Below, piece by piece: positions 1 through 64,000 of a DNA stretch of 64,000 nt. The stretch is from Pseudooceanicola sediminis. GTDB lineage: Bacteria; Pseudomonadota; Alphaproteobacteria; Rhodobacterales; Rhodobacteraceae. Below the pieces are notes generated by a model. It did no database searches. It saw only the letters and a list, made by a program, of their open reading frames with translations, and was not told the origin of the DNA. Position 1 is the first letter of the stretch, and the number at the start of each line of letters is the position of its first letter. A program made the position numbers and the translations under genes. The DNA lies in assembly GCF_003575965.1 (NCBI RefSeq), contig NZ_QWJJ01000007.1, forward strand, positions 134,976 through 198,975. The letters run 5' to 3'.

Positions 1-1157
1 AGGCGTTTGAGCGCTGTGATCTCGTAGGGCGCGTAGTGATAGATGCGCGCAGTGGGGTACTGCGAAATCCGCGCGCGAAAAAACGCCAGCAAGTCGGACA
101 ATGCCCGCGCTTCTGCGTCGTGGTCATGGGCCCAGAACGCCTTGAACGCCCCGTCGAACCAGATGCCGTGCAGGTATTCGAGGCCGCCCTCGTAGTGTGG
201 ATCGCCTTCAATGTCGTAGAACAAGTCGCCCGGCTGCGGTTCCGGCAACAGGTCAAAGCCCTTGCTAGGCTCGGGCGCCCGTAGTTCGAAATCTGGCTCC
301 CCAGTTTTACGGGCCTGCTGCAGGCGGGCCTGCGTGACCAAACGGGCCTGGGTGTTTTCGGCCATTCCGCGCACTGGGTGATCCAACGTCGAGAGAGCCT
401 CCAATGTGTGAACACCCGCAGCTTCGAGTTTTTTCACCTGACCACGACTTATATTTGCGACATTGAACAAGCTGTCTTCGGCCTGCCAGACGCTGTTGCA
501 ATGATCAGCCCAGCGGCACAGACCGCAATCGGCACATGGCACCGGGCGTGTCGGCTGCGGATCAGCGATGAAAGCTTCCAACCGTTCGCGGGCCATTCGA
601 GCATAGGCCGCGTAATCCGCCAGACGCAGCGTCGCGCGCGTGCCGTCGCCCAATTCGACATGCGCAAACTCGGGCACCACCCCCTGAATTTCCGCCAGCA
701 GATCGGAATACAGCACCAGCTGAAGCACATGTTTGGGATCGGCACGACGTTTCAGCTTGGTGTCCGCCACCTCATAGCTGAACGACCCAAGCGCCGAGGG
801 TGTCTCGACACGTTCCAGGAAGTCGGACCAGCCGCCCCAGTTCCCCGACAGAAACGCGCCCTGAAACACGACATCCGGACCAGCGGCGAGTGCCGCGCGC
901 GTGGCCTCGGCGTTTTCACTAAGCTTGCCACGCTCGATTTCCATAACTGTGCGTCCGGCCTCCTTGAGGCGTGCAAGATGCGCCGCCTCGTGCGCATCGC
1001 CCTGTTTTTGCAACAGTGCCGCGTCCTCGGTGTCGTCGCCCGGCTCCGGGCCCGTTCCGCGCATATGTGCCAGATCAAGGGTGGTCGCATGTGCGCAGCC
1101 TGTGAAGCGCATGAGATCCGTGGCGGACAAAAATATGCGACCGTCGAGATCCCTCAT
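1..1157 (-). CDS. TM0106-family RecB-like nuclease (3' end outside window)
   Basis: The reverse strand is open from an ATG at 1157 to the window edge, giving 385 residues of an unfinished protein. Visible landmarks are an N-terminal Cas4/RecB-like PD-(D/E)XK nuclease core with the motif YEVADTKLKR near residue 130, a cysteine cluster of the form CADCGLCRWADHC near residue 210 with an earlier Cys in TGCAH (the set that binds Fe-S in Cas4/AddB-like nucleases), and an RNase-H-like start FYDIEGDP near residue 315. This order fits the TM0106 RecB-like family with a C-terminal RNase_H_2 domain. GGAG lies just upstream of the ATG. The gene is divergent from the WYL regulator, which may control it (inference). 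Confidence 0.8.
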   Translation of the reverse strand, partial: MRDLDGRIFLSATDLMRFTGCAHATTLDLAHMRGTGPEPGDDTEDAALLQKQGDAHEAAHLARLKEAGRTVMEIERGKLSENAEATRAALAAGPDVVFQGAFLSGNWGGWSDFLERVETPSALGSFSYEVADTKLKRRADPKHVLQLVLYSDLLAEIQGVVPEFAHVELGDGTRATLRLADYAAYARMARERLEAFIADPQPTRPVPCADCGLCRWADHCNSVWQAEDSLFNVANISRGQVKKLEAAGVHTLEALSTLDHPVRGMAENTQARLVTQARLQQARKTGEPDFELRAPEPSKGFDLLPEPQPGDLFYDIEGDPHYEGGLEYLHGIWFDGAFKAFWAHDHDAEARALSDLLAFFRARISQYPTARIYHYAPYEITALKR

Positions 1158-1262
1158 GGCTACTCCATTACCTATGCAAATCAATCTCCAAGGGAATCAC
1201 CTCGACAGACCGCAAGGTCATCAATACCGTTTGAGGGTGTCAATTTCTGGCATGGAGATCAA

Positions 1263-2246
1263 ATGTCTTTTGCAAAAGCGCAGGATTTGCTTCGCCTTGC
1301 CCAGATGGCGGCGTCCCGCCGAGGTGGCGTAAGCCTTGAGGACATCTGCGCCGAGTTCGATGTATCGCATCGCACCGCTCAACGCATGACCGAGGCTCTC
1401 GAAGCAACTTTCGTGAATGTTTCGACCACAGACGACGCAGAAAGACGGCGATACTGGCGGATGGACGCACCCTTGCCAGACCAACTGCAGCCCCGACAGG
1501 AAACGGCGATCGAAGCGCTGGAGATTGCGGCGCGTACCGCGCGCGATGAAGGGCGTATACGACATTCACGCGCTCTGGAGGATCTCCGCGACGGGCTGCT
1601 GGCGCGTTTGAATCCGAGGGACGCGCTTCGGTCGGAGGTCGATGCAGAGGCAGTGCTGGCTGGATTAGGCCAGGTCACGCGCCCGGGCCCTACCGTTACG
1701 CTGAAGCCTGCCGTGACAGATGCTGTCATCGAAGCGCTGCGCGGTCCCTTCAGGCTGCGCGTCTGCTATGGCGCGCAGGGCGCTGCGCCGCGTGTGATCG
1801 AGCCACATGGCATGTTGCTGGGGCACCGCAGCTATCTCGTCGCGCGCCAACCCTCGCGTGGAGAAGACATCCTGAACTTCCGCATGGATCGGATTTATGA
1901 GGCGGAAGTTCTGAACGAAAGCTTCCAACTGGCCTCAGGTTTCTCCCTGGAGACCTATGCCGCTCAGGCGTTTGGTGTCTATCAAGACCCCGAACAATAC
2001 GGCGAAGTCGTGTGGCGCTTTTCACCGGAAGCCGCAGAGCGTGCCGCCGAATTCCGTTTCCACCCGACGCAAGTTGTCGAACCTCAGGACGATGGCAGCC
2101 TGATCGTCAGGTTCAAGGCAGCGGGTTGGCTGGAAATGGCATGGCACCTTTATCAATGGGGCGACAAGGTGGAGGTGTTGGCGCCTGCGGGCTTGCGCGA
2201 ATTGATTGCGCGCCACCAGAGGTCGGATTTCGACGCTCTGCCATGA
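1263..2246 (+). CDS. WYL-domain transcriptional regulator with N-terminal HTH
   Basis: A 327-residue protein with an N-terminal winged helix-turn-helix of HTH_11 type (residues ~1-60, ISH-like pattern VSHRTAQRM) followed by a WYL ligand-sensing domain (residues ~155-225, core around the RVCYGAQG and RVIEPHGML strands) and a C-terminal WCX-type extension. The reading frame is open much further upstream, but the ATG at 1263 has GGAG five bases before it and begins where the HTH similarity begins, so the longer version is rejected. WYL regulators often control DNA-damage or defence genes. The nearest candidates are the divergent RecB-like nuclease and the HEPN gene 22 bases downstream. Confidence 0.85.
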   Translation: MSFAKAQDLLRLAQMAASRRGGVSLEDICAEFDVSHRTAQRMTEALEATFVNVSTTDDAERRRYWRMDAPLPDQLQPRQETAIEALEIAARTARDEGRIRHSRALEDLRDGLLARLNPRDALRSEVDAEAVLAGLGQVTRPGPTVTLKPAVTDAVIEALRGPFRLRVCYGAQGAAPRVIEPHGMLLGHRSYLVARQPSRGEDILNFRMDRIYEAEVLNESFQLASGFSLETYAAQAFGVYQDPEQYGEVVWRFSPEAAERAAEFRFHPTQVVEPQDDGSLIVRFKAAGWLEMAWHLYQWGDKVEVLAPAGLRELIARHQRSDFDALP

Positions 2247-2268
2247 CGATATCGAACGGGAATTAAAT

Positions 2269-2934
2269 ATGAAGAACGGTCTTGATCATGCAGCCTTGAA
2301 AGCAAAACAACGCGCCATTCGCGAAGGCTTCCCCGAAACCATGGGACTGCGCGCTCATCGCGCCATCAGTTGGATCGGCCGTGCAGAAGCTTGCGGCGAG
2401 GATGATGATGCGCGTTTCATTTTCCTTTGGATCGCATTCAACGCGGCATACGCCGACGAGCAGGAGTTTCAGGCGGTCGCCCCGGGAGAGCGCGCAGCTT
2501 TCGTCGAATACTTCGGTCGGCTCGTCGCCCTTGATCAAGACCAACGCATCTACAAGGCACTCTGGCAGAGGTTTTCAGGCCCTGTTCGGATGCTCATGGA
2601 AAACCGGTACGTCTTTAACCCCTTCTGGCAATACCACAATGGGATTGACGGGTTTGAGGATTGGGAGGAACGCTTTAAGACCTCAGCCCGCTCCTTCGCG
2701 CAATCCTTCCAGGCCGGTGACACTGCACGCGTCCTGAGCTTCGTCTTCGACCGACTGTACGTACTGCGCAATCAGCTCGTTCATGGAGGGTCGACCTGGA
2801 ACAGCGGTGTGAACCGGGCGCAGGTTCGAGACGGCGCTGAAATCCTCGGGTTTCTGATGCCGGTGTACATCGACATCATGATGGACAACCCAAATGAAAA
2901 CTGGGGCAGGCCGTTTTATCCGGTCGTGTCATAG
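2269..2934 (+). CDS. HEPN-domain protein, putative RNase
   Basis: A 221-residue helical protein. The C-terminal part carries R-x4-H (RNQLVHG, Arg167 and His172), the signature of HEPN ribonucleases and nucleotidyl-transfer-linked HEPN proteins. An aromatic N-terminal segment (FLWIAFNAAY, residues ~52-61) matches the Apea-like HEPN pattern. The gene starts 22 bases after the WYL regulator on the same strand and is probably co-transcribed. HEPN proteins frequently act as RNA-cleaving effectors in toxin-antitoxin and anti-phage systems, but no partner nucleotidyltransferase is visible here, so the role is inferred. The ATG at 2269 was chosen over an upstream in-frame start that would overlap the regulator. 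Confidence 0.7.
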   Translation: MKNGLDHAALKAKQRAIREGFPETMGLRAHRAISWIGRAEACGEDDDARFIFLWIAFNAAYADEQEFQAVAPGERAAFVEYFGRLVALDQDQRIYKALWQRFSGPVRMLMENRYVFNPFWQYHNGIDGFEDWEERFKTSARSFAQSFQAGDTARVLSFVFDRLYVLRNQLVHGGSTWNSGVNRAQVRDGAEILGFLMPVYIDIMMDNPNENWGRPFYPVVS

Positions 2935-2965
2935 ATTGCAGAAACGATTTGGAAAGTGACGATCG

Positions 2966-4240
2966 ATGCGGAAACCAAATCAGATGACCCGCCGGGATCT
3001 TTATGATCTGGTTTGGAGTAAGCCCATGACCGCGCTAGCCGGGGAATTCGATATATCTGATCGCGGGCTGGCAAAGCTTTGCGCCCGGCATCACATCCCC
3101 GTTCCGCCCCGCGGATACTGGGCAAAGGTAGCCGCGGGCGAGAAACCAACCGTGCCACCGTTCCTTGAACTCAAGGACCGCACGCTCGATCAGGTGACAA
3201 TACGTGGCGGGACATCGAACCTGCCTGAGAGCGTTGCCGAATTTGCGCGGAAGAGGAAAGCCGAGCGCGAGAACCGCGTCGCCACGATCAGGCAGGTGGC
3301 GGATACGCCTCTTGTACCGGTCGAATGCCCGCACAAGACGGTGGCGAAAACGGCGAAGTTCCTCCGCACCAGGAAACCCAACAAGGAAGGTGTCCTCAGA
3401 GCGACCGAACCCGGTCACTGCGGCGTTATCATCAGTGCGCCCTCGGCCGAGCGATCCATCGTCATCCTCGACGCGCTGGCCCGTGGCCTTGAGGAAGTCG
3501 GCCTCATCCTAACGGCTGAAGGAGACAAGATGTCTGTGCAAAGAAACTCGGACAGGGTGAAATTCACCCTGCTCGAGCGCACGAAACGGATGAAATACGT
3601 CCCGACGCCTGAAGAGGTCGCTCGCGAAGAGCGACGGAAAGAAAAGGAGGCGCGCTCCTGGCGGCGAAACGACTGGGACGGCATTTCCTTCGGCAGCCGG
3701 CCGCCCTGGCCGGAATACGTGACAGAATGGACCGCACAGCTGGTATTCTCGATCGATGCATGGGCCGACGGGCTCCGGAAAACCTGGGGTGACGGCAAGA
3801 CGCAACGTGTGGAACGCATGGTGCCGGACATCGTGGCCGGTATCGAGCTGGTTCTCGAAACCGTTCGTGTGCGCCGCGAAGAAAGCGAGGAACGCGAGCG
3901 GAGATGGCAGGAGTTGCAGCGCCGACGGAAACTGGCTCACGCCAGAAAAGAGCGCGAGGAAAAGCGGCTGGTCCATCTCGATCGCATAGTAAAATTGCGT
4001 CGGGAAGCGCGCGAGATTCGAGACTGGCTGGCGAGCCTGCCTGACGATGCCAAGCCATCGGAGGACAACGATCTTGGTCGGATGCTGATCTGGGTCGGCC
4101 AACGTCTCGGCGAAATCGACCGCCAGACCGGAATAGAGGCGGCGCGGTCTTTCGCGGGAACTGGCGATCTGTTTCCGGAGATCGACGAACTGCAGGACCC
4201 GCTCGGGGATCCCCCAGAGCGCAACGGCTGGTACTATTAG
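2966..4240 (+). CDS. Conserved protein of unknown function, HTH-like N-terminus and coiled coil
   Basis: A 424-residue protein that I recognise as a recurrent proteobacterial hypothetical without an assigned role. The N-terminal ~55 residues look like a DNA-binding helical module: TRRDLYDLVWSKPM, then DISDRGLAKLCARH, then the invariant-looking IPVPPRGYWAK. Residues ~205-240 and ~300-355 are highly charged, Arg/Glu/Lys-rich and predicted coiled coil. The C-terminus is acidic and hydrophilic. There are no membrane segments. It follows the HEPN gene by 31 bases on the same strand, ending the left flank before the leftward prophage genes. A regulatory or DNA-binding role is only an inference from the N-terminal pattern. 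Confidence 0.6.
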   Translation: MRKPNQMTRRDLYDLVWSKPMTALAGEFDISDRGLAKLCARHHIPVPPRGYWAKVAAGEKPTVPPFLELKDRTLDQVTIRGGTSNLPESVAEFARKRKAERENRVATIRQVADTPLVPVECPHKTVAKTAKFLRTRKPNKEGVLRATEPGHCGVIISAPSAERSIVILDALARGLEEVGLILTAEGDKMSVQRNSDRVKFTLLERTKRMKYVPTPEEVAREERRKEKEARSWRRNDWDGISFGSRPPWPEYVTEWTAQLVFSIDAWADGLRKTWGDGKTQRVERMVPDIVAGIELVLETVRVRREESEERERRWQELQRRRKLAHARKEREEKRLVHLDRIVKLRREAREIRDWLASLPDDAKPSEDNDLGRMLIWVGQRLGEIDRQTGIEAARSFAGTGDLFPEIDELQDPLGDPPERNGWYY

Positions 4241-4428
4241 CGCGGGCGGTCATCGGGTCAGACCTTGCGCACCGAATGCCTCTCTTACCGAATGATTTCG
4301 CCAGCGCCTAACCGCGATCGACACGGAGAAAGGTGCCTTCGCGCAACCGCCCGCCCGGGCGCCGGCGGCAGGCGTGAACGAGCGCATTGACGCGCGTTGT
4401 CTGGAGTTGGCGCGTGTCGTCGCCCCTC

Positions 4429-5505
4429 TCATCCGACCTTCGCACCCCAGAACGACGTGTGTTCCGCCGCGAAGTAGCCGTCCGCGGCGCGGAAGTATCC
4501 TTGCAGCTCGACGGTGTCGCCCTCATTGAGCGTCACGATGGTCTGCAGCCAAAGCGCTGTCGCTTCCGAAACGTGTGCTCCGGAAATCTCCCCCATCGAG
4601 CCCCGGATCTCGGTCGTGCCATTCAGCACGAGCCGACCGCGCATGCGGGCCGAGGTGCTGGCATTAACCTTGTAGAGAAGCGTCGCGCCGAAGAGGTAGG
4701 TGCCGTCGACCGGCGCTACGAAGTAGCTGTTCGCGGAGTTGAACGCACCCTGATCGTTGTAGTCCGTGTTGTTCAGACCGATTTTCGTCCAGGTCCCGAC
4801 GCCGACATAGTTGTCGTAGTTGGTGTAAGCCTTGAAGCGCGGCAGCCGGGGCTGATCGACGATCCCAGTGGCGTTGTCGACGCTGAGCCCGTCGAAGAAC
4901 GTGCTGCCGTCGGCCGAGACCGCGAGACGGAACTTGTCGGATCCAAAGAGCCCCACCAGCGCACGGGTAGAAAAGCCGGTCTGCAGTGTCAGCCCGAGGT
5001 CGTCGCCCGCAGCCTCCTTGTTCATGGTGTAGAAGAGATCGCCGGTGCCGCCCTCGACCACGGTCTTCGCCGTCCAGAGAGCCGCGTTCAGCTTGGCCGA
5101 AAACGGGTTCGAGGCATCCGCCATCGTGCCGACCCCGAGCAGCGAAAGGTTCTGCAGCGCCGCCGGTGTGGTCCCGATCCAGCCTGCACCGTCGTAGACG
5201 AGCAGCAGCCCCTCGTCCTCGACCCATGCGCGCCAGCCGGTGCGTGGCGGCAGGCGCAGCCAGGCCCCATCGGTCCAGAGCGCGACATTCAGGTCCCAAC
5301 CCGCCCAGTCGCCCGTTGCGCCCGGCGCGACGAGGTAGCGGTCGCCGTCGATGGGACTGCCGGGCGGCGCTGTCAGATCGCGGTCGAGCACGGAAAGCTG
5401 GACGAGCCCGTCGAGTATCCGCAGCGCCTCGTTGTGGCTGACGTGCTTCTGGGCCTGCGCCGCCAGGATGTAAGGCAGCAAGAGATGGGTGGTGGCGTCA
5501 GACAT
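4429..5505 (-). CDS. DUF2793 phage tail-associated protein
   Basis: A 358-residue protein beginning with the hallmark of DUF2793, LLLPYILAAQAQKHVSHNEA, followed by repeated Trp/Gly-rich strands (GDRYLVAPGATGDWAG, WVEDEGLLLVYDG) within the first ~110 residues. The remaining C-terminal half is beta-rich and resembles C1q/TNF-like or adhesin-type globular tips seen on tail fibres. It is the last structural gene of the leftward late operon, ten bases after the megatron gene. That position and the domain suggest a tail-tip or host-recognition component. The DUF2793 identity is firm; the receptor-binding role is inferred. Confidence 0.85.
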   Translation of the reverse strand: MSDATTHLLLPYILAAQAQKHVSHNEALRILDGLVQLSVLDRDLTAPPGSPIDGDRYLVAPGATGDWAGWDLNVALWTDGAWLRLPPRTGWRAWVEDEGLLLVYDGAGWIGTTPAALQNLSLLGVGTMADASNPFSAKLNAALWTAKTVVEGGTGDLFYTMNKEAAGDDLGLTLQTGFSTRALVGLFGSDKFRLAVSADGSTFFDGLSVDNATGIVDQPRLPRFKAYTNYDNYVGVGTWTKIGLNNTDYNDQGAFNSANSYFVAPVDGTYLFGATLLYKVNASTSARMRGRLVLNGTTEIRGSMGEISGAHVSEATALWLQTIVTLNEGDTVELQGYFRAADGYFAAEHTSFWGAKVG

Positions 5506-5514
5506 GGGTTAGCC

Positions 5515-8500
5515 TCAGAAGATCAGCGTGACGGTTTTGGGTGAGCCCCGCCCGACGAGAGCGGAGAGCTGGAAGATGCGGATGTCGAGCGTGTCGCCGG
5601 GGCCGAGCGGCGCGCCCCCATCGGCGGTTTGGTCTGCGGCGGTGTAAACCGTGCTGGTGGTGGCGGTGCTCAGCACCCGCTTCACGGTGGCGCCGTCGAG
5701 AATCTCGACCTCGTAGGCTTCGAACTCCTCGGCCAGCGGCACCTCGAGCCCGCCCCAGCTGTCGGCCGAGATAGCCCGGGACCGGCGTGTCCAGCGGATC
5801 GTCAGATCGCCGGGACTGCGCGCCTTGCGCCACGGCTGCTCGACGTGGGTGACCGAGAACGGCCGAAGCCCGACGCCTGCGGGCGGGAAGGCTTCCGCCA
5901 CATAGGTCTCGTCGCTGACCGGGCGGCTCGCCGGGCCGATGCGCCAGTTCCACGGGATGCCGAGATCGGCTTCGGCGATCGGCAGCGAAGCGAGCGCAGT
6001 GTCCAGCACGACAACCCGCGCGCTTGCCGGAGCCGGATTGGCCATCGCGGCCTCGGTGCCACGCTGTCCTCGCAGCAGGCGCGTCAGGCGATACCGGCCC
6101 GGAGCGATCAGCTCGGCCGCGCCCGCCTGCACGATTTCCCAGACGCCCGATGCACTCTCTATCGCCAACGCGTTCGCCCCGCCGAACAGCGCCAGGTCGG
6201 TGACACTCTCCAGCGTGCCGGTCAGCAAGTCGACCACCAGCGCATTGCCGAGATCGAAGCGCGAGGTCGGACCCGCGTAGAAATCCGAAACAAGTGTCCC
6301 GATCCGGGCCCGTCCGCCAAATGACGTCAGCAGCTCGAAGCCATCGGTAGAGGGACTGCGGAACACCGCCATTTCGCCCGGCCAGGGAACGGCGTGCGCC
6401 GCGGCGAAAGGCCGATGCGCGGGTTGATCCTCTGTCAGTTGCGGCAGGTCCAGCAGCGCCAGCTCGGGTGCGCCGAACACAACGGTTTTCGAGAGCGAGG
6501 ACGGGCGTGGCGATCCGGGCGGAAGGTCGTGGGCCTCACGATCCTGGCGAACGGCCTCGATCCCACGTGCCTCGGCATCCGCGATGGAGACCAGCCGCAG
6601 CGGGATGTTCCGACCGTCATGGTCCAATGTGACGACATCGGCCGGATCCAATGCTAGCCGCGAGGGTGGCAAACGAAACGCGACCGTCTCCCTCCCGGTC
6701 CAGGCTTCCATCAGCGCGCGACGGCACCGACGCTCGGCCTCCTCTGGCGGGACCGCCATCGGAAAGCTCTCCGAGGCGATCCGCGTCGTATCGACCGTGA
6801 TGCGGCGCGCCTCGACAAGGGCGGCGTCATAGTCCTCATCGGCACGCGCCACCTGCCATTTGAGGGCCTGCGGCAATTCAGTTTCCTGCCCACGGGTCAT
6901 TTCCAGCACGTCGCCCTCGCGCGCGGCGACCAGATCGTCATGCGTAACGCTGGCCACTGCCGCCTGACCGCGCATGACAAAACGGATCACGCCCTCGGTC
7001 TCGACCGCGTCGAAGCCGAAATGCCGCGACAGCGTGGTGATGGACGCGCGCGGGCTCTCCAGCGCGCCAATGGCATAGCCCTCGACCGCGCCCCAGAGGC
7101 CGTAGACGTCGATCCTCGACTCGGGCATCCCAGCCCGCAGGCAGAGGTGCCGGACCAGCGCCGCAAGCGACACCGCCCCGAGCCGTCCGGTCAGCCAGTG
7201 TCCGAGCCGCCAGTTCGCCCCGTCCGTCCAGACATCGGTGAGCGCTGGGAAGAATGGGTAAGGCCGCGCGTCCCAGGTCCAGACGGCGCATTCGGGCACA
7301 TGCACCATCCGGCCGCTGTACACGGAGGATACCGGGTTGTTGGCGGCCTCGCCCCACCAGAGATATGTCGCCTCGAGATAGGCGCGCTGGATCGCATCGT
7401 CCCGCCAGCCGCGCGAGAAGTACGGCACGAAGCTCTCCGACGACTTCGGATCGTAGAAGACGTTGGGCTGGTTGGTGCCGCGGTCGATGGCCGGGCATCC
7501 GAGCTCGGTGAACCAGATCGGCTTCGACTGCGGCACCCATGCCGTCGGCGTGCCGCTCTCCACCCCACCCGGGCGGTTGTAGTGCGGGTTCGCCCACCAG
7601 GCGCGTAGATCCTTGTAGCGGAACACCCACGGCTTGCTGGCGGCGCCATCGGTGATCGGGGTACGGACCTGCGCGGAGCGGTCGGCTGCACTTGCATAGA
7701 ACCAGTCGAAACCTTCCCCGCCCGCAATGTTCGCCTGCAGATAGGCCCGGTCGTAGATCGCGGGCCAGCCCTCGGCCGCGTCGAGATGCTCGAACCCGTC
7801 GCGCCAGTCCGACAGCGGCATGTAGTTGTCGATCCCTATGAAACCGATCTCCGGATCGGCCCAGAGCGGATCGAGGTGGAAAAACACGTCGCCCGAGCCG
7901 TCGCCGGGCTGGTGCCCGAAATATTCCGACCAATCGGCGGCATAGCCTAGGCTCACACCCGACCCTAGGATTGTGCGCACATCGGCGACAAGATCCCGGT
8001 ACGCATCCACGGCTGGATAGGCGGATGCGCCCGAGCGGACCGTCGTCAGCCCCGGCATCTCGGTGCCGATCAGGAACGCATCGACCCCGCCCGCCGCCGC
8101 GCAGAGATGGGCGTAGTGAAGCACCATGCGGCGGAGGCCCCAGTCACCGGATGGTCCGGTCCAACTGACGCTGTCGCCCGAGACATTGAAGCTGGCGGGC
8201 GTGGCCCCGCCGAACAGCGCCGCAACCTGGCTTGCGGCTGTCGGGGTCTTGTCCACGGTCCCGGCGAAACCCGCCGCCGGAGAACAGGTGATCCGCCCCC
8301 GCCAGGGGAACGCGGGCTGACCGGTCTCTGCGGCGTTGTCGGAATACGGGTTCGGCAGCGTGTTGCCGGGCGGCACGTCCATCAGGATGAACGGGTAGAA
8401 GGTGACGCGCAGCCCGCGCGCCTTCATCTCCTGGATCGCCTGCACCACCGCGAAGTCGGCAGGCGTGCCGCCGTAGACGGGTCGATCCTGATCGTCGCGG

Positions 8501-9480
8501 CTGACGAGGAAGGCGCTTGCGCGGTTCACGCCATTGACCGACCAGCCGATCGGCGTCGTGGATTTCGCCGTGACCTCGACGCCGGGGCGCAGCTTGCAGG
8601 AGCTCGCGCGCAGGTCGTCCCCAAACCACGCCACGACCAGGCTGACGCTTTCGACGGCCGGGGCCATGGCCTGCAGGCGGTCAAGCGCGACCAAAATGTC
8701 GGTGATGTCGGGCAACGCGTTCAGGTTTTCGGAAACCGTCGCGCCGCCAGAGGATTTGCGGATCGCCTGCGTGGCATAGGTGAACTCGCCCGAGGCCGGG
8801 ATCAGGGTGACGGCGCGGGTCAGCCCCTCGGCGGTGTCGGGGTCGGCGAGCGGCCGGAACACCTCGAAGGAGAGCTGCGGCAGGCGGTTGCCGTAGCTCG
8901 ACAACGGCAGTTCCTCGAAAACGACATAGGCGGTGCCGCGATAGGCGGGCGTGTTCGCCCCGCCCATCTTGGCCGAAATGAACGGATCGGCCGCCTGCGC
9001 GTCGTCGCCCGGATACCAGCGCCAGGTGACGCTGGAGAGGTCCATCGGCTTGCCATCGGCCCAGATGCGGCCGATGCCGGTGATCGGGCCCTCGCAGAGC
9101 GCGACGGCGAAGCTGGCGTAGTACAGATACTCGGTCGTCTTGACCTTGCCGCCCCCGCCGCCCTTGCCACCGCCCTGCGTGGTGGTCTTGGTCTCCTCGC
9201 GGAAATCCGTCGCCCAGATGATGTTGCCGCCGATCCGCATGCGGCCATAGAGGCGCGGGATGACCGCACCTTCCGTGGCCGAGGTGATGCGCAGATTGTC
9301 TATCCGCGCGCCTTCGATCCGCTGAGTCGGCGCAAGTGACGAGATGATCCAGCTGTCGACGACCGAGCCAATGGTGGAGCCGATGAAGCCACCGATGGTG
9401 GCAGCGCTGACACCAAGGATTGCGCCGCCAATGCTGCCGCCAATGGCAGCGCCAGCGGCACCAAGAACAAGGGTGGCCAT
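5515..9480 (-). CDS. Tail megatron protein with glycoside-hydrolase TIM-barrel domain (GTA gp15-like)
   Basis: A 1321-residue tail-tip protein. The first ~100 residues are Gly/Ala-rich and hydrophobic (GAAGAAIGGSIGG). A TIM-barrel glycoside-hydrolase-like region lies about residues 420-760, with barrel strands such as VDAFLIGTEM and PIWFTELGCPAID. It is followed by phage-tail_3-like and C-terminal beta domains, matching gp15 of the Rhodobacter gene transfer agent. In those particles this protein forms the baseplate hub and penetrates the envelope. It follows the NlpC/P60 peptidase and DUF2163 genes in the same order as in RcGTA. Length and order agree well; enzymatic activity of the barrel is not shown by the sequence alone. 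Confidence 0.92.
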   Translation of the reverse strand: MATLVLGAAGAAIGGSIGGAILGVSAATIGGFIGSTIGSVVDSWIISSLAPTQRIEGARIDNLRITSATEGAVIPRLYGRMRIGGNIIWATDFREETKTTTQGGGKGGGGGKVKTTEYLYYASFAVALCEGPITGIGRIWADGKPMDLSSVTWRWYPGDDAQAADPFISAKMGGANTPAYRGTAYVVFEELPLSSYGNRLPQLSFEVFRPLADPDTAEGLTRAVTLIPASGEFTYATQAIRKSSGGATVSENLNALPDITDILVALDRLQAMAPAVESVSLVVAWFGDDLRASSCKLRPGVEVTAKSTTPIGWSVNGVNRASAFLVSRDDQDRPVYGGTPADFAVVQAIQEMKARGLRVTFYPFILMDVPPGNTLPNPYSDNAAETGQPAFPWRGRITCSPAAGFAGTVDKTPTAASQVAALFGGATPASFNVSGDSVSWTGPSGDWGLRRMVLHYAHLCAAAGGVDAFLIGTEMPGLTTVRSGASAYPAVDAYRDLVADVRTILGSGVSLGYAADWSEYFGHQPGDGSGDVFFHLDPLWADPEIGFIGIDNYMPLSDWRDGFEHLDAAEGWPAIYDRAYLQANIAGGEGFDWFYASAADRSAQVRTPITDGAASKPWVFRYKDLRAWWANPHYNRPGGVESGTPTAWVPQSKPIWFTELGCPAIDRGTNQPNVFYDPKSSESFVPYFSRGWRDDAIQRAYLEATYLWWGEAANNPVSSVYSGRMVHVPECAVWTWDARPYPFFPALTDVWTDGANWRLGHWLTGRLGAVSLAALVRHLCLRAGMPESRIDVYGLWGAVEGYAIGALESPRASITTLSRHFGFDAVETEGVIRFVMRGQAAVASVTHDDLVAAREGDVLEMTRGQETELPQALKWQVARADEDYDAALVEARRITVDTTRIASESFPMAVPPEEAERRCRRALMEAWTGRETVAFRLPPSRLALDPADVVTLDHDGRNIPLRLVSIADAEARGIEAVRQDREAHDLPPGSPRPSSLSKTVVFGAPELALLDLPQLTEDQPAHRPFAAAHAVPWPGEMAVFRSPSTDGFELLTSFGGRARIGTLVSDFYAGPTSRFDLGNALVVDLLTGTLESVTDLALFGGANALAIESASGVWEIVQAGAAELIAPGRYRLTRLLRGQRGTEAAMANPAPASARVVVLDTALASLPIAEADLGIPWNWRIGPASRPVSDETYVAEAFPPAGVGLRPFSVTHVEQPWRKARSPGDLTIRWTRRSRAISADSWGGLEVPLAEEFEAYEVEILDGATVKRVLSTATTSTVYTAADQTADGGAPLGPGDTLDIRIFQLSALVGRGSPKTVTLIF

Positions 9481-9489
9481 GATCGGGTC

Positions 9490-9924
9490 TCAGCGTTGCG
9501 GGAACAGGAAAGCGAAGGCGATGCGCCGCCGCCAGGCGTTGGTGAGCGGTTCCTCGATCACGCCGAGCCGCTCATAGGCGTGGAGGAAGGAATCGGGGCC
9601 GGTCAGGATCCCGACATGCTTGGCGATGGCGCGGGGCGTCATCCGGAACAGGACCAGCGCGCCGGGACCGGCCTTTACTAGTGGTACCTCGATCATCATG
9701 CGTCGTGCGCCCTCGGCCAGCACCTCGCGCGGGCCAGTCTCGCCCCAGTGCCGGCTGTAGGGTGGGATCGGGAACGGTTCGGGCCCGACGACCTCGCGCC
9801 AGACGCCCCGCGCGAGCCCGAGGCAGTCGCAGCCCACGCCCTTGAGGCTGGCCTGGTCGTGGTAGGGCGTGCCGAGCCACGCGCACGCCGCGGCGATGAC
9901 CCTATCTGGGTCGGCCGGCGTCAC
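9490..9924 (-). CDS. NlpC/P60-family tail cell-wall peptidase (GTA gp14-like)
   Basis: A 144-residue NlpC/P60-fold cysteine peptidase of the type carried in GTA and lambdoid tail tips to open peptidoglycan during DNA entry. The catalytic Cys lies in GVGCDCLGLARG (residues ~26-37) and the His in AKHVGILTG (~residues 101-109). A preceding segment, WLGTPYHDQA, is the usual N-terminal strand of the family. It overlaps the upstream DUF2163 gene by four bases (9921-9924), suggesting translational coupling, and is followed by the megatron gene. Assignment rests on catalytic motifs and conserved gene order. Confidence 0.9.
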   Translation of the reverse strand: MTPADPDRVIAAACAWLGTPYHDQASLKGVGCDCLGLARGVWREVVGPEPFPIPPYSRHWGETGPREVLAEGARRMMIEVPLVKAGPGALVLFRMTPRAIAKHVGILTGPDSFLHAYERLGVIEEPLTNAWRRRIAFAFLFPQR

Positions 9925-10805
9925 AACACGCCTCCGTCGTGGCCACCGTCCTTGGTCGCGTAGCGCAGGATCGTGTCCTGACCGGGGATGTGCGGAAAGC
10001 CGCGGAAATTGACGGTGTTGGCGAACTTCGCGCCGCAGGTCTCGATCCGCTTGTCGCAGCCCGCGCGGATGGTGAACGCGTCGCCCTCGGCGATCGCGCG
10101 CACCGGCGCCTCGAGCAGCGTGAGCAAGGCGATGCCGTCGGCAACGTCATGGCCGAGCACCTCGGTGCGCCGACCCGCGTTCGCGCCACTCGTCCAGTCC
10201 ATCGTGCCGAAGGTGAACCAGCCGGCTTCGAAGCCGCTGAGCCCCGAGACGGTGAAGGCCCGATCCCACAGCTGGTCTATCACGGCGCCCGCGCCCTTGT
10301 AGGCCGGATCCTCGAGATCGACACCGCAGCGCGCATCGCCAAGTGCGGCATCGCAGGTCGCCTGGAAGGTCCACCCGACCGTCTGGCCGAGCACATGGGC
10401 GAGCGACCGGACCTCCGCGACGAAGGCGAGCCGCCCGCGCCGGATCTGGCCGATGGCGCCTCGACGCATCAGCACCCGCTGGTTCGTGTCGGCCCAGTTC
10501 ACGCGCCAGACCTCGACCTCGGCGTTATCCCAGCGGCCGTCGAGAATGTCGGTCTCGGTGATCCGCTCCGAGGTCAGCACGCCCTCGGCGTCCTGCGCAT
10601 CGACGGACAGGTCCGAGCCCGAGCGCACCTCGGACGCGGTCAGCCCGCTTTCCGGCTCGAACTCCGTGCCGTCGAAGCTGAGCGTCCGGTCGTGATCGGT
10701 GAAGCCGAAAGTGACGTCGTCGGCGCGGCTGATCCGCCAGCACCACGCGAGCGTGGTCGTGCCCTCGTCGAGATGGGCCTGCAGCGCGGGCGAGAGGGAT
10801 TTCAT
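9921..10805 (-). CDS. DUF2163 tail protein (GTA gp13-like hub component)
   Basis: A 294-residue member of DUF2163, found next to the tail peptidase in Rhodobacterales phages and GTAs. Typical features are an N-terminal beta-rich half (DDVTFGFTDHDRTLSF) and a C-terminal cysteine-containing half including CDAALGDARCG, AGCDKRIETCGAKF and a final GFPHIPGQD. The four conserved cysteines are characteristic and could bind a metal or Fe-S centre, as reported for the GTA hub. The ATG at 10805 (MKSLSPALQ) is preferred to a longer upstream start because it overlaps the stop of the preceding lipoprotein gene in the ATGA style. It is coupled in turn to the peptidase downstream. Confidence 0.88.
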   Translation of the reverse strand: MKSLSPALQAHLDEGTTTLAWCWRISRADDVTFGFTDHDRTLSFDGTEFEPESGLTASEVRSGSDLSVDAQDAEGVLTSERITETDILDGRWDNAEVEVWRVNWADTNQRVLMRRGAIGQIRRGRLAFVAEVRSLAHVLGQTVGWTFQATCDAALGDARCGVDLEDPAYKGAGAVIDQLWDRAFTVSGLSGFEAGWFTFGTMDWTSGANAGRRTEVLGHDVADGIALLTLLEAPVRAIAEGDAFTIRAGCDKRIETCGAKFANTVNFRGFPHIPGQDTILRYATKDGGHDGGVL

Positions 10806-11044
10806 CGGCAGGTTCCTGTCATGCGGTCGTCGAGATCGGCGATCCAGGTCGCCCATTCAGGGGGCACGTCGGCGACGGTAGAGGCTGGCGGCCGGGCCAG
10901 CCGCGCCTCGGCATAGGAGGCGCAGCCCGCATCACCAGCGCCCATCGTTGCGGCGCAGCCGGTCAGCAGGATCGCCAGCACCGCGACCGTCACGAACCGC
11001 AGCTTGCCCGCGCTCGACGCGCTCGCCTTTGTCTTCCATCGCAT
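10802..11044 (-). CDS. Small lipoprotein, o-spanin (Rz1)-like
   Basis: An 80-residue protein with a basic N-terminus, a hydrophobic stretch and a lipobox, AILLTGC, with the lipidated Cys at residue 30. The mature part is short and polar. The gene overlaps the preceding coiled-coil membrane protein by about 110 bases in another frame, the classic nested Rz/Rz1 arrangement in which the outer-membrane spanin gene lies partly within the inner-membrane one. The C-terminus (ADLDDRMTGTCR) resembles that of the second lipoprotein at 59021-59203. The spanin function is inferred from architecture; sequence similarity to lambda Rz1 is not evident. The ATG at 11044 is the best start. Confidence 0.65.
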   Translation of the reverse strand: MRWKTKASASSAGKLRFVTVAVLAILLTGCAATMGAGDAGCASYAEARLARPPASTVADVPPEWATWIADLDDRMTGTCR

Positions 11045-11162
11045 CGCGTTCCGCCTCCCGTTTGCCCACGCGCTCCCCTTCCGCGCGCCCCCAGACCCGG
11101 CCGAGGACGACACCTCCGACCGCGCACAGAGCCGCGACTAGCCAGATGAGGAGATCAGCCAT
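10932..11162 (-). CDS. Small membrane protein with coiled coil, i-spanin (Rz)-like
   Basis: A 76-residue protein starting at the ATG at 11162, with one N-terminal transmembrane helix (LLIWLVAALCAVGGVVLG) followed by a charged, Arg/Glu-rich helical tail ending in DRLRRNDGRW. This is the topology of an inner-membrane spanin that reaches across the periplasm. The 3' part is nested with the lipoprotein gene. It sits in the lysis cassette downstream of the lysozyme. The open frame extends upstream to 11447, but that extension is Arg/Ser-rich noise over other genes. Function is inferred from topology and overlap. Confidence 0.65.
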   Translation of the reverse strand: MADLLIWLVAALCAVGGVVLGRVWGRAEGERVGKREAERDAMEDKGERVERGQAAVRDGRGAGDPADRLRRNDGRW

Positions 11163-11256
11163 CGTCCCGCTCCCCGCGCGCGGCGGCCACGCAGAGGGCG
11201 ACGACGAAGACGCCGACGCAGCCGCCCGCGACCAAGCCTGCGAAGAATTCAAGCAT
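11155..11256 (-). CDS. Tiny membrane protein, DUF3789-like
   Basis: A 33-residue frame starting at the ATG at 11256. It is a single hydrophobic helix (FFAGLVAGGCVGVFVVALC) followed by a short charged tail, a pattern that resembles DUF3789 mini-proteins common in phages. It overlaps the preceding membrane-protein gene by eight bases and the following spanin-like gene by eight bases (its stop lies inside the ATG region of that gene). This tight overlapping arrangement supports translation. The role in lysis or membrane perturbation is inferred from position. Confidence 0.5.
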   Translation of the reverse strand: MLEFFAGLVAGGCVGVFVVALCVAAARGERDDG

Positions 11257-11479
11257 CGCCGCGGAACCCGCGCTCGATCCGGTCGCGCAGGCCGATCAGG
11301 CCAAGACCGAGGAACATCAGCCCCGCTGGCGAGGCGTCGCCCGAGCCGGCAAGCAGCGCGACGAGACGTGCCAGTTCGGCGAGCGGCCCGGTGGCGGGCA
11401 GCGCGAGAGACGCGATGCCGGTGAGCATGGCGAGGCATCCCGCCCACCAGGTGAGCGAGTTGGGGCGAACGTAACGCAT
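11249..11479 (-). CDS. Small two-helix membrane protein of the lysis cassette
   Basis: A 76-residue protein starting MRYVRPNSLTWWAGCL, with two hydrophobic segments (about residues 10-27 and 52-64) separated by a short Gly/Ser linker, and a basic C-terminal tail (RDRIERGFRG). I recognise this as a recurrent small phage protein in Rhodobacterales located between the endolysin and the spanin-like genes. It begins five bases after the lysozyme stop. A holin or pinholin-type role is plausible from size and topology, but no diagnostic motif supports it. Confidence 0.55.
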   Translation of the reverse strand: MRYVRPNSLTWWAGCLAMLTGIASLALPATGPLAELARLVALLAGSGDASPAGLMFLGLGLIGLRDRIERGFRGDA

Positions 11480-11484
11480 GGGGA

Positions 11485-12132
11485 TCAGGCCATCCGGATC
11501 AGGTTGGAGAAAAAGGCGACAAGTCGGGGGAGCCAGCCGGTCGGCGCGTTGGGCGTTGCAGGTTTTGCGGGCCTGGCTGGCCGCAGCAGGTCCAGAGCCT
11601 CATCCTCGGTCAGGCGGCGGATCGGCCGCGAGAAATCCACGCGGCCGGTGCGATCGACCGACCAGACCGGGATCTTGCCATCGGGATAGCTCCCATGCCG
11701 GAACAGGTCGCGCTCGGTCTCCCGGCGCGGGATGATCGAGGCCGGTCGCCGCCAGTTCAGAAACGCGCCGGCGGCTGCAACGCGATTTCCGGCATTGAGG
11801 TGCCGGGTAAGCGCAGCCTTGGCGATGCCACCTGTGTTGTAGTGGAAGCTGACCAGCGCATCGAACTCGTGCGGCTCAAGCGGCAGCTTCACAGAGCGCA
11901 GGACAGCGTCCTCGTAAGCAACCAGATCGGCGCGGAAGACCCGGAACGCTTCTCGGATTCCGGCGTCGAGATCGGCGGGCATGCCGCGCGGCATGGTGAC
12001 CGGATCGGGCGGCCCGGCCGCGGCCGTGTGGCCGATGCCGAAGGTCCAGACCTGTTTCACATCGAGATAGGGTCCGGGCACGATACCTTCGTGCCGGACA
12101 AGGGCCAGAAAACCCCGGTCAGTCATTCGCAT
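11485..12132 (-). CDS. Phage endolysin, GH24 lysozyme family
   Basis: A 215-residue endolysin. The N-terminal GH24 lysozyme domain shows the catalytic triad arrangement: Glu in RHEGIV, Asp in PYLDVKQ and Thr in GIGHT, then SFHYNTGG near residue 95. It hydrolyses the glycan backbone of peptidoglycan. The final ~35 residues are Pro/Ala-rich and end in a hydrophobic helix (WLPRLVAFFSNLIRM), so the protein may have a C-terminal membrane anchor; there is no secretion signal at the N-terminus. GAGG precedes the ATG at 12132. It lies between holin-like genes and spanin-like genes, forming a complete lysis cassette. Confidence 0.9.
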   Translation of the reverse strand: MRMTDRGFLALVRHEGIVPGPYLDVKQVWTFGIGHTAAAGPPDPVTMPRGMPADLDAGIREAFRVFRADLVAYEDAVLRSVKLPLEPHEFDALVSFHYNTGGIAKAALTRHLNAGNRVAAAGAFLNWRRPASIIPRRETERDLFRHGSYPDGKIPVWSVDRTGRVDFSRPIRRLTEDEALDLLRPARPAKPATPNAPTGWLPRLVAFFSNLIRMA

Positions 12133-12136
12133 GGGA

Positions 12137-12268
12137 TTACCTCAGAAGCGAGAGGACGAGGATGAGCGCGGCGACGAAAAGGCCGACACGCGCGCGGTGG
12201 GCAAAGGCCAATCGAGCGTCCGCTGGGTCGCAGCGAAGGGCGCGCGCCAAGCGAAGAAGCTCATTCAT
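12137..12268 (-). CDS. 43-residue membrane protein upstream of the endolysin
   Basis: A short protein starting MNELLRLARALRCDP from the ATG at 12268, with a basic amphipathic N-terminal half and one C-terminal hydrophobic helix (VGLFVAALILVLSLL) that ends the protein. The start overlaps the end of the holin-like gene by eight bases, and the stop lies four bases before the lysozyme start. Position and topology suggest a holin accessory or antiholin. The longer in-frame start at 12343 would overlap the holin-like gene and is rejected. Confidence 0.5.
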   Translation of the reverse strand: MNELLRLARALRCDPADARLAFAHRARVGLFVAALILVLSLLR

Positions 12269-12611
12269 CGCTGTCGCCTCCTTTTCCTGCGCGAAGGCGC
12301 GCCAGGGCGACTTCGATGAATGCTGGTCCGAAGACGCCGACAAGATAGGCGGCCGACCCTGCCGCCCCGCCTGCCGGGATGGCTTCGATTGGCAGGTTGA
12401 GCCAAGAGGTTACGAGCGCCATAGACAGGCTCCCCATCCCGGCTGCGATCAGGCCGCCGAGCAGGATGTGCCGCAGCGCCTCGCGCAATCGCATTCTCGT
12501 GGTCAGCGCGTTTGTCGCGCCTCCGAGCGCGCCCCAAATGGCGAGGATGACGGCCGTGGAGGCGCCAAGTTCTCGGAGAACAGCAGCCAGAAATCCGGTC
12601 TCTTCATTCAT
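12261..12611 (-). CDS. Holin-like phage membrane protein
   Basis: A 116-residue protein with three hydrophobic helices, about residues 17-33, 47-68 and 78-100, and charged termini (MNEETGF at the start, GKGGDSDE at the end). Size, topology and position directly upstream of the endolysin fit a class I holin that permeabilises the inner membrane at the end of the lytic cycle. The ATG at 12611 overlaps the DUF2460 stop in the ATGA style; the longer reading frame to 12869 is a shadow of that gene and is Arg/His-rich. Confidence 0.65.
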   Translation of the reverse strand: MNEETGFLAAVLRELGASTAVILAIWGALGGATNALTTRMRLREALRHILLGGLIAAGMGSLSMALVTSWLNLPIEAIPAGGAAGSAAYLVGVFGPAFIEVALARLRAGKGGDSDE

Positions 12612-13234
12612 CGCCGGATCTCCAGAAGCGGGATGGAAGTGATGGAGCCGAGCCGCTCGAGGTCGAGAGTCACGTCGAGCGCGTCGGTGTCGAAGCGGAC
12701 CGGCACGTCGAAGGCGAAGCCTGCGGTGATCGCAACCCCTGCGCCTGGCGCGTTGGCAAAGGTGATAAGACCGGTGGTTGTGTCGATGGACCAGCCGGAG
12801 GGCTGCTCCACGCCTGCCAGCGCAATGCGCACAGTTCCGGTCACTGGTTTGGCAATGGCGCGCTTCCAAGATTGCGCGCCCGAAGCGTAGTGCTTGGCCA
12901 GCTGGAAGGCGGTCGTCGCGCCGTCGCCGGTGCCGATCGCCTGGTCGGTCGGCGCTAGCGTGCCCGACGGAAGGCAGGACTTGTGGTCACCCCAATCCTT
13001 GAAGCGGAAACCATGCAGGCGGCCATTGCGCGCCTCGAAGAAGGCGACCACCGCCGCCAGATCATCGGCGCGACGGATCCCATAGGCAACGTCATAGCGA
13101 CGACGTGAATTGGCCCAGCTGGCATTTCGTTCTTCGTCGCCTGAAGCGAGCTCGACGATCTGGGTTCGCCGCTCGGGCCCGCCTCGCGCGCCCCGGCTGA
13201 CGTTGTCGGGAAACCTGACCTCGTGAAACGCCAT
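12608..13234 (-). CDS. DUF2460 distal tail protein (GTA gp12-like)
   Basis: A 208-residue DUF2460 (TIGR02217) protein. Signature segments include FHEVRFPDNVSRG at the start, the turn LHGFRFKDWGDHKS in the middle and the dit-like C-terminal strand FDVPVRFDTDALDV. In the RcGTA tail this is the distal tail protein linking tube and hub. It is flanked by the tape-measure gene and lysis genes; in RcGTA it directly precedes the DUF2163 gene, so the lysis cassette here is inserted between gp12-like and gp13-like genes. The ATG at 13234 overlaps the tape-measure stop (TGATG). Confidence 0.9.
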   Translation of the reverse strand: MAFHEVRFPDNVSRGARGGPERRTQIVELASGDEERNASWANSRRRYDVAYGIRRADDLAAVVAFFEARNGRLHGFRFKDWGDHKSCLPSGTLAPTDQAIGTGDGATTAFQLAKHYASGAQSWKRAIAKPVTGTVRIALAGVEQPSGWSIDTTTGLITFANAPGAGVAITAGFAFDVPVRFDTDALDVTLDLERLGSITSIPLLEIRR

Positions 13235-15627
13235 CACATGCCCCTCCGCCCGAGCGAAACGGCACGGGCGATGTCCGCGGCGACTTGTGTGCGGGACTGC
13301 CTGAAGCTCTCGGCGTCGCGCGCCATGACGGTGACGTTGACGCCGCCTGCGCCGTAGCTCTGCGCCTCCCGCCGCGACAGCACCCGCTCGCCGCGCTGCA
13401 GGATCGCGGGCACCTCGTCGTGGCGGAGTCCGGTCATGCCGCCGTCATGCATCCGGGGCGCAGCGGCGAAGGCCATGGCCGGGACCATGCGCGACGGTCC
13501 CGCGGACCCCACCATCCCTCCCGCATGCAGGACGTTGGCGAAGATGCCGCCCGCCCCGGAGAAGACGCCGGAGAGCGCGTTTGCGATCGGCCCGAGGATG
13601 AAGCGCCGCGCCGCGAGCTGGGCGAGATCAGCCAGCAGCGAGGTAACCAGGTCGCGGAAGTTCAGCTTGCCAGTCTTCACGAACTGGCCGACCGCGTTCT
13701 CGGCCGACTGGAACGCGCTGACGAGGCTCTGGCCGATATCGCCGCCGATCTCCCGCGCCCGGCTGGCATAGTCCGAGAGCGCTGCCGTCACCGCCTGCCA
13801 TCCGGTCAGGGCACTCTCGGCACCTTCGCCAGCGGCGGCACCGGCATCGGTCGCAGCCAATCCGGCGCCGTCGAGCGCGGTTTCGAACCGTTCCGCCGCG
13901 GCCGTGGCCTCGGCCAGCGCATCGGCGCCGTCCTCATCCGTGCCGCGCACCGCTTCGCGCAGCGCCTGCCAGCTTTCGAGTGGAGCGCGAGCGCCCTCGG
14001 CCAGATCGCGCGCCGCACCGCGATAGAGGTTCGCGGACTTGAGCGCGCGGTTGGCCGCGTCCGTCAGGCCGAGATCGGGCGCGGTCAGCGGATTGTCCTC
14101 GAAGGCCCGGTCGAACGCCGCCTGTGCCGCTGTCGTTGCAGCACTGGCCGCGCCCTCGAAGCGGTTCTCGATCTCGCCGAGGTCAAGGTCGGGCACAAGC
14201 GAGATGCGCCGCTCGGAGCCGAGCGCTTCCAGCCCCTGGTTGATGCCGCCGATGAAGCCGTTGATGCGCGAGACCACGCCGTTCAGCATCGCCTCAACAC
14301 CGTCGATCAGGCTGTTGGCCGCCTGAAACGCGAGATCGCCGATGGCGGCTGGCAGCAGGCCCCAGATCGCCTTGATCGCCTCATAGGCTCCCTCAAACGT
14401 GTTCGCAGCCGTGTTGCCGAAAGCCACGACGCTCTCTATGGCGCTCTGCATGCCAGAGGCGGCATCGGCCTTCAGATCGAAGAACATCGCCGTGGCGGCA
14501 GCGCCCGCCGCCGCAGCTCCCATCTTGATGCGTTCCCAGACCTCGACGGCGAGGTCCTTCAGAAGCGACATTGCCTCACCAAATCCGCCAGCTCCCGACA
14601 CGAGGCGGGTGAACTGGTAGACAAGCTCGCCTGCGCCAACGATGAGCGCGCCGATGCCGGTGCGGATCAGGGCGCCACGCAACAGGACCAGCGCCGTGGC
14701 AAGCCCGCGCACCGACAGCGCTGCGGCGGCCATGCCAGTCACCCAGCGTCCCGCGAGGAACGCTGCGAAGGTGGCAGCATAAGTGGTCAGGCGACCGATC
14801 TTGTCGAAGAGCCCGCGGATCGCGATGCCGAGCGGACCGGCGCGGCTCGCGATCGCGGCCATGGCATCGGCGACGGCTTCCAGCGCGGGGGCTGCGGCAA
14901 CGGCCAGCTGGTTTGAAAGCCCGCGCCAGATCAGCCCCAGCCGGGAGATCGCGTCATTGGTTCGCTCGATCTGGTCGGCATCCTGCTCGGAGACGACGAC
15001 ACCGAAGGCGAGAACATCTTCGGTCGCCTGGCGCAGTGTCGCGGTGTCGATGCGCGACATGGCGATGGAGCCTTCCTCGCCGAAAAGCTGACCGGCGATG
15101 GCCGCGCGTTCGGCGGCGGGCACAAATTCCTCGATGGCCGCGTTGATGGCACCAACCCGCTGGTCGAGCGGCAGGGCAATCAAGTCGGTCGCGGAGAGCC
15201 CCAGCCGATCAAGCGCATCCGCTGCGGGTCCGGTCCCGGCGGCCGCCTGACTGAGGCGGCGCGTCAGATCCTTTGTCGCCTGTTCGATGCCCGATATGGA
15301 GACGCCCGCCAGCTCGCCCGCGCGCTCCAGCGTCTGGATCGAGGCCACGGTAGTTCCCAGCGATTGTGCCAACTTTGCCTGTGCATCGACCGTCTGAAGG
15401 CCGGAGCGGACCATGGCGACGCCCGCGGCAGCGGCTGCGGCGACCGCTGCAGCTGCGGCAATCCGCACCCGTCGCGAGAAGGCCGCAAGCCGGGTATTGG
15501 CCGCTTCCATCTCGCGGCTCAGCCGTCCGAAGCCGCGCGATCCAGCTTCGCCGACACCTTCCAGTTCGGCGCGCACCTGCCGTCCGCCCACGGCCGCGAG
15601 GCGGACGGAGACGCGTTTCTCAGCCAT
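13234..15627 (-). CDS. Tail tape-measure protein
   Basis: A 797-residue alpha-helical, Ala-rich protein. It has an N-terminal coiled segment (residues ~1-60), hydrophobic helices near residues 58-72 and 295-330 that are typical of tape-measure proteins, and a C-terminal ~100-residue domain containing GKLNFRDLVTSLLADLAQLAARRF, the lambda-type tail_tape_C pattern (phrase split: core FRDLVTSLL). It sets tail length and travels with DNA into the host. It starts inside the end of the upstream chaperone frame. Length predicts a tail of roughly 100 nm or more by the usual 1.5 angstrom per residue rule (inference). Confidence 0.88.
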   Translation of the reverse strand: MAEKRVSVRLAAVGGRQVRAELEGVGEAGSRGFGRLSREMEAANTRLAAFSRRVRIAAAAAVAAAAAAGVAMVRSGLQTVDAQAKLAQSLGTTVASIQTLERAGELAGVSISGIEQATKDLTRRLSQAAAGTGPAADALDRLGLSATDLIALPLDQRVGAINAAIEEFVPAAERAAIAGQLFGEEGSIAMSRIDTATLRQATEDVLAFGVVVSEQDADQIERTNDAISRLGLIWRGLSNQLAVAAAPALEAVADAMAAIASRAGPLGIAIRGLFDKIGRLTTYAATFAAFLAGRWVTGMAAAALSVRGLATALVLLRGALIRTGIGALIVGAGELVYQFTRLVSGAGGFGEAMSLLKDLAVEVWERIKMGAAAAGAAATAMFFDLKADAASGMQSAIESVVAFGNTAANTFEGAYEAIKAIWGLLPAAIGDLAFQAANSLIDGVEAMLNGVVSRINGFIGGINQGLEALGSERRISLVPDLDLGEIENRFEGAASAATTAAQAAFDRAFEDNPLTAPDLGLTDAANRALKSANLYRGAARDLAEGARAPLESWQALREAVRGTDEDGADALAEATAAAERFETALDGAGLAATDAGAAAGEGAESALTGWQAVTAALSDYASRAREIGGDIGQSLVSAFQSAENAVGQFVKTGKLNFRDLVTSLLADLAQLAARRFILGPIANALSGVFSGAGGIFANVLHAGGMVGSAGPSRMVPAMAFAAAPRMHDGGMTGLRHDEVPAILQRGERVLSRREAQSYGAGGVNVTVMARDAESFRQSRTQVAADIARAVSLGRRGM

Positions 15628-15945
15628 GGGAATGATCCATCTGTTCGTTGAGTTTCGCGACCATCACCGCTTCGATGACGGGCAGCAGTTCGGCCATAAT
15701 GAGCTGTGGCACGCCGAGCGCGTCACCGAGCGCCAGCGCGGCCGACATGTCCCAGCCGACGACCGCGCCCGGCAGGACACGGAGTTGGCCGCCGAGACGG
15801 TCGACCAGGTCCCAGACCTGCCAGCCCTCATAAGTCAGCGGCTGGTTTAGCCGCGTCGGGCAGTCTTCGCACGCTTCCGCGCAGGCTTGGCAGTATCGGT
15901 CGCCCCCGCCGAAGGACCACTCGGCAAGGACGCGGAGACGTTTTT
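15620..15945 (-). CDS. -1 frameshift extension of the tail assembly chaperone (GT-type)
   Basis: This frame has no usable ATG before its conserved part, yet is open from the slippery site to a stop overlapping the tape-measure start. Read after a -1 shift at 15940-15946 it adds 106 residues to the first 115 residues of the upstream chaperone gene (221 residues total). The added part contains a zinc-binding-like C-x2-C-x3-C-x2-C (CQACAEACEDC), then PLTYEGWQVWDLVDRLGG, a conserved tail-chaperone pattern. This is the lambda G/GT arrangement immediately before the tape-measure gene. The conserved segment without its own start codon strongly supports frameshifting. Confidence 0.75.
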
Positions 15946-16284
15946 TTCCTGTTCCAGCAGCAGGCCCTTGGACACGTAGGTCAGTTGGAATGCCTCGAAG
16001 ATCGGCCAGATGTCCAAGAGCGCGTCGATGGCCTCGGGGCTAGGCTCGATTGGTTTCCCGTCAGCGTCCCCGATGCCATCCCAAGCGAGAACCGCCCGGC
16101 GCGCCAGCGCCTTGGCGAAGGCGACGGCGCGTTCCTCGTCGGAGGCCTCCTCGGGCACCGTCTCGACGGCGGGATCGCTGCGGGTGGCCACCATCAGCGC
16201 GGTAGTCAGCGGTCGCAGTTGCGCCCGCACGCCGGGGGCAAGATCATGCCAGCGTGGTGCATTCGTCAGGTCGAGCGTCAGCAT
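15847..16284 (-). CDS. Tail assembly chaperone (G-type, unshifted product)
   Basis: A 145-residue protein between the tail tube and tape-measure genes, the invariant site of siphovirus tail assembly chaperones. It is beta/alpha mixed in its first ~110 residues (VRAQLRPLTTALMVATR near the start, ALLDIWPIFEAFQLTYV near residue 90), then has a low-complexity Ser/Pro/Lys tail that exists only in the unshifted product. Codons 113-115 form the slippery heptamer described separately. The ATG at 16284 overlaps the stop of the tail tube gene (TGATG). Together with the shifted form it should coat the tape-measure protein during tail assembly. Confidence 0.8.
   Translation of the reverse strand: MLTLDLTNAPRWHDLAPGVRAQLRPLTTALMVATRSDPAVETVPEEASDEERAVAFAKALARRAVLAWDGIGDADGKPIEPSPEAIDALLDIWPIFEAFQLTYVSKGLLLEQEKNVSASLPSGPSAGATDTAKPARKRAKTARRG
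15940..15946 (-). promoter_or_regulatory. Programmed -1 ribosomal frameshift site A-AAA-AAC
   Basis: On the reverse strand codons 113-115 of the chaperone gene read gaa aaa aac, giving the heptamer A AAA AAC in the exact X-XXY-YYZ phase required for simultaneous -1 slippage. The -1 frame downstream is open for 106 codons and carries the conserved tail-chaperone domain. Established knowledge: lambda G/GT and most long-tailed phages use such a shift upstream of the tape-measure gene. No downstream stimulatory structure was worked out. Confidence 0.75.
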
Positions 16285-17222
16285 CAGTAGGTCTCCACAT
16301 CATTTACGAGAGTGGCGGTGCACATCCGGCCGACGACGCTGTCGCGCGCGGCCTGCCAGTCGAAGGTCGCCTGCACACCCTGCGGCCCGGAAATCTCGAT
16401 GCGCGGGCGCGGCAGGTAGACGGCGTGCACGGTGAAGGTGAAGCTCTCGCCAGAGGGCAGCAGATAGGCGAACTCTAGCTCGCAGGGATCGCCGTTGATC
16501 GCTTGTGTCACTAGCGTCTGATCGGCGAACCGCACTTCGATGGTGCCGGTCAGCGCAGCGATGGAGGGGTCTGCGCCGTCGATACGACCATCCGAACGAA
16601 TGGTCTCAATGCGGTCGAGGTTGTTGGCATAGGTGATGTCGGCCGAGACGACATTGCCCAGGGAGGAGCCATTCCGCGTGATCGCCCCGTTGAAATGGCC
16701 GAAGCGCTGCAATTCGAGGGCGGCTGGCGTGCCTGCACTTGTTGCCGTGCCGACAGTCTCGCCCTGCGCCACCAGCCGGGCCGTTGCGGTCAGCAGACCA
16801 GAGCGCTGCATCTGCCAGTTGATCTGATCGAGCACGCAGCCGGAATACATCGCATAGCGGGGCACCTCCGGCATGCCAGTCTCTATGGACATGTTGGGCA
16901 GCGTCCAGGACCCCGACTGAAACTCATGGGTCCAGGGCCCTGTGCCGGTCGTGGTCGGGTCACCAAAAGCTGCCTTCAGCCAGAACCCGAAGGCCTCGGT
17001 GTCAAGCGGCACCACAACATCGCCGTCGGCCGTCACCGCATCCTTGATCGGCGCCAGTGGATCGCGGCCGTAGCCGAGAAGCTCGGAGTTCAGCAGTGGT
17101 TGCTCCGCGCCCAGCGAGGTGCTTGCGAAGGGCAATTTCGTGAAACCGCCCACCGGGGGCGTTCCGTAAGTCGTCTCGAACGCAAGCGCCATCTGCGCCC
17201 GCGCCCCTTGGGCTCGTGCCAT
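16284..17222 (-). CDS. Major tail tube protein
   Basis: A 312-residue beta-rich protein in the position of the siphovirus tail tube gene, between the tail terminator-like gene and the chaperones. It starts MARAQGARAQMALAFETTYG, a pattern common to phage tail tube proteins of this group, and contains a long insertion of Ser/Thr/Gly-rich strands. The C-terminus has the segment VYLPRPRIEISGPQGVQATF, consistent with the tube beta-sandwich. It has no signal peptide. Copies of this protein stack as hexamers around the tape-measure protein. Confidence 0.85.
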   Translation of the reverse strand: MARAQGARAQMALAFETTYGTPPVGGFTKLPFASTSLGAEQPLLNSELLGYGRDPLAPIKDAVTADGDVVVPLDTEAFGFWLKAAFGDPTTTGTGPWTHEFQSGSWTLPNMSIETGMPEVPRYAMYSGCVLDQINWQMQRSGLLTATARLVAQGETVGTATSAGTPAALELQRFGHFNGAITRNGSSLGNVVSADITYANNLDRIETIRSDGRIDGADPSIAALTGTIEVRFADQTLVTQAINGDPCELEFAYLLPSGESFTFTVHAVYLPRPRIEISGPQGVQATFDWQAARDSVVGRMCTATLVNDVETY

Positions 17223-17246
17223 TGTGTTCTCCTCGGGTTGTCGGGG

Positions 17247-17666
17247 TCAGCCGAGCGGGTCGGCCGTGGAATAGTGCAGCACCACCGGGATCACGGCGGC
17301 CTTCAGGCTGGCCGCGCCCTCGATCGGCAGATCCGCCGGGCGCGGCGCTTCTGCCTCCACCCAGTCGCAAAGGCCGCCCAACGTGCGGTCGGTGGCGAGC
17401 GCCGAGCCGATGCTGGCGGTCAACGTGTCGAAGGCAGCGTCACGGTCGGCGCCCTGCACAACCGCCTCGATCTCCGCGCGGTGCTGATAGTGGTAGGCAA
17501 GCGGCGAAAGCGTCACCTCGGGTTCGCCGGGCTCGCCATCGCGCAGGATCAGCAGTCCCTCCGCCGGTACGCGTTCGGGGAGCACCTCGCTGCGAAGGGC
17601 GGTGGCAGGCAGCGCCGAGAGCCGCGCGTGTAGCACGGTGAGGATGGTTTCGCGAGGAGTGGCCAT
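17247..17666 (-). CDS. Tail terminator-like protein
   Basis: A 139-residue protein upstream of the tail tube gene. The alpha/beta pattern (TPRETILTVLHARLSALP, then GLLILRDGEPGEPEVTLSPLAYHYQHRAEI split as two conserved blocks) matches the small minor-tail proteins that cap the tail tube in lambda U-like phages; such genes are often mis-annotated as acyl-CoA transferases. Gene order (head-tail joining, terminator, tube, chaperones, tape measure) supports the assignment. The next upstream gene is an unrelated cargo gene, so the terminator is separated from its usual DUF6441 neighbour by an insertion. Confidence 0.65.
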   Translation of the reverse strand: MATPRETILTVLHARLSALPATALRSEVLPERVPAEGLLILRDGEPGEPEVTLSPLAYHYQHRAEIEAVVQGADRDAAFDTLTASIGSALATDRTLGGLCDWVEAEAPRPADLPIEGAASLKAAVIPVVLHYSTADPLG

Positions 17667-17716
17667 GGGGCTTTCTAGTACCGAGTGTCCTGCAGCTTTG
17701 TTCTGACCGCTGAAGG

Positions 17717-18460
17717 TTAAAAAACGCCATTCAACTTAAGAGGGTGGTAATCGATCGATTTCAGGTCTACTTCAAGTTCCGATGTGAATGGCGTCTTGTA
17801 GGTTTCTGCGTCGAAGCCGTTGAAGTTGGCACCGGCTTCGTCCAAAGCTTTAAACACTCGAGCAACTGCGGAAACAAACACCGGCATCATGTCAACATAT
17901 ACTTGTTTGTCAGGATATCGCTCTGCCTCCGAAACCTGCCGGATAGCATCTAACCCCAATTCATCACGAATGAGACAAAATCTCTGAAGCGCTTTCTCAC
18001 CCTTCAAAAACCTGTCCAGGTACGGCGACTCCGCCGCTGGATCTAGTCGCAACCGGAAATCATCTAGCTTGAAATAGGCAGTCATCGGCAACATGCCTTC
18101 ACTAGTCATTCGATGCCGAGCCAGTAAGTACGTCGCGCCGTTCCATTGGTTTGGATCGCCACGCAACCACAAGTCAGACAAGAGGCCTTGGAATAGAGGG
18201 TGGTCTCGATGGTGTATGGCATTCCGTAACGCGATCAGCGCACATGTGTCGCCGTGATCGAAATATGGAAAGTGAACTTTTGAGACATCATAGAGGGTGT
18301 GGAACGCCTCCAGTTTTGCCTCGAATGCCCGCTCCATGTTATGGATCGCCTCCTCGCGGTCCACGTCAAAAAGGCTCGCGAAACGACCATGGGCCTCGGT
18401 GTATAATCTCATGTAATTTGAGAGGTTGCTGATAGCATTTTCTATGGCAGCTAGGCTCAT
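17717..18460 (-). CDS. Cargo (moron) protein with HEPN-like RNxxHH motif inside the head-tail operon
   Basis: A 247-residue soluble protein inserted between the DUF6441 head-tail gene and the tail terminator. I do not recognise a named family. Residues 77-87 contain ALRNAIHHRDH, which resembles the R-x3/4-H active-site helix of HEPN ribonucleases; the surrounding sequence is predicted helical. Base composition is visibly richer in A+T than the structural neighbours, and non-coding gaps flank it on both sides (50 and 94 bases) in an otherwise overlapping operon. These are the marks of a recently acquired moron. A superinfection-exclusion or abortive-infection role is inference. Confidence 0.7.
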   Translation of the reverse strand: MSLAAIENAISNLSNYMRLYTEAHGRFASLFDVDREEAIHNMERAFEAKLEAFHTLYDVSKVHFPYFDHGDTCALIALRNAIHHRDHPLFQGLLSDLWLRGDPNQWNGATYLLARHRMTSEGMLPMTAYFKLDDFRLRLDPAAESPYLDRFLKGEKALQRFCLIRDELGLDAIRQVSEAERYPDKQVYVDMMPVFVSAVARVFKALDEAGANFNGFDAETYKTPFTSELEVDLKSIDYHPLKLNGVF

Positions 18461-18554
18461 CTAGGGCGTATCCGAATCTGCAACTTGGACGGGGTTGATC
18501 TATCACTTCAAATGTCAGTAACAGAGTGAGCCTTGAACGGAAGCCCCTTCGAAT

Positions 18555-19187
18555 TCAGTATTTTTCCTCCACCCAGTTTGCAACGATCAACCCCGGCACA
18601 CTATCGAGCGCCCGTTCGGCATCACGGTCGAGGTCCAGCCGCTTCGGTAGCTTGACCTGCGGGACCAGCAGGAAGATCGGCGCGGTGACCTGGTTGCGGC
18701 CGGTTTTCGAGCGCGAGGCCACCGCTTGACCGCGTTTGTTGATGCGGGCTCGGTCGGCGACCAGCAGGCTCGGACCTCGGCGACGATATACGAAGCGCAG
18801 GCGCAATCCGCGCCGCCGCTCCCATTCGCCCGGGGTGATACGTCGACCGCGCAGACCTCGGCCCGCAGCTTCGGTCGGGATCGCAAGATAGAACCCATCT
18901 TTCGAGCGGATCAGTGGAGCAGTGTCGTGTGCACCCACGATGATTGGAGCTTTCGACCAGACCAGAGCGGCGGCATCAAGGCTTTCGCCTGCGCGCGGGA
19001 ACGTCTGGTTGCGGATCGAGTTGGCGAGCCGTCGCCCAAGCCCTGCGCCAGTGATCTGGGTCCGCCACGAAGACTTCAACCCGGTTCCGGCCTCGCGCAT
19101 CGCAGCGGTGACGGCCTTCTCGCCCGCCTTCACCTCGGCCGCCATGGCGGCGACGAGGTCCGGCATGATGTCGAGCCTCAGCTTCAT
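18555..19187 (-). CDS. DUF6441 family phage protein
   Basis: A 210-residue protein of the DUF6441 family, found between head-tail joining and tail genes in alphaproteobacterial siphoviruses. Typical segments are AAMAAEVKAGEKAVTAAMREAG near the N-terminus (split: core VKAGEKAVTAAM), GAGLGRRLANSIRNQTFP and a basic C-terminal half. Position suggests a minor tail or neck component comparable to HK97 gp10-like proteins, but the precise role is not known. The start ATG at 19187 overlaps the stop of the head-tail joining gene by four bases. Confidence 0.75.
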   Translation of the reverse strand: MKLRLDIMPDLVAAMAAEVKAGEKAVTAAMREAGTGLKSSWRTQITGAGLGRRLANSIRNQTFPRAGESLDAAALVWSKAPIIVGAHDTAPLIRSKDGFYLAIPTEAAGRGLRGRRITPGEWERRRGLRLRFVYRRRGPSLLVADRARINKRGQAVASRSKTGRNQVTAPIFLLVPQVKLPKRLDLDRDAERALDSVPGLIVANWVEEKY

Positions 19188-19495
19188 GCCGGGCGCAGGT
19201 CCACGGTCCAGACCAGGCGCTCGCGGTCACGGACGGGCTCCCCCTGGATAAGGAACGCGTCACCGTCGATTTCGATCCGATCACCGGGGCGCGGGTTCGC
19301 AACATCGGCAAGGCGCAGGTCAATACGGGTCGTTTCCGACCAGAGCCGTGCGTCGCCGAAGTCGGTGATCGCATCGGCCTGCCGAGCAACCACGCGCACC
19401 AGAACGGGCGCGCCGGCATCAGTGATGTAGACAGCTTCGCGTCCGATGTTCGGATCGGCGAAGAGCGCATCTACGATGGCGGCAAATGCAGTCAT
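19184..19495 (-). CDS. Head-tail joining (neck) protein
   Basis: A 103-residue beta-barrel protein in the neck-gene position between the capsid decoration protein and DUF6441. The segments TTRIDLRLADVANPRPGDRIEI and DAFLIQGEPVRDRERLVWTV (both shortened here to their cores RPGDRIEI and FLIQGEP) are typical of lambda FII/HK97 gp10-like stopper proteins. It is coupled to neighbours on both sides: the ATG at 19495 touches the stop of the DUF2190 gene and its own stop overlaps the DUF6441 start. Confidence 0.7.
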   Translation of the reverse strand: MTAFAAIVDALFADPNIGREAVYITDAGAPVLVRVVARQADAITDFGDARLWSETTRIDLRLADVANPRPGDRIEIDGDAFLIQGEPVRDRERLVWTVDLRPA

Positions 19496-19830
19496 CAGAA
19501 CGAGGCGTTCAGGCGCACGCGGCCGATGGTGTCACCAGCCCCGCCTGCGACAGCGTCGGTGGCGACACCGATCAGGGTGTTCGAGGTCGCCACGTTGGTG
19601 GTGCGCTTGTTGGTGTCGTCCCAGTAGATCCTGGCACCCGCGGTCCAGGCCTGCGAGCCGATCTTGGTGAGGTAGAAGACGCCGGTGAGCACGGTCTCGA
19701 CGGGCTCGCCGAGGGCGGCGGTGCCTGCCGCAACGCCGAAGATGGAACCGACGAGCAGGCCATCGCCGGAGGCGACGGCATAGGGTGCGGTCAGGGTAAC
19801 GGTGTTGCCGGGCTGAACGAAGTTTTTCAT
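19495..19830 (-). CDS. DUF2190 capsid decoration-like protein
   Basis: A 111-residue DUF2190 protein, Gly/Ala/Thr-rich, with the family pattern KNFVQPGNTVTLTAP at the start, YWDDTNKRTTN in the middle and IGVATDAVAGGAGDT near the end. In characterised phages DUF2190 proteins are trimeric capsid decoration or head-fibre proteins. It lies directly downstream of the protease-capsid fusion gene (75-base gap), which fits a head-stabilising role. Confidence 0.85.
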   Translation of the reverse strand: MKNFVQPGNTVTLTAPYAVASGDGLLVGSIFGVAAGTAALGEPVETVLTGVFYLTKIGSQAWTAGARIYWDDTNKRTTNVATSNTLIGVATDAVAGGAGDTIGRVRLNASF

Positions 19831-19905
19831 GGGGGGTGATCCTCGTGGAGAGACGAAGGGCGGCCCGTGAGGACCGCCCGCGAGTCAGGGTTCAGGAAGC
19901 GGGCG

Positions 19906-21927
19906 TCACGCACCCGGGTTCTTGTATAGGCCGCGCCAGTCGATGGCCTTGGCGCCGAAGTCGAGGCGGCACTTGATCTCGACGCCGTCGACGTCGAAGC
20001 CGTTGCGCGTCTCGATGTAGGCGCCCTGCTGGCCCTCGAGATAGGCGTACTCGATGGTGTCGATCTGGTTCGGGCTGGCCGCCAGATACCAGGCGGTGGC
20101 GCTGGCCGCATCAAGGCGCGGCTCGCTGATCGGCGAGAGCGTCCGGATCGACTGCGGCACCACGCTGGAGGTAGCAGCAGGCACGAGGTTCTGAGCCACG
20201 AGCTGTTCGGCCTTCAGTTCCAGCGCGGCGGGCACGATCAGAAAGGCGGGGCGGATGTTCAGCACCGTCTTCTTGTCGAGCCCGGTCTGCAGCGCCATCG
20301 CCGCACGGGCCGCGCCCACCGCATCGACGGCCAGCGCCGCGCCGGTGCCCGCGAGGTTCTTGTGCGTGGTGTGGAACAGCGCGTTACCATCGGCCATCGC
20401 CGGGTTGGCGGTGATGATACCCCAGACCACGTCGCTTTCCAGCTGGGCGATGGAGTTGCCGTACATCGCCGGGATGCGCGTGAAGGCGTCGAGATCGTCG
20501 TTGATCAGCACCTGCCGGGTGATCGCGACCACCCGGCCATAGGTCTTGACCTTGTAGCTCTCCTTGCTCTCGCCCAGCGTGCCGCGCTTGAACTCGCCAC
20601 TTTCGCCGACCTCCAGCAACTGCGGCGCTTCGCCGAGCTGGACGCGGTGCATGGATTTGAAGTCGGTGGCAAGCACCTGGCGGCAGAAGAGCGCGAAGGT
20701 CCGGGGATAGGCGTCATAGGCCTGCCGCAGCGTCTTGTTGGTGACGGCCGAGAGGATCTCGGGGAAGTCAGAGGTCGAATGTAGCGCGCGCGTCGCCACC
20801 TCGTCGCGCGACAGGCCGCGCGTGTTGACCCCGGCATTGCCGAGGCTCTCGCGGGCGAGTTCCAAGAGCGTCATGCCGCGATACTGGCGCGCGGCATCCT
20901 CGAGCGGGAACAGCGTCGGGCTGTAGCGGTGCAAGAGCGCGTTCGCCACGGCATCGCGCCGGGTGATGCGCTCGTCCCGGCCGCCGAGAGGCACGGAGAC
21001 ATGGGGGAAGGTCCGGGTCTCGTCGGACTTCGCGGCGACCTGGTCGAGGATCAGGCGGCGGGATTCGTCCACGCTGACGCCGCGCTTGACCAGATCCTCG
21101 GCGAAGCCACGCTCGAGGTTCAGCCGCCCGGCCAGATCGTAGATGGTGGAGACGCGGTCGCGCTCGGCCTCGCGGGCGCGGGTCGCGATGGCCTCGGTGT
21201 CGGGGGCTTCGGGCTTGAGGGCATTGGGCTGGCTGCGCGTTTGCGCCTCGGCCGCGCCGGTCTTGTCGTCGGGCATGGTGATCTCCTCGGTCGCTGCCGT
21301 ATCGGTTGTGTCGTCGGCCGGGGCGGCCGGGGTCGTCTTGTCGGTCATCGGGGATGCTCCTTCGCTGGTTTCGGCGTCCCGGCGATGGAGGACGCAGTCG
21401 TGATGTTCGCCCTTGGCGCGGAAGCCCGCGGCGGGATCGGCGCCGACCGGCACGGCCGAGATCTCGAACGGGGTCCAATCGACCGCCCGCCAAAGCTCGC
21501 GCCCGCCATCGGGCTTGGAGACCTCGAAGCGGTGGACCTGGTAGCCGATCGAGACCGCGCGGATGTGCCCGGCCTGGATGTCGCGCCAGATCGGCTCGAC
21601 ATCGGCACGCTCGCTGATCCGCACCAAGGCGATGCCGCGGCCGTTCTCGATCCGGGCTGAACCCGGCACGACCGAGCCGATGACGGCGTCGAGCGTGTCG
21701 ATTTCGTGCACCTTCAGGAACGGCGCGCCCGCGTTCAACCGGTCGAGCCGGACATGGGCGGGATCGAGGCTCAGTTCCTCGTCATAGGGTTCACCGAAGA
21801 AACTGGCGCGACGAACGCGAGCGCCTGCCGACCAGATCACTTCGACGGTGCGCGCGTCATTGTCGACGCTATTCGGCGCAAGCTCCGCCGACCGGCGCAG
21901 GGCCGGCAGTTCGATCATCGTGTCCAT
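19906..21927 (-). CDS. Prohead protease / major capsid protein fusion
   Basis: A 673-residue fusion. Residues ~1-160 form an HK97-type prohead serine protease: catalytic His in FLKVHEIDTL and Ser in IRAVSIGYQV. Residues ~190-260 are a low-complexity Asp/Thr/Glu linker resembling a scaffold. Residues ~330-673 form an HK97-fold major capsid protein, with DFPEILSAVTNKTLRQAY near the start (core shown) and a C-terminal IETRNGFDVDGVEIKCRLDF. Such single-gene fusions are known in a subset of alphaproteobacterial phages; the protease presumably cuts itself away during head maturation. The gene sits between portal and decoration genes as expected. Confidence 0.92.
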   Translation of the reverse strand: MDTMIELPALRRSAELAPNSVDNDARTVEVIWSAGARVRRASFFGEPYDEELSLDPAHVRLDRLNAGAPFLKVHEIDTLDAVIGSVVPGSARIENGRGIALVRISERADVEPIWRDIQAGHIRAVSIGYQVHRFEVSKPDGGRELWRAVDWTPFEISAVPVGADPAAGFRAKGEHHDCVLHRRDAETSEGASPMTDKTTPAAPADDTTDTAATEEITMPDDKTGAAEAQTRSQPNALKPEAPDTEAIATRAREAERDRVSTIYDLAGRLNLERGFAEDLVKRGVSVDESRRLILDQVAAKSDETRTFPHVSVPLGGRDERITRRDAVANALLHRYSPTLFPLEDAARQYRGMTLLELARESLGNAGVNTRGLSRDEVATRALHSTSDFPEILSAVTNKTLRQAYDAYPRTFALFCRQVLATDFKSMHRVQLGEAPQLLEVGESGEFKRGTLGESKESYKVKTYGRVVAITRQVLINDDLDAFTRIPAMYGNSIAQLESDVVWGIITANPAMADGNALFHTTHKNLAGTGAALAVDAVGAARAAMALQTGLDKKTVLNIRPAFLIVPAALELKAEQLVAQNLVPAATSSVVPQSIRTLSPISEPRLDAASATAWYLAASPNQIDTIEYAYLEGQQGAYIETRNGFDVDGVEIKCRLDFGAKAIDWRGLYKNPGA

Positions 21928-21932
21928 GAAGG

Positions 21933-23474
21933 TCAGTCCTGTTGGTCGGCCTGCGCCGGGTCTGTGGCATCCGCGTCGGCGGAGAGGTCGTTTGTCGGAT
22001 CGGCGGCCGGATCGTTGCTCTGCGCGCTGCCCGTCTTGGTGACGCGGCGCGGGTCGCTGTCGAGCACCAGCCCCAGCGCGTCGAGCTTGGCGTTCGTCGC
22101 GGCGATCTCGGCCAGCACGGCATCCGGGTTACGGCCCTGCCGGGCGATCACTTCCGCCAGCGTCATGGTGCCGGAGCGGATCGACAGCAGGTTGGCCATC
22201 GCGTCCTTCTGTGGATCGACCGCCTCGAACTTCGGCGGCGACCATTCGACCGGCACGGTCGGCGACGGGATCTGGCCCGCCGCCCATGCGGCTTCCGTGA
22301 ACCACCGCCAGACGGGCGCGCAGAACATCGGGATGAAGAGCTGCCATTGCACGGCGTCGATCTGGCGGCGGAACTCGACGAGCCCAGCCCGGATCGAGGA
22401 ATAGTTGACCTGGCTGAGATCGCCGGTCAGCAGCTCATAGGGCACCCGGAACCCGGCCGAGATGGTGTGCAGGCTGGCTCGCTTGTATTCGCCATAACCG
22501 CCGGTGGCTGAGGGCTGGTTGAAGCGGATGTCCTTGCCGCCGCGCGCATAGGCGATCAAGCCCGGCTCGAACTGCTCCACCCTGTTGCCGTCGGCATCGA
22601 CCACGGCTGGCGCGATGCCCTGCTGCGCCTCGTCGTCGCCGAAGACGATGGCGGTGACGCAGGCCTCGGTCTTCTTGCGGACCAGTTCGGCCACCTCGTA
22701 GTCGTCGAGATCGCGCAACGACCGGATCACCGGCGCGCCCCAGGGAACGCCACGCGCCTGCGTGCGCTGCTTTTCATAGATATGGGCGATCTCGGTTGCC
22801 GGGACCGGGCGGCTCTGCAACCCGTTCTGCAGTGACCCGTAGACGTCGCCCGGATGCTCGGCATGCAGCCAGTAGGCCCGGCGCTTGCCGACCGGGTCGA
22901 ACTCGATCCCCTGCACAAGGCGTCCCGCGCCGAGCGCGCCGGATTTCGAGGCGTCGAGGAAGTCGGCCTCCAGCACCTGCAGTTGCAGGGGCACCGACAG
23001 GCCATCGCTCGCCCGACGCAGGCGGCGGCGCACCAGGACTTCGCCCGCCTCGATCATCTCGCGGCAGATCAGGGTCTGGAGCCCATAGAAGTCGAGCTGA
23101 TCGTCCGCGTCGCAGTCCGCCGTCCAGCGTTCGAAGAGCGCGTCGACCTTGCGGTCCAAAGCCTCGTTACCACTCGCGGCGCGCGGCATGATCCCCGCGC
23201 CGATGATATTGTTGACCAGCACCGCGACGGCTTTTGCCGCATGCGGGTTGTTGCGCACCAGATCCCGCATCCGGTCGCGCAAGAGCGCCCCGGCCACCCC
23301 GATCTCGGTGTCGGCCGAGGATCCCGGCGCGCGCCAGCCGTCCGTCCGTCGCCCTTTCGCGGCCCCGTCATAGCCGCGCGTCAGGGTCTCGAAGGCCTGA
23401 CGGGCCAACACGCGCCTGGCGGCGGCCCGAGGGGCGACGGAGGCAATGGCCCTGTCGAACCAGTTTGCCGACAT
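21933..23474 (-). CDS. Phage portal protein, lambda family
   Basis: A 513-residue portal protein forming the dodecameric DNA channel at one head vertex. The lambda-type pattern is visible: ARQAFETLTRGYDGA near residue 25, RDLVRNNPHAAKAVAVLVNNIIGAG (core NNPHAAKAV) near residue 75, and LEADFLDASKSG near residue 165; the C-terminus is Asp/Ala-rich and disordered. It follows the small gpW-like gene with the stop and start abutting at 23474 and precedes the protease-capsid fusion. Confidence 0.93.
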   Translation of the reverse strand: MSANWFDRAIASVAPRAAARRVLARQAFETLTRGYDGAAKGRRTDGWRAPGSSADTEIGVAGALLRDRMRDLVRNNPHAAKAVAVLVNNIIGAGIMPRAASGNEALDRKVDALFERWTADCDADDQLDFYGLQTLICREMIEAGEVLVRRRLRRASDGLSVPLQLQVLEADFLDASKSGALGAGRLVQGIEFDPVGKRRAYWLHAEHPGDVYGSLQNGLQSRPVPATEIAHIYEKQRTQARGVPWGAPVIRSLRDLDDYEVAELVRKKTEACVTAIVFGDDEAQQGIAPAVVDADGNRVEQFEPGLIAYARGGKDIRFNQPSATGGYGEYKRASLHTISAGFRVPYELLTGDLSQVNYSSIRAGLVEFRRQIDAVQWQLFIPMFCAPVWRWFTEAAWAAGQIPSPTVPVEWSPPKFEAVDPQKDAMANLLSIRSGTMTLAEVIARQGRNPDAVLAEIAATNAKLDALGLVLDSDPRRVTKTGSAQSNDPAADPTNDLSADADATDPAQADQQD

Positions 23475-23683
23475 CAGCGATCCCCGCGCGAAAAGCCTGC
23501 CAGCCCGGCCATGGGCAGCGGCCGTGTGGTGCCCGCAACGGCGCGTTCGATGGTGCGGATGCGCGCGAGAAGGTCCTCGGCCGAGCCGTAATCCACCGAT
23601 TTGCCGTCATAGCTGACCCGGGTCGTGCCGCTGGCATAGGCCCGGCGCAGCGCCGAGAGCTCGGTTTCCGTCCAGTCGGTCAT
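23474..23683 (-). CDS. gpW-like head-tail joining protein
   Basis: A 69-residue protein (MTDWTETELSALRRAYA) with the two-helix, beta-hairpin pattern of lambda gpW, including VSYDGKSVDYGSAEDLLARI. It lies between terminase large subunit and portal, the conserved gpW position, and is translationally coupled to both: the ATG at 23683 overlaps the terminase stop region and its stop touches the portal start. A slightly longer start at 23695 is possible. gpW completes the head before tail attachment. Confidence 0.85.
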   Translation of the reverse strand: MTDWTETELSALRRAYASGTTRVSYDGKSVDYGSAEDLLARIRTIERAVAGTTRPLPMAGLAGFSRGDR

Positions 23684-23685
23684 GT

Positions 23686-25680
23686 TCAAAACCATCCTTC
23701 CCGTCGCCCGAGCCAGTCGGAGCGGCGCTTGCCCTGCGGGACCTGCCCCGGCCGGTTGATCTGTCCGGCGGGATCGGTGTCACCGTAAGGCGCGGACCCG
23801 AGCTGATCCTCGAGATCGCGCCATTTCTCCTCAGACCAGCGGTCCGCGCCCGCGATCCAGGCGGCGGCGCGGGCATAGACCCGGCAATCCAGCGCCTCGT
23901 TCCGCTCGCGGAGCTTCTGCCATTCGAGCTTGGCGAAGCCACGTTTCGTGCGCACCGTCACCAGCTGCTCGGCCACGAACTGCTTCAGCCATTCGTTCTC
24001 GACCCAATGCGGCAGGTGGACCGTTCCCGGTGAGAACGCCGCACCATTGGCCATGTCCTCCTCGGTCGGCCGTTCGAGCCGCAGGAAGCGATAGGTCTCG
24101 GCCTTGAAGGTCGACACCGCCACGGTCCAGAGGCGCGCACCCCGACGCAGACGTTTGCCGCCCTCGGTCGCATCCACATAAGTGGGCCCCGACACCGGGC
24201 TTGCCCGATTGAACCCCTCCACGCCCTTGACCGGCGACACCTGCGCGAACCCCTGAGCCCGCGACCAGCCATAGACCGCCGGGGCCTCATAGCCCGTGTC
24301 GATGGAAAGCCGCGCGATCTTCAGATGCGCGCCACCTTCATGCGGCCACGTCCGACCGAGCAGGTCTGTCAGGTCGGCCCAGGCCTCATGCCGGTCGGGC
24401 CCGCCCTCAATCACGATGTGATCGACCAGCCAGCTTTCCAGACCTCGGCCCCAGGCCCAGACATCGACCTCGATCCGGTCCTTCTGCACGTCGGCCCCAG
24501 CGGTGAGGAACAACCCGCCCGCAGGCACCATCCCGGGTGTCCAGCGCTCACGCCGGTCGTAAAGCCGCTGCCAGTCCGGCGCTTCCCCTGTCTCGACCCA
24601 TGTCTCGCCGAGGATCGTGTTGCGGAACGCCTTGATCGCCTCATCGGACCCTTGGGCCGCGTCCCATGCCCGCACGATCCGCTCCCAGCTGAGCCAGCCG
24701 ATGGGCGAATAGAGCGCCGAGAGGTGGTAGCCGACGGAATTGGGATCCACTGCCGTCGCGGTCGCCCGCCATTCGCCAGCCTCCAGCATTGCCGTCTTGT
24801 GATGTTCCGCGACGGGCGTGTCGCAGCCCTCGCAGTGATACTCCGCCGTTTCCGGCTGTCCCTTCTGCCAGCGCAGCCGTTCGAATTTCAGCCACTGCAT
24901 CTCGCCGCAATGCGGACAGGGCACGAAGAACCGGCGTTGATCGCTGGCCTCATAGTCCCGTTCGATCCGGCTCATCCCCCGAATGGTCGGCGTTGAGACC
25001 AGGAACACCTTGCGCCGATGGGCAAAAGTCAGCGACCGCGCCTCGGCCAGCGTGACAGGATCGCCTTCCTCGTCGGCCGAGGCCGGATAGGCATCGACCT
25101 CGTCGAGGAAGATGTAGCGCGCCGGGGTCGAGCGCAGCCCAACCGCCGAGTTCGCCCCGGTCATGATCAGGATGCCGCCGGCGAATTCCTTCGACAGCAT
25201 TGTGTTGCCCGCATCCCGCGAGCGCGCCGGTTTGACCCGCTCCCGCAGCTCCGGGCTTTCGTCGATCAGCGGATCAATCCGCTGCCGCGAGTTCCGTTTC
25301 GCCAGTTCCACAGTGGGCTGGACGGCGAGCATCGGCCCTGGTGCCTGGTGGATCGCGAAGCCGATCCAGTTGTTACCCGCTTCGGTCGCCCCGACCTGAG
25401 CGGCCTTCATGAAGACAATCCGCTGTGTCGGATCGCCGGGCGACAGCCGGTCCATGATCTCGCCCATGTAGGGCGTGCGGGCGGTGCGATACCGCCCCGG
25501 CTCGGCCGATGCCCGCCCTGAGAGCATCCGGTGCCGATCCGCCCATTGCGAAACCGTCAGGTCCGGATCCGGCGTGAGGCCTTCACTCCAGGCACGCAGG
25601 ATTTCGGCCGCGCCATCGAAGTCGTCCTCACCGGAGATCGGCTTGGACCTCGGCAAGATCGTCGAGCTGGGCACGGACAT
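23686..25680 (-). CDS. Terminase large subunit, GpA family
   Basis: A 664-residue GpA-type terminase motor and nuclease. N-terminal ATPase: an adenine-binding segment followed by a deviant Walker A, FMKAAQVGATEAG (residues ~93-105), and Walker B, YIFLDEVDAYP (~residue 190). A zinc-finger-like CPHCGEMQWLKF and CEGCDTP lie in the middle (~residues 255-290). The C-terminal nuclease has LTAGADVQKDRIEVDVWAWG (core DVQKDRIEVDV) with acidic catalytic residues. GpA enzymes package concatemers from cohesive-end sites, so this phage is probably a cos type (inference). Confidence 0.95.
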   Translation of the reverse strand: MSVPSSTILPRSKPISGEDDFDGAAEILRAWSEGLTPDPDLTVSQWADRHRMLSGRASAEPGRYRTARTPYMGEIMDRLSPGDPTQRIVFMKAAQVGATEAGNNWIGFAIHQAPGPMLAVQPTVELAKRNSRQRIDPLIDESPELRERVKPARSRDAGNTMLSKEFAGGILIMTGANSAVGLRSTPARYIFLDEVDAYPASADEEGDPVTLAEARSLTFAHRRKVFLVSTPTIRGMSRIERDYEASDQRRFFVPCPHCGEMQWLKFERLRWQKGQPETAEYHCEGCDTPVAEHHKTAMLEAGEWRATATAVDPNSVGYHLSALYSPIGWLSWERIVRAWDAAQGSDEAIKAFRNTILGETWVETGEAPDWQRLYDRRERWTPGMVPAGGLFLTAGADVQKDRIEVDVWAWGRGLESWLVDHIVIEGGPDRHEAWADLTDLLGRTWPHEGGAHLKIARLSIDTGYEAPAVYGWSRAQGFAQVSPVKGVEGFNRASPVSGPTYVDATEGGKRLRRGARLWTVAVSTFKAETYRFLRLERPTEEDMANGAAFSPGTVHLPHWVENEWLKQFVAEQLVTVRTKRGFAKLEWQKLRERNEALDCRVYARAAAWIAGADRWSEEKWRDLEDQLGSAPYGDTDPAGQINRPGQVPQGKRRSDWLGRREGWF

Positions 25681-26188
25681 GTTTCTCCAGAACCTTCTGC
25701 ATCGCGGCGGGCTCGACGCCCAGATCAGCCGCCATCAAAGCCGCCGCGCGTGCGGGCCAGTTGACCCAGACATCCCGTTCCTGCCGCGCCAACCGAAACA
25801 CCAGGGACAGCGCGCGGGCGCGGTCGATCAACTCGCCTTTCAGTTTTTGCAGCCGCAGGCGGCGTTCCTGCGCCTTCAGAACCTCGTTGGCCGTCTTGGC
25901 CTGCAGGAAGGTGGTCCCGTTGCCCATCGGCGGGGCAGACATTCCCTGTTCGCGCAGCGTTTCGCCGACAGCTGAGACCGCCGCCTCCGGGACGGGTTTG
26001 AGCTTCGCGTTAGGCGCTTTGCGGGTTTTCGACGGGTCGGTTGCCTGCGCTCGCAGCGCATCGCTCGCCTCCGCGTCGATACTGCCATCGGAATGCAGAA
26101 CCACGCGTCCCGTTGCCTTGGCCTTCTGGATAGCTCCGCTTGAGAGACCGACGCGGGCGGCGTATTGGCGCTCGCTCAGACCCTCCAT
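25628..26188 (-). CDS. Terminase small subunit-like DNA-binding protein
   Basis: A 186-residue protein overlapping the large terminase gene by about 50 bases. The N-terminus is a compact HTH (LSERQYAARVGLSSGAIQKA) as in Nu1-like small terminases; the centre is Pro/Ala-rich linker; the C-terminal half is helical with KAQERRLRLQKLKGELIDRA and a tail that should contact the large subunit. It starts the late operon. The gene before it on the chromosome is divergent, so the late promoter probably lies in 26189-26299. Confidence 0.85.
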   Translation of the reverse strand: MEGLSERQYAARVGLSSGAIQKAKATGRVVLHSDGSIDAEASDALRAQATDPSKTRKAPNAKLKPVPEAAVSAVGETLREQGMSAPPMGNGTTFLQAKTANEVLKAQERRLRLQKLKGELIDRARALSLVFRLARQERDVWVNWPARAAALMAADLGVEPAAMQKVLEKHVRAQLDDLAEVQADLR

Positions 26189-26299
26189 GAAATGCTCCGA
26201 TTATCATTCAAAATCATGTGCTTATGTAGTTGATATGCCTCCGCACCAGAGCGAACGTGGTCCTACGAAAACGATGCAACTCACCACGGAGCCGCCACG

Positions 26300-26569
26300 A
26301 TGACCCGCCTTAACCCACAGACAACGCCCCGCCACCAGCTTCGCGCCGAGAAGGCACGCCGCAACAAGGAGGCGGCTTTGAATGCCTTCATCGGCAAGAA
26401 GGCCGAGATCGACGAGATGCTCGCCCGGTTGCAAGGCCTCAGCGATGAACACTTCAACTGCCACCCCGACGAGATCGGCTGGGCCACCGTCGGCAGCCTC
26501 GAGCACTACGCCTGCCTCCTGGAGCGCATCACGGACAGCGCCTTTGGCGAAGGCGAATACGCGGAGTGA
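26300..26569 (+). CDS. Small phage protein of unknown function
   Basis: An 89-residue acidic, helical protein with a basic N-terminus (RHQLRAEKARRNKE), then ALNAFIGKKAEIDEMLARLQ and an acidic C-terminus. I know this type as a recurrent companion of DUF3489 genes in alphaproteobacterial phages and islands, without assigned function. It is the first of three rightward genes inserted between the early and late leftward blocks. Confidence 0.65.
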   Translation: MTRLNPQTTPRHQLRAEKARRNKEAALNAFIGKKAEIDEMLARLQGLSDEHFNCHPDEIGWATVGSLEHYACLLERITDSAFGEGEYAE

Positions 26570-26574
26570 CCCCG

Positions 26575-26763
26575 ATGAGCAGCACCCTTGCAGAGCGCTA
26601 TAACCGCGAGGCCACCCGTCTTATGCCGCACATGGGCAGCGACCTTCAGGTCGACCCGACCATCAACGCCGCGAGCGAGATCGACGAGATCGTGTTTCGC
26701 CGCAGCGAATATCTCGGGGGCATGGCGGCCGTCCTCCTTGCCCTGATCGCGCGCGACAACTGA
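26575..26763 (+). CDS. Small phage protein of unknown function
   Basis: A 62-residue protein starting MSSTLAERYNREATRL, five bases after the previous gene stop. It is acidic in the middle (ASEIDEIVFRRSEY) and ends in a hydrophobic helix (GGMAAVLLALIA). It accompanies the upstream gene in related elements; no function is assigned. An in-frame ATG three codons earlier is possible. Confidence 0.6.
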   Translation: MSSTLAERYNREATRLMPHMGSDLQVDPTINAASEIDEIVFRRSEYLGGMAAVLLALIARDN

Positions 26764-26853
26764 GCCATCGCGCGCCGGTCCCGGCCCGCCCAAGCGGCGG
26801 GCTCGCCTCGGTAGAAGCCACGCACTCCGCGCGGCCCAAACCCGGAGGCAAAC

Positions 26854-27372
26854 ATGACCAAACTTACCGACACCCAAGCCATCATTCTCAGCGCCGCGTC
26901 CCAACGCGACGGCCATATCGCCTTGCCGCTTCCCGACAGCCTGCGCGGCGGGGCCGCCGCCAAGGTGGTCGGCGCTATGCTCGCAAAAGGCCTCATCGAA
27001 GAGGTGGAGGCCGATATGTGCAAAGGCGAAGCCGTCTGGCGCGAGACCGGCGACGGGCATGGCGTCACGCTGGTCGCCACCGACACAGGCCTCGCCGCCA
27101 TTGGAATTGAGACTGGTGGCGCGGAGGTCAAACCGACCAAAGACGCAGCCCCCAAGACCCGCACGCCGCGCGGGGGCACCAAGCAGGCCACTCTCATCGC
27201 CATGTTGCGCGCGCCAGACGGCGCGACCATCGCGGAGATCATGGCCGCGACTGGATGGCAGTCACACACCGTGCGCGGCGCGATGTCCGGCACGCTCAAG
27301 AAGAAGCTCGGGCTCGAAGTGACCTCGGACAAGGTCGAGGATCGGGGCCGCGTTTACACTATCCGCGACTGA
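26854..27372 (+). CDS. DUF3489 domain protein
   Basis: A 172-residue protein with the DUF3489 region at residues ~108-172: RGGTKQATLIAMLRAPDGATI, then IMAATGWQSHTVRGAMSG and KKKLGLEV, a winged-helix-like DNA-binding fold. The first ~70 residues (LTDTQAIILSAASQRDG) form a second helical domain. DUF3489 proteins are common in phages and near DUF2924/recombinase modules, as here (16 kb to the right). A regulatory role is plausible but unproven. AGGAGG-like purines precede the ATG. Confidence 0.85.
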   Translation: MTKLTDTQAIILSAASQRDGHIALPLPDSLRGGAAAKVVGAMLAKGLIEEVEADMCKGEAVWRETGDGHGVTLVATDTGLAAIGIETGGAEVKPTKDAAPKTRTPRGGTKQATLIAMLRAPDGATIAEIMAATGWQSHTVRGAMSGTLKKKLGLEVTSDKVEDRGRVYTIRD

Positions 27373-27430
27373 CGCACACGGCCCAACACACTGAGGACCG
27401 CCGTCCTTGCTGGGGCGGCGGGCTACTGCG

Positions 27431-27820
27431 TCATTTGAACAGCGAAATGAGTCCAAGCACGATCCCAATTGCTCCAAGGCCTACCGACCAAACCGCAAGC
27501 CAAGCTGGAATGTAGATTCGGGGATCCGGCGTCCGAAGATACCAGCACACCTTGCCAAACGCCCCGAGCTCTTTGATTTCAAAATTCAGCGGCTCGTTCT
27601 TCTTGACTCCAAGTGATTGCCTTGAATCGAAGGCCATGTAGATAGAGGTGTGATCGTCGTGGCCGAGCAAAACTGCATCGCATGACTTAGATCGGTCGGC
27701 AGTGTTTATTATTCGAGCGACGCCGTATCGCCCAACCCCACTCCGATACGACTGATGCACGCGGACGATCGAACTGCCCCATTCGCTTCGATCGAGCCCT
27801 TTGACTTCTAATTCTGGCAT
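27431..27820 (-). CDS. C-tail-anchored membrane protein of unknown function (cargo candidate)
   Basis: A 129-residue protein with a soluble beta-rich N-terminal part and one C-terminal transmembrane helix (residues ~106-127, AWLAVWSVGLGAIGIVLGLIS) ending in a basic tail. No family is recognised. Codon composition is less GC-rich than the phage genes on either side. It lies between the rightward DUF3489 group and the leftward early operon end, a typical spot for morons. The membrane topology would suit superinfection exclusion, which is inference only. Confidence 0.6.
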   Translation of the reverse strand: MPELEVKGLDRSEWGSSIVRVHQSYRSGVGRYGVARIINTADRSKSCDAVLLGHDDHTSIYMAFDSRQSLGVKKNEPLNFEIKELGAFGKVCWYLRTPDPRIYIPAWLAVWSVGLGAIGIVLGLISLFK

Positions 27821-27894
27821 GTTCTGGTCCCGGCTGATTTGGGGACATCATACACCTTCAGCGTGACAAGTAGTAAGATCTATGCAAGTCGAAG

Positions 27895-28113
27895 TTACGC
27901 TTTCTCGCGCAATCGTTCGAAAATCCGCCGCAGCGCGAATGAACGCGCGATGCTCACCACCGTGAAGATTGCGCCCATCTTCAGGTTCTGCGCCAATGTC
28001 GTATGCAGCCCAAAGATCGGAAAGATCAGGATCTGCGTGATGACCGCAACGCCGTAGCCGATGACCACGTTGGCGACGGACTCGATCAGCGACATGAGCC
28101 GCGATTGCTTCAT
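27895..28113 (-). CDS. DUF7220-type small phage membrane protein
   Basis: A 72-residue protein with two hydrophobic helices (VVIGYGVAVITQILIFPIFG and MGAIFTVVSIARSFALR) and the family phrase MKQSRLMSLIESVANV. This is a widespread phage protein (DUF7220) of unknown role. Its ATG overlaps (ATGA) the stop of the alternative frame of the upstream methyltransferase gene, which matters for deciding which frame of that gene is translated at its 3' end. Confidence 0.8.
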   Translation of the reverse strand: MKQSRLMSLIESVANVVIGYGVAVITQILIFPIFGLHTTLAQNLKMGAIFTVVSIARSFALRRIFERLREKA

Positions 28114-29294
28114 GTCGCCACCTCATTCATCGGCCAGCAATTGAGCCGCGAGAGTTCGGAGCGCATGCGCGGCAACCAGTGGGACCACGCCGTTGCCGCA
28201 GAGCCGAAGGCGGTCCACCCGGTGGGCCAGCCCATCAGCGCCTCGACGAATGCTGGGTTCAGCGTCCGGCGCGGCTCGGAGGTATCGCTCCCAGCCGTCG
28301 GCGTCACCAGGACCTGGCGGCCAAGCAGGCCGTTGACCGGCGTGTTCGCCAATGTCGTCGCCCCGTCCTTGTGATCCCGCGCCGTTGGCGTCATCCACAT
28401 CTGGCTGGCGCTGGTCAGGTCGGCCGATTTGCGATTGCCCGCGCTCGGCTTGTTGCCGTCCGTCGCCATCGGCGTTGGCCAGTCCCGCGCCATGCCATCG
28501 AGACCCTTCTCGTGTCTCCGGGCACCGCCCCGGCTGCGAAAGTTGTCGGTCTGCGGCGTTGGCCACATCGCGGCCGATGTCGCCAGGTTCATCCCGTGTT
28601 TGCCCGCCGATTGTGATGGCGTCGGTTTCGTCTGCCGGTTCTCGTTGGCGCTCGCCCGTGGCGTTGGCCAGAGCCGCAGCATCTCCGTCCGGTTCCCACC
28701 GCTCGAGCGGGTCCCGGAGCAAGCGCGCGGGGTTGGCAAGTTGATCGTGCTCGCGGTGCGCGACGATGAAGAGCCGCTCGCGCTTGTGGGGTGCACCGAC
28801 TTCCGCCGCCGTGAAGAGGCCTGCCGCAAGGCGGTAGCCCATGCCGACCAGTCCGCTGGCGACTTCGGGAAATCCGAGGCGGACATGATGGGCGACATTT
28901 TCGAGGAAGACGAAGGGTGGCTCGACCTCTCCGATGATGCGCGCGACATGCGGCCAGAGGTGCCGCGGGTCGTCCGCGCCCCGGCGCTTGCCCGCGACGG
29001 AGAACGGCTGGCACGGATATCCCGCAGTGACGATGTCCACCGCGCCGCGCCACGGGCGGCCGTCAAAGCTGGCAACATCGTCCCAGACAGGTGCCGGATC
29101 CAGGGCCGCCTCTTCCATCCGCGCCACGAGAATGGCCGCGGCGTAGGTTTCCCGTTCGACATGGCCCACAGTTCGATAGCCGGGCATGGCAATGGTGAGC
29201 CCGAGGTCGAGCCCGCCTGCGCCGGAGCAGAGCGAGAGGCCGAACAGGTCTCCGGCTCCGGAACCGTGTCCGGAGGAAGGTAAAGCCAGGTCAT
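28110..29294 (-). other. Alternative open frame over the cytosine methyltransferase gene with a phage MTase C-terminal pattern
   Basis: A second reading frame is open for 394 codons over the same DNA as the methyltransferase. Its first ~185 codons look like Ser/Arg-rich shadow sequence, but from about 28745 leftward it carries repeats of WPTP (RLWPTPRAS, AMWPTPQTD, DWPTPMATDG, WMTPTARDHKDG) and then LNPAFVEALMGWPTGWT, a C-terminal pattern I know from phage DNA methyltransferases. Its stop overlaps the next gene start as ATGA, typical of coupled genes. It may be a real overlapping product, the C-terminus of a frameshifted enzyme, or a relic. Confidence 0.4.
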
Positions 29295-29298
29295 GCAT
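28123..29298 (-). CDS. Phage DNA cytosine-C5 methyltransferase
   Basis: A 391-residue C5-cytosine methyltransferase with motifs in canonical order: I (LSLCSGAGGLDLGL, SAM binding, residue ~20), IV (GYPCQPFSVAG, catalytic Cys near residue 95), VI (FLENVAHH), VIII (APHKRERLFIV) and a C-terminal motif X-like block (LRLCGNGVVPLVAAHAL). Between VIII and X lies ~150 residues of repeated LANA/DANG-type low-complexity sequence where a target-recognition domain is expected. The same DNA encodes another pattern in a second frame (see separate entry). It is adjacent to a ParB-fused methyltransferase; both probably protect phage DNA from host restriction. Confidence 0.8.
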   Translation of the reverse strand: MHDLALPSSGHGSGAGDLFGLSLCSGAGGLDLGLTIAMPGYRTVGHVERETYAAAILVARMEEAALDPAPVWDDVASFDGRPWRGAVDIVTAGYPCQPFSVAGKRRGADDPRHLWPHVARIIGEVEPPFVFLENVAHHVRLGFPEVASGLVGMGYRLAAGLFTAAEVGAPHKRERLFIVAHREHDQLANPARLLRDPLERWEPDGDAAALANATGERQREPADETDAITIGGQTRDEPGDIGRDVANAADRQLSQPGRCPETREGSRWHGAGLANADGDGRQQAERGQSQIGRPDQRQPDVDDANGAGSQGRGDDIGEHAGQRPAWPPGPGDADGWERYLRAAPDAEPSIRRGADGLAHRVDRLRLCGNGVVPLVAAHALRTLAAQLLADE

Positions 29299-29302
29299 CG
29301 CC

Positions 29303-30556
29303 TCAGCGTGGGTTGGCCGTCAGATCGGCGAAGCTCTCACCGGTTTCGTCCAGCACGGCGGTCTGGCCCGTGAACTGCTGCCAGCGTTGCACGGCGACAT
29401 CGACGTAGGCCGGGTTCAGTTCGACCCCGAGGCACACACGGCCCGTGGTTTCCGCCGCGATCAGCGTGGTGCCGGACCCCATAAAGGGCTCGTAGACCGC
29501 CTGACCGGGGCTTGAATTGTTGAGGATCGGCCGGCGCATGCATTCGACGGGTTTCTGGGTCCCGTGCACGGTTTCCGCATCCTGATCTTTGTTGGCGATC
29601 TGCCAGAGCGTCGTCTGCTTGCGGTCGCCCGCCCAATGGCCCTTGCCGGTTTTTTTCACGGCATAGAGGCAGGGTTCGTGCTGCCAGTGATAATCGCCGC
29701 GGCTCAGCACCAGGCGATCCTTGGCCCAGATGATTTGCGAGCGGATGTTGAAGCCGGAGGCCTCGAGGCTCTCGGCGACCGTCGTCGCATGCAGCGCGCC
29801 GTGCCAGACATAGGCCACATCGCCCGGGAACAGCGCCCAGGCCTCGCGCCAATCCGCGCGGTCGTCATTCAGCACCCTGCCGGTGCGCTTGGTGGCTGCG
29901 GCGCCAGCTTTGTTGCGCCAGCCGGGATCGTATTCGACTCCGTAGGGTGGATCGGTCACCATCAGCAGCGGTGTCACATCGCCGAGCAGACGTTCGACGT
30001 CCGTGGCCACCGTCGCGTCCCCGCAGAGCAACCGATGCTTTCCCAGCACCCAGAGATCGCCGGGACGGCTGATCGGGGTCTCGGGTGCCTCCGGAACATC
30101 GTCCTCTCTCTCACGGGATGCGGTCTCGGGATCGACCTCACCGGCCAACAGCGCTTCGAGCTCAGCATCGTCGAAGCCAATGAGCGACAGGTCAAAATCC
30201 TCGGCCAGCAGGTCGTTCAGCTCGGCCGAGAGCAGTGCTTCATCCCAGGTCCCGAGTTCCGTCAGCTTATTGTCCGCGATCCGGTAAGCCCGTCGTTGCG
30301 CCTCGGTCAAATGGCCCAGCACGATCACGGGGGCCTCGGTCAGCCCCAGCTGCGTCGCGGCCCATACCCGACCGTGGCCCGCGATCAGCTCTCCGTCGTC
30401 GGCGACGAGGCAAGGCACCGTCCAGCCGAACTCCGCCATGCTGGCGGCAATCTTCGCGACCTGATCCGCGCCATGCGCCTTTGCGTTCTTCGCATAGGGC
30501 TGGAGCCTGTGCAGCGGCCACATCTCGATTGCATCCGGGGCAAAGCTCAGGGTCAT
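29303..30556 (-). CDS. ParB-domain-fused DNA methyltransferase (N4/N6 type)
   Basis: A 417-residue protein. Residues ~8-135 are a ParB/sulfiredoxin-like domain (ELIAGHGRVWAATQLG, RAYRIADNKLTELG). Residues ~165-400 form a beta-class amino-methyltransferase: DPPY at 202-205 before FMGSGTT at 358-364 (SAM-binding motif I), the order of class beta. It modifies adenine-N6 or cytosine-N4. ParB-fused methyltransferases are common in phages and may be targeted by the ParB-like part. Four bases separate it from the downstream cytosine methyltransferase, so the two are co-expressed. Confidence 0.92.
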   Translation of the reverse strand: MTLSFAPDAIEMWPLHRLQPYAKNAKAHGADQVAKIAASMAEFGWTVPCLVADDGELIAGHGRVWAATQLGLTEAPVIVLGHLTEAQRRAYRIADNKLTELGTWDEALLSAELNDLLAEDFDLSLIGFDDAELEALLAGEVDPETASREREDDVPEAPETPISRPGDLWVLGKHRLLCGDATVATDVERLLGDVTPLLMVTDPPYGVEYDPGWRNKAGAAATKRTGRVLNDDRADWREAWALFPGDVAYVWHGALHATTVAESLEASGFNIRSQIIWAKDRLVLSRGDYHWQHEPCLYAVKKTGKGHWAGDRKQTTLWQIANKDQDAETVHGTQKPVECMRRPILNNSSPGQAVYEPFMGSGTTLIAAETTGRVCLGVELNPAYVDVAVQRWQQFTGQTAVLDETGESFADLTANPR

Positions 30557-30952
30557 GCGGGTCGGTTCGCCTCAATCGGGTGGACTCCGGATACCGGCAC
30601 CCAGCCTAGACCCCACGAGGGGTCCAGCGGCCATCGGGCGTATCCGGTGCCAAAGGTTTGTTTTATTGTGGTTTTCAGCAGATCGCAGGTGGATGCCTGC
30701 TAGGGGTGGCTTCCCAAAAAACCGGCCCTGTCGCTAGCGATATTGCGCGCTTCGCCCGCCCGTATACGTTTCGGGCCGGGAAGGACCCGCGAAGTCAGCG
30801 GGTTAGCGGCTTGGGCCCCAGCTGGCCACCTTGGTGGACCCCGGAAGCCAGCTGCGCGGCCGCTGCCTGCGCGCGCCTCTCCCGAGTATATCCAATTTCT
30901 AGCCTCTCAGCCGGAAACTGTAACCCTTTGCGATGTCTCACTGAAAATTCTG
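30557..30952 (-). other. Non-coding gap between methyltransferase genes and DUF6362 gene
   Basis: No supported coding sequence lies in these ~400 bases. It holds a hairpin of six base pairs with a four-base loop at 30609-30624 (gacccc/ggggtc) and a short palindrome CCACC-TT-GGTGG at 30826-30837. A T-rich patch at 30656-30675 contrasts with the GC-rich surroundings. It may contain the promoter for the methyltransferase pair, but I could not assign -35 and -10 boxes with confidence. Confidence 0.4.
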
Positions 30953-31399
30953 TCACAGGACGATTTTCCTTGACAGGTTGTTCGCGTTCTCAACCACGAA
31001 ACGCCGTGACCGCTTCGAAGGCGGCACGCGCCCATTGAGCCGCCAGGTGATCAGCGCGAGGCCGTATTGCCAATGGCGGTTGGCCGCGGGGCGGCTGATC
31101 CCCATCTCCCAGCAGATCGGCTTCCACGGCGTGCGCTCGGCCCGCAACCAGACGATCCGGGCATCGTCCCGCTCCAGCCAGCGCAGCCAGAGCAATGCCT
31201 CCTCGGCCTCGGAGATCTGGCGCGGTCCCGGCCGGGGCCTGCGCATTTGCGGTTCCTGACCGACCTTGTCCGCGAAGCTGTGAAAATACTCGGGCCAGGC
31301 ATTGAAGAAGCCCTGCGGCATGACGCCGGGCAAGGTACGGAAGACATCGGCCGCGCTCTCCAGCCGGTCCTCCACGCGCGCTGTGGTCCACTCAGTCAT
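30953..31399 (-). CDS. DUF6362 family phage protein
   Basis: A 148-residue protein of the DUF6362 family: N-terminal TARVEDRLESAADVFRTLP, central AWPEYFHSF and RPRPGPRQISEAEEALLWLRWLE (core ISEAEEALLWL), then an HTH-like C-terminal part PWKPICWEMGISRPAANRHW. The last part resembles the region-4 recognition helix of sigma-like or packaging DNA-binding proteins. Family members recur next to RuvC-like genes in Rhodobacterales phages. It overlaps the downstream small gene by eight bases. Confidence 0.8.
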   Translation of the reverse strand: MTEWTTARVEDRLESAADVFRTLPGVMPQGFFNAWPEYFHSFADKVGQEPQMRRPRPGPRQISEAEEALLWLRWLERDDARIVWLRAERTPWKPICWEMGISRPAANRHWQYGLALITWRLNGRVPPSKRSRRFVVENANNLSRKIVL

Positions 31400-31595
31400 T
31401 GCCTACCTCCGGTTCCCGCTTGCCATAAAGGCGTTCGCCCAGCTGGCGGACCAACTCGCGCTCTGGCCAGGTGAGGCGATTGTCATCCACGGAGACTGCC
31501 AGAACGCCCTGTTCCTTCCAGCCGTCCTTTTTGACTTGATCGGGGCTGCGGCGAGTGCCCCCGAAGCCGCGAGGGGCGAAGCTCATGCGGTTCAT
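31392..31595 (-). CDS. Small phage protein of unknown function
   Basis: A 67-residue basic protein (MNRMSFAPRGFGGTRRS), with a central segment KKDGWKEQGVLAVSVDDNRLTWPERELV. It is conserved in position between the RuvC-like resolvase and DUF6362 genes of related phages. Both borders overlap neighbouring genes (stop/start overlaps at 31392-31399 and 31592-31595), which supports translation. Confidence 0.65.
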   Translation of the reverse strand: MNRMSFAPRGFGGTRRSPDQVKKDGWKEQGVLAVSVDDNRLTWPERELVRQLGERLYGKREPEVGND

Positions 31596-32110
31596 GCCAT
31601 GCCTCCTTCGGTCTCGATCGCCCAGTGCAGGATCGCGATGGCGTCGGCCTCGTTGTCATCGGCCGGGCTGAAGCCACGCGCCTCAGCGGCTGCGATCATG
31701 GCCGCCTTGTTGGCGTTGCCCTTGCCAGTGGCGTGGCGCTTGATGGTTCCGACGGGCACGCCTTGGTAAGGCACGCCGCGCATCTCGGCCCATGCGGTCA
31801 GCGTGGCCATCAGCCCCCCATAGACATGCGCCGCATCGGTCCCGGCGTGGCGGCGAACTTCCTCGAACCAGATAGCGGCAATGGGACCAGACAACCGCTG
31901 CAACTCGCCCAACCAATTGGTGAAGCGCAGGTATCGCATCCCACCACCGTCATAGCGCCCGGGTTTGAACGAAGCCGTCCCGCTGGTGATAATGCCGTCC
32001 GCGGACCGTAGCGCCCAGCCCGTTGTGGTCCCAAGATCCAGGGCCAGGATGGTCGCCGACAAAGCTATCGTCTGGTGTTGACACACGGTTTCAATTTGCC
32101 TGTTCGACAT
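31592..32110 (-). CDS. RuvC-like Holliday junction resolvase / RNase H-fold nuclease
   Basis: A 172-residue RNase-H-fold nuclease. The first acidic motif is ILALDLGTTTGWAL (Asp near residue 24); the second is the Glu in AIWFEEVRR (residue ~82); the C-terminal pair is in DDNEADAIAILHWA (residues ~151-163). These four acidic positions are the RuvC catalytic set, and the KGNANKAAM helix is typical of phage versions. It probably resolves branched replication intermediates before packaging. The ATG at 32110 has GGAG six bases upstream, so the much longer in-frame start at 32380, which would cross the repeat-bearing region, is rejected. Confidence 0.85.
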   Translation of the reverse strand: MSNRQIETVCQHQTIALSATILALDLGTTTGWALRSADGIITSGTASFKPGRYDGGGMRYLRFTNWLGELQRLSGPIAAIWFEEVRRHAGTDAAHVYGGLMATLTAWAEMRGVPYQGVPVGTIKRHATGKGNANKAAMIAAAEARGFSPADDNEADAIAILHWAIETEGGMA

Positions 32111-32173
32111 TGTCATCTCCATTGCTGCTCGAAAGGTGAAAGGTGCGGGGCAGATCGGCCCGTGCGCGGATAC

Positions 32174-32232
32174 CCCACGACGTATGGGATGGGGCCAAAC
32201 CTGCTCGTTGCCCCCCATACGTAGTATGGGGG
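32174..32232. repeat. Pair of CCCA...TGGG palindromes, operator-like
   Basis: A perfect nine-base-pair inverted repeat with a three-base loop lies at 32212-32232 (CCCCCATAC / GTATGGGGG around GTA). A related imperfect palindrome lies at 32174-32188 (CCCA, ACGTA core, TGGG). Both share the unit CCCA-ACGTA-TGGG. They sit immediately upstream of the RuvC-like gene in the non-coding gap, which suits a regulator-binding site. A terminator is less likely because no T-run follows on either strand. Confidence 0.55.
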
Positions 32233-32241
32233 CTTTCCACA

Positions 32242-32409
32242 CTAACTCCTCTTTTGCGGGTAACGTGCTGATAAAGAACGAGAAAATAGGAGTTCGGAGG
32301 AGTTGGGGAGGAGTTAGCCCACTAACTCCTCTTGTGGAGTAAGCCATTGATTTCATTGATACAGGAGTTAGGGAGGACATAGGAGTTAGGCCTCACTCCT
32401 AGGAGTTAG
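32242..32409. repeat. Iteron-like cluster of AGGAGTTAG repeats
   Basis: Six exact copies of the nonamer AGGAGTTAG occur in 168 bases: forward at 32309, 32363, 32381 and 32401, reverse (CTAACTCCT) at 32242 and 32322. Near copies start at 32288, 32298 and 32394. Neighbouring copies are spaced about 10-13 or 18-20 bases, close to one or two helical turns. The last copies overlap the 3' end of the primase-helicase gene and form a 12-base palindrome ACTCCTAGGAGT at 32395-32406. The arrangement resembles replication-origin iterons or a cooperative operator. Confidence 0.7.
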
Positions 32410-34779
32410 TGAGCCCAAATCGTCGTCCGCAGCCGTCTCCGGATAGACCCAAACGGCCGGGTTTTCGACGTCCATGCAGACCCCGGAATTGGGGCATTTG
32501 TAGTGGCTGGGAAGGACGGGATCGGCGTCTTCGAAGACCTCTCCGGTCTCCGGATCGACACGCTCTTCGGGGCGAAACCGCATCCCATCGACGCAGAGGT
32601 AACCGAACCGGGATCGAACCTTCGGATAGCCAAAGGCGCTGCCATCTCGCAGGAATTTAACATGGCCCTTCGTGGCCAGAACACTCAACCGTTCGCGGAT
32701 GGTGTATTTGCTGCCAAGCCCACTCTGGTTCTCGAAGGCCTCGGCGAACTGCATGGTCGTGTAGAGTTGCCCGCTGGTGGCCTCCTCGAAAAGCAGGTCG
32801 AGGATCACATCGCGCTTGCGGTTGCGCTCGGCGTCATGTTTGGCCCCGACCTCCTTGCGAACCAGTCGCTCGTTCATGGGGTTCAACTCGACCCATTGCC
32901 CGTCGACTTTGTCGATCAGCTTGGCGGGAAGCGCAGGTCCGTTCCTGAGCTCGATCTCCAGCTTGCGTTCCGGGGCCTGTTCGTCGGGCCGGTGGAGGAT
33001 CAGGCCGGAGGTATAGAACCCGCGCAGCGCGCTGGCGCCTGAGAGCGCGAGGAAGGGATCGTCTTTGACCTGCTGCTTGCTGAGCTTCTTGGTGTGGTGG
33101 ACCAGGATCACCCCGCAATCGGGGTCGACATGGTCTCGCAGCACCTCGACGCGTTCCTTGAGGAAGAACATCATGGCGGTGTTGTCGTTCTCGCCGCCAC
33201 CATCGGGCCCGCCGTCGAACAGGTTGCGGATAGGGTCCACGCAGAGAATGTCAGGCGGTGCCTCCGGGAACGCTGTCTGCACGGCGCGCGCGACCCGCAC
33301 GCTGCCCTCGTTGTCGAGCAGCATCTTGAGCTTTGGCGTCGCAACGAAGGTGTCGCGCGCGGCGGCCAGCACCTCTGGCGGCAGGGCAATCTGCTTCAGG
33401 CGTTCGCGCAGATAGTGATACTGGATCTCCGCTTGAAGGTAGAAAATGCGTAGCGCCCGCGGCGGAGTGAACCCGAGGAATGACACGCCAGCCGCCATGT
33501 AGACGAGCCAGGAAATCAGAAGGTCGCTCTTGCCCACCTTGGGCGCGCCGCCCAGCACCAGAAGCCCGCCTGGCGTCAGCACACGCGGAGCAATGATGTC
33601 CTCCGGCATGGGGCTCTGGTCGTCGAGCAGCGCGCCGAGCGTGAAGGCAGGCATCTCCTGTGGCCCCGGTGGGCCGGAGTCCAGCCGGATCAGCGGCGGG
33701 CCGTATTTCTCGACATGCCGGTCCCAAAGCCGCTCGGACTCGCGTTTGAGCCGCTCTACTGGCCACTGGGGCCGCAGCATCGCGGCGTTGTAGCCACAGA
33801 TGCCTTCCCAACCCTCGTCTTTTGTCATCCGGCCCTCATGGACCATACGGATGAAATGGCCGATCGCGGCGGATGCTCCCTCGAAGCGGGACCAGTCGTC
33901 CTGCGCCCCCTCTCGCACGGGGGTCACCAGCACATCGTCCATGGCGGGCTTGTCCGGATGGGTGAACTCAGGCTGCAGGGACACGCCCGGCGCGGGCAGC
34001 ATGTCGGCGACCGCCTCGATGAACTCGTCCAGATCACGCTCGTGGGCGGCGTTCAGCTCGACAATACGCACCTGCGTTTTCAGGCTGTTCTTGTAATAGA
34101 CAGAGCCCGCCACGCGGATGGGCTGGTGGGCCGAGCGGAAATGCATGTCACCGCCGACCTTGGCGGCAATGTCACCGCGCAGACGGCAGACACGGGCGAT
34201 GTCTTCACCTTCCGCAGGCTCGGTCAGCATCCACCAGACGTGAGCTTTCCGCTGGCCCTCGGGCGTTACGCCGCCGCTTTCCACCACCATGGTCGGCGCG
34301 CCGAGGTGGCGTTCGAGGTGCGCACGCTTGGCAGCGATGTCGCCGGTGTCGAGATCGACCACGACGTTTTGCATCTGCAGGATTTCCGCTGCCTTGGCCT
34401 GGCCGGACGCGGCCACGGTGCCGGGTATCACGTAGACCGCTGCTCCCTGGCGCGAGGCCCATGTTGCGAAGGTCGCCATCTTCTCGGGGGCGGCCCGGTC
34501 CGCCTTGAGCCAGATGTTATGCGGACGGCCATCGATGCCCTGACCCTTGTCGATGAAACTGCGGACCGGGATCAGCCCGTCGCAATAGCCGAAGACGACT
34601 TGCATGAACTGGGCGATTTGCTCCGGATCAGGCTCGTCGCCGAACACGTCGACCTGCGGCGCGGCGTCATTGAAATCGCGCCACGGATTGAAATGAACGA
34701 TGTTCTCTTCGGGCCCATCGGGCACTGTGTCATCGCGCATTTGCGTGTCCTCGTCGGGATCGGCTGGCTCGTCAGTCAT
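32386..34779 (-). CDS. Phage primase-helicase fusion (AEP-like primase plus RecA-like ATPase)
   Basis: A 797-residue replication protein from the ATG at 34779, whose start overlaps the upstream nuclease stop (ATGA). The N-terminal third resembles RepB/AEP-type primases (NVVVDLDTGDIAAKRAH, then HFRSAHQPIRVAGSVYYK). A central AAA_25/RepA-like helicase has Walker A in LVLGGAPKVGKSDLL and Walker B in ILCVDPIRNLFDG, plus GVILVHHTKK. The C-terminal ~200 residues include a winged-helix-like part and end in a Cys-containing segment near PNSGVCMDVEN. It probably primes and unwinds at the phage origin; the adjacent repeat cluster is a candidate site. Confidence 0.85.
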   Translation of the reverse strand: MTDEPADPDEDTQMRDDTVPDGPEENIVHFNPWRDFNDAAPQVDVFGDEPDPEQIAQFMQVVFGYCDGLIPVRSFIDKGQGIDGRPHNIWLKADRAAPEKMATFATWASRQGAAVYVIPGTVAASGQAKAAEILQMQNVVVDLDTGDIAAKRAHLERHLGAPTMVVESGGVTPEGQRKAHVWWMLTEPAEGEDIARVCRLRGDIAAKVGGDMHFRSAHQPIRVAGSVYYKNSLKTQVRIVELNAAHERDLDEFIEAVADMLPAPGVSLQPEFTHPDKPAMDDVLVTPVREGAQDDWSRFEGASAAIGHFIRMVHEGRMTKDEGWEGICGYNAAMLRPQWPVERLKRESERLWDRHVEKYGPPLIRLDSGPPGPQEMPAFTLGALLDDQSPMPEDIIAPRVLTPGGLLVLGGAPKVGKSDLLISWLVYMAAGVSFLGFTPPRALRIFYLQAEIQYHYLRERLKQIALPPEVLAAARDTFVATPKLKMLLDNEGSVRVARAVQTAFPEAPPDILCVDPIRNLFDGGPDGGGENDNTAMMFFLKERVEVLRDHVDPDCGVILVHHTKKLSKQQVKDDPFLALSGASALRGFYTSGLILHRPDEQAPERKLEIELRNGPALPAKLIDKVDGQWVELNPMNERLVRKEVGAKHDAERNRKRDVILDLLFEEATSGQLYTTMQFAEAFENQSGLGSKYTIRERLSVLATKGHVKFLRDGSAFGYPKVRSRFGYLCVDGMRFRPEERVDPETGEVFEDADPVLPSHYKCPNSGVCMDVENPAVWVYPETAADDDLGSLTPRSEA

Positions 34780-35537
34780 TTGGCGAGGCCCCAGCACCGC
34801 TCGGCATGGGCACAGAACCGGCATTCAAAGAAGTCGCGCTTAGAGGCGATGCGCGGCAGCAGTTCACCGGCGTCGGTGGCCTGCAGGATCCGCACCGCGC
34901 GGTCGGACATGCGCTGCGCCAGATCGGCATCGAACGGCACGAGCTCATGATGCAGTTCGGCCGTGTCCTTGTTGATGGCAGTGAAGAGCGCCGGTGCGGC
35001 CGAGATCCCAGGCACCGCAGGCTCCATGTAGGCCTGGTAGATCGCGATCTGGGCGGCATAGACGGGCTTGGAAACCGTGACCCCGTCCTTGACGCAGGCG
35101 CGCCAGTTCTTCGCGTTCATGGTCTTACATTCCCAGAGCGCCGGGATGCGAAACCCAAGCGCTGCCGGGGCATCAGCGATGATCCCATCGACATGCCCAC
35201 GGATCCGGCCGCCCGCGACGGAGAATCCGAACTGGCCGCCATCGCGCTTTTGGGTCACCAGATCGATCCCGGCGGCGCGCAGCCAGCGGATCGCCAGGTC
35301 TTCGAGCTGATGACCGATGGCGAAGATCCGCAACGTCTGCCCGCCGAAGTCGGCACCGTCATCCTTCGGCGCGCCCGCAAACTCGAATTGCAGTGCGCGT
35401 TCGCAGGCGTGGCCGAGGCGGGACGCGCCGAGATAGGTCCGGGGTGGCGTGGCCTCGCGCTCGGCGATGAGGGCCGCGTCGACCAGCGCGTTGATCCGGT
35501 CGGCGGTGGACGGGCGGTGATTGAAGTCCAATGTCAA
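34776..35537 (-). CDS. RecB/Cas4-like PD-(D/E)XK exonuclease
   Basis: A 253-residue nuclease. Conserved elements are GASRLGHACERALQFE (Cas4-like first Cys), GHQLEDLAIRWL, GHVDGIIADAP (Asp) and ALWECKTMNAKNW (Glu-x-Lys active site near residue 140), then QIAIYQAYM and a C-terminal FFECRFCAHAERCW, completing an Fe-S-type cysteine set. It is probably the recombination exonuclease that works with the Sak4-like annealing ATPase encoded upstream in the same operon. The start overlaps the DUF6511 stop. Confidence 0.88.
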   Translation of the reverse strand: MTLDFNHRPSTADRINALVDAALIAEREATPPRTYLGASRLGHACERALQFEFAGAPKDDGADFGGQTLRIFAIGHQLEDLAIRWLRAAGIDLVTQKRDGGQFGFSVAGGRIRGHVDGIIADAPAALGFRIPALWECKTMNAKNWRACVKDGVTVSKPVYAAQIAIYQAYMEPAVPGISAAPALFTAINKDTAELHHELVPFDADLAQRMSDRAVRILQATDAGELLPRIASKRDFFECRFCAHAERCWGLAK

Positions 35538-35944
35538 AACGGGATCTCCGGCGCGTTTGATTTGGCAATGTCGGCCATGGCCTCGCGGAAACCCTCGACT
35601 GCCTCCTCGATCAGTGCCCGCACCTGCGCCTCCGTCAGATCGGCAAGTGCGGTCTGCCAGCCGATCTCTTCCAACAGCAGCGCGACGCGTTTCAGGGTGG
35701 CAGTGATGGCAGCGCGTTCCTCTTCGGTCAGATCAACCATGGCAAAACGCTCCCGCGCCAAACGCGTCCAGAAGCCCTGGCAGGGCATCGAGCAGAACCA
35801 GACCGATGGCCGGGGCCGCTTCGAACGAACCGGATCGCGCCAGCCAAAACCACGCGTGGGTTGCCGGCAGACAGCACAGAGCGTGCCACGCGGATGCCAG
35901 AGACGCCGCCGCTCCTCGGCTGTGATTTTGAGTGAAGATGCCAT
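35534..35944 (-). CDS. DUF6511 zinc-finger-like protein
   Basis: A 136-residue protein. Its N-terminal third has CAVCRQPTRGFGW followed by WFCSMPCQGFW, a C-x2-C-x~25-C-x3-C set likely to bind zinc, as in DUF6511. The rest is helical and acidic (LTEEERAAITATLKRVALLLEE core). It lies between helicase and exonuclease genes with overlapping or near-overlapping ends and probably acts in the replication-recombination complex; function unknown. Confidence 0.75.
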   Translation of the reverse strand: MASSLKITAEERRRLWHPRGTLCAVCRQPTRGFGWRDPVRSKRPRPSVWFCSMPCQGFWTRLARERFAMVDLTEEERAAITATLKRVALLLEEIGWQTALADLTEAQVRALIEEAVEGFREAMADIAKSNAPEIPF

Positions 35945-35947
35945 GGG

Positions 35948-37630
35948 TCATGCCGCCCTCCGTTCGAATCCGGCCACCGCGTTCACGGCGGCCTGGATGG
36001 CGCGTTTGTTGAAGCCGAAGGTCATCAGCACCGAAGCGCGGTAGCGCGTGAGGCCGAAGTCGTGCCGGCATTTCGGTGGCAGATATTTCAGCTGCTTGTC
36101 GGTCGGTGGCTGGCGCAGCCACGCCTTTGTCTTGAAGGCGCTTTCATCGCTTTCGTGGGTGTTCAGCCAGTCATCGGCCTGCGCGAGGCAGACGGTGCGT
36201 TCGCCGACGCCCAGCAGACGTGGCCGCGCGCCCTTGGCCCCGCCGACGGCGTACCAGACGCCGTCCATCCAGAAGATGCCGCCCCAGGCTGTGAAGCCGG
36301 TAGCCATTAGCGCGTCATCTGCGCCGAAGAGATCGACCCATGCGAAGCTGGAGCGCTTCAGCAGGTCGATCTCGGTCATGACAAAGCCTGAGAGTGGCGC
36401 TGCGTTCGTCCCGGTCTCGCCTTCGTCCTGCAGCAAGACCTCGCCGCAGAGCGGGCATTCAGTGGCGGCGAGCGGTATCTCCGCCGCGCAGGCGGAGCAG
36501 GATTTGGTCGGGGCGTCACCGGTGGCGATCTTGCCGTCCAGATCGACATCCTGTTCCAGCGTGCCGTGGATCAAGCTCGATGTCCCGAAATCCAGCACCA
36601 CGCAGTCGGTCTTGACGATGCCGGGGTGTTCTTCGGGATCGACCGTGCGCAACCCGCGACCGACCATCTGGATCATGGTGGATTTGTAGGAACTAGGCCG
36701 CAGCAGCACGACGCAGGAGGTGGGCGGGTGATCCCAGCCTTCCGTGAGCACGGCGACATTGACGATCACGCAGATCTCGCCTGCCGCATAGTCGGTCAGG
36801 ATGGACTTGCGGGTGTCGGCCGCCAGATCGCCGTGGATCAGCGCGGCCGTGATCCCCGCGGCGCGAAATGCCTCAGTGACGTGTTCGGCATGGGCGACGG
36901 TGGAACAGAAGACGACGGTCTGCCGGTCACCAGCCTTCTCGCGCCAGTGGCGGATCACCTCGTCGGTGACCGGCGCGCGGTCCATGATGTCCGCCACCTC
37001 GGTCATGTCGAAATCGGCACTGGTCTTGCGGACCGACTTCAATTCCTCCTGCACGCCCACATCGATGACAAAGGTGCGCGGCGGCACGAGATGCCCCGAG
37101 GCAATCAACTCAACCAGACGCACCTGGTCGGCGACATTGTCGAAGACCTCGCGCAGTCCTTTCTTGTCTCCCCGGGTCGGTGTTGCCGTCACCCCGAAAA
37201 CGCGGGCGTCGGGATTGGCGTCACGCACCCGGTTGATGATGCGGCGATAGCTGTCCGCCACCGCGTGATGTGCCTCGTCGATCACAAGCAGGTCGAGGCG
37301 CGGCATGTCGGCCAGGTTCGAGGCCCGTGCCAGGGTCGGCACCATCGCAAAGGTGACGTCGCCGCCCCAGGATTTTTCGGTGGCATCGATCACCGAGGTG
37401 GACACCTCCGGCACCATGCGCTGGAACTTGGCGCGGTTCTGCGCCGTCAGCTCGTCTCGATGCGCCAACACGCAAGCTTTGGCTCCATCACCGAGCATCG
37501 CGCCGGTGACTGCCGAGAGCATGATCGTTTTGCCCGCGCCGGTGGGCGCCACACCGAGCGTATTGCCGTGTTGGCCGAGCGCAGCAACACTGCGCTCGAC
37601 AAAGGTTTTCTGGCGGGGACGCAGGCGCAT
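35948..37630 (-). CDS. DEAD/DEAH-box SF2 helicase
   Basis: A 560-residue superfamily 2 helicase: Q-like RPRQKTFVERSV, Walker A APTGAGKT (residues 28-35), DEAH box LLVIDEAHHAV (~residue 115), motif III GVTATPTRGDKK, motif VI QMVGRGLRTVDPE. After the helicase core is a zinc-binding-like CSACAAEIPLAATECPLCG (residues ~383-401). It matches the phage replication helicases of the ResIII/UvsW type that remodel forks and recombination intermediates. It lies 12 bases after the ssDNA-binding-like gene. Confidence 0.92.
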   Translation of the reverse strand: MRLRPRQKTFVERSVAALGQHGNTLGVAPTGAGKTIMLSAVTGAMLGDGAKACVLAHRDELTAQNRAKFQRMVPEVSTSVIDATEKSWGGDVTFAMVPTLARASNLADMPRLDLLVIDEAHHAVADSYRRIINRVRDANPDARVFGVTATPTRGDKKGLREVFDNVADQVRLVELIASGHLVPPRTFVIDVGVQEELKSVRKTSADFDMTEVADIMDRAPVTDEVIRHWREKAGDRQTVVFCSTVAHAEHVTEAFRAAGITAALIHGDLAADTRKSILTDYAAGEICVIVNVAVLTEGWDHPPTSCVVLLRPSSYKSTMIQMVGRGLRTVDPEEHPGIVKTDCVVLDFGTSSLIHGTLEQDVDLDGKIATGDAPTKSCSACAAEIPLAATECPLCGEVLLQDEGETGTNAAPLSGFVMTEIDLLKRSSFAWVDLFGADDALMATGFTAWGGIFWMDGVWYAVGGAKGARPRLLGVGERTVCLAQADDWLNTHESDESAFKTKAWLRQPPTDKQLKYLPPKCRHDFGLTRYRASVLMTFGFNKRAIQAAVNAVAGFERRAA

Positions 37631-37642
37631 GACCGATCCCCC

Positions 37643-38269
37643 TTACTGGGCCCAGCTCGGCCGCCCGGGAGCACCGGGGTTGGCTGCTGGCGGATTGGAC
37701 GAGGACGTTGGGGCGGCAGCATTCTGCTGCGAAGTGGCCCCCGGCCCGGCGTTACCACTGAACTGCAGGGGTGCAGTTCCCATGACCTGCGCATAATCGC
37801 GATGGTCAGGCGTGACCGCGCTGCGGATCTCGTTCTTGTCGTCGCCACTGGCATCGGTGCCGATGTCGATGCGGGCGACGAACTCAATGCCGTCGAGATC
37901 GGCGAAACCGCTGATGCGCCGTGCTGCCTGCGCTTCCGGCGACATGTCCTTGTCGGAAATCCCGCGCGCCGAGTTCAGCATACCGCGCACCAGGCTGCGG
38001 CCCATATTGGCCCAGTCTGGCCCCTTCGGGCTATACAGCCCGATCAGCGTGAAGATCTTGCGCCGGGCATATTGCCCCTCGGTCACGGTGAACTCGCCGT
38101 TGAGGTACACCGCGCCGGTGGAGCCGCGCGTGGCATAGCCGCCAGTCCAGCCCTGCGAGGCGTCGTCGAAGCCGCCGGGGCGGATGGTCAGGCGCACCTT
38201 GGCCAGTGTGCCCTTGGGGATGAGGTTGGTATTGCTCTGCGCGTCGTTGAAATCGTTCCAGGAACCCAT
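37643..38269 (-). CDS. Phage replication protein, putative ssDNA-binding (DUF669-like position)
   Basis: A 208-residue protein starting MGSWNDFNDAQSNTNLIPKG, with a beta-rich core (AKVRLTIRPGG, GEFTVTEGQYARRKIF) and a long disordered Ser/Pro/Ala/Gly C-terminal tail ending in PGRPSWAQ. The fold order and acidic/disordered tail resemble single-strand-binding proteins. It lies between the Sak4-like ATPase and helicase genes, the place of DUF669/SSB-like genes in many phages. Identity as SSB is inferred from context. Confidence 0.6.
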   Translation of the reverse strand: MGSWNDFNDAQSNTNLIPKGTLAKVRLTIRPGGFDDASQGWTGGYATRGSTGAVYLNGEFTVTEGQYARRKIFTLIGLYSPKGPDWANMGRSLVRGMLNSARGISDKDMSPEAQAARRISGFADLDGIEFVARIDIGTDASGDDKNEIRSAVTPDHRDYAQVMGTAPLQFSGNAGPGATSQQNAAAPTSSSNPPAANPGAPGRPSWAQ

Positions 38270-38288
38270 GGGGAACCTCCTTTTCTGA

Positions 38289-39164
38289 TCAGGATTGTGG
38301 TTGGGATTGGTCGTCAGCCGCCGGATCGGCGGACGGTGGGGCGTAGGTCAGCCGGTCGGATGCCGGTGTTGCAGCCGTCCGAATCTTGGCCATCAGGCGG
38401 CCGAGATGGGGTTCTTCGACTTGGTCCAGACGGCCCGAACGATCCTTGGCCGGGAAACTCCAGGGGTTGATCGTGTGGCAGACAAAGGCGCGATACGGAT
38501 CGCCGCCATCGGCCTTCAGTTCCGCCATGGTGATCACCTCGTCGACGATGCCTGGCAGCTCGAGCCCGGTCTTTGAGCCATCGATCTGCGGCTGGAACAT
38601 CTTGCGATTGAAGTCGTCGAGCTTCTCGTCGAGGATCCCGACCAACCAGACATTCTTGGCCCGCGTGTGCTGCAAATGGGTGAGCCAGCCGATCATCTCG
38701 CGGCCATGCAAGCCGTACGCCCCGCGCACATCCGGCTTGCCGGTTTTCTCCGACAGCGCCTCGGGTTGGCCTTTGCACCAGCCAAAGCACAGCCGCCCGG
38801 CAACCGTGATCGAATCCACGAAGATGGTGTCGTAGCGGTCCAGCGCTGCCGGATCGCCGAAGCGCTCGCAGACGGCGGCATAATGCGCGGGGCTGTATGG
38901 CTGCTCATCGCGCAGCGCCGGGTTCGGCCCACCGATGAACACCGCGAAATCCCGGCATTCCGTCCAGGTGCGCGGCCGGATGCTGTCACCCGCCCAGCCT
39001 TCGATGGCGAGGTCACCCGCTTCGAGATCCATGAACAAGGTGCGGTCGGCATCGAGGGTCCAGAGCAGCGAGGTCTTCCCAATGCCGGATTTCCCGAAGA
39101 TGCAGCCCTTGATGCCGCGTGGCTCGGCCAGCCGCTCGTCGGCGCTGATGATAGGGAGGCTCAC
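38289..39164 (-). CDS. Sak4-like RecA-fold ATPase (ssDNA annealing)
   Basis: A 291-residue ATP-binding protein of the AAA_24 type. Walker A is GKSGIGKTS (residues 24-32), Walker B is DTIFVDSITVAG (~residue 115). The region GAYGLHGREMIGWLTHLQH and VWLVGILDEKLDDF follow, as in Sak4 proteins that support phage recombination with an SSB. The C-terminal tail is Pro/Asp-rich. The adjacent SSB-like and exonuclease genes make a recombination set. Start ATG at 39164 overlaps the upstream stop in the ATGA style. Confidence 0.82.
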   Translation of the reverse strand: MSLPIISADERLAEPRGIKGCIFGKSGIGKTSLLWTLDADRTLFMDLEAGDLAIEGWAGDSIRPRTWTECRDFAVFIGGPNPALRDEQPYSPAHYAAVCERFGDPAALDRYDTIFVDSITVAGRLCFGWCKGQPEALSEKTGKPDVRGAYGLHGREMIGWLTHLQHTRAKNVWLVGILDEKLDDFNRKMFQPQIDGSKTGLELPGIVDEVITMAELKADGGDPYRAFVCHTINPWSFPAKDRSGRLDQVEEPHLGRLMAKIRTAATPASDRLTYAPPSADPAADDQSQPQS

Positions 39165-39694
39165 TGGTCAGCCCCCTGCGCGAGGATCTCGACCTTCAGC
39201 GTGCCAGGCCGCACAGTGCGCGCGGGCTCGAAACTGGCGCGAATGCCGTCAGGCCACGCGCTGTATTTCCGCTCCGGCACTTTGATCGTAATGTCGACAT
39301 ACTGCGCGGGATCGTCACCTGAGGCGCGGATGCGCTCGACCACGTCACCAAGCTGTGCCTTATCCCAGTCCACCCGCTTCGGCAGATCGGCGACCACGGT
39401 GAAATCGCCGTCATCGAAGCGGACAGTGCCGGTGTCCTTGCCGGCGGCCTGGCGTTCTTCGGTGGCCCGGGTGGCGTAGCGGACCGCCAGTCCGGCATCG
39501 AAGCGAGCCTTGGCCGCCTTGTCGCGCTTCAGACGCTCGTCGATTTCGCGTTGCAGGATCGCCAGCAACTCGACCGGCAGCGCCGCGATCTCGGCCGCGC
39601 TGAGCGAAGGCAGATCGTCCGGCGTTGGGGTGTTCTCGGGGAATGGCATGAAATGGTCTCCGTGATCGGTGAATAAGGATTGGAAGGCCGGCAT
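39161..39694 (-). CDS. Phage early protein of unknown function
   Basis: A 177-residue protein. It has a short acidic/Pro N-terminal leader, then a helical coiled segment LLAILQREIDERLKRDKAAKARFD (core REIDERLKRDKA) and a beta-rich C-terminal half (DFTVVADLPKRVDWD, VDITIKVPERKYSAWP). I recognise it as a regular partner upstream of Sak4-like genes in Rhodobacterales phages but know no function. The start ATG at 39694 overlaps the preceding stop (TGATG); a start at 39649 is an alternative. Confidence 0.65.
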   Translation of the reverse strand: MPAFQSLFTDHGDHFMPFPENTPTPDDLPSLSAAEIAALPVELLAILQREIDERLKRDKAAKARFDAGLAVRYATRATEERQAAGKDTGTVRFDDGDFTVVADLPKRVDWDKAQLGDVVERIRASGDDPAQYVDITIKVPERKYSAWPDGIRASFEPARTVRPGTLKVEILAQGADQ

Positions 39695-40047
39695 CACGCG
39701 GCCTCAGGCTCGGCGAGCAGCAGCTCGGACAGCGAGACGGCAGCAGCTTTGGGTTTGGGGCGGGCAACGGCGATGTAGGCGAACTGGTCGGGCCCCACGC
39801 GCTCCTGCACGAGATGTACGAGACCCTGCTCAGCGGCCCAGAAGGCCCGCGATCCAAGCCTGCTCAACTCGGCGCGTGCCGCATCCGACAGCCCTGAAAA
39901 CACAGGGAAGATGTCGAGCACCAGAAAGCCGCGATGGTATTCCAGCCGGTCGCCGGGAACGGCCTGCGCCACCCAGGCGCAGAATTCGATCTCGGACAGC
40001 GGTCGGCTGGCGCGAACCGTGATGAAGGGTGTGGTTTCCATGAACAT
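39694..40047 (-). CDS. Phage early protein of unknown function
   Basis: A 117-residue protein (ITVRASRPLSEIEFCAWVAQ, then HRGFLVLDIFP, GSRAFWAAEQGLVHLVQERVG core FWAAEQGLVHLV). The last part resembles the small winged helix-like proteins found upstream of phage recombination genes. A strong AGGAGGAG lies just before the ATG at 40047, so that start is preferred to 40041. No function is assigned. Confidence 0.65.
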   Translation of the reverse strand: MFMETTPFITVRASRPLSEIEFCAWVAQAVPGDRLEYHRGFLVLDIFPVFSGLSDAARAELSRLGSRAFWAAEQGLVHLVQERVGPDQFAYIAVARPKPKAAAVSLSELLLAEPEAA

Positions 40048-40065
40048 GATCTCCTCCTTTCGCCT

Positions 40066-40326
40066 CTACTCAGGCCGCTGCCGCGTCGTCCCAGTCGGGA
40101 CCGAGGCCGCTTCAATGTCCTTTGTTGCGGCGTTGTGCTGATCGTCCGGCTGGCCCGCGTCGGCGTCGGCATAGACCGCCACGAGAGGCGTCCCATCCTG
40201 GTGGGCCCCGGCATTCTCGATGCGGTATGCACGCTGGTTCTTCAGGATTTCCGGCAGCTCCCAGCGGCGGTAGAGGCCGGGGATGCGCTTGAGGTCTGCG
40301 GACAAGAGGTCGGCTTTGCGGATCAT
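40066..40326 (-). CDS. Small phage early protein of unknown function
   Basis: An 86-residue basic-to-acidic protein starting MIRKADLLSADLKRIPGLYRRW, followed by LPEILKNQRAYRIENAGA and a polar, Gln/Asp/Thr-rich tail. It lies 18 bases upstream of the next early gene. The longer open frame to 40389 has no good start context. No family is recognised. Confidence 0.55.
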   Translation of the reverse strand: MIRKADLLSADLKRIPGLYRRWELPEILKNQRAYRIENAGAHQDGTPLVAVYADADAGQPDDQHNAATKDIEAASVPTGTTRQRPE

Positions 40327-40410
40327 GCGGGTCGACTTTCGGTTTGAGTGGGGCGCGCGGTGGCGTCTGAATGGGAAAAGCCACCGCACCGCTGAGATCG
40401 GGACATCCGA

Positions 40411-41130
40411 TCAGCGAAATTCTCGCAGGACGTCGCGCAGACGCCGGGTCGCCCGCTGATAGCGTTTGCGCGTTGCCGCCTCAGACAGCCCCAACTCCGA
40501 TGCGACCTCAGCCTGCGAGAACCCGTCGACGGCCACGCGGATCACCAGATCAGAATCCTTGCCGACGATGCGGACGAGATCGCGGTGGAGCAGTGCAGAG
40601 CTGGCGTTGGCTGACGCCTGATCGTCAGTTGGGATTTCGTCGGGATCGGCCTCGCTGCGCAGGCTCTGGTGCCTGTCCTCGCGTTGACGCGTTCTGATCA
40701 GGTCGCGCTCGATGTTTCGGAGGATGGTGGAAGCGATCCAGTTGACGCGCTGCAGATCCAGACAGCGAATGGCCTCGGAGGCCCGTGCCAGGATTTCAGA
40801 TGCAACCTCGTCACCGGTGCCGATCCTGCGCCAGGTCGATCTGCGCCGAACGGCATCCAGCCCCGGCCAGAGCGCCAGCAGCATGAGCGTCAGGGCACAA
40901 TCGGCGGCCTCGTCGCCAGACTGTGCAGCCCGGACCAGAGCAACCAATATTCGGTTCTTCTCATCTGGCCCGCGGCTGCCGACTTGCAGCGTGTCCAGCA
41001 ATGCAGCCGGATCAGCGAAATGCGCGAGCGGTTCGCTGCTGCGCCGGAGCTCATCGAAGGTGTGTTGAAAACCAAGAGTTGAAGAAGAAAACATGAGGTG
41101 ATCACGGATCTCGTGCCACGCGATGGACAT
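40411..41130 (-). CDS. Sigma-factor-like HTH protein (sigma-70 region 4)
   Basis: A 239-residue protein. The C-terminal ~60 residues are a sigma-70 region 4-like HTH: LVIRVAVDGFSQAEVASELGLSEAATRKRYQRATRRLRDVL, of which the recognition part is LSEAATRKRYQRAT. The middle contains a region 2-like helix (VNWIASTILRNIERDLI). It could direct RNA polymerase to phage promoters or act as an HTH regulator of the early operon. It is the second leftward gene from the prophage right end. Recurrent in Rhodobacterales phages. Confidence 0.75.
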   Translation of the reverse strand: MSIAWHEIRDHLMFSSSTLGFQHTFDELRRSSEPLAHFADPAALLDTLQVGSRGPDEKNRILVALVRAAQSGDEAADCALTLMLLALWPGLDAVRRRSTWRRIGTGDEVASEILARASEAIRCLDLQRVNWIASTILRNIERDLIRTRQREDRHQSLRSEADPDEIPTDDQASANASSALLHRDLVRIVGKDSDLVIRVAVDGFSQAEVASELGLSEAATRKRYQRATRRLRDVLREFR

Positions 41131-41229
41131 TGGACGCCTGCCTTGCGGCCAGGCGTCCAGCGCCTTTTCGTGGCCACGTCAGGACGTCGTGCGTCTCTGC
41201 GACTTCAGGGAAATGGTGAGACGTGCGCC

Positions 41230-41475
41230 TTAGCGCGCGGGTGATGTCGCCTGGTTCAGCGTTCCGCAGCCGCGGCACGTGGCCACGACCGGAAAGCCCA
41301 CGAAATACTCGTGCCCTCGCGCAAAGCGCAGGTGCATGCGGCCGTCCCGGCAAACGCCGAGCAGCTTGTCACAGCGCGTACAGCGCCATTCCGAGGTCAA
41401 AGGGTTGGGGGTTGATTTTGCGCCACCGGCCCAGCTGATCTGGGCTGGCTGGCGTGAAGTATCGGGAGTCGGCAT
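41230..41475 (-). CDS. Com-like zinc-ribbon protein
   Basis: An 81-residue protein whose second half has a four-cysteine zinc ribbon: RCTRCDKLLGVC and, 25 residues on, ATCRGCGTLNQ. The spacing and the endings KLL and GTLN match Com, the Mu-phage zinc-finger translational activator of the mom DNA-modification gene. Mu-type mom is not seen here, but two DNA methyltransferases lie in the same leftward early region. It could regulate translation of a modification gene; that is an inference by analogy. Confidence 0.75.
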   Translation of the reverse strand: MPTPDTSRQPAQISWAGGAKSTPNPLTSEWRCTRCDKLLGVCRDGRMHLRFARGHEYFVGFPVVATCRGCGTLNQATSPAR

Positions 41476-41584
41476 GGAAGTGCTCCTCTGACTGAGTGAG
41501 CCTTTCCAATAGACAGCGGTTTTTTAGACCGTCGCCCGCAATATTTTTGACCGTCGACAGACCGGCCCGCCGAGATCGGCCAGA

Positions 41585-43777
41585 TTATACGACAAGTCGC
41601 CAATATCCACGGGTCGAACCCTTGGCGATATAGACGTCAAGAATGCTCTCCCACATCGGTTTCTTGAACGCCTGCTGTGGGCTCTTGACGCCAGTATCCT
41701 CGATGAGGTCAGCGGTTTTGACATCAGGACTGCCGGCAAGATGCGCCGTTACCAGCTTTTCGAAGATCCGGATCTGATTTGCACCAAGAATGGCAAGCGG
41801 TGCTTTTCCTGGGATGCACAATGAAGCGGATTGGTTGCCTGACTTGAGCACTGCGACTGAACTGCCCCCCGCGGCAACATTCCGTCCAGAACTGAAGGTC
41901 TGCGCCAACGCATCACGCGACAGCACCAAGTCTTCGCCCTCATCGGACAGATGCGTGAGCACCGGAACGACGACATTCGGCCCGAGGCAGGTGAGTGTAT
42001 CGACGCTGGATGTCAGGACGATCCCGATCCCAGACGCATTCCGCGCACGCAGGAGTTGATCCAGCTTGTTGATGACCTGGGGATTACCCAAACGCCGCGC
42101 GAAATAGACCGGTTTGCGATGGCCATCCGTCCCCATGTCACCCATCAGGACCAAATCCTGATCAAGGACCTGCGCTCCCTTGCTTGTCAGCAATGGACGG
42201 ATGAGTTTCAGCACGGTTTCCTGAAGCCATTCGCGATTGAGTTGATAGCGTTCCAGATCGGCCGCTGGATGTTCGCCCGCATCCTCTCCAAACGGACCTG
42301 TCGCCGAGACCATTCCTGGCGTCGATGAGGGCTTGATCTCGACCTCACCGTCAATGTCGTCCTTGTCAATCAGCACGACATCCTGCCGGTCACGCCGCTC
42401 GAGCAGCCCACCCTCAATCAGACGATCAGGATCAAGCCCGATCTCACGCAAGTATCCACCCGTGACCTCGTCTTCCTCGAGATCGTAGAGGTCCACCAGT
42501 TGCGCGAACATGGCACGCAAATCGCCGTTGTCGATCTGACGGAAGGCGCTCAGGATCCCCCATTCGTGCAGCAACGCAAATCCGAGGCTGCGTTCGTCGG
42601 GGTCCTTGTTGCTCTGCAGATTGCAGCTCTTGACGCCTGACACAGTGATGTTGAGGGAGCGTTCCTTGGCGTCGCCTGCACGGTTGTACTTTACTGCAAT
42701 GCCAATGCGGCTGAAACTGGCAGCCCTCCGGAAGATGTTGCCCCGGCCGAGATACCTTGTCGCGATTTCCTGGATGTCATCATCGATGGCGACCTTGAGA
42801 GCCAGTTTTCGGCTCCAGTGGCCCAGACGGATTTCCACTTCCAGCACCCGCGCCACCTGGATTTCCACACCTTCGATCTTCGGGATTGAAAGTGCCAGAG
42901 ATGTGCGGAAACGGCTGAGGTTGTAGCGCTTCCAGGTCAGCGGTTTTTGAGAAATGTCGTGTTCCAGCGTAACCTCGGCGAAGGCATCGCCCACCTTCTG
43001 CCGAACAACCGGACTGTCGGCGCAAATTTCGATCTGCCTTTTTGATGGGGTGTAGATCAAGGTCGCTTCGTTTGGCGGTCGGAAATAGATCGTTCCCCGC
43101 CGCCCGTCGTCGCGATGGTCGTGCACGCTCGACAATGGGCCGCCGTGACGGACAATCAGCATGATTGATGTCGGATGCGCTTCAGTAGAAGGCAGGTCGA
43201 GCGCCTTAACCGTACAGATTGTCTTGAGTTCGAGGACCTCCGTGATCTTCGACGCCAGCGCGGTTTCATCGATTGCGTTTGCGTCAAGGTTGATCGCCTT
43301 TTCCAACTCGACCTCGAACGCATCGTACATCTTACCGTGGTCGCGGAATTGGCGTGCGAAATGAAAACTCTCCGCATCCTCGAAAGTCTGACGTGTGTTG
43401 AGAAACGCCCAGATGCTCCTGCAGAGCGGATCAGGCTGCGCCTCGATTTCCTGCGCCTGCTCTTCCGTGAACTGCTTGTCGACAATTGTAGCGAGGGATG
43501 AAATGCCCTTGCTGTCGGAAAGTGCACGGATCCTGCGACAGCGCTGTTCGGCTGGCCGCAATTCGTCCAGATCAAAATCTGACAAAATTCCAATGATTTT
43601 CTGCCGAAATTCGCTGACCGATTCTTCATCTGAAGGATTTGGAGTCTCCTCGGGCAAATTGAACTCTGGCTCGTTCTCGCCTTCCCGAATAGCAAGCACC
43701 GCGCGTGCAAGGTCGATCCGCGCGTCCTCGATCAACGCGAGGATATTCGGGCCAATCGGATTTGCTTTTTGCGCCAT
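41585..43777 (-). CDS. Large protein of unknown function at prophage right end
   Basis: A 730-residue soluble acidic protein without a family I recognise. The first ~185 residues are helical (acidic, Glu-rich linker near residue 45). Residues ~200-400 are beta-rich and include RRGTIYFRPPNEATLIYTPS (core IYFRPPNEA). Residues ~405-480 contain LGFALLHEWGILSAFRQ and LYDLEEDEVTGGYLREIGLDPDRLIEGGLL, a winged-helix-like DNA-binding pattern. Residues ~545-680 (VLMGDMGTDGHRKPVYFARR, VLTSSVDTLTCLGPNVV) resemble an alpha/beta domain. It is read away from the DUF2924/recombinase module, starting 196 bases from it. No membrane segments, Walker motifs or clear nuclease motif were seen. Confidence 0.6.
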   Translation of the reverse strand: MAQKANPIGPNILALIEDARIDLARAVLAIREGENEPEFNLPEETPNPSDEESVSEFRQKIIGILSDFDLDELRPAEQRCRRIRALSDSKGISSLATIVDKQFTEEQAQEIEAQPDPLCRSIWAFLNTRQTFEDAESFHFARQFRDHGKMYDAFEVELEKAINLDANAIDETALASKITEVLELKTICTVKALDLPSTEAHPTSIMLIVRHGGPLSSVHDHRDDGRRGTIYFRPPNEATLIYTPSKRQIEICADSPVVRQKVGDAFAEVTLEHDISQKPLTWKRYNLSRFRTSLALSIPKIEGVEIQVARVLEVEIRLGHWSRKLALKVAIDDDIQEIATRYLGRGNIFRRAASFSRIGIAVKYNRAGDAKERSLNITVSGVKSCNLQSNKDPDERSLGFALLHEWGILSAFRQIDNGDLRAMFAQLVDLYDLEEDEVTGGYLREIGLDPDRLIEGGLLERRDRQDVVLIDKDDIDGEVEIKPSSTPGMVSATGPFGEDAGEHPAADLERYQLNREWLQETVLKLIRPLLTSKGAQVLDQDLVLMGDMGTDGHRKPVYFARRLGNPQVINKLDQLLRARNASGIGIVLTSSVDTLTCLGPNVVVPVLTHLSDEGEDLVLSRDALAQTFSSGRNVAAGGSSVAVLKSGNQSASLCIPGKAPLAILGANQIRIFEKLVTAHLAGSPDVKTADLIEDTGVKSPQQAFKKPMWESILDVYIAKGSTRGYWRLVV

Positions 43778-43823
43778 TAACTCACCTCAATGCATGTTAT
43801 CTCTTAACTTGTTTCAACCTCCG

Positions 43824-43852
43824 ATAATCGTTGACGAAAGTAAGGTTCACAA
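43824..43852 (-). promoter_or_regulatory. Putative sigma-70 promoter of the 730-aa gene
   Basis: On the reverse strand TTGTGA (43852-43847) and GATTAT (43829-43824) are separated by 17 bases, upstream of the ATG at 43777 with a GAGGTGAG ribosome site just before it. The match to consensus is partial (four of six in each box). Confidence 0.4.
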
Positions 43853-43973
43853 GAGCAGATGTTCGCCACCTGTTCGCTTTCTCATCAGCGCTTGGCGAGG
43901 GCGGATGTCCCGCCCAGGCCTTCTCGGTGGCTTTTGGTTGGTAACGACACCAGCAAGCACGGCCACCCAAGAC

Positions 43974-44177
43974 ATGAAACGACCCACCCCCCTGCCACCC
44001 GACCAGATGACGCCCGCAGAACGCCGCGCCGAGCTATGCGGCCTGCTGGCGCTCGGGCTGGTTCGGTTGCGGATGCGTGATCGGGCGGAAGTATCTGACG
44101 ATACTGGAGAAAGTGGACTACACTATCCGGCCGACGAATGGCGTCATGCAACTCCAACTCACCGGAGAAATGTATGA
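43974..44177 (+). CDS. Small protein of the DUF2924/recombinase module
   Basis: A 67-residue protein (MKRPTPLPPDQMTPAERRAE, then LCGLLALGLVRLRMRD). I know this short protein as the usual first gene of DUF2924/serine-recombinase modules in alphaproteobacteria. Its stop overlaps the DUF2924 start as ATGA, indicating coupled translation. The longer open frame upstream (to 43395) is antisense to the 730-aa gene and is rejected. Function unknown; a DNA-binding accessory to the recombinase is possible. Confidence 0.7.
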   Translation: MKRPTPLPPDQMTPAERRAELCGLLALGLVRLRMRDRAEVSDDTGESGLHYPADEWRHATPTHRRNV

Positions 44178-44626
44178 CGACCCACGATCCGATCCCCGCG
44201 CGCCTGGCCGCGCTCAAGACCACATCGACGCCTGACCTAAAGGCGCAATGGCGGGAGTTGTTCGACAGCGAACCGCCGCCGTTCAATCGCCGTTACCTCG
44301 AAAGTCGCCTCGCGTACCGCATCCAGGAGCTGGCTTATGGCGGCCTGAAGCCGGAAACGGTAAAGCGGCTAGAAGCCCTTGGCGAGCAACTTGATGGCGG
44401 TGATCGCAAAAAGAGCCGCATCCGCGCTGACCTGACGCCCATCGTCGGGACGCGGTTGATCCGTGAATGGCAAGGCGTTGAACACCTCGTCACCGTCACC
44501 GCCGACGGTTTCGACTGGCAGGGTCGCCCTTATAAATCGCTGTCAGCCATTGCCTGCGCCATCACCGGTACGCGCTGGAACGGCTGGGTGTTCTTTGGCC
44601 TGAAAAACCACCGGAGGCGCGCATGA
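44174..44626 (+). CDS. DUF2924 family protein
   Basis: A 150-residue DUF2924 protein: LAALKTTSTPDLKAQWRELF, FNRRYLESRLAYRIQELAYGGL, then the C-terminal PIVGTRLIREWQGVEH and GFDWQGRPYKSLSAIACAITGT (core KSLSAIACAITG). DUF2924 proteins are almost always encoded immediately before a large serine recombinase, as here, and the C-terminal part resembles phage tail or DNA-binding KilA-like repeats. Start chosen at the ATG overlapping the upstream stop; its stop overlaps the recombinase ATG. Confidence 0.88.
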   Translation: MTTHDPIPARLAALKTTSTPDLKAQWRELFDSEPPPFNRRYLESRLAYRIQELAYGGLKPETVKRLEALGEQLDGGDRKKSRIRADLTPIVGTRLIREWQGVEHLVTVTADGFDWQGRPYKSLSAIACAITGTRWNGWVFFGLKNHRRRA

Positions 44627-45933
44627 CCAAGCCAATTGTCCGGAAACTGCGCTGCGCGATCTACACGCGCAAGTCCTCCGAGGAAGGGCTCGAGCAGGAA
44701 TTTAACAGTCTGCACGCGCAACGGGAGGCCTGCGAGGCCTATATCGCTAGCCAGCGCTCCGAGGGCTGGGTGCTCGTCCACGATCAGTATGACGATGGTG
44801 GCATTTCTGGCGGCACGCTAGACCGCCCGGGCTTGCAGCAATTGATGGCGGATATTGAGGACGGGCTTGTCGATGTGGTCGTTGTCTACAAGATCGACCG
44901 CCTCAGCCGCTCTCTGGCCGATTTCGCCAAGCTGGTCGAGGTGTTCGACCGCAATGACGTGACCTTCGTTTCGGTCACGCAGTCGTTCAATACCACCACA
45001 TCAATGGGGCGGCTGACGCTAAACATCCTGCTTTCCTTCGCCCAGTTCGAGCGCGAGGTCACGGCCGAGCGCATTCGCGACAAGGTCGCGGCGAGCCGCA
45101 AAAAGGGGATGTGGATGGGCGGGGTTCCGCCCTACGGTTATCGCGTTGAAAGTCGCAAACTGATCATCGACGAGGAGCGCGCAGCGCATGTCCGTTGGGC
45201 ATTCGAGCGGTTTATCAAAATCGGATCTGGCACCGAACTGGCCCGCGAAACCGCTGCCAAGGGCATACTGACCCCCAAGGGCAACCCGATGGACAAGAAG
45301 TTTATCTACCGCATGCTCAACAACCGCGCGTATATTGGCGAGGCGGTCCACAAGGGCGAAAGCTATCCCGGCGAGCACGACGCCATCATCGATCGCGAGA
45401 CGTGGGACCGCGTCCATGCCATCCTGCAGGAAAGCCCACGCAAACGCGCGGCCCGGACCAGAGCCAAAACACCAGCCATGCTCAAAGGCTTGCTCTATGG
45501 ACCGGACGGCGCGGCGTTTTCGCCGACGCACACCCGCAAACGCGACCGGCTGTATCGCTACTATGTCAGCCAGACCGTGCTGAAGCACGGCGCCGGATCG
45601 TGTCGCGTGGGCCGTGTCTCGGCTGGTGAGATCGAAACCGCCGTCATTGATCAGCTTCGCACAGTGTTCCGCCAACCCGAGATCGTGGCCGGGACATGGA
45701 AGGCGGCACGCGCCAATGCCGACGACATCACCGAGGCCGATGCCCGCGCGGCTCTGCAGCAGCTCGATCCGCTTTGGGATGAACTCTTCCCCGCCGAGCA
45801 GGCACGCATCGTGGCGCTTCTGATCGAGCGCGTGGACATCGGCACGGACGGGCTCAATGTCCGGCTGCGCGTCGACGGCCTCCGTGGCCTTGCGCGCGAG
45901 ATGTTTGCAGGCGGTATTGAGGCGGCGGCATGA
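44623..45933 (+). CDS. Large serine recombinase (integrase family)
   Basis: A 436-residue resolvase-type large serine recombinase. The catalytic domain starts CAIYTRKSSEEGLEQEFNS with the nucleophilic Ser in TRKSS (near residue 16) and has YDDGGISGGTLDRPGL and YKIDRLSRSLADF. The recombinase domain (residues ~165-260) ends with a zinc-binding-like C-terminal half that is short for this class; the total length (436) is at the low end of the large serine family. It is the only integrase in the window and probably integrated the adjacent prophage or island. The module is coupled by ATGA overlaps at both ends. Confidence 0.92.
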   Translation: MTKPIVRKLRCAIYTRKSSEEGLEQEFNSLHAQREACEAYIASQRSEGWVLVHDQYDDGGISGGTLDRPGLQQLMADIEDGLVDVVVVYKIDRLSRSLADFAKLVEVFDRNDVTFVSVTQSFNTTTSMGRLTLNILLSFAQFEREVTAERIRDKVAASRKKGMWMGGVPPYGYRVESRKLIIDEERAAHVRWAFERFIKIGSGTELARETAAKGILTPKGNPMDKKFIYRMLNNRAYIGEAVHKGESYPGEHDAIIDRETWDRVHAILQESPRKRAARTRAKTPAMLKGLLYGPDGAAFSPTHTRKRDRLYRYYVSQTVLKHGAGSCRVGRVSAGEIETAVIDQLRTVFRQPEIVAGTWKAARANADDITEADARAALQQLDPLWDELFPAEQARIVALLIERVDIGTDGLNVRLRVDGLRGLAREMFAGGIEAAA

Positions 45934-46331
45934 CCAGCAGGACGCCGATCCCGGACACCGTGACGCTGCACGTGCCTTTCCGTGTCGTGAAGCGCGGTGG
46001 GCGAAAGGAGATGCAGCTGCCCGAGGGCGTCAAGCAACCGCGTCGAACGGACAACACGCTGGTGAAGGCTCTGGCCCGCGGTTTTAGGTGGAAGTGGATG
46101 TTGGAGTCCGGGGACTTCACGACGATCAACGAACTGTCCAAACGCGAAGGGATCGCGCCATCATACATGACTCGCGTTTTGCGGTTGACGCTGCTCGCCC
46201 CGGATATCGTCGAAGCGATCTTGGATGGGCAACAGGGGCCGGAGATAACGCTGGCGCGGGTTCTGGAACCATTTCCGACCGAGTGGGAGGATCAATTGAT
46301 GAACTTCAAACTTGAGTTCCACGGGTCATAG
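45930..46331 (+). CDS. HTH-like accessory protein of the recombinase module
   Basis: A 133-residue protein whose ATG overlaps the recombinase stop. The N-terminal half is basic (LHVPFRVVKRGGRKEMQLPEG). The C-terminal half has an HTH: INELSKREGIAPSYMTRVLRLTLLAP, followed by IVEAILDGQQGPEITLARVLEPFP. This C-terminal pattern is a ParB/KorB-type HTH seen in proteins next to DUF2924 recombinases (some annotated LacI-like). It may act as a recombination directionality or transcription factor; function not established. Confidence 0.72.
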   Translation: MTSRTPIPDTVTLHVPFRVVKRGGRKEMQLPEGVKQPRRTDNTLVKALARGFRWKWMLESGDFTTINELSKREGIAPSYMTRVLRLTLLAPDIVEAILDGQQGPEITLARVLEPFPTEWEDQLMNFKLEFHGS

Positions 46332-46516
46332 GGCCACCGCCAGTCCGTCAAGCAGAAACACCATGACATTCCAAGAATGCGTAAAAAAGCCCTATACGCG
46401 CTTTAGCGAGCGCTTTCAGCCAACTCAAGTCTGACAAAAAATTCTGCCCGCGCTGGAGTGCGCGGATCTTTCCCACGTGCTAAGCATCTGAGAGGGCATG
46501 GGAATCGGAGTGACGA

Positions 46517-47287
46517 GTGGCAGACGGATTCATCGCATTCGAGTTGGACCTGATGGGTGCAGTCATGAACCAGCTCATCCCCACGCTCGATGCCATGGGT
46601 AGCGCGCCGCTCACCCTAGACAACGCCCAGGCGCTTCCCGACGCCCAAGGCGTGTACCTGCTGATCCACGACGGAGAGGTCCGCTATGTCGGGAAAACCG
46701 ATGCGGAGGCTGGGCTTCGAACCCGCCTGGCTAGGCACGCGCGGAAGTTCGAGCAACGGCGAAACGTGCGGCCCGAAGATGTCCAGTTCAAGGCCGCGCG
46801 GATCCTCGTTCTGACCGCGATGGATATCGAATCCAGATTGATTGCCCACTACGGTTCGGAGTGGAACGGATCGGGCTTCGGGTCCAATGATCCAGGGCGC
46901 GAGCGCGAGACGACGAACAAGCCTGAGCAGGGCTTCGACGCGCGCTTTCCGATCGACATTGATACTCCGCATAGTTTGCTTGCGACGGGACAGACGACGG
47001 TTCACGTTGCCCTAATGGCACTGAAGGATGTGCTTCCCTACACCCTGCGCTACGAGGTTTCTTTACCACCGCCACGAACGAAGGTCGGAGGACATGACTA
47101 TCGGCTAAATCCTCACCCGGACATGCCAGCGTCGCAATTGGAGATTCCACCCGGTCCCATCTCAGTGCGAAGAGCAATGCAGCTGATCGTAGCTGCTTTG
47201 CCCGCTGGCTGGCAGGCGACCTATTTCGTGAGCCACGTGATCCTGTACAAGGAAGATCGCCAGTACGCTCACGGGGTTCAGATCTAA
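46517..47287 (+). CDS. Eco29kI-family type II restriction endonuclease (GIY-YIG)
   Basis: A 256-residue protein from a GTG start with GGAG six bases upstream. The GIY-YIG nuclease core is GVYLLIHDGEVRYVGKT (residues ~50-66) followed by ARHARKFEQR with Arg/His and, further on, ESRLIAHYGSEWNGSGFG containing the catalytic Glu. This matches the Eco29kI/NgoMIII family, which cuts CCGCGG. The gene converges with a cytosine methylase and the two stops overlap by a few bases at 47284-47287. Specificity for CCGCGG is inferred from the family. Confidence 0.88.
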   Translation: MADGFIAFELDLMGAVMNQLIPTLDAMGSAPLTLDNAQALPDAQGVYLLIHDGEVRYVGKTDAEAGLRTRLARHARKFEQRRNVRPEDVQFKAARILVLTAMDIESRLIAHYGSEWNGSGFGSNDPGRERETTNKPEQGFDARFPIDIDTPHSLLATGQTTVHVALMALKDVLPYTLRYEVSLPPPRTKVGGHDYRLNPHPDMPASQLEIPPGPISVRRAMQLIVAALPAGWQATYFVSHVILYKEDRQYAHGVQI

Positions 47288-48447
47288 GCCGCGCTGAGCT
47301 TGTCTCGAACGCCTGTGGCGACGATCCGAGCCAATTGGCACGGGACGGCGTTTCCGAGCTGCCGCATCGTCTCCGTCCACGAGCCGTGGAACACCATGTC
47401 GTCGGGGAAGGTCTGCAGGCGAGCGCTCTCTCGGATCGTGAAATAGCGCACCGAGCCATCAGGCCTGCGCAGCATGTTCTCGCCTCCAGGAACACCATGC
47501 ACGCCCGCCTTCAGTGTCTTGCCGGGCTCGTCAAGTGGGCTTCCCGTGTGCCCCGGATAGGAGCGTGCACCGGGTTGAAACCGGTGGTCATGAAAGTCCA
47601 GCGCCGTGCCGGACGCATGTTCCGGATCCGGAAGGTCGGAGATCGCGTCGCGCACGGTCAGCCACGGTTCGTCCAGAGGCCGCTCAGCTATCTTCAAGGC
47701 CCGCGCCTGCGCCGCACCACCATCCGGCCGGTTCTTGCGAGAGACGCGGTGCAGGTCCCAATAGACCTCCTCGCGCCATTGCGACCAGAGCAGCGCGTCC
47801 CGCGAGTGGGTCGGCTTCGGAAAGTGCCACTCGATCTCGGTGTCGGCACGGAACCCGACGAGGAAGATGCGCTCACGTCGCTGGGGGACACCGTAGTTCG
47901 CCGAATTCAGAACCCGCATCACCACTCGATAGTGCAGGCCCTTCTCGGTTCCCTTCGTGTGATGGTTCTCCAGGCGCGCGAGGTGTGCCAGCCATTCTTC
48001 TTCCCTCTTGGCAACAAGATCGGGATAGGTCAGCTGCAGTCGAATGTACTCGAGGTAATTCGCGAAACTGCTGCGCGTAAGCCCCTTTACGTTCTCGAAG
48101 ATGAAAGCCCTAGGTCGAAGCTCGCGCACGGCACGGATGGCCTGCGGGAACATGTCCCGGCTGTCGAGAAATGCGCGGTGGCGTCCGCCCATCGAAAAAG
48201 GTTGGCAGGGCGGTCCGCCCGTAACGAGGTCGACGGAGCCGCCTACGGTCCCAAAATCGAACTGCCGCACATCACCCTCATGAATCGGCCAGTGCGTAAT
48301 TGGATCAAGACCGCGATCTTTGTTCTCGCGGAGAGTGTCGCACGCCCATCGGTCCCAGTCCATGACGGCAGCCGGGCGGAATCCTGCTTGGCTGACGCCG
48401 ATCCCAAGCCCGCCTGCGCCCACGAACAGCTCGACCGATCTCATCAT
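47284..48447 (-). CDS. DNA cytosine-C5 methyltransferase of the Eco29kI-like system
   Basis: A 387-residue C5-cytosine methyltransferase: motif I VELFVGAGGLGIGV, motif IV TGGPPCQPFSMGG (catalytic Cys near residue 79), motif VI FIFENVKGL, motif VIII VPQRRERIFLV, motif IX RESARLQTFPDDM and motif X RQLGNAVPCQLA. It protects the sites cut by the convergent Eco29kI-like enzyme. The ATG at 48447 overlaps the Vsr stop, so it is the last gene of the leftward five-gene unit that starts with the paraMORC gene. A longer in-frame start at 48525 lies inside Vsr. Confidence 0.92.
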   Translation of the reverse strand: MMRSVELFVGAGGLGIGVSQAGFRPAAVMDWDRWACDTLRENKDRGLDPITHWPIHEGDVRQFDFGTVGGSVDLVTGGPPCQPFSMGGRHRAFLDSRDMFPQAIRAVRELRPRAFIFENVKGLTRSSFANYLEYIRLQLTYPDLVAKREEEWLAHLARLENHHTKGTEKGLHYRVVMRVLNSANYGVPQRRERIFLVGFRADTEIEWHFPKPTHSRDALLWSQWREEVYWDLHRVSRKNRPDGGAAQARALKIAERPLDEPWLTVRDAISDLPDPEHASGTALDFHDHRFQPGARSYPGHTGSPLDEPGKTLKAGVHGVPGGENMLRRPDGSVRYFTIRESARLQTFPDDMVFHGSWTETMRQLGNAVPCQLARIVATGVRDKLSAA

Positions 48448-48860
48448 CCCAGGAACTCCCCGATCCTTGCCTGCAATTCCTCTCGGTTTTTTGTTTGGCA
48501 TTCCCATATCACGAGGACGTCCCAACCGAGTTCTGCGAGCAGGACGATATTACGCTCGTCCCGTTTCCTATTTGTTTCCAGCTTCGGGCCCCAAAAGTCC
48601 AGCCTGGATTTCGGGAGTCTCGCCAGCGGGCACGCCGGATCTGGGTGTCGGTGCCAAAAACAGCCGTGCACGAAGATTACCTTTCTTCGAGCCGGAAAGA
48701 CTAGGTCAGGCTTCCCGGGCAGGTCATGACGATGAAGCCTGTAGCGATAGCCCATACCGTGGACCAGGCGGCGCACCAGCAGCTCCGGCTTGGTGTCACG
48801 GCCGCGGACCCGGCTCATGCGCTCGCTTCGCTGTTCTGGCGTCAGTGTATCCACGCGCAT
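48444..48860 (-). CDS. vsr: Very short patch repair endonuclease Vsr
   Basis: A 138-residue Vsr nickase: RSERMSRVRGRDTKPELLVRRLVHGMGYRYRLHR (core RGRDTKPEL), then LPGKPDLVFPARRKVIFVHGCFWHRHPDP with the catalytic Asp and Phe-Trp wedge-type residues, and DVLVIWECQTK. Vsr repairs T:G mismatches produced by deamination at 5-methylcytosine sites, so its place next to a cytosine methylase is expected. The stop overlaps the methylase start. Confidence 0.95.
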   Translation of the reverse strand: MRVDTLTPEQRSERMSRVRGRDTKPELLVRRLVHGMGYRYRLHRHDLPGKPDLVFPARRKVIFVHGCFWHRHPDPACPLARLPKSRLDFWGPKLETNRKRDERNIVLLAELGWDVLVIWECQTKNREELQARIGEFLG

Positions 48861-48915
48861 CCTTATAATGGCACGCAGAGTGGACCGACAAGAAGAACTT
48901 CCGAACTCATACTAG

Positions 48916-49437
48916 TTAGTCCAACCAAATCAGGCGCTTGATGCCAATTTTGTCCGCCGCGCTTTCGACGACTGCGCGCTGGGTTGCCATCCCGAACTTT
49001 GCTGAAGATTCGGTCAGCACAGCTGCAAAAGGCTCGCTATTCTCGAAAGCACGCTCATGCAGGGCCATCAACGTTGCCTTCCAGTCAGCTGCCTTGCTCC
49101 AAGCGATCTGGCGCCCATCGGGGAGAAGGCAGCCGTGCGGTTTAATGAAAGTCGCGCTGACCTCTGCACCCTCGTCAATCCCGAGCACCCGGAATACGCG
49201 CGCGGGGTTGGCTGAGGCCTCCCTAGTGTATGACTTGAGGAGCGTATCCTTGATATAAACGCGAACTTTTCGCGGGTCCATGTACTGACCCAGCCTTCCG
49301 CCAATACTCTCCGTCTCGGTCCACACCGAGTAGTAACGCGACTTATCGGTAGCCGAAAGCGCCGACCAATTGAGCCGATCAGCTTCTGCCCACAGGTGCT
49401 CCTTGATCTCGCTTCGAACGCTCACGGGCACCCTCAT
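48916..49437 (-). CDS. 173-aa protein coupled to the Mrr-helicase gene
   Basis: A 173-residue protein (VPVSVRSEIKEHLWAEADRLNW, MDPRKVRVYIKDTLLKSYTRE, WSKAADWKATLMALHERAFENS). I do not recognise a named family. It is basic in the middle and beta/alpha mixed. The ATG overlaps the helicase stop (ATGA) and it is followed by Vsr after 56 bases. Its constant coupling to the paraMORC and Mrr-helicase genes suggests a subunit or effector of that complex. A diverged nuclease cannot be excluded. Confidence 0.6.
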   Translation of the reverse strand: MRVPVSVRSEIKEHLWAEADRLNWSALSATDKSRYYSVWTETESIGGRLGQYMDPRKVRVYIKDTLLKSYTREASANPARVFRVLGIDEGAEVSATFIKPHGCLLPDGRQIAWSKAADWKATLMALHERAFENSEPFAAVLTESSAKFGMATQRAVVESAADKIGIKRLIWLD

Positions 49438-51107
49438 TGCACGCCTCCCGGCTGGGGTGCGGCTGGAAACTCAAACTGCGGAACTTCTAACTGCGCGTCA
49501 CCCTCGCGCAAAATCAAATCCGCCTGATCCTTCATCCATTCGAGCATGAAATTTCCTGCCGATGCGTCGCGGAAATTGATGAGATTGTGTCCGAGAGGCA
49601 GCCGCTCGACAGGACCCGCAGCGGCCTTTTCAAGTTCGATCACTTCCGCCACTCGACGCAGATCGGTCACGAAATCCATCACGATTACCTTGTCTTTACC
49701 GTGGCTCAGGCGAAGCCCCCGGCCAAGCTGCTGGACAAAGATCCGACGGCTATGCGTCGCGCGCATGAAGACAATTAGATCAACATCAGGCACGTCAACG
49801 CCTTCGTTAAACAAATCAACACTGGACAATACATCGATGTCCCCTCGTCGGAACATTGCCATAAGTCGATCGCGCTCGCGGGCTTCCTGCCTCGACGAAA
49901 TAGATTCAGCGCGCAATCCGTAACCACGAAGTGTTCCCGCGAAACTCTCAGCGTGATCAACCGTTGGAGAGAACACAATCCCACCCCGCCGCTTCTCGCT
50001 GCGGAAAGCCTCGACAATGTGCCTGGCCGCCTCATCGTCGCGAGTTGGCATCAAAAGCTTCCTGTTCAGTTGGTTTAGAGAATAGTTGTGCGAAGAGATT
50101 TCCTGTACAAACTCCCAGTCGACGTTGTCTGCCAACAGCCGATAATCGACCTCGCAAAGGTATTTCTGCCTCAGGCCGTCTGAGATACCGAGCCGAACAA
50201 GCGGCTTGCCCAATAGCTCATCGATGTCGAAACCATCGCCGCGCCACGGCGTTGCCGTTGCTCCACCGACCATAGGTGGCTCAAGAGCAGCGAGCGCACG
50301 CCGAAAACTAGCGGATCCGATATGATGCGCCTCATCGACAAGCACCAAGCCAAAATTTGGCAAATCATCGACACGTCCAATGATGCTTTGGACCGTCGCG
50401 AAAGTGATTCCATCGTAGAAAGATGGGGTCTCATCGCCCGAAAGCATATGCGTTGGAACCCACTTGGGCAGCTGATGCCAAAATCCGAATTGTAGCTGTC
50501 GAATGAGCTCACGTTTGTCGGCGAGAACGAGCACCCGGTTTTCGCGAATGAGGCCATCACGATAAAGATCCGCAACAACTTCCGCCATTACCACGGTCTT
50601 GCCTAAACCCGTTGCAAGCACGACTTGAGCGCGACCCGTGTCCGTGAGGCCTTCGCGAAATCTATCGACTGCCTCTTGCTGATATGGCCTTAGATCCCTT
50701 CTCGACTTAGGGTACTCGGGGACTTCTTGAGCAAGGTGCGCAAGACGAGCTGGATCGAGTAATTCGACATTGATCCCTATCCGGCGGAAACGTTCGATTT
50801 CGGCTAGGACTCCACCACCGACCGCGCGTGAAGTCGCCAGAAGCATACGGTTGGCACCATAGTATGTTCCGGCATCGACAACTTCTTGGACGGCATGTTT
50901 CGTGGGCGGGGCGGTCGTGGTGTGTTTGCACTGCACAACCCAAATCTCACCGTTTTTCACGCCAACGACATCTGCGCCTTTGTCGCCCGAACCACCAACA
51001 ACGCGCACATCATCGAAGCCTGCATGCATCAAAATTCTTGCAACATCGCGCTCAAACGCTTGCCATGGGCCACGTAGGAGTCGCCTGTCGTCAAGAAAGT
51101 GCGTCAT
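49434..51107 (-). CDS. Mrr-type nuclease fused to DEAD/DEAH helicase
   Basis: A 557-residue two-domain protein. Residues ~15-125 are an Mrr-like restriction nuclease: FERDVARILMHAGF, GDKGADVVGV with Asp46, and VVQCKH with Gln59 and Lys61, the PD-(D/E)-(D/E/Q)-x-K active site. Residues ~138-500 are an SF2 helicase: RPYQQEAVDRF, Walker A ATGLGKT (165-171), LVDEAHHIGS, GATATPWRGDG and a C-terminal QLGRGLRLSHGKD. The fold is that of type I/III-like restriction motors. It is coupled by ATGA overlaps upstream to the paraMORC ATPase and downstream to the 173-aa gene. Confidence 0.88.
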   Translation of the reverse strand: MTHFLDDRRLLRGPWQAFERDVARILMHAGFDDVRVVGGSGDKGADVVGVKNGEIWVVQCKHTTTAPPTKHAVQEVVDAGTYYGANRMLLATSRAVGGGVLAEIERFRRIGINVELLDPARLAHLAQEVPEYPKSRRDLRPYQQEAVDRFREGLTDTGRAQVVLATGLGKTVVMAEVVADLYRDGLIRENRVLVLADKRELIRQLQFGFWHQLPKWVPTHMLSGDETPSFYDGITFATVQSIIGRVDDLPNFGLVLVDEAHHIGSASFRRALAALEPPMVGGATATPWRGDGFDIDELLGKPLVRLGISDGLRQKYLCEVDYRLLADNVDWEFVQEISSHNYSLNQLNRKLLMPTRDDEAARHIVEAFRSEKRRGGIVFSPTVDHAESFAGTLRGYGLRAESISSRQEARERDRLMAMFRRGDIDVLSSVDLFNEGVDVPDVDLIVFMRATHSRRIFVQQLGRGLRLSHGKDKVIVMDFVTDLRRVAEVIELEKAAAGPVERLPLGHNLINFRDASAGNFMLEWMKDQADLILREGDAQLEVPQFEFPAAPQPGGVQ

Positions 51108-53497
51108 GCAGAGATCTCAACATCTGGTTTCAATAGCTCCAGAGACATTACAGCCCGAATGACCTCACTCCGTGAACTGCTGGCAAGATCTCCGCTGTCT
51201 TGCTTGGAGAGCCAAACAGCGTCGTCAATTAGAGCAAGATAACGCGACAAGACACCAGCGCGTGCTTCTGCGGTGATTTGCGGGTCGCCGTAATCGAGGT
51301 CAGCGTAAGGGGAATCCCAAAGCTTGCCATCGAAGCATAGGTCCGGCCGTTTCTCAACGGCAATTCGAACAATTTCGAGTGGCCCAGAAAGAAGGAAACT
51401 ACCATTCACCGTGGCCTCGGAAGGCTTGATTTTTTTTGCTGCCAACGCGCGCATAACCGCAGTCTGCTCATCCACGCCTAAGTCATTGAACAGAGAAGCG
51501 CGTTCCTCCTCAGGACAAACCGAAACAAGACAACGAGCCACATCAACTAGAACCGACGTGGCAGTATTGGGCAATGCCTTTAGGTCAAGAGCCGTCTCTT
51601 CCCCATAGGCGTCCCGAAAATCCGCGAATAATTGAGCAAAGTCGGGCTGTTGGCTAGAGTTGCGAGTCTGATCCGCAGTCATGTAAGCGAGATGCGCTAG
51701 GAGCGCGTCCCTTGGTGTCATTGTGATTGATTCAAAGGTTTTGTGTGCAGGATTGAAAAGAAAATGATGGGTCTTCGTCGTCACGTCACCCATAATCATG
51801 GCCCACGGAGCATCTCCCGCTAAATCGGGGTCCTTGGAGTCGACCTCATATGCGACGACATTCCATTTCATGCCAGTACCGTCATGTTGATACCGGCGAC
51901 TAAGGAGTGGCGCTTCTCGACGCTCCGGTGCTGCGGCCTTCTCTGGCTCGGGAGGCGTTGCCGGATCTGGATCAGGCGTATCGCCGCCGGATGTTGCGCC
52001 GCCGAGGAGGCCTGGCGGAAGTTGTGCATCGCCACCAGATGTCGGTTCCTTGCCCCCAGTTGCTCGTCCGCCGGCGCCGTAGAGCAACTCACGGTCAGCG
52101 GCCTCAACGAGCTCCCACCATTTACTGTCGTCCTGATAGTCAGGATTGCCATCGTGGAAGGCATTGACCATTTCGACGGCGCGAGCGTTGTCCTTGACGA
52201 TCAAAATTCGTCCGTAGGCGCCTGCAGTCTTGGAGTGAGGACTCGTCCGTCGGAAAGCTTTAAAAAGTCGAAAGAGCGGTGATTCATTTGGGCCATAGCC
52301 AAGATCTTTAGCTTTTTCAGGACGAAGCGGCCCCTCTCCTCGGATGACTCTATACATTTCATCCCATGTCGGATCTGCACGATCAAAACGATCTTTAGCA
52401 TAGCTGACCCGGCAATGATCAATGTGGATCTCACCAACTATGCGGCCTCGGTTTCGCTGATCGTCAATCGGGTACTCCCGCTCTTCATTTTCCCCATCGC
52501 TCCAGGAAAAAAGGTCCTTGTTCCCAATCTCAATTTTTCGCCCATTGCGAACAAAATCGATACCGAACTCGGACTGGTCGAGATATCTCTGAATTCCCAG
52601 CCACCCCGTAACCTTGCGTTTACGTTCGACTACAGACTTAGCGGTTTCGCAATTCGGACATGTTCCGCCCACTTCCGCATCTACGAGCCAACTCATGCAA
52701 TTGATGCAGTACAATCTGGCTGCGAGTTCATGATTGATACTGATAACTGCCGGAATATTTGTTCCACCGGGCCCGGGAACAACCCGATCTTCATTCCACA
52801 GGCAATGACGTCGCGCCTCGACGCGCTTGTGGTTCACATAGAGCTCGAAACTGATTGGAATTCCGTTCGGCCGAAGCATCGAAGAGTAAGCTTGCGAGAG
52901 CCGTTTGCGTATTGCCGTTTGATTCGCGTTTTTTGCGAGCCATTTTCTTTGCTCTGGCTTGAGTTGCTTGATCGTAATCTCGGTACCATGTTGATCGGGA
53001 TCGGCCTTTGCGCGCGACAAACGCGGCGTCCGAAAGTGACGCTGCAGACGCAACTTGTCGAAATCGATCAGGAGTCCGTGCCACTCACGCTCACCCTTAC
53101 GCGTAGTCCAAACTTCGGTGACCGAACCAAGACGAGCCGTGGCGATGTTGAAGCCCATGCCAAACAGCCCAAGGCTATCGATTGGATTATTGCCTGACCA
53201 ACCGGCGCGTACGGCGCGTTCCAGCATATCTGGTGTCATGCCGGGACCATTATCGATAATCCGAAGTGTCGCTCCAGGTGAGTCCGCTTGCGGCAAGTGG
53301 ACATCGACCTTTGCACCAGCGACCGAGTTTCCAGCACGTCCTTCTTTCAAAAAGCCGTCAACTGCGTTGTCGACGAGTTCTGCAACGCAGCGCCACTGAT
53401 CGATGTTGATCTCGCCGAGCATCGGCAATACGCGCGGATCAGGCTCGAGATTGAATTCGCTCGCCGGCCGCAGATCGTTCACATTGATGCTCGCCAT
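51104..53497 (-). CDS. paraMORC-type GHKL (HSP90/MutL-like) ATPase
   Basis: A 797-residue GHKL ATPase. ATP-lid motifs: Glu40 and Asn44 in AELVDNAVDG, DNGPGM at 82-87 and GLFGMGFN at 110-117. Behind the transducer-like part is a zinc ribbon CINC-x12-CPNC (Cys264, 267, 280, 283). The C-terminal third is helical with an acidic Pro/Gly linker near residue 510-540. It resembles bacterial paraMORC/MutL-like ATPases reported in restriction-modification operons. Such ATPases are thought to form DNA clamps that control nuclease action. It heads the five-gene leftward unit; divergent from a nuclease-like gene. Confidence 0.85.
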   Translation of the reverse strand: MASINVNDLRPASEFNLEPDPRVLPMLGEINIDQWRCVAELVDNAVDGFLKEGRAGNSVAGAKVDVHLPQADSPGATLRIIDNGPGMTPDMLERAVRAGWSGNNPIDSLGLFGMGFNIATARLGSVTEVWTTRKGEREWHGLLIDFDKLRLQRHFRTPRLSRAKADPDQHGTEITIKQLKPEQRKWLAKNANQTAIRKRLSQAYSSMLRPNGIPISFELYVNHKRVEARRHCLWNEDRVVPGPGGTNIPAVISINHELAARLYCINCMSWLVDAEVGGTCPNCETAKSVVERKRKVTGWLGIQRYLDQSEFGIDFVRNGRKIEIGNKDLFSWSDGENEEREYPIDDQRNRGRIVGEIHIDHCRVSYAKDRFDRADPTWDEMYRVIRGEGPLRPEKAKDLGYGPNESPLFRLFKAFRRTSPHSKTAGAYGRILIVKDNARAVEMVNAFHDGNPDYQDDSKWWELVEAADRELLYGAGGRATGGKEPTSGGDAQLPPGLLGGATSGGDTPDPDPATPPEPEKAAAPERREAPLLSRRYQHDGTGMKWNVVAYEVDSKDPDLAGDAPWAMIMGDVTTKTHHFLFNPAHKTFESITMTPRDALLAHLAYMTADQTRNSSQQPDFAQLFADFRDAYGEETALDLKALPNTATSVLVDVARCLVSVCPEEERASLFNDLGVDEQTAVMRALAAKKIKPSEATVNGSFLLSGPLEIVRIAVEKRPDLCFDGKLWDSPYADLDYGDPQITAEARAGVLSRYLALIDDAVWLSKQDSGDLASSSRSEVIRAVMSLELLKPDVEISA

Positions 53498-53522
53498 TAC
53501 ACTGATTCCCCATTAACCTCAG

Positions 53523-53539
53523 GATATTCATTCAATATC
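53523..53539. promoter_or_regulatory. Inverted repeat in divergent promoter region
   Basis: GATATT and AATATC face each other across a five-base spacer (CATTC) in the 91-base gap between the divergent paraMORC and nuclease-like genes. It is A+T rich against GC-rich surroundings. The dyad is a plausible operator that could couple both directions; no known regulator is matched. Confidence 0.5.
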
Positions 53540-53588
53540 TCCGTACGATATGGAGGCCTCAGGTTGAACACAAGCGAAGGAAGAAGAT

Positions 53589-54290
53589 TTGACTGTAGGT
53601 ACTCCAGTTCCCACGACTTCGGAACTCGAAGACTACCTCGAGCGCCTGCGGCCGACAGTAGACGAGACGATCGACAGGCTAGGTGCAACCCGCTTCCGGG
53701 AAGATCCCATCGCGGGTAGAAAGTACTCCCGTGCGACCTCGATTATCAGCTCAGCCTACAAAAGACATGGCGCCATCCTTCAAAGGGCCCTACTTGAGCG
53801 GCTTAAGGACTGCGCAAGGTTGCGCGTTTGGACAGAGGACGACTTCAAGCTTTCACATGACACACTCCGGGAGGTCCGGATCGCGGAGCGGCTAGACTCC
53901 TTGTTGCAAGCGCACCTTCCGTATGGAGATCGTGAACGCTCCGTGCGCGTCGACATCTTGGTATTCGACGAGGTAAGTCGCTCCCTAAACGCCTACAATG
54001 TCAAACGCGGCAACGGCTCATACGATGGAGGAAAGCGGCGCCTTATTCACGAAGAGCTCGTCCGCACCCAGATGCTTCTCAGCGATTACGGCCGCGGGCT
54101 TGGGCTCTGGTCGGAGACGAGCAATGCTCACGTCATCTTCTACTACGGCCTTCTATCGCTACCACCGCCACTTGCGATCTCTGGTTACGATCTCGACGAG
54201 CATTTCCAATTTCCTGTCCATGAGGCAATCGAACTCGTTAACGCCTATTTCGTTGCGCGGTTATCAGCGCTCATCGAGCAGGAAGACTAG
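53589..54290 (+). CDS. Putative PD-(D/E)XK-like protein divergent from the paraMORC operon
   Basis: A 233-residue protein from a TTG start preceded by AAGGAAG. Its first ~100 residues are helical (ELEDYLERLRPTVDETIDRL). The middle contains SVRVDILVFDEVSRSLNAYNVKRG, which has the D-x(n)-x-x-K layout of a PD-(D/E)XK nuclease core (Asp in VDILVF, Lys in NVKRG), followed by helices KRRLIHEELVRTQMLLSDYG. The assignment is by pattern only and the first acidic residue could be a false match. It shares the operator-like gap with the paraMORC gene, so it may be part of the same system. Confidence 0.55.
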   Translation: MTVGTPVPTTSELEDYLERLRPTVDETIDRLGATRFREDPIAGRKYSRATSIISSAYKRHGAILQRALLERLKDCARLRVWTEDDFKLSHDTLREVRIAERLDSLLQAHLPYGDRERSVRVDILVFDEVSRSLNAYNVKRGNGSYDGGKRRLIHEELVRTQMLLSDYGRGLGLWSETSNAHVIFYYGLLSLPPPLAISGYDLDEHFQFPVHEAIELVNAYFVARLSALIEQED

Positions 54291-54949
54291 CCCCACCAAT
54301 GTTATAGGTAGCTCCGTGCGCACGTTGCTCGGTCCCCGATTGCGGTTCGATCCCAGTCCTATTTGAATAGGTGGGACCAAGATCGGAAACATTTCTTGCC
54401 GCACTCTTTTCCCGTTTTCTTTCAATGTCTTGGAAGAAATTCACCAAACCAATGCAGTTAACAGGTCCGGAGAATTTCGGGCCGAGAGAACGCTTTCGGG
54501 TCTCCTGACACCTGTGGCGGTGCCTAGCCTGCCCCGCAAACCCCTTTGAAAACACGAAAAAATCCAGCCGCAGCCGAATCGAGAGAACGCTTTCGCGGGG
54601 GCAAGTGGCGGAGGAGGTGGGATTTCGCGCCCTCGATAGACCCTTTATTTGCAAGACATGAAATAGAGGTGTGCGCCATTTTGTGACCCAATTTGTGATC
54701 CAATTCTGATACCTTTATGTTACGGCACCTCACATAATCTGCAGGACATTCATCTCTATCCGTCAGCACCTCGCGCGCGTTCAGGTTCTCACGCCCTACA
54801 GGCGTCGATGGGCTGCTTGAGCGAAATTCGACATTCGATCATTTGCCTCTTTACTGCGCAGCGCCAGCAGACCGGGCGGAGAGCAGAAGTTCGCTGCAAT
54901 GCAGCCGAAAGACTGGATGTTTCACCAAAGCGGACATTTAGGCTTCCTC
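54291..54949. other. Long non-coding gap with duplicated 16-mer
   Basis: About 660 bases without a supported gene. It contains two copies of CGAGAGAACGCTTTCG (54483-54498 and 54580-54595), 97 bases apart; part of each (CGAGAGAA/CGCTTTCG) is an imperfect inverted repeat. A+T content is higher than in the phage blocks. The frames that cross the region lack a plausible protein. Possible uses are a boundary between cargo pieces, an att remnant or a regulatory region for the following operon. Confidence 0.4.
54483..54595. repeat. Direct repeat pair CGAGAGAACGCTTTCG
   Basis: Exact 16-base copies start at 54483 and 54580. Each contains an inverted core (CGA-GAG-AACGCTTTCG with CGA...TCG ends), so a dyad-binding protein or a recombination remnant are both possible. 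Nothing else in the window repeats this unit that I could see. Confidence 0.55.
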
Positions 54950-54978
54950 TTGAAAGCGTATCGTAGAAAGCAGATACT
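54950..54978 (+). promoter_or_regulatory. Putative promoter of the TS-like/pyrophosphorylase-like operon
   Basis: TTGAAA at 54950-54955 and GATACT at 54973-54978 are separated by 17 bases, 27 bases before the GTG start at 55005. GAGG lies at 54991-54994 as a possible ribosome site. Both boxes are partial matches to sigma-70 consensus. Confidence 0.45.
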
Positions 54979-55004
54979 CAATCGACAGATGAGGTTGAGC
55001 GATA

Positions 55005-56081
55005 GTGTTTCATGCGAGTGAGGATAGTCTAGACGACCTATTGAGGGCCGTTTTCAAGCAGCTGCTCACAGGGCGCGGGAATTTTGAAGTCGAATCCAGC
55101 AAAGGTAGAAGCACTGAGGTCTTCGGTGCGCTCTTAGAGCTCAAGAACCCGCGCGCGCGACTAAGCAGATCGTTTTCGAAAGCTAAAGCCTTTAGTCCAC
55201 TTGGCGAGTTGTTTTGGTACTTGGCGGGCAGCGATAGCGTCGATTTCATCAAACACTACATCCCCAACTATCCAAAACTGATAAAAGACGAAGTTACTGC
55301 AAATGGGGCCTACGGACCGCGAATATTCGGAAAAGGGGCACTAGAAAAGCGTGACGAAGTTAGCGAGTGGGATCGGGTGATCCGTACTTTGCGTGAGCGA
55401 GAGGGCTCGCGCAACGCAATAATACAGATTTACGCTAACTCCGATGCTAGGCCCGAGAACGGCGACAAGCCTTGTACCTGCACCATTCAATTTGCGGTTA
55501 GGAATGGGCAGTTGTTGATGCACACGCATATGCGGTCCAATGACGCATTCTTCGGCCTCCCGCACGACATTTTCACTTTTACTATGCTTCAGGAGGTTGC
55601 GGCTCGTGAACTTGGGTTTGGGCTGGGTAAGTATACCCATTCTGTGACAAGCCTACACTTGTACCATGACTATGCGGCAACTGAGGGTCGCCCAGCGAAC
55701 ACTTCAACATCTGGCGCCAAAGCGTACTACAGGGAGGGTTTCCATGATTTCTCGCCAATGCCTGAAATGCCATCAGGAGACCCATGGCCGAGCATAGAAA
55801 AGGTAAAAATGGCAGAGCAAGAAATCCGATCTGGCAACATCGAGTACATCGCTCCAACAGACCTTGATCCGTACTGGCGCGACTTCATTGAGCTTTTCAG
55901 AATCCACAAAATATTTGAGGAAATGAAGAAGCGCGGAGATGGCCTTAGAACCGAGAGGCCCGAGCTGCGCAGAGTTGTGAAGGTCATGAAAGAAACTTCA
56001 CCGACCTATCGGATCTACATCCTCGGTAGGCTCGAAAGAAAACAATCCCCCGTTAGGGATCTATTTGAGAATGTAAGTTGA
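55005..56081 (+). CDS. Thymidylate synthase-family protein with Asp at the dUMP-selecting site (dCMP hydroxymethylase-like)
   Basis: A 358-residue ThyA-fold enzyme starting at GTG, longer than the usual ~264. Catalytic Cys157 lies in DKPCTC; Arg177 and Asp180 in MRSNDAFF bind phosphate; His218 and Tyr220 lie in SLHLY. ThyA has GLPFNI at the substrate base; here it is GLPHDI, so the Asn that selects dUMP (Asn177 in E. coli numbering) is Asp188. That change is the known mark of dCMP hydroxymethylases. ELFWYLAGS and NGAYGPRI align to the ThyA core. The enzyme probably hydroxymethylates or methylates a pyrimidine nucleotide. The second gene of the operon follows 10 bases later. Confidence 0.78.
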   Translation: MFHASEDSLDDLLRAVFKQLLTGRGNFEVESSKGRSTEVFGALLELKNPRARLSRSFSKAKAFSPLGELFWYLAGSDSVDFIKHYIPNYPKLIKDEVTANGAYGPRIFGKGALEKRDEVSEWDRVIRTLREREGSRNAIIQIYANSDARPENGDKPCTCTIQFAVRNGQLLMHTHMRSNDAFFGLPHDIFTFTMLQEVAARELGFGLGKYTHSVTSLHLYHDYAATEGRPANTSTSGAKAYYREGFHDFSPMPEMPSGDPWPSIEKVKMAEQEIRSGNIEYIAPTDLDPYWRDFIELFRIHKIFEEMKKRGDGLRTERPELRRVVKVMKETSPTYRIYILGRLERKQSPVRDLFENVS

Positions 56082-56091
56082 GAGGTGGGTC

Positions 56092-57030
56092 ATGAACGGT
56101 GTCCACAAAGACAGAATAGACGAGTTCCTCGGAAAGATTGGCCAGATTGACGCGCAATTTGGCCCACTCCCCAGTATTGCAACAGCCCAGCGGAGACGTT
56201 GCTGGGCGCAACAAATCGTGTCCAGCCTACGTCGAATTTCATATACAGACACGTTGTTGATGCGTAGAGTGAATGCGGCGAGGTGTGATCCGCATTCCGG
56301 TATTTTCGACCCGGTACGAGGGGCGCTTCACTTTCAGAGAAGCGGACAACTCGATGAAGCGGTCTGGTTAACTTTCGTCCTCACCCATTTTGGAAAACAC
56401 GCGGTAGATGAATGGAAGCTGGCTGCAAATGTCTATGGTTCGTTTAGCGTGGGACCAGTTTGGACGTTCGCACAGTATACTGCAGACCGTGCAGGGTTCG
56501 AGAACATGTTGGCCGCAAACTCTGGCCGGTTGGCGGACGCCAACATTTCGGGTAGTTTTTCTAACCACCGCAAATTTCAGAGCAAGAAACATCAAGCCAT
56601 AGCGAAGACGTTTCGCACGTACTATGAGTGGCAGACTGAGTTCGGCGGATTTCGTGATCGAATGATCGCGACACATGCAAGTTTCGGTCAGGAACCCGAA
56701 GCGGCTTTCGATGCTCTCTACAAGTCCATGAAGGGGGTTTTTGGCTTCGGTGGAGGACGCCTCGGAAGGTTCGATTTCCTTACGATGCTCGGCAAACTTC
56801 AGCTTGCTCCGATTACACCAGGCAGCGTCTACTTGGATAAGGCAACAGGACCTCTTGCAGGGGCACGGCTTCTGTTTTTCGGTGATCGCGACCATCACAT
56901 TACCGGTAGAGCCTTGGAGCCTCACGTTGATGCCTTGGACGGGGTTCTTGGCGTGGGAAAACAGGTGATCGAAGACAGCCTTTGCAATTGGCAAAAAAGC
57001 CCTGATGTTTACGAGTATTTCCGAGGTTGA
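56092..57030 (+). CDS. Alpha-glutamyl/putrescinyl-thymine pyrophosphorylase clade 3-like protein
   Basis: A 312-residue helical protein. The pattern FDPVRGALHFQRSGQLDEAVWLTFVLTHFGKHAVDEWKL (core DEAVWLTFVLTHFGKH, residues ~84-99), then GPVWTFAQYTA, FSNHRKFQSKK, FDALYKSMKGVFGFG, RFDFLTMLGKLQLAPI and a final DSLCNWQKSPDVYEYF, matches my memory of aGPT-PPlase clade 3, proposed by Iyer and Aravind to transfer groups onto hydroxymethyl-uracil pyrophosphate in phage DNA. It follows the TS-like gene by 10 bases. Catalysis here is unproven; clade 3 members could act on nucleotides rather than DNA. Confidence 0.68.
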   Translation: MNGVHKDRIDEFLGKIGQIDAQFGPLPSIATAQRRRCWAQQIVSSLRRISYTDTLLMRRVNAARCDPHSGIFDPVRGALHFQRSGQLDEAVWLTFVLTHFGKHAVDEWKLAANVYGSFSVGPVWTFAQYTADRAGFENMLAANSGRLADANISGSFSNHRKFQSKKHQAIAKTFRTYYEWQTEFGGFRDRMIATHASFGQEPEAAFDALYKSMKGVFGFGGGRLGRFDFLTMLGKLQLAPITPGSVYLDKATGPLAGARLLFFGDRDHHITGRALEPHVDALDGVLGVGKQVIEDSLCNWQKSPDVYEYFRG

Positions 57031-58133
57031 GAAGGGACCGGCAGTTTAGTGCTCCCTTCCCATTTGTAACGGCGCTTTAGATCATTAAATTGGTGGGGCT
57101 GGAGCGCCCCAGCTTTTTGAAGCTGTCCGACAATAATTCCCGGTGTGACCCCGGCTTTTCGAGCGATTCTCCGTACATGAGGACGGGTCGGCATTGCGTT
57201 TAACATCTCATCTCGCAAGTCAGCCGAAACAAGCGTATCTTGAGCGAAAATGTCAGCTTCGCCTTCGAATACAGACGCTCCTAGCGGTGACGGATCAGCG
57301 CCATCCACCGAAATGTGGTCAGTGCCATGCAGAACCACGTGTGCGGCCTCGTGGAAAAAAGTGAACCAAAAATGGTCTTCACTTAAATAGCGAAAGCTTA
57401 GCAAGATAATCGGGTTGCCGTTTGGGGATGTCCAAGTGGCACCGCTTGCTCTACAACCTTTCGGGGCCTTCGAGCTTACCAGGCCAACACCTTCCTCAGC
57501 GCAAGCTTGCTGCAGTTTTGGAAAGAATAACTCCGGGCGCTTGAGCGCACATAGCTTCTTCAACTCAGTCAGACGTTTCTTGAAATTGCTCGCGGAAAAC
57601 TTCGCCAAGGTCAGGTTTTCAGCTTGCATCTCTCCGATACGCAGCCAGGCCAAAGTCGCCATCTCGTCGGCCTCAAAGGCAAAAGATGTTCGAAATGCAA
57701 CTTGGCCTATCCCAGCGGAGTACCGCTGGTTCCAACCGCTGATGCTATCGCATCCAAAAAAGTTCAGGATGTCCTCGGATAGACGCTCACCGCGAGAGCC
57801 TTTCGGCAGCCAACCGAGTTCTCGGAGGGCTCGAACTGGAAACGACTGCCCCCACCTAGACAACTCTTCGGTTGGCGCAGAACCTGCAAGCCGCGCTCTA
57901 TCTCCCAGAAACTGGTTATAGCGTTCAATCCAGAACTGGCGTGATGCACCAAGCTCCGAAGATAGGGCGTCTGCGATTTCTTCGGAAATCACAACGCGCC
58001 CTTCCATTATTCCAGAAAACAAGTCTTCTTCGAACCCGATGCGTTCGGCCAAATCGTGAATTGATTTTTTTCCAGCCGCAGCCAGCCTTGCGATTGTGTC
58101 GCCCGGTGGGGAAGCCCAGTTTGGTTCAAACAT
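57009..58133 (-). CDS. HTH-ImmA/IrrE metallopeptidase
   Basis: A 374-residue protein starting at ATG 58133. Residues ~1-90 are a HigA-like HTH (ARLAAAGKKSIHDLAERIGF). Residues ~250-300 carry the zinc motif FFHEAAHVVLHG (HExxH) with EGEADIFAQD as the third-ligand segment, typical of ImmA/IrrE (DUF955) peptidases that cleave repressors. The C-terminus has a second helix-turn-helix-like segment (HVRRIARKAGVTPGIIVGQL). It converges with and overlaps the pyrophosphorylase-like gene by 22 bases, and its start overlaps the RelE-like stop (TGATG). It forms a candidate toxin-antitoxin or induction switch with that gene. Confidence 0.85.
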   Translation of the reverse strand: MFEPNWASPPGDTIARLAAAGKKSIHDLAERIGFEEDLFSGIMEGRVVISEEIADALSSELGASRQFWIERYNQFLGDRARLAGSAPTEELSRWGQSFPVRALRELGWLPKGSRGERLSEDILNFFGCDSISGWNQRYSAGIGQVAFRTSFAFEADEMATLAWLRIGEMQAENLTLAKFSASNFKKRLTELKKLCALKRPELFFPKLQQACAEEGVGLVSSKAPKGCRASGATWTSPNGNPIILLSFRYLSEDHFWFTFFHEAAHVVLHGTDHISVDGADPSPLGASVFEGEADIFAQDTLVSADLRDEMLNAMPTRPHVRRIARKAGVTPGIIVGQLQKAGALQPHQFNDLKRRYKWEGSTKLPVPSQPRKYS

Positions 58134-58483
58134 CAAGCAAACACCTCCCCTTCAATTACGATAGCTTTCAGGTGGATTCGATGAGCATCTTTCCACGCTT
58201 CGTCTCCAACGCCGGATGCAGCTATCACCGTCTTCAGTGTGCAGCCAGTGGATACGAACCAGTCCAGCTCAAAGGTGCCTTCTACTTTCGTCGCCGAAAG
58301 CGGTCCCATAGGTACGTCACCGGCAAAGAACGCCGCCCTGAAATCCGCCACCAAACCAATGAACGCCTGACCGTCCTCACTTCCGAGGTGACGGTAGGCT
58401 TTCTTGCGTTCTGTTGCCAAGTCCCTCATGAGCTTGCTCGAAAAAGTCGGTTCCAAGGATCCAGCATCCCAAAAGTTGCACAA
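58133..58483 (-). CDS. RelE/HigB-like toxin candidate paired with ImmA/IrrE protein
   Basis: A 116-residue protein from a TTG start (an ATG at 58429 is an alternative). The layout FSSKLMRDLATERKKAYRHLG, FIGLVADFRAAFFAGDVPMG, VEGTFELDWFV and IHLKAIVIEGEVF (beta-alpha-beta order) resembles RelE/HigB toxins, although catalytic Arg/Tyr residues are not clear. The gene is directly upstream and coupled to the HTH-ImmA/IrrE gene, the usual HigBA-like order with the antitoxin second. mRNA interference is inferred. Confidence 0.5.
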   Translation of the reverse strand: MCNFWDAGSLEPTFSSKLMRDLATERKKAYRHLGSEDGQAFIGLVADFRAAFFAGDVPMGPLSATKVEGTFELDWFVSTGCTLKTVIAASGVGDEAWKDAHRIHLKAIVIEGEVFA

Positions 58484-58995
58484 AATGGAGCCTTGGAAGG
58501 CACGTCGCTTACAATATCTTCCCAGCAGTCATACATGCAGCGGGTGTAGCGGGCGTGGTCGCGAAAGTCACTAGCGAACTGTCGTGCGGATAGGACCCGC
58601 TGGCAACATCTGCCACACTGATCTGTTTGGGAACGATGCGCAGAGTGGCTCAATGCCGATGCTGACCAAGGAAAGGGGCTCGATGCGCGAGCGCCTCCGG
58701 ATGTACCTGATGGACTATCAGCTCTATGCGGGCCTCTTCAGTTGCAGGGCGTGCCGCGCTTCCTTCTCGGCGGCTGTATCCTTCACCCTGTACAAGGCGC
58801 GCGAGGTTTCTGCGCCGTCGCCAATTCTGGGTAATGCTGCGCAGTGTCTATACGACTGCTATAGAGGAGCTGGAGCGCAGCATTATGATCCTCCGCGAAG
58901 GTCAGCTCTGGGCCGGTCGTGTCGTTCAGCCACGATAAGGCTCTGCCGATCAGCGCACCCGCTCCCTGTGTATTCGGAGCGTGTCGTCAAGTTAG
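58484..58995. other. Gap with no supported gene between cargo island and second prophage
   Basis: About 510 bases. A rightward frame from 58650 (MLTKERGSMRERLRMYLMDY) changes frame near 58790 into RRRQFWVMLRSVYTTAIEEL, which could be the remains of a small gene broken by a frameshift, but neither part matches a family I know. The border of the second prophage probably lies here. Confidence 0.3.
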
Positions 58996-59015
58996 GCGGG
59001 GCGTTTCCGCCCCGC
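58996..59015 (-). terminator. Hairpin after the second lysis cassette
   Basis: Eight GC-rich base pairs (GCGGGGCG / CGCCCCGC) with a GAAA loop on the reverse strand, starting six bases after the stop of the lipoprotein gene. The position fits the end of the leftward late operon. The T-run is weak. Confidence 0.55.
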
Positions 59016-59020
59016 TCAAG

Positions 59021-59203
59021 CTACCGGCAAGCGCCGGTCATGGCTGCATCGGTGACAGCAACCCAAGCGCCGAGGGACGTGTCGGGCAGCGGGCGGGGCA
59101 TATGGCTGCGCTCGGCGCCATAGGTCTGGCATCCGGCCCCGCTCGGGATCTCCGGCGCACAGGCGGCAAGCGCCAGAACGATCAGCACCGCACCGCACCT
59201 CAT
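59021..59203 (-). CDS. Small lipoprotein, o-spanin (Rz1)-like, second lysis cassette
   Basis: A 60-residue lipoprotein: hydrophobic signal VLIVLALAAC with the lipidated Cys at residue 15, then a polar tail ending VAVTDAAMTGACR, similar to the tail of the lipoprotein at 10802-11044. The ATG at 59203 overlaps the stop of the preceding coiled-coil membrane protein (ATGA), so the pair is coupled. A TTG two codons upstream is an alternative start. It is predicted to sit in the outer membrane and complete lysis. Confidence 0.65.
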   Translation of the reverse strand: MRCGAVLIVLALAACAPEIPSGAGCQTYGAERSHMPRPLPDTSLGAWVAVTDAAMTGACR

Positions 59204-59427
59204 TTCCAAGCCTCATCATTCTGGCGTGCGATCTGTTCGGGCGACTGATCGGAGCGCAGAGCGTCGGCTGCTGCCGCCCTGCCCCGATCCGCCCGGTGAT
59301 CTGCCTCGCGCGCCTGGTCGAGCCGCGCCGAGCGGCGGCCGCCCCGGCGCGCGGCGACCACGGCCGCCATCACCAGGGCCACGCCCGCCACCAGCTTCAG
59401 CCAGATCCGCGACAGCAGCGCGCTCAT
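59200..59427 (-). CDS. Small membrane protein with coiled coil, i-spanin (Rz)-like, second cassette
   Basis: A 75-residue protein with one N-terminal membrane helix (IWLKLVAGVALVMAAVVAA) and a charged Arg/Asp/Glu/Ala helical tail ending IARQNDEAWK. The topology is that of an inner-membrane spanin. The start ATG at 59427 overlaps the stop of the upstream small membrane gene; its stop overlaps the lipoprotein start. Unlike the first cassette, the two spanin-like genes overlap by only four bases. Confidence 0.65.
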   Translation of the reverse strand: MSALLSRIWLKLVAGVALVMAAVVAARRGGRRSARLDQAREADHRADRGRAAAADALRSDQSPEQIARQNDEAWK

Positions 59428-59633
59428 GTCGTGCCGCCCTTCTTCTTCACGATGCGACTGGCGGCAAAGGTGCCACCAAAGACCGACAGCCCCGCCAGCA
59501 CCTCGACCAGCGGTTCGATCTGAATGGTCAGCGTCCCGGCCTCGGGATTGAACGTCGCCCATCCCTGCCCGGCCACGAAGGCCCCGCCGAGGTAAAGCGC
59601 CATGCGAATGAACAGGCCAATGCTTCCAGCCAT
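59424..59633 (-). CDS. Small membrane protein, holin-like
   Basis: A 69-residue protein with two hydrophobic helices (SIGLFIRMALYLGGAFVAG and VLAGLSVFGGTFAASRI) and a Lys-rich C-terminus (VKKKGGTT), typical of small holins. It lies between the GH108 muramidase and spanin-like genes. Coupled by an ATGA overlap to the next gene. Confidence 0.6.
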   Translation of the reverse strand: MAGSIGLFIRMALYLGGAFVAGQGWATFNPEAGTLTIQIEPLVEVLAGLSVFGGTFAASRIVKKKGGTT

Positions 59634-59663
59634 GTGAGTGTCTCCTTTCTGAAGGTGTTGAGA

Positions 59664-60326
59664 TCAGGCGACGGCGCGCACGCCGAACAGCTGCGCCAGG
59701 AACGCGGCAAGGGGCGAGCGATCCGCCGGGCGGGCTTTGGCCGGGGCGCTTTGCATCGGCGCCGGGATGATCACGGCCGCGCGCGCCAGACGGGTCGCAC
59801 GATCAAGTACGCCGCAGTCATCGGCTTGCGCGCCCGCGTTCTTGCCGATGACCCGCACCGACCAGCCCGCGCCGAAGGTGCGCCAGGTCCGCAGCCCACG
59901 CAGGAAGCGCATGCGCCGGGCACAGAGCGCGGCAATCACCGCCTCGACGTCGGCGCCATTGGCGGCCGCCAGCGTCTGCGCGCCGACAATCCCGTCGACC
60001 GAGACCCCCAGCACCCGCTGCAGCTCCCTGGCCGCGTGCCCCACGCCGGAGTTCACCGCGTAGTCGCCAACGCAGTAATCAAGCCCAGTAGGCAGCAGAT
60101 CCGCCCCCACCTTGTCGAGGTATTGGTGCGCGATGATCGCCTCGGCCTCGGCCTTCGGGATCCCGCGCACCGGGCGCAGACGCTGGCCGTGCATCCGGTT
60201 CCAGGCATCAAAGGTGCCTTGGGTGATGCCGCGATCCGTCGCGCCGCCAGGATCGTCGGGATGATGCACATAGCCCCCCTCCGACAGGCCGATCCAGGAT
60301 TGGATAAGCTGATAGTTCTTCCGCAT
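59664..60326 (-). CDS. Phage endolysin, GH108-type muramidase
   Basis: A 220-residue endolysin. The N-terminal GH108 domain begins WIGLSEGGYVHHPDDPGGATDRGIT (core EGGYVHHPDDPGG, catalytic Glu near residue 15) and includes YCVGDYAVNSGVGHAAREL, where the second half resembles a peptidoglycan-binding fold (QTLAAANGADVEAVIAAL core TLAAANG). The C-terminus is Pro/Ala-rich. It replaces the GH24 lysozyme of the other prophage, showing that this is a separate phage. The ATG at 60326 follows a good ribosome site (GGAGACAG). Confidence 0.88.
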   Translation of the reverse strand: MRKNYQLIQSWIGLSEGGYVHHPDDPGGATDRGITQGTFDAWNRMHGQRLRPVRGIPKAEAEAIIAHQYLDKVGADLLPTGLDYCVGDYAVNSGVGHAARELQRVLGVSVDGIVGAQTLAAANGADVEAVIAALCARRMRFLRGLRTWRTFGAGWSVRVIGKNAGAQADDCGVLDRATRLARAAVIIPAPMQSAPAKARPADRSPLAAFLAQLFGVRAVA

Positions 60327-60344
60327 TTCTGTCTCCTTCAAAGC

Positions 60345-60370
60345 AAAAGGCCCCGGAGTTTCCGGGGCCT
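60345..60370 (-). terminator. Rho-independent terminator
   Basis: On the reverse strand a nine-base-pair GC-rich stem (GGCCCCGGA / TCCGGGGCC) with a three-base loop is followed by TTTTGC. It lies between the coiled-coil membrane gene and the muramidase gene, so it may separate structural from lysis transcription or attenuate it. Confidence 0.75.
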
Positions 60371-60400
60371 TGGGTCAGGGTGTTGCGCGGGCGGGGTGTA

Positions 60401-60712
60401 TCAGGGCGGTCGGTCCAGGAGCGTCGCTGCCGCCGCGACCAGACAGCCCGCGATCAGCCAGATCGCCTTGTCGAGCGCGCGAAAGAAGATCCCGCGTCCG
60501 ATGCTGAGACGTTCCAGCAGCACCACTTTCTCCGTGAGGATCGCCTGATCGTGCTCATGCTTGCGGGCCAGCAGGCCCTGGTCCCGGTCATAGCGCTCCA
60601 TCCGCTTGAACAGCGTCACCAGCTGTTCCTGCATCCGGGCCTGCTGGACCACCACGTCAGACAGCTTGTCGAGCGTCTGTTCGATCCGTTCCAGCCTCTG
60701 CTGATCTGACAT
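60401..60712 (-). CDS. Coiled-coil protein with C-terminal membrane helix
   Basis: A 103-residue protein: heptad-rich coiled coil (RLERIEQTLDKLSDVVVQQ, LVTLFKRMERYDRDQGLL) followed by one membrane helix (AIWLIAGCLVAAAATLL) and a short tail. Such small proteins occur next to lysis genes in Rhodobacterales Mu-like or GTA-like prophages. The start ATG at 60712 excludes an Arg-rich upstream extension. Function unknown. Confidence 0.65.
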   Translation of the reverse strand: MSDQQRLERIEQTLDKLSDVVVQQARMQEQLVTLFKRMERYDRDQGLLARKHEHDQAILTEKVVLLERLSIGRGIFFRALDKAIWLIAGCLVAAAATLLDRPP

Positions 60713-60765
60713 GCACATGCCCCCAAGTGTCTGCTGAGTGTCTGCCCCCCTGCCCCGAACGGCTG

Positions 60766-61191
60766 TCAGGCAATGCCGGGGCGCATGAGTGTGGCCTGCA
60801 CGGTGAGGCTTGAACCATCCTCCCCGCTGGATTGATACGCGGGCCGCGCGGCGACCTCGGTATAGGCCTGCCAATCGTCAGGTCGGGACTGCACGTCGGC
60901 ATAGACCGCATCTACCGTATCGAGACCCGTGTAGGGCGCGCGGCCGAGGACCCGAACACCTTCAAGTGTTTCCCATGCGGGCACCTCATCTTCCCGCAAG
61001 TGAACGTAGCAGATGAAGGCCTCGCCGCCTGGCTGGTAGACAGCGGGCGTTCGCGCAAGACCGACGACCCGCGGTGTTTCGAACCCGTTTTCGTCGCTGG
61101 GAAGGGCCACGTATTGGGGCATGGAAGAGAGGAGACCCGCGAGGAAGGTGGCTTCGTTTTCGCCGCGCACGAGAGCTGCTGTGAGGGTCAT
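60766..61191 (-). CDS. Phage protein of unknown function beside head-spike genes
   Basis: A 141-residue protein (TAALVRGENEATFLAGLLSSM, FICYVHLREDEVPAWETLEGVRVLG core EDEVPAWETLEG, DDWQAYTEVAARPAY). It is acidic and beta/alpha mixed without a family I recognise. It overlaps the head-spike fibre gene by four bases, so it is probably co-translated with it, and may be an assembly chaperone for the fibre (inference). Confidence 0.6.
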   Translation of the reverse strand: MTLTAALVRGENEATFLAGLLSSMPQYVALPSDENGFETPRVVGLARTPAVYQPGGEAFICYVHLREDEVPAWETLEGVRVLGRAPYTGLDTVDAVYADVQSRPDDWQAYTEVAARPAYQSSGEDGSSLTVQATLMRPGIA

Positions 61192-62432
61192 TGGGCAGTC
61201 CTCGCCTTCATGGCTTCAACTGGCACGGAGGCAGGATAAAGACCAAGCCCCAAGACGCTCGTGTTCCGGACAGATAACTGACCGGGGAACGCATCTGCAA
61301 TCCGCAGCGTGGTGGGAGCTGCGTATCCTGACGGGACGTTGGCGTCCCATAGGGTGCCGTTGAGGACGAGCGACAGGTTGCCCGGAGAGAAGCGGCACGC
61401 TATCGAATACTCTGCGGGTAGGCTATAAGGGCTGACAGCAGAAGCGTAGCCCCCACTATAGAACTGACGTGCTTGAGTGCTGGAGCCAGATAGCACCGTA
61501 ATGAGACGGTTGACCTCTTCGGACCCTCCGTCGAGCTCGAACAACCTGTCACCCGAGAGTAATTCACCCCACAAGAGCCCGTCCAGAACGAGCCAAAGCC
61601 CATCGTCCAGGTCAAACTCGGATATGTCTGAGAGCGGGTGGTCACCGGCGCGAGTAACTGCCCCACTGGTCGTGTCGATGTAAGAGGACGCCGCGTTGTT
61701 TTCTTCCAGCTGGGCACCCCACACCGCCACCGAACCGTAGGAAGCTGGAACTCCGATGAACGATCTGTGTGGGTAAACACGCACGTTCTCGCATCCCTCG
61801 GGTACTACAAAGGTGCACGCCACGCGTGCCCACCCGTTAGCCAACGTCTGCGTTACGTATGCGTCAGATACAACGGGATGGACAATGAAGGACGCGTCGG
61901 TGTTGTTGTACACAGCCAGATAGTTGATCGAAGTCCCTTTCTTGACGTAGTAGCTGAACGTAAGGGTCGTCCCAGCTACCACAGACAGGGATTGTTGATA
62001 CAGGATGCCGGTGGAAGACCCGGTTACATTCAGGCTATCCGCCAGTGTAACGCCATCAGGGGAGACAACCGAATTAGGGGTCACGGTCATGCCGTTAGCC
62101 TTTTCCCATATATCGTTGGTGTAGTCCTTAGAGTACAGCACAGTGTTGGTAGCGGTATTCTCGACCAAAAGGCGGCGCTTTCCAGTCCGCCAGTCGAACC
62201 TGGGCTCGTTGATAGGAGCTGTACCTACAGTCAAATCCTCGGCCACGTACCGAGCAGCCCCGGCTCGCGTGAACGAGAGGTTCTTGAACTGCGTGACCGG
62301 CTGTCCGTTACGAGCATATCGTCCATTCTCGAAGTCGGCGTACCACAAGGGGGCCACGCCGTTGATGGCGCCAAACCCGTTTCGCAGCGCGGTCATCCCG
62401 AAGTTATTCGCGGCGAAGAGCATCAGACCCAT
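61188..62432 (-). CDS. Head spike fibre protein
   Basis: A 414-residue fibre. The N-terminal part (LWYADFENGRYARNGQPVT, LVENTATNTVLYSKDYTNDIWEKANG core NTATNTVLYSKDY) and a beta-rich body with repeated Thr/Ser/Asn strands (GTTLTFSYYVKKGTSINYLA core TFSYYVKKG) match head spike fibre domains; the RCAP_rcc01079/01080-type pair forms capsid spikes in RcGTA. The C-terminal ~150 residues resemble a carbohydrate-binding tip. A+T content is visibly higher than in neighbours, as for many receptor-binding genes exchanged between phages. Confidence 0.78.
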   Translation of the reverse strand: MGLMLFAANNFGMTALRNGFGAINGVAPLWYADFENGRYARNGQPVTQFKNLSFTRAGAARYVAEDLTVGTAPINEPRFDWRTGKRRLLVENTATNTVLYSKDYTNDIWEKANGMTVTPNSVVSPDGVTLADSLNVTGSSTGILYQQSLSVVAGTTLTFSYYVKKGTSINYLAVYNNTDASFIVHPVVSDAYVTQTLANGWARVACTFVVPEGCENVRVYPHRSFIGVPASYGSVAVWGAQLEENNAASSYIDTTSGAVTRAGDHPLSDISEFDLDDGLWLVLDGLLWGELLSGDRLFELDGGSEEVNRLITVLSGSSTQARQFYSGGYASAVSPYSLPAEYSIACRFSPGNLSLVLNGTLWDANVPSGYAAPTTLRIADAFPGQLSVRNTSVLGLGLYPASVPVEAMKARTAQ

Positions 62433-62680
62433 CCCACGACAGTGGCAGTCGTGCCCGTGGCCTCGATGCCGACCGGCGAGAAGTAGATCGTTTCACAGGC
62501 GAGCACGGTCAGTGTGACCACAACGCCATTAATGTCGCGCATCGAGAGATCGCCCCCCGTCAGCACGCGGAGCATGCGAGGCCGGTCCGGGAGATCAACG
62601 CCGTCTGCAGGCACGATCAGGAAGTGCTGTTGCGCCGGGCTTTCGAGACCGCGCGCATAGGTGCGATACTGGTCAGTCAT
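62423..62680 (-). CDS. Head spike base protein, RCAP_rcc01079 family
   Basis: An 85-residue protein: MTDQYRTYARGLESPAQQHFLIVPADGVDLPDRPRMLRV (cores GLESPAQQHFLI and DLPDRPRMLRV), ending ACETIYFSPVGIEATGTTATVVGW. This matches the spike base family that anchors the GTA head spike to the capsid. It overlaps the fibre gene by ten bases. The ATG at 62680 is chosen; an upstream TTG would add a low-quality leader. Confidence 0.85.
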   Translation of the reverse strand: MTDQYRTYARGLESPAQQHFLIVPADGVDLPDRPRMLRVLTGGDLSMRDINGVVVTLTVLACETIYFSPVGIEATGTTATVVGWV

Positions 62681-62780
62681 GGGGGCACCCGCGAGGGGTC
62701 GAGGCCCGCATGCAGAGGGCAAAGGTGTCGGACATGGAGATCTCCTGGTTTGGTCAGTGACGTGGGGGGCGGATCGCGCG

Positions 62781-63398
62781 TCAGGCGGCTTCCAGTGCGG
62801 CGATCCGATCTGTCAGGGCGATGATCGCGGCATTGAGATCGGCCATCGTGGGCCGATCTGTGCGGTACCAGAGGCCGGCACTGCCCTGCCCGCCCCAGCC
62901 GGGGATCCAGATGTGGACCCCGGAGCGCGGGACCAGCACCCCGTTATAACCGGTCGGGGTTGCCTGGTTCTTGGTACCGACCGCAGCGGGTCCGACCTCG
63001 AAGGCCTGGTAGATGAAGGCGCCGACCTCATAGACCAGTCCGCTCGCACCATCGTCCCATTGCTCGACATACCCGGCGACCCGCTGCGCATTTTCGCTGG
63101 CGGCGACGGAGATGTCTCGCGCCGCTTCCGCCGCCACCCGCGCGGCAACGGCGATCCCCTTTGAGGAATCTGCACCCTGCCGGGCAAACTGGGCGGCACC
63201 GCTGGCCTCATTTGTCTGCGTCAGCGTCGCGGACATCTCCCCCAGGGCAGCAGCAATCTCGGTGGCCATCGCTGCCAGCTGCGGCGCGCCGGTGGCGGTG
63301 AACCACTCGAACAGCGCCTGGGCGCGCGGTGAGAAGGTCGCCGGGTCACCCTCGGAGGGTAGCAGTCCCTCAAAGGGGGTAAACTCGGGAACGGGCAT
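62781..63398 (-). CDS. Tail fibre-associated coiled-coil protein
   Basis: A 205-residue protein with a helical Ala/Glu-rich N-terminal half (FEWFTATGAPQLAAMATEIAAALGEMSATL core MATEIAAALGEM) and a beta-rich C-terminal half (GAFIYQAFEVGPAAVGTKNQA, GVLVPRSGVHIWIPGW), ending in a short coiled tail (IALTDRIAALEAA). The general layout is of phage tail-fibre or spike-associated shaft proteins. Its start touches the stop of the upstream tail gene at 63398. Confidence 0.65.
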   Translation of the reverse strand: MPVPEFTPFEGLLPSEGDPATFSPRAQALFEWFTATGAPQLAAMATEIAAALGEMSATLTQTNEASGAAQFARQGADSSKGIAVAARVAAEAARDISVAASENAQRVAGYVEQWDDGASGLVYEVGAFIYQAFEVGPAAVGTKNQATPTGYNGVLVPRSGVHIWIPGWGGQGSAGLWYRTDRPTMADLNAAIIALTDRIAALEAA

Positions 63399-64000
63399 CA
63401 GGCCACTCCTGTGATGGTGAAGGAATATTCGTACTCATCCGGCAGATCCTCGCCCCACTTGACGGGCCCGAGGATGCCGAACTGCACGCTGGAGGCGCGC
63501 GTGGGGGAGCCGATGGCGGCCACCAGAGACCCGGAGTTGCGGTCCAGCTCGGGCTTGATCTGATCCCAGAGGGCTTTCGAGGCGACGACGCGATAATCCA
63601 TCTCGACCCGCGTCGGCCCCTTGGCCAGCGTCAGACTGCCATAGTCGTTGAAGCTGTAGCGGCTACCGCTGATCGAGCGTCCTTCGGTGCTGCCCACCTG
63701 CGCCGCGCCAATCGAGAGGCTGGCGCCCAGGAACAGCTCGCCCAAACTCACCCGACTGCCCCGCAGCGCCACGATCACGCGGCGTGTCGTACCCGGAATA
63801 TCCAGCACCACCAGCTTGTCGGAATAGGCCCCGAAGGGGGTGGAGAACCAGGCCCACCAGTCCCGCACCTGCCGACCGGACAAGTTGGTGTCCCGGTCCA
63901 GCAGCACCTTGTCGTTGATGTCGAGACAGATCAGCCGGGCGCTGCTGGCCCGCACCCCGAACAGGATCAGCGTATCGACCCCCGACAGCCCCGGCATGTC
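63398..64000 (-). CDS. Phage tail protein, 5' end outside window
   Basis: The frame is open to the right edge, so the start is missing. The visible ~200 residues are beta-rich (TLILFGVRASSARLICLDIN, SFNDYGSLTLAKGPTRVEMDYRV core RVEMDYRV, FGILGPVKWGEDLPDEYEYSFTI). Repeated strand-turn units suggest a tail baseplate or fibre component of the second prophage. No specific family is recognised. Confidence 0.55.
   Translation of the reverse strand, partial: DMPGLSGVDTLILFGVRASSARLICLDINDKVLLDRDTNLSGRQVRDWWAWFSTPFGAYSDKLVVLDIPGTTRRVIVALRGSRVSLGELFLGASLSIGAAQVGSTEGRSISGSRYSFNDYGSLTLAKGPTRVEMDYRVVASKALWDQIKPELDRNSGSLVAAIGSPTRASSVQFGILGPVKWGEDLPDEYEYSFTITGVA

Follow-up and report, generated by a model that had tools for sequence, protein, structure and literature searches.

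A 64,000-nucleotide stretch of Pseudooceanicola sediminis DNA (hereafter, the window) carries a mobile block of four genes that is most likely antiviral and that would act by altering the building blocks of virus DNA. A sequence-only reading of the window had singled out two of these genes, a member of the thymidylate synthase (TS) superfamily and, 10 bases downstream, an aGPT-Pplase-like (ADDT) gene, and both open reading frames were confirmed (Table 1). This pair is one half of a cassette, the other half of which, a convergent HTH-ImmA/IrrE gene and a HigB-like gene, had been missed. The grounds for our interpretation are gene content, co-transfer, active-site identity, family membership, predicted folds, and defense-rich surroundings, and the nucleotide-based defense suggested earlier is retained as the leading idea.

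Table 1. Coordinates of the cassette and its left-hand neighbors in the window.
Feature	Position	Strand	Remarks
Three overlapping genes	48916-53497	-	Low G+C; small protein, Mrr-nuclease/helicase, and GHKL ATPase
233-aa protein	53589-54290	+	No Pfam match; recurs in 0/115 cassette loci
Shared cassette extent	54947-58832	.	Matches loci of other named genera at ~90% nucleotide identity; both ends sharp
Sigma-70-like promoter of TS-like gene	54950-54978	+	TTGAAA-17-GATACT; left edge of shared cassette
TS-like pyrimidine-nucleotide enzyme	55005-56081	+	GTG start, 358 aa; dCMP-type active site (E68, R136, C157, S178, D188, H218, Y220)
ADDT/aGPT-Pplase clade 3 protein	56092-57030	+	312 aa; HhH-glycosylase-like all-alpha fold
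HTH + ImmA/IrrE metallopeptidase	57009-58136	-	Convergent; overlaps ADDT gene by 22 bp; HExxH intact
HigB-like small protein	58133-58456	-	107 aa with the start used for close relatives; overlaps ImmA gene by 4 bp

Approximately 3.9 kb at 89-90% nucleotide identity is common to the window and four loci assigned by name to Pseudoprimorskyibacter (L011), Pseudooceanicola (L012), Jannaschia (L013), and Rhodobacteraceae (L014). The matches to these loci begin between positions 54939 and 54978 and end between 58788 and 58832, and a comparison of window positions 46000-62000 with L011-L017 and L019 revealed no further match beyond the cassette at an E value of 1e-3. The cassette moves alone, as one unit, between very different bacteria. 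Its G+C content is ~0.52, compared with 0.54 for the genes to its left and 0.61-0.69 for most of the remaining window. The promoter of the TS-like gene agrees with the consensus at 9 of 12 positions, and because the region holds two such promoters where 2.7 are expected, the argument for it rests on placement and conservation rather than on count. The C, T, T, and G of CTTGAA are invariant among 13 aligned sequences, as are several positions further downstream. A comparison of both cassette promoters revealed no evident common operator.

A scan of genome contigs confirmed 204 relatives, the best 80 of which served as genomic loci, and a scan of viral contigs gave 25 loci, including some near-duplicates and the window itself (L091), whose region is classed as a virus in IMG/VR. 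Both sets were chosen by closeness to the query. The TS-like gene lies upstream of the ADDT gene in 80/80 of these genomic loci (best 80 of 204), 25/25 viral-contig loci, 7/7 plasmid loci, and all three Escherichia coli loci read, and so the pairing recurs, as the sequence-only reading had demanded of it in advance. The convergent ImmA gene is present in 78/80 genomic loci (again the best 80 of 204) and 24/25 viral-contig loci, and the HigB-like gene in 76/80 and 22/25, respectively. With one exception, every locus missing either gene stops no more than 1,200 bases from the ADDT gene; the exception (L020) carries a truncated ADDT gene and has no ImmA gene within the next 2,500 bases. The plasmid relatives show the pair followed by convergent ImmA/IrrE in each of the seven loci read, of eight matching records. 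A Pfam-wide draw over the phylum, which is less biased than the sets chosen by closeness to the query, found PF18746 in 4 of 398 genomes (source genome included), three of which hold all four genes; the family occurs in 2 of 61 relatives, again counting the source genome. The ADDT gene of the fourth genome (G133, L154/L217; L217:1651-2559) has no TS-like and no ImmA partner within 1,650 bases upstream, where the contig ends, or within 9.4 kb downstream. The cassette at L152/L216 is complete. Matches to the E. coli version occur in 231 of the 5426 complete genomes of that species.

The TS-like protein scores 74.8 bits against Pfam Thymidylat_synt (E 8.1e-21) but only 20.7-68.7 bits against all seven of the NCBIfam thymidylate-synthase equivalogs that it matches, whose cut-offs are 108-427, and its base-recognition residue is Asp rather than the Asn of ThyA. 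As had been proposed, it falls by these features outside the true thymidylate synthases, and no Asn was restored by alignment. Among solved structures, the CMP hydroxymethylase MilA is its closest relative (E 1.2e-43), compared with an E value of 1.6e-14 for the best chain named thymidylate synthase. MilA and the T4 dCMP hydroxymethylase gp42 belong to the same superfamily and use D186 and D179, respectively, for base recognition, and the catalytic Cys, Glu, His, and Tyr are common to all three proteins. On alignment with gp42, which is ~110 residues shorter, D188 pairs with D179, S178 with S169, R136 with R123, C157 with C148, E68 with E60, H218 with H216, and Y220 with Y218, so that every residue by which we define a dCMP-type hydroxymethylase is present. 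D188, S178, C157, E68, H218, and Y220 are invariant in 106 TS-like sequences encoded by unbroken genes (the window, 75 genomic, 22 viral-contig, 7 plasmid, and 1 same-genus), and position 136 has Arg in 103 sequences but Lys in the remaining 3. The dCMP-type signature described in the earlier reading is supported.

According to the portions of the MilA study that treat substrate choice, Asp at the base-recognition position accompanies cytosine substrates, Ala176/Lys133 favor ribose, and Ser/Arg favor deoxyribose. MilA itself has Ala176/Lys133 and prefers CMP, whereas the TS-like enzyme has Ser/Arg, like T4 gp42. Because Asp188, the Ser/Arg pair, and the catalytic residues are as in gp42, the sequence strongly predicts a dCMP enzyme, and it is compatible with either hydroxymethylation or methylation.

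The second protein matches PF18746 (aGPT-Pplase3; E 6.3e-85, 285.4 bits, curated cut-off 25) and PF18724 (ADDT; E 8.6e-80, 268.2 bits, curated cut-off 26.2), which upholds its earlier assignment to aGPT-Pplase clade 3. Where first hhalign tests of our families were weak, larger sequence sets or fold models were used. The ADDT alignment gave a weak result with PUGT alone (2.4%) and 72% (E 3.4e-5) with nine phage sequences, the latter in a comparison run without a shuffle control. PUGT is gp46 of phage PaMx11, a 5-PmdU glycinyltransferase of the ADDT/aGPT-Pplase phage pathway. Phage ADDTs work together with a 5-hmdU kinase, and the PaMx11 locus encodes a protein with the 5-hmdU kinase helical domain along with a dUMP-type TS homolog that has Asn at the position of D188. 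The cassette differs in its dCMP-type enzyme, in its ImmA/HigB-like pair, and in the lack of a kinase, none being found by Pfam among the four proteins. The Asn-type partner that marks phage-type thymine hypermodification is likewise missing, given that Asp occupies this position in 106/106 sequences. In keeping with the earlier reading, which saw no hydroxymethyl-dUMP kinase, no 5-hmdU kinase was found, although this search had no positive control; PF18723 and PF18748 gave no match in the source genome, and the controls also gave none. Because the kinase is missing, the ADDT protein here may use a different leaving group or may be a glycosylase.

The control half of the cassette resembles components of a known defense system. 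The ImmA protein scores above the curated Pfam cut-off for Peptidase_M78 and below that for HTH_31, its best PADLOC match is PD-Lambda-2_B (PDLC03982; E 2.9e-27), and HExxH is kept in 108/108 intact relatives. The HigB-like family aligns with 17 HigB sequences at 95% probability (hhalign, E 3.3e-8), whereas 20 column shuffles reached at most 1.42%; an earlier comparison with four HigB sequences, which evidently included one wrong open reading frame, had yielded 21.6%. This protein matches no PADLOC family at E 0.1, and an alternative start at 58483 would give 116 aa. In the sections on PD-lambda-2 of the report by Vassallo (2022; PMC9519451), B is toxic and A rescues. The cassette shares with that system an HTH-ImmA B that matches the PADLOC model, and its HigB-like protein would be the counterpart of A. 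PD-lambda-2, however, requires C for defense, whereas none of the four cassette proteins matches a C model in PADLOC and the cassette instead has a nucleotide-enzyme effector and a convergent layout.

From these features we propose, with somewhat more confidence than doubt, an infection-triggered defense that works by nucleotide chemistry on dCMP and 5-hydroxymethyl-dC under PD-lambda-2-like control. The two convergent halves would be an effector (TS-like enzyme and ADDT) and its control (HTH-ImmA and the HigB-like protein). The TS-like enzyme would convert dCMP and methylene-tetrahydrofolate to 5-hydroxymethyl-dCMP (or 5-methyl-dCMP), and ADDT would then act on this product, as nucleotide or in DNA, either by transferring an amino compound to it or by cleaving the base. 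At one in four genomic loci, a glycosylase of UDG fold might join in. The net result would be that the deoxycytidine supply needed by a replicating phage is corrupted or drained. The HTH-ImmA and HigB-like proteins, which resemble PD-lambda-2 B and A, respectively, in their build, would silence the effector half and free it upon infection. We infer the dCMP substrate, the order of the reactions, regulation by the ImmA pair, and protection from phage; triggering and protection are suggested by the likeness to PD-lambda-2 and by the surroundings, and the ADDT step by fold, family, and synteny. The weak point of this mechanism is the missing kinase, on which phage ADDTs depend. The ADDT gene that lacks partners and the failure to find a common operator also count against it. 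A tblastn search with the window ADDT found relatives in 0 of 50,697 phage genome records, and nothing ties the cassette to any particular phage. A fuller formulation, in which hydroxymethyl-dCMP is further processed by an enzyme of amino-acid-transferase/glycosylase fold and conditionally poisons viral DNA synthesis on release by the ImmA/HigB-like switch, is one that we offer only tentatively.

An alternative that we regard as unlikely is base excision, in which ADDT and an optional UDG-fold protein remove hydroxymethylcytosine from phage DNA in the manner of Brig1 and Brig3. In this reading, the TS-like enzyme would supply phage DNA with hydroxymethyl-dC, which only the kinase of the phage could activate. 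As described in the relevant parts of the Brig papers (PMC11078745, PMC13160076), these DNA glycosylases cut modified cytosine out of phage DNA, and Brig1 has a UDG-like fold. The optional cassette gene likewise has a UDG fold, which places it in the UDG superfamily; its first hhalign comparison, with 12 UDGs, had been weak (0.36%). This gene is added in 20 of the best 80 of 204 genomic loci but is missing from the other 60 and from the window. Also opposed to base excision is the finding that, in both structure and family, the ADDT protein best matches a transferase. We rejected Brig1 as a relative of aGPT-Pplases, as its best structural matches are uracil DNA glycosylases (PMC11078745). The terms 'thymidylate synthase' and 'pyrophosphorylase' are absent from the text of both papers (PMC11078745, PMC13160076).

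The sequence-only reading had linked the pair to the neighboring restriction system and had also raised self-labeling, in which DNA of the host or of the element would be hypermodified by the pair and then spared by the restriction system. PaMx11 offers a precedent in that it has relatives of both proteins along with a 5-hmdU kinase, and restriction-like genes lie 2-6 kb from the pair in the window. Each of the three E. coli copies read also has type I restriction-modification genes nearby. However, tblastn searches with window proteins 48916, 49434, 51104, and 53589 across 115 loci found relatives at 0, 1 (30% over 100 aa), 0, and 0 loci, respectively; the sequence to the left of the TS-like gene extends for 2 kb or more at 95 of these loci and for 6 kb or more at 83. 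The recurrent nuclease partner expected of restriction-modification is therefore not found for the window's own restriction-like genes, and we rejected coupling to them. Self-labeling within a restriction-modification pair is unsupported for the same reason; given also that the cassette moves alone, that its four genes include no kinase, and that a 5-hmdU kinase was not found in the source genome (in a search lacking a positive control), we judge it distinctly unlikely. The three overlapping genes at 48916-53497 look like a separate defense operon, the Mrr-nuclease/helicase being RadD-like (below cut-off) and the GHKL ATPase bearing a weak likeness to BbrUII restriction enzymes.

Near 33 cassettes, 142 open reading frames matched 56 PADLOC models at 1e-20. 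Among the matches listed (25 of the 56 models), there are 13 names, including an oligonucleotide cyclase, a 2TM effector, GajB, HamB, AbiEi, SspA, PD-T4-6, and HerA, each of these models being matched by one flanking frame. A control of 133 frames from 20 regions matched one model, through three members. The flank set comprises 142 of 256 candidate frames from 33 of 80 loci picked by name as alphaproteobacterial (one, L043, is labeled only Proteobacteria), and the control comprises 133 of 163 frames from nine genomes of the window's genus. Because frames were called by length alone, both sets contain false ones, and some PADLOC names (DndA, WYL) may denote housekeeping relatives. Relative to this one control set from one genus, cassette flanks are defense-rich. 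The commonest Pfam family in them is that of phage integrases (5/142 frames). These integrases, the toxin-antitoxin-like pair, and the plasmid and IMG/VR viral-contig copies would suit plasmid or prophage addiction, in which the ImmA/HigB-like pair stabilizes the element, the enzyme pair is the toxin, and phage defense is incidental. We consider this very unlikely, because all 240 places occupied in E. coli are chromosomal, the flanks are rich in defense genes, and the dCMP-type active site is left unexplained. Finally, it is highly improbable that the TS-like enzyme is an ordinary redundant thymidylate synthase with an unrelated neighbor: it is annotated as thymidylate synthase in public records, and the source genome has no other PF00303 protein, but Asp188 is invariant, MilA is the closest solved relative, and ThyX is present.

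Both enzyme families are used by phages to decorate their own DNA against host defenses. In bacteria, we find a cytosine-directed version packaged as a mobile unit with a toxin-antitoxin-like switch and located among defense genes. If the cassette is indeed a defense, the chemistry of this arms race has been reversed, revealing a new route to poison viral DNA synthesis, and the poisoning can be tested immediately, since the E. coli version is present over 80% or more of its length in 226 of 5426 complete genomes of this species. Should poisoning prove correct, the system would be a deoxynucleotide counterpart of the makers of antiviral nucleotides, with enzymes otherwise known from DNA-decorating phages.

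The earlier supposition that the system is undescribed holds in part. Titles and abstract openings disclosed no published description of the four-gene cassette, and at E 0.1 PADLOC has no model for either the TS-like protein or the ADDT protein. However, the DefensePredictor report (Science 2026; PMC13092281) already lists aGPT-Pplase as a predicted, unvalidated defense domain and places a thymidylate synthase domain within a validated system, and Fig. 6F of that report may already contain the four-gene set.

Several additional neighbors were noted. In 8 of 111 loci (L105-L107, L110, L111, L113, L114, and L010), the HigB-like gene has a MazG-like gene directly upstream, and each of the three E. 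coli loci read has a different gene, annotated MazG-like, next to the cassette. The E. coli SCU-152 copy adjoins integrases and tRNA-Sec. An IS3 transposase lies between the E. coli cassette and a dGTPase-family gene of the dNTP-depletion type at L193:2446-3678. On a Pantoea plasmid (L007), the cassette lies beside phage portal and tail genes, and a single viral contig (L101/L102) carries near both its ends a cassette closely matching this copy. In the window, phage-type genes recognized by eye from translations flank the island (5515-40000 and 59664-62432), and a permuted tmRNA whose tag is unusually long, called by ARAGORN on the minus strand at 1574-2220, is possibly the integration site of the element.
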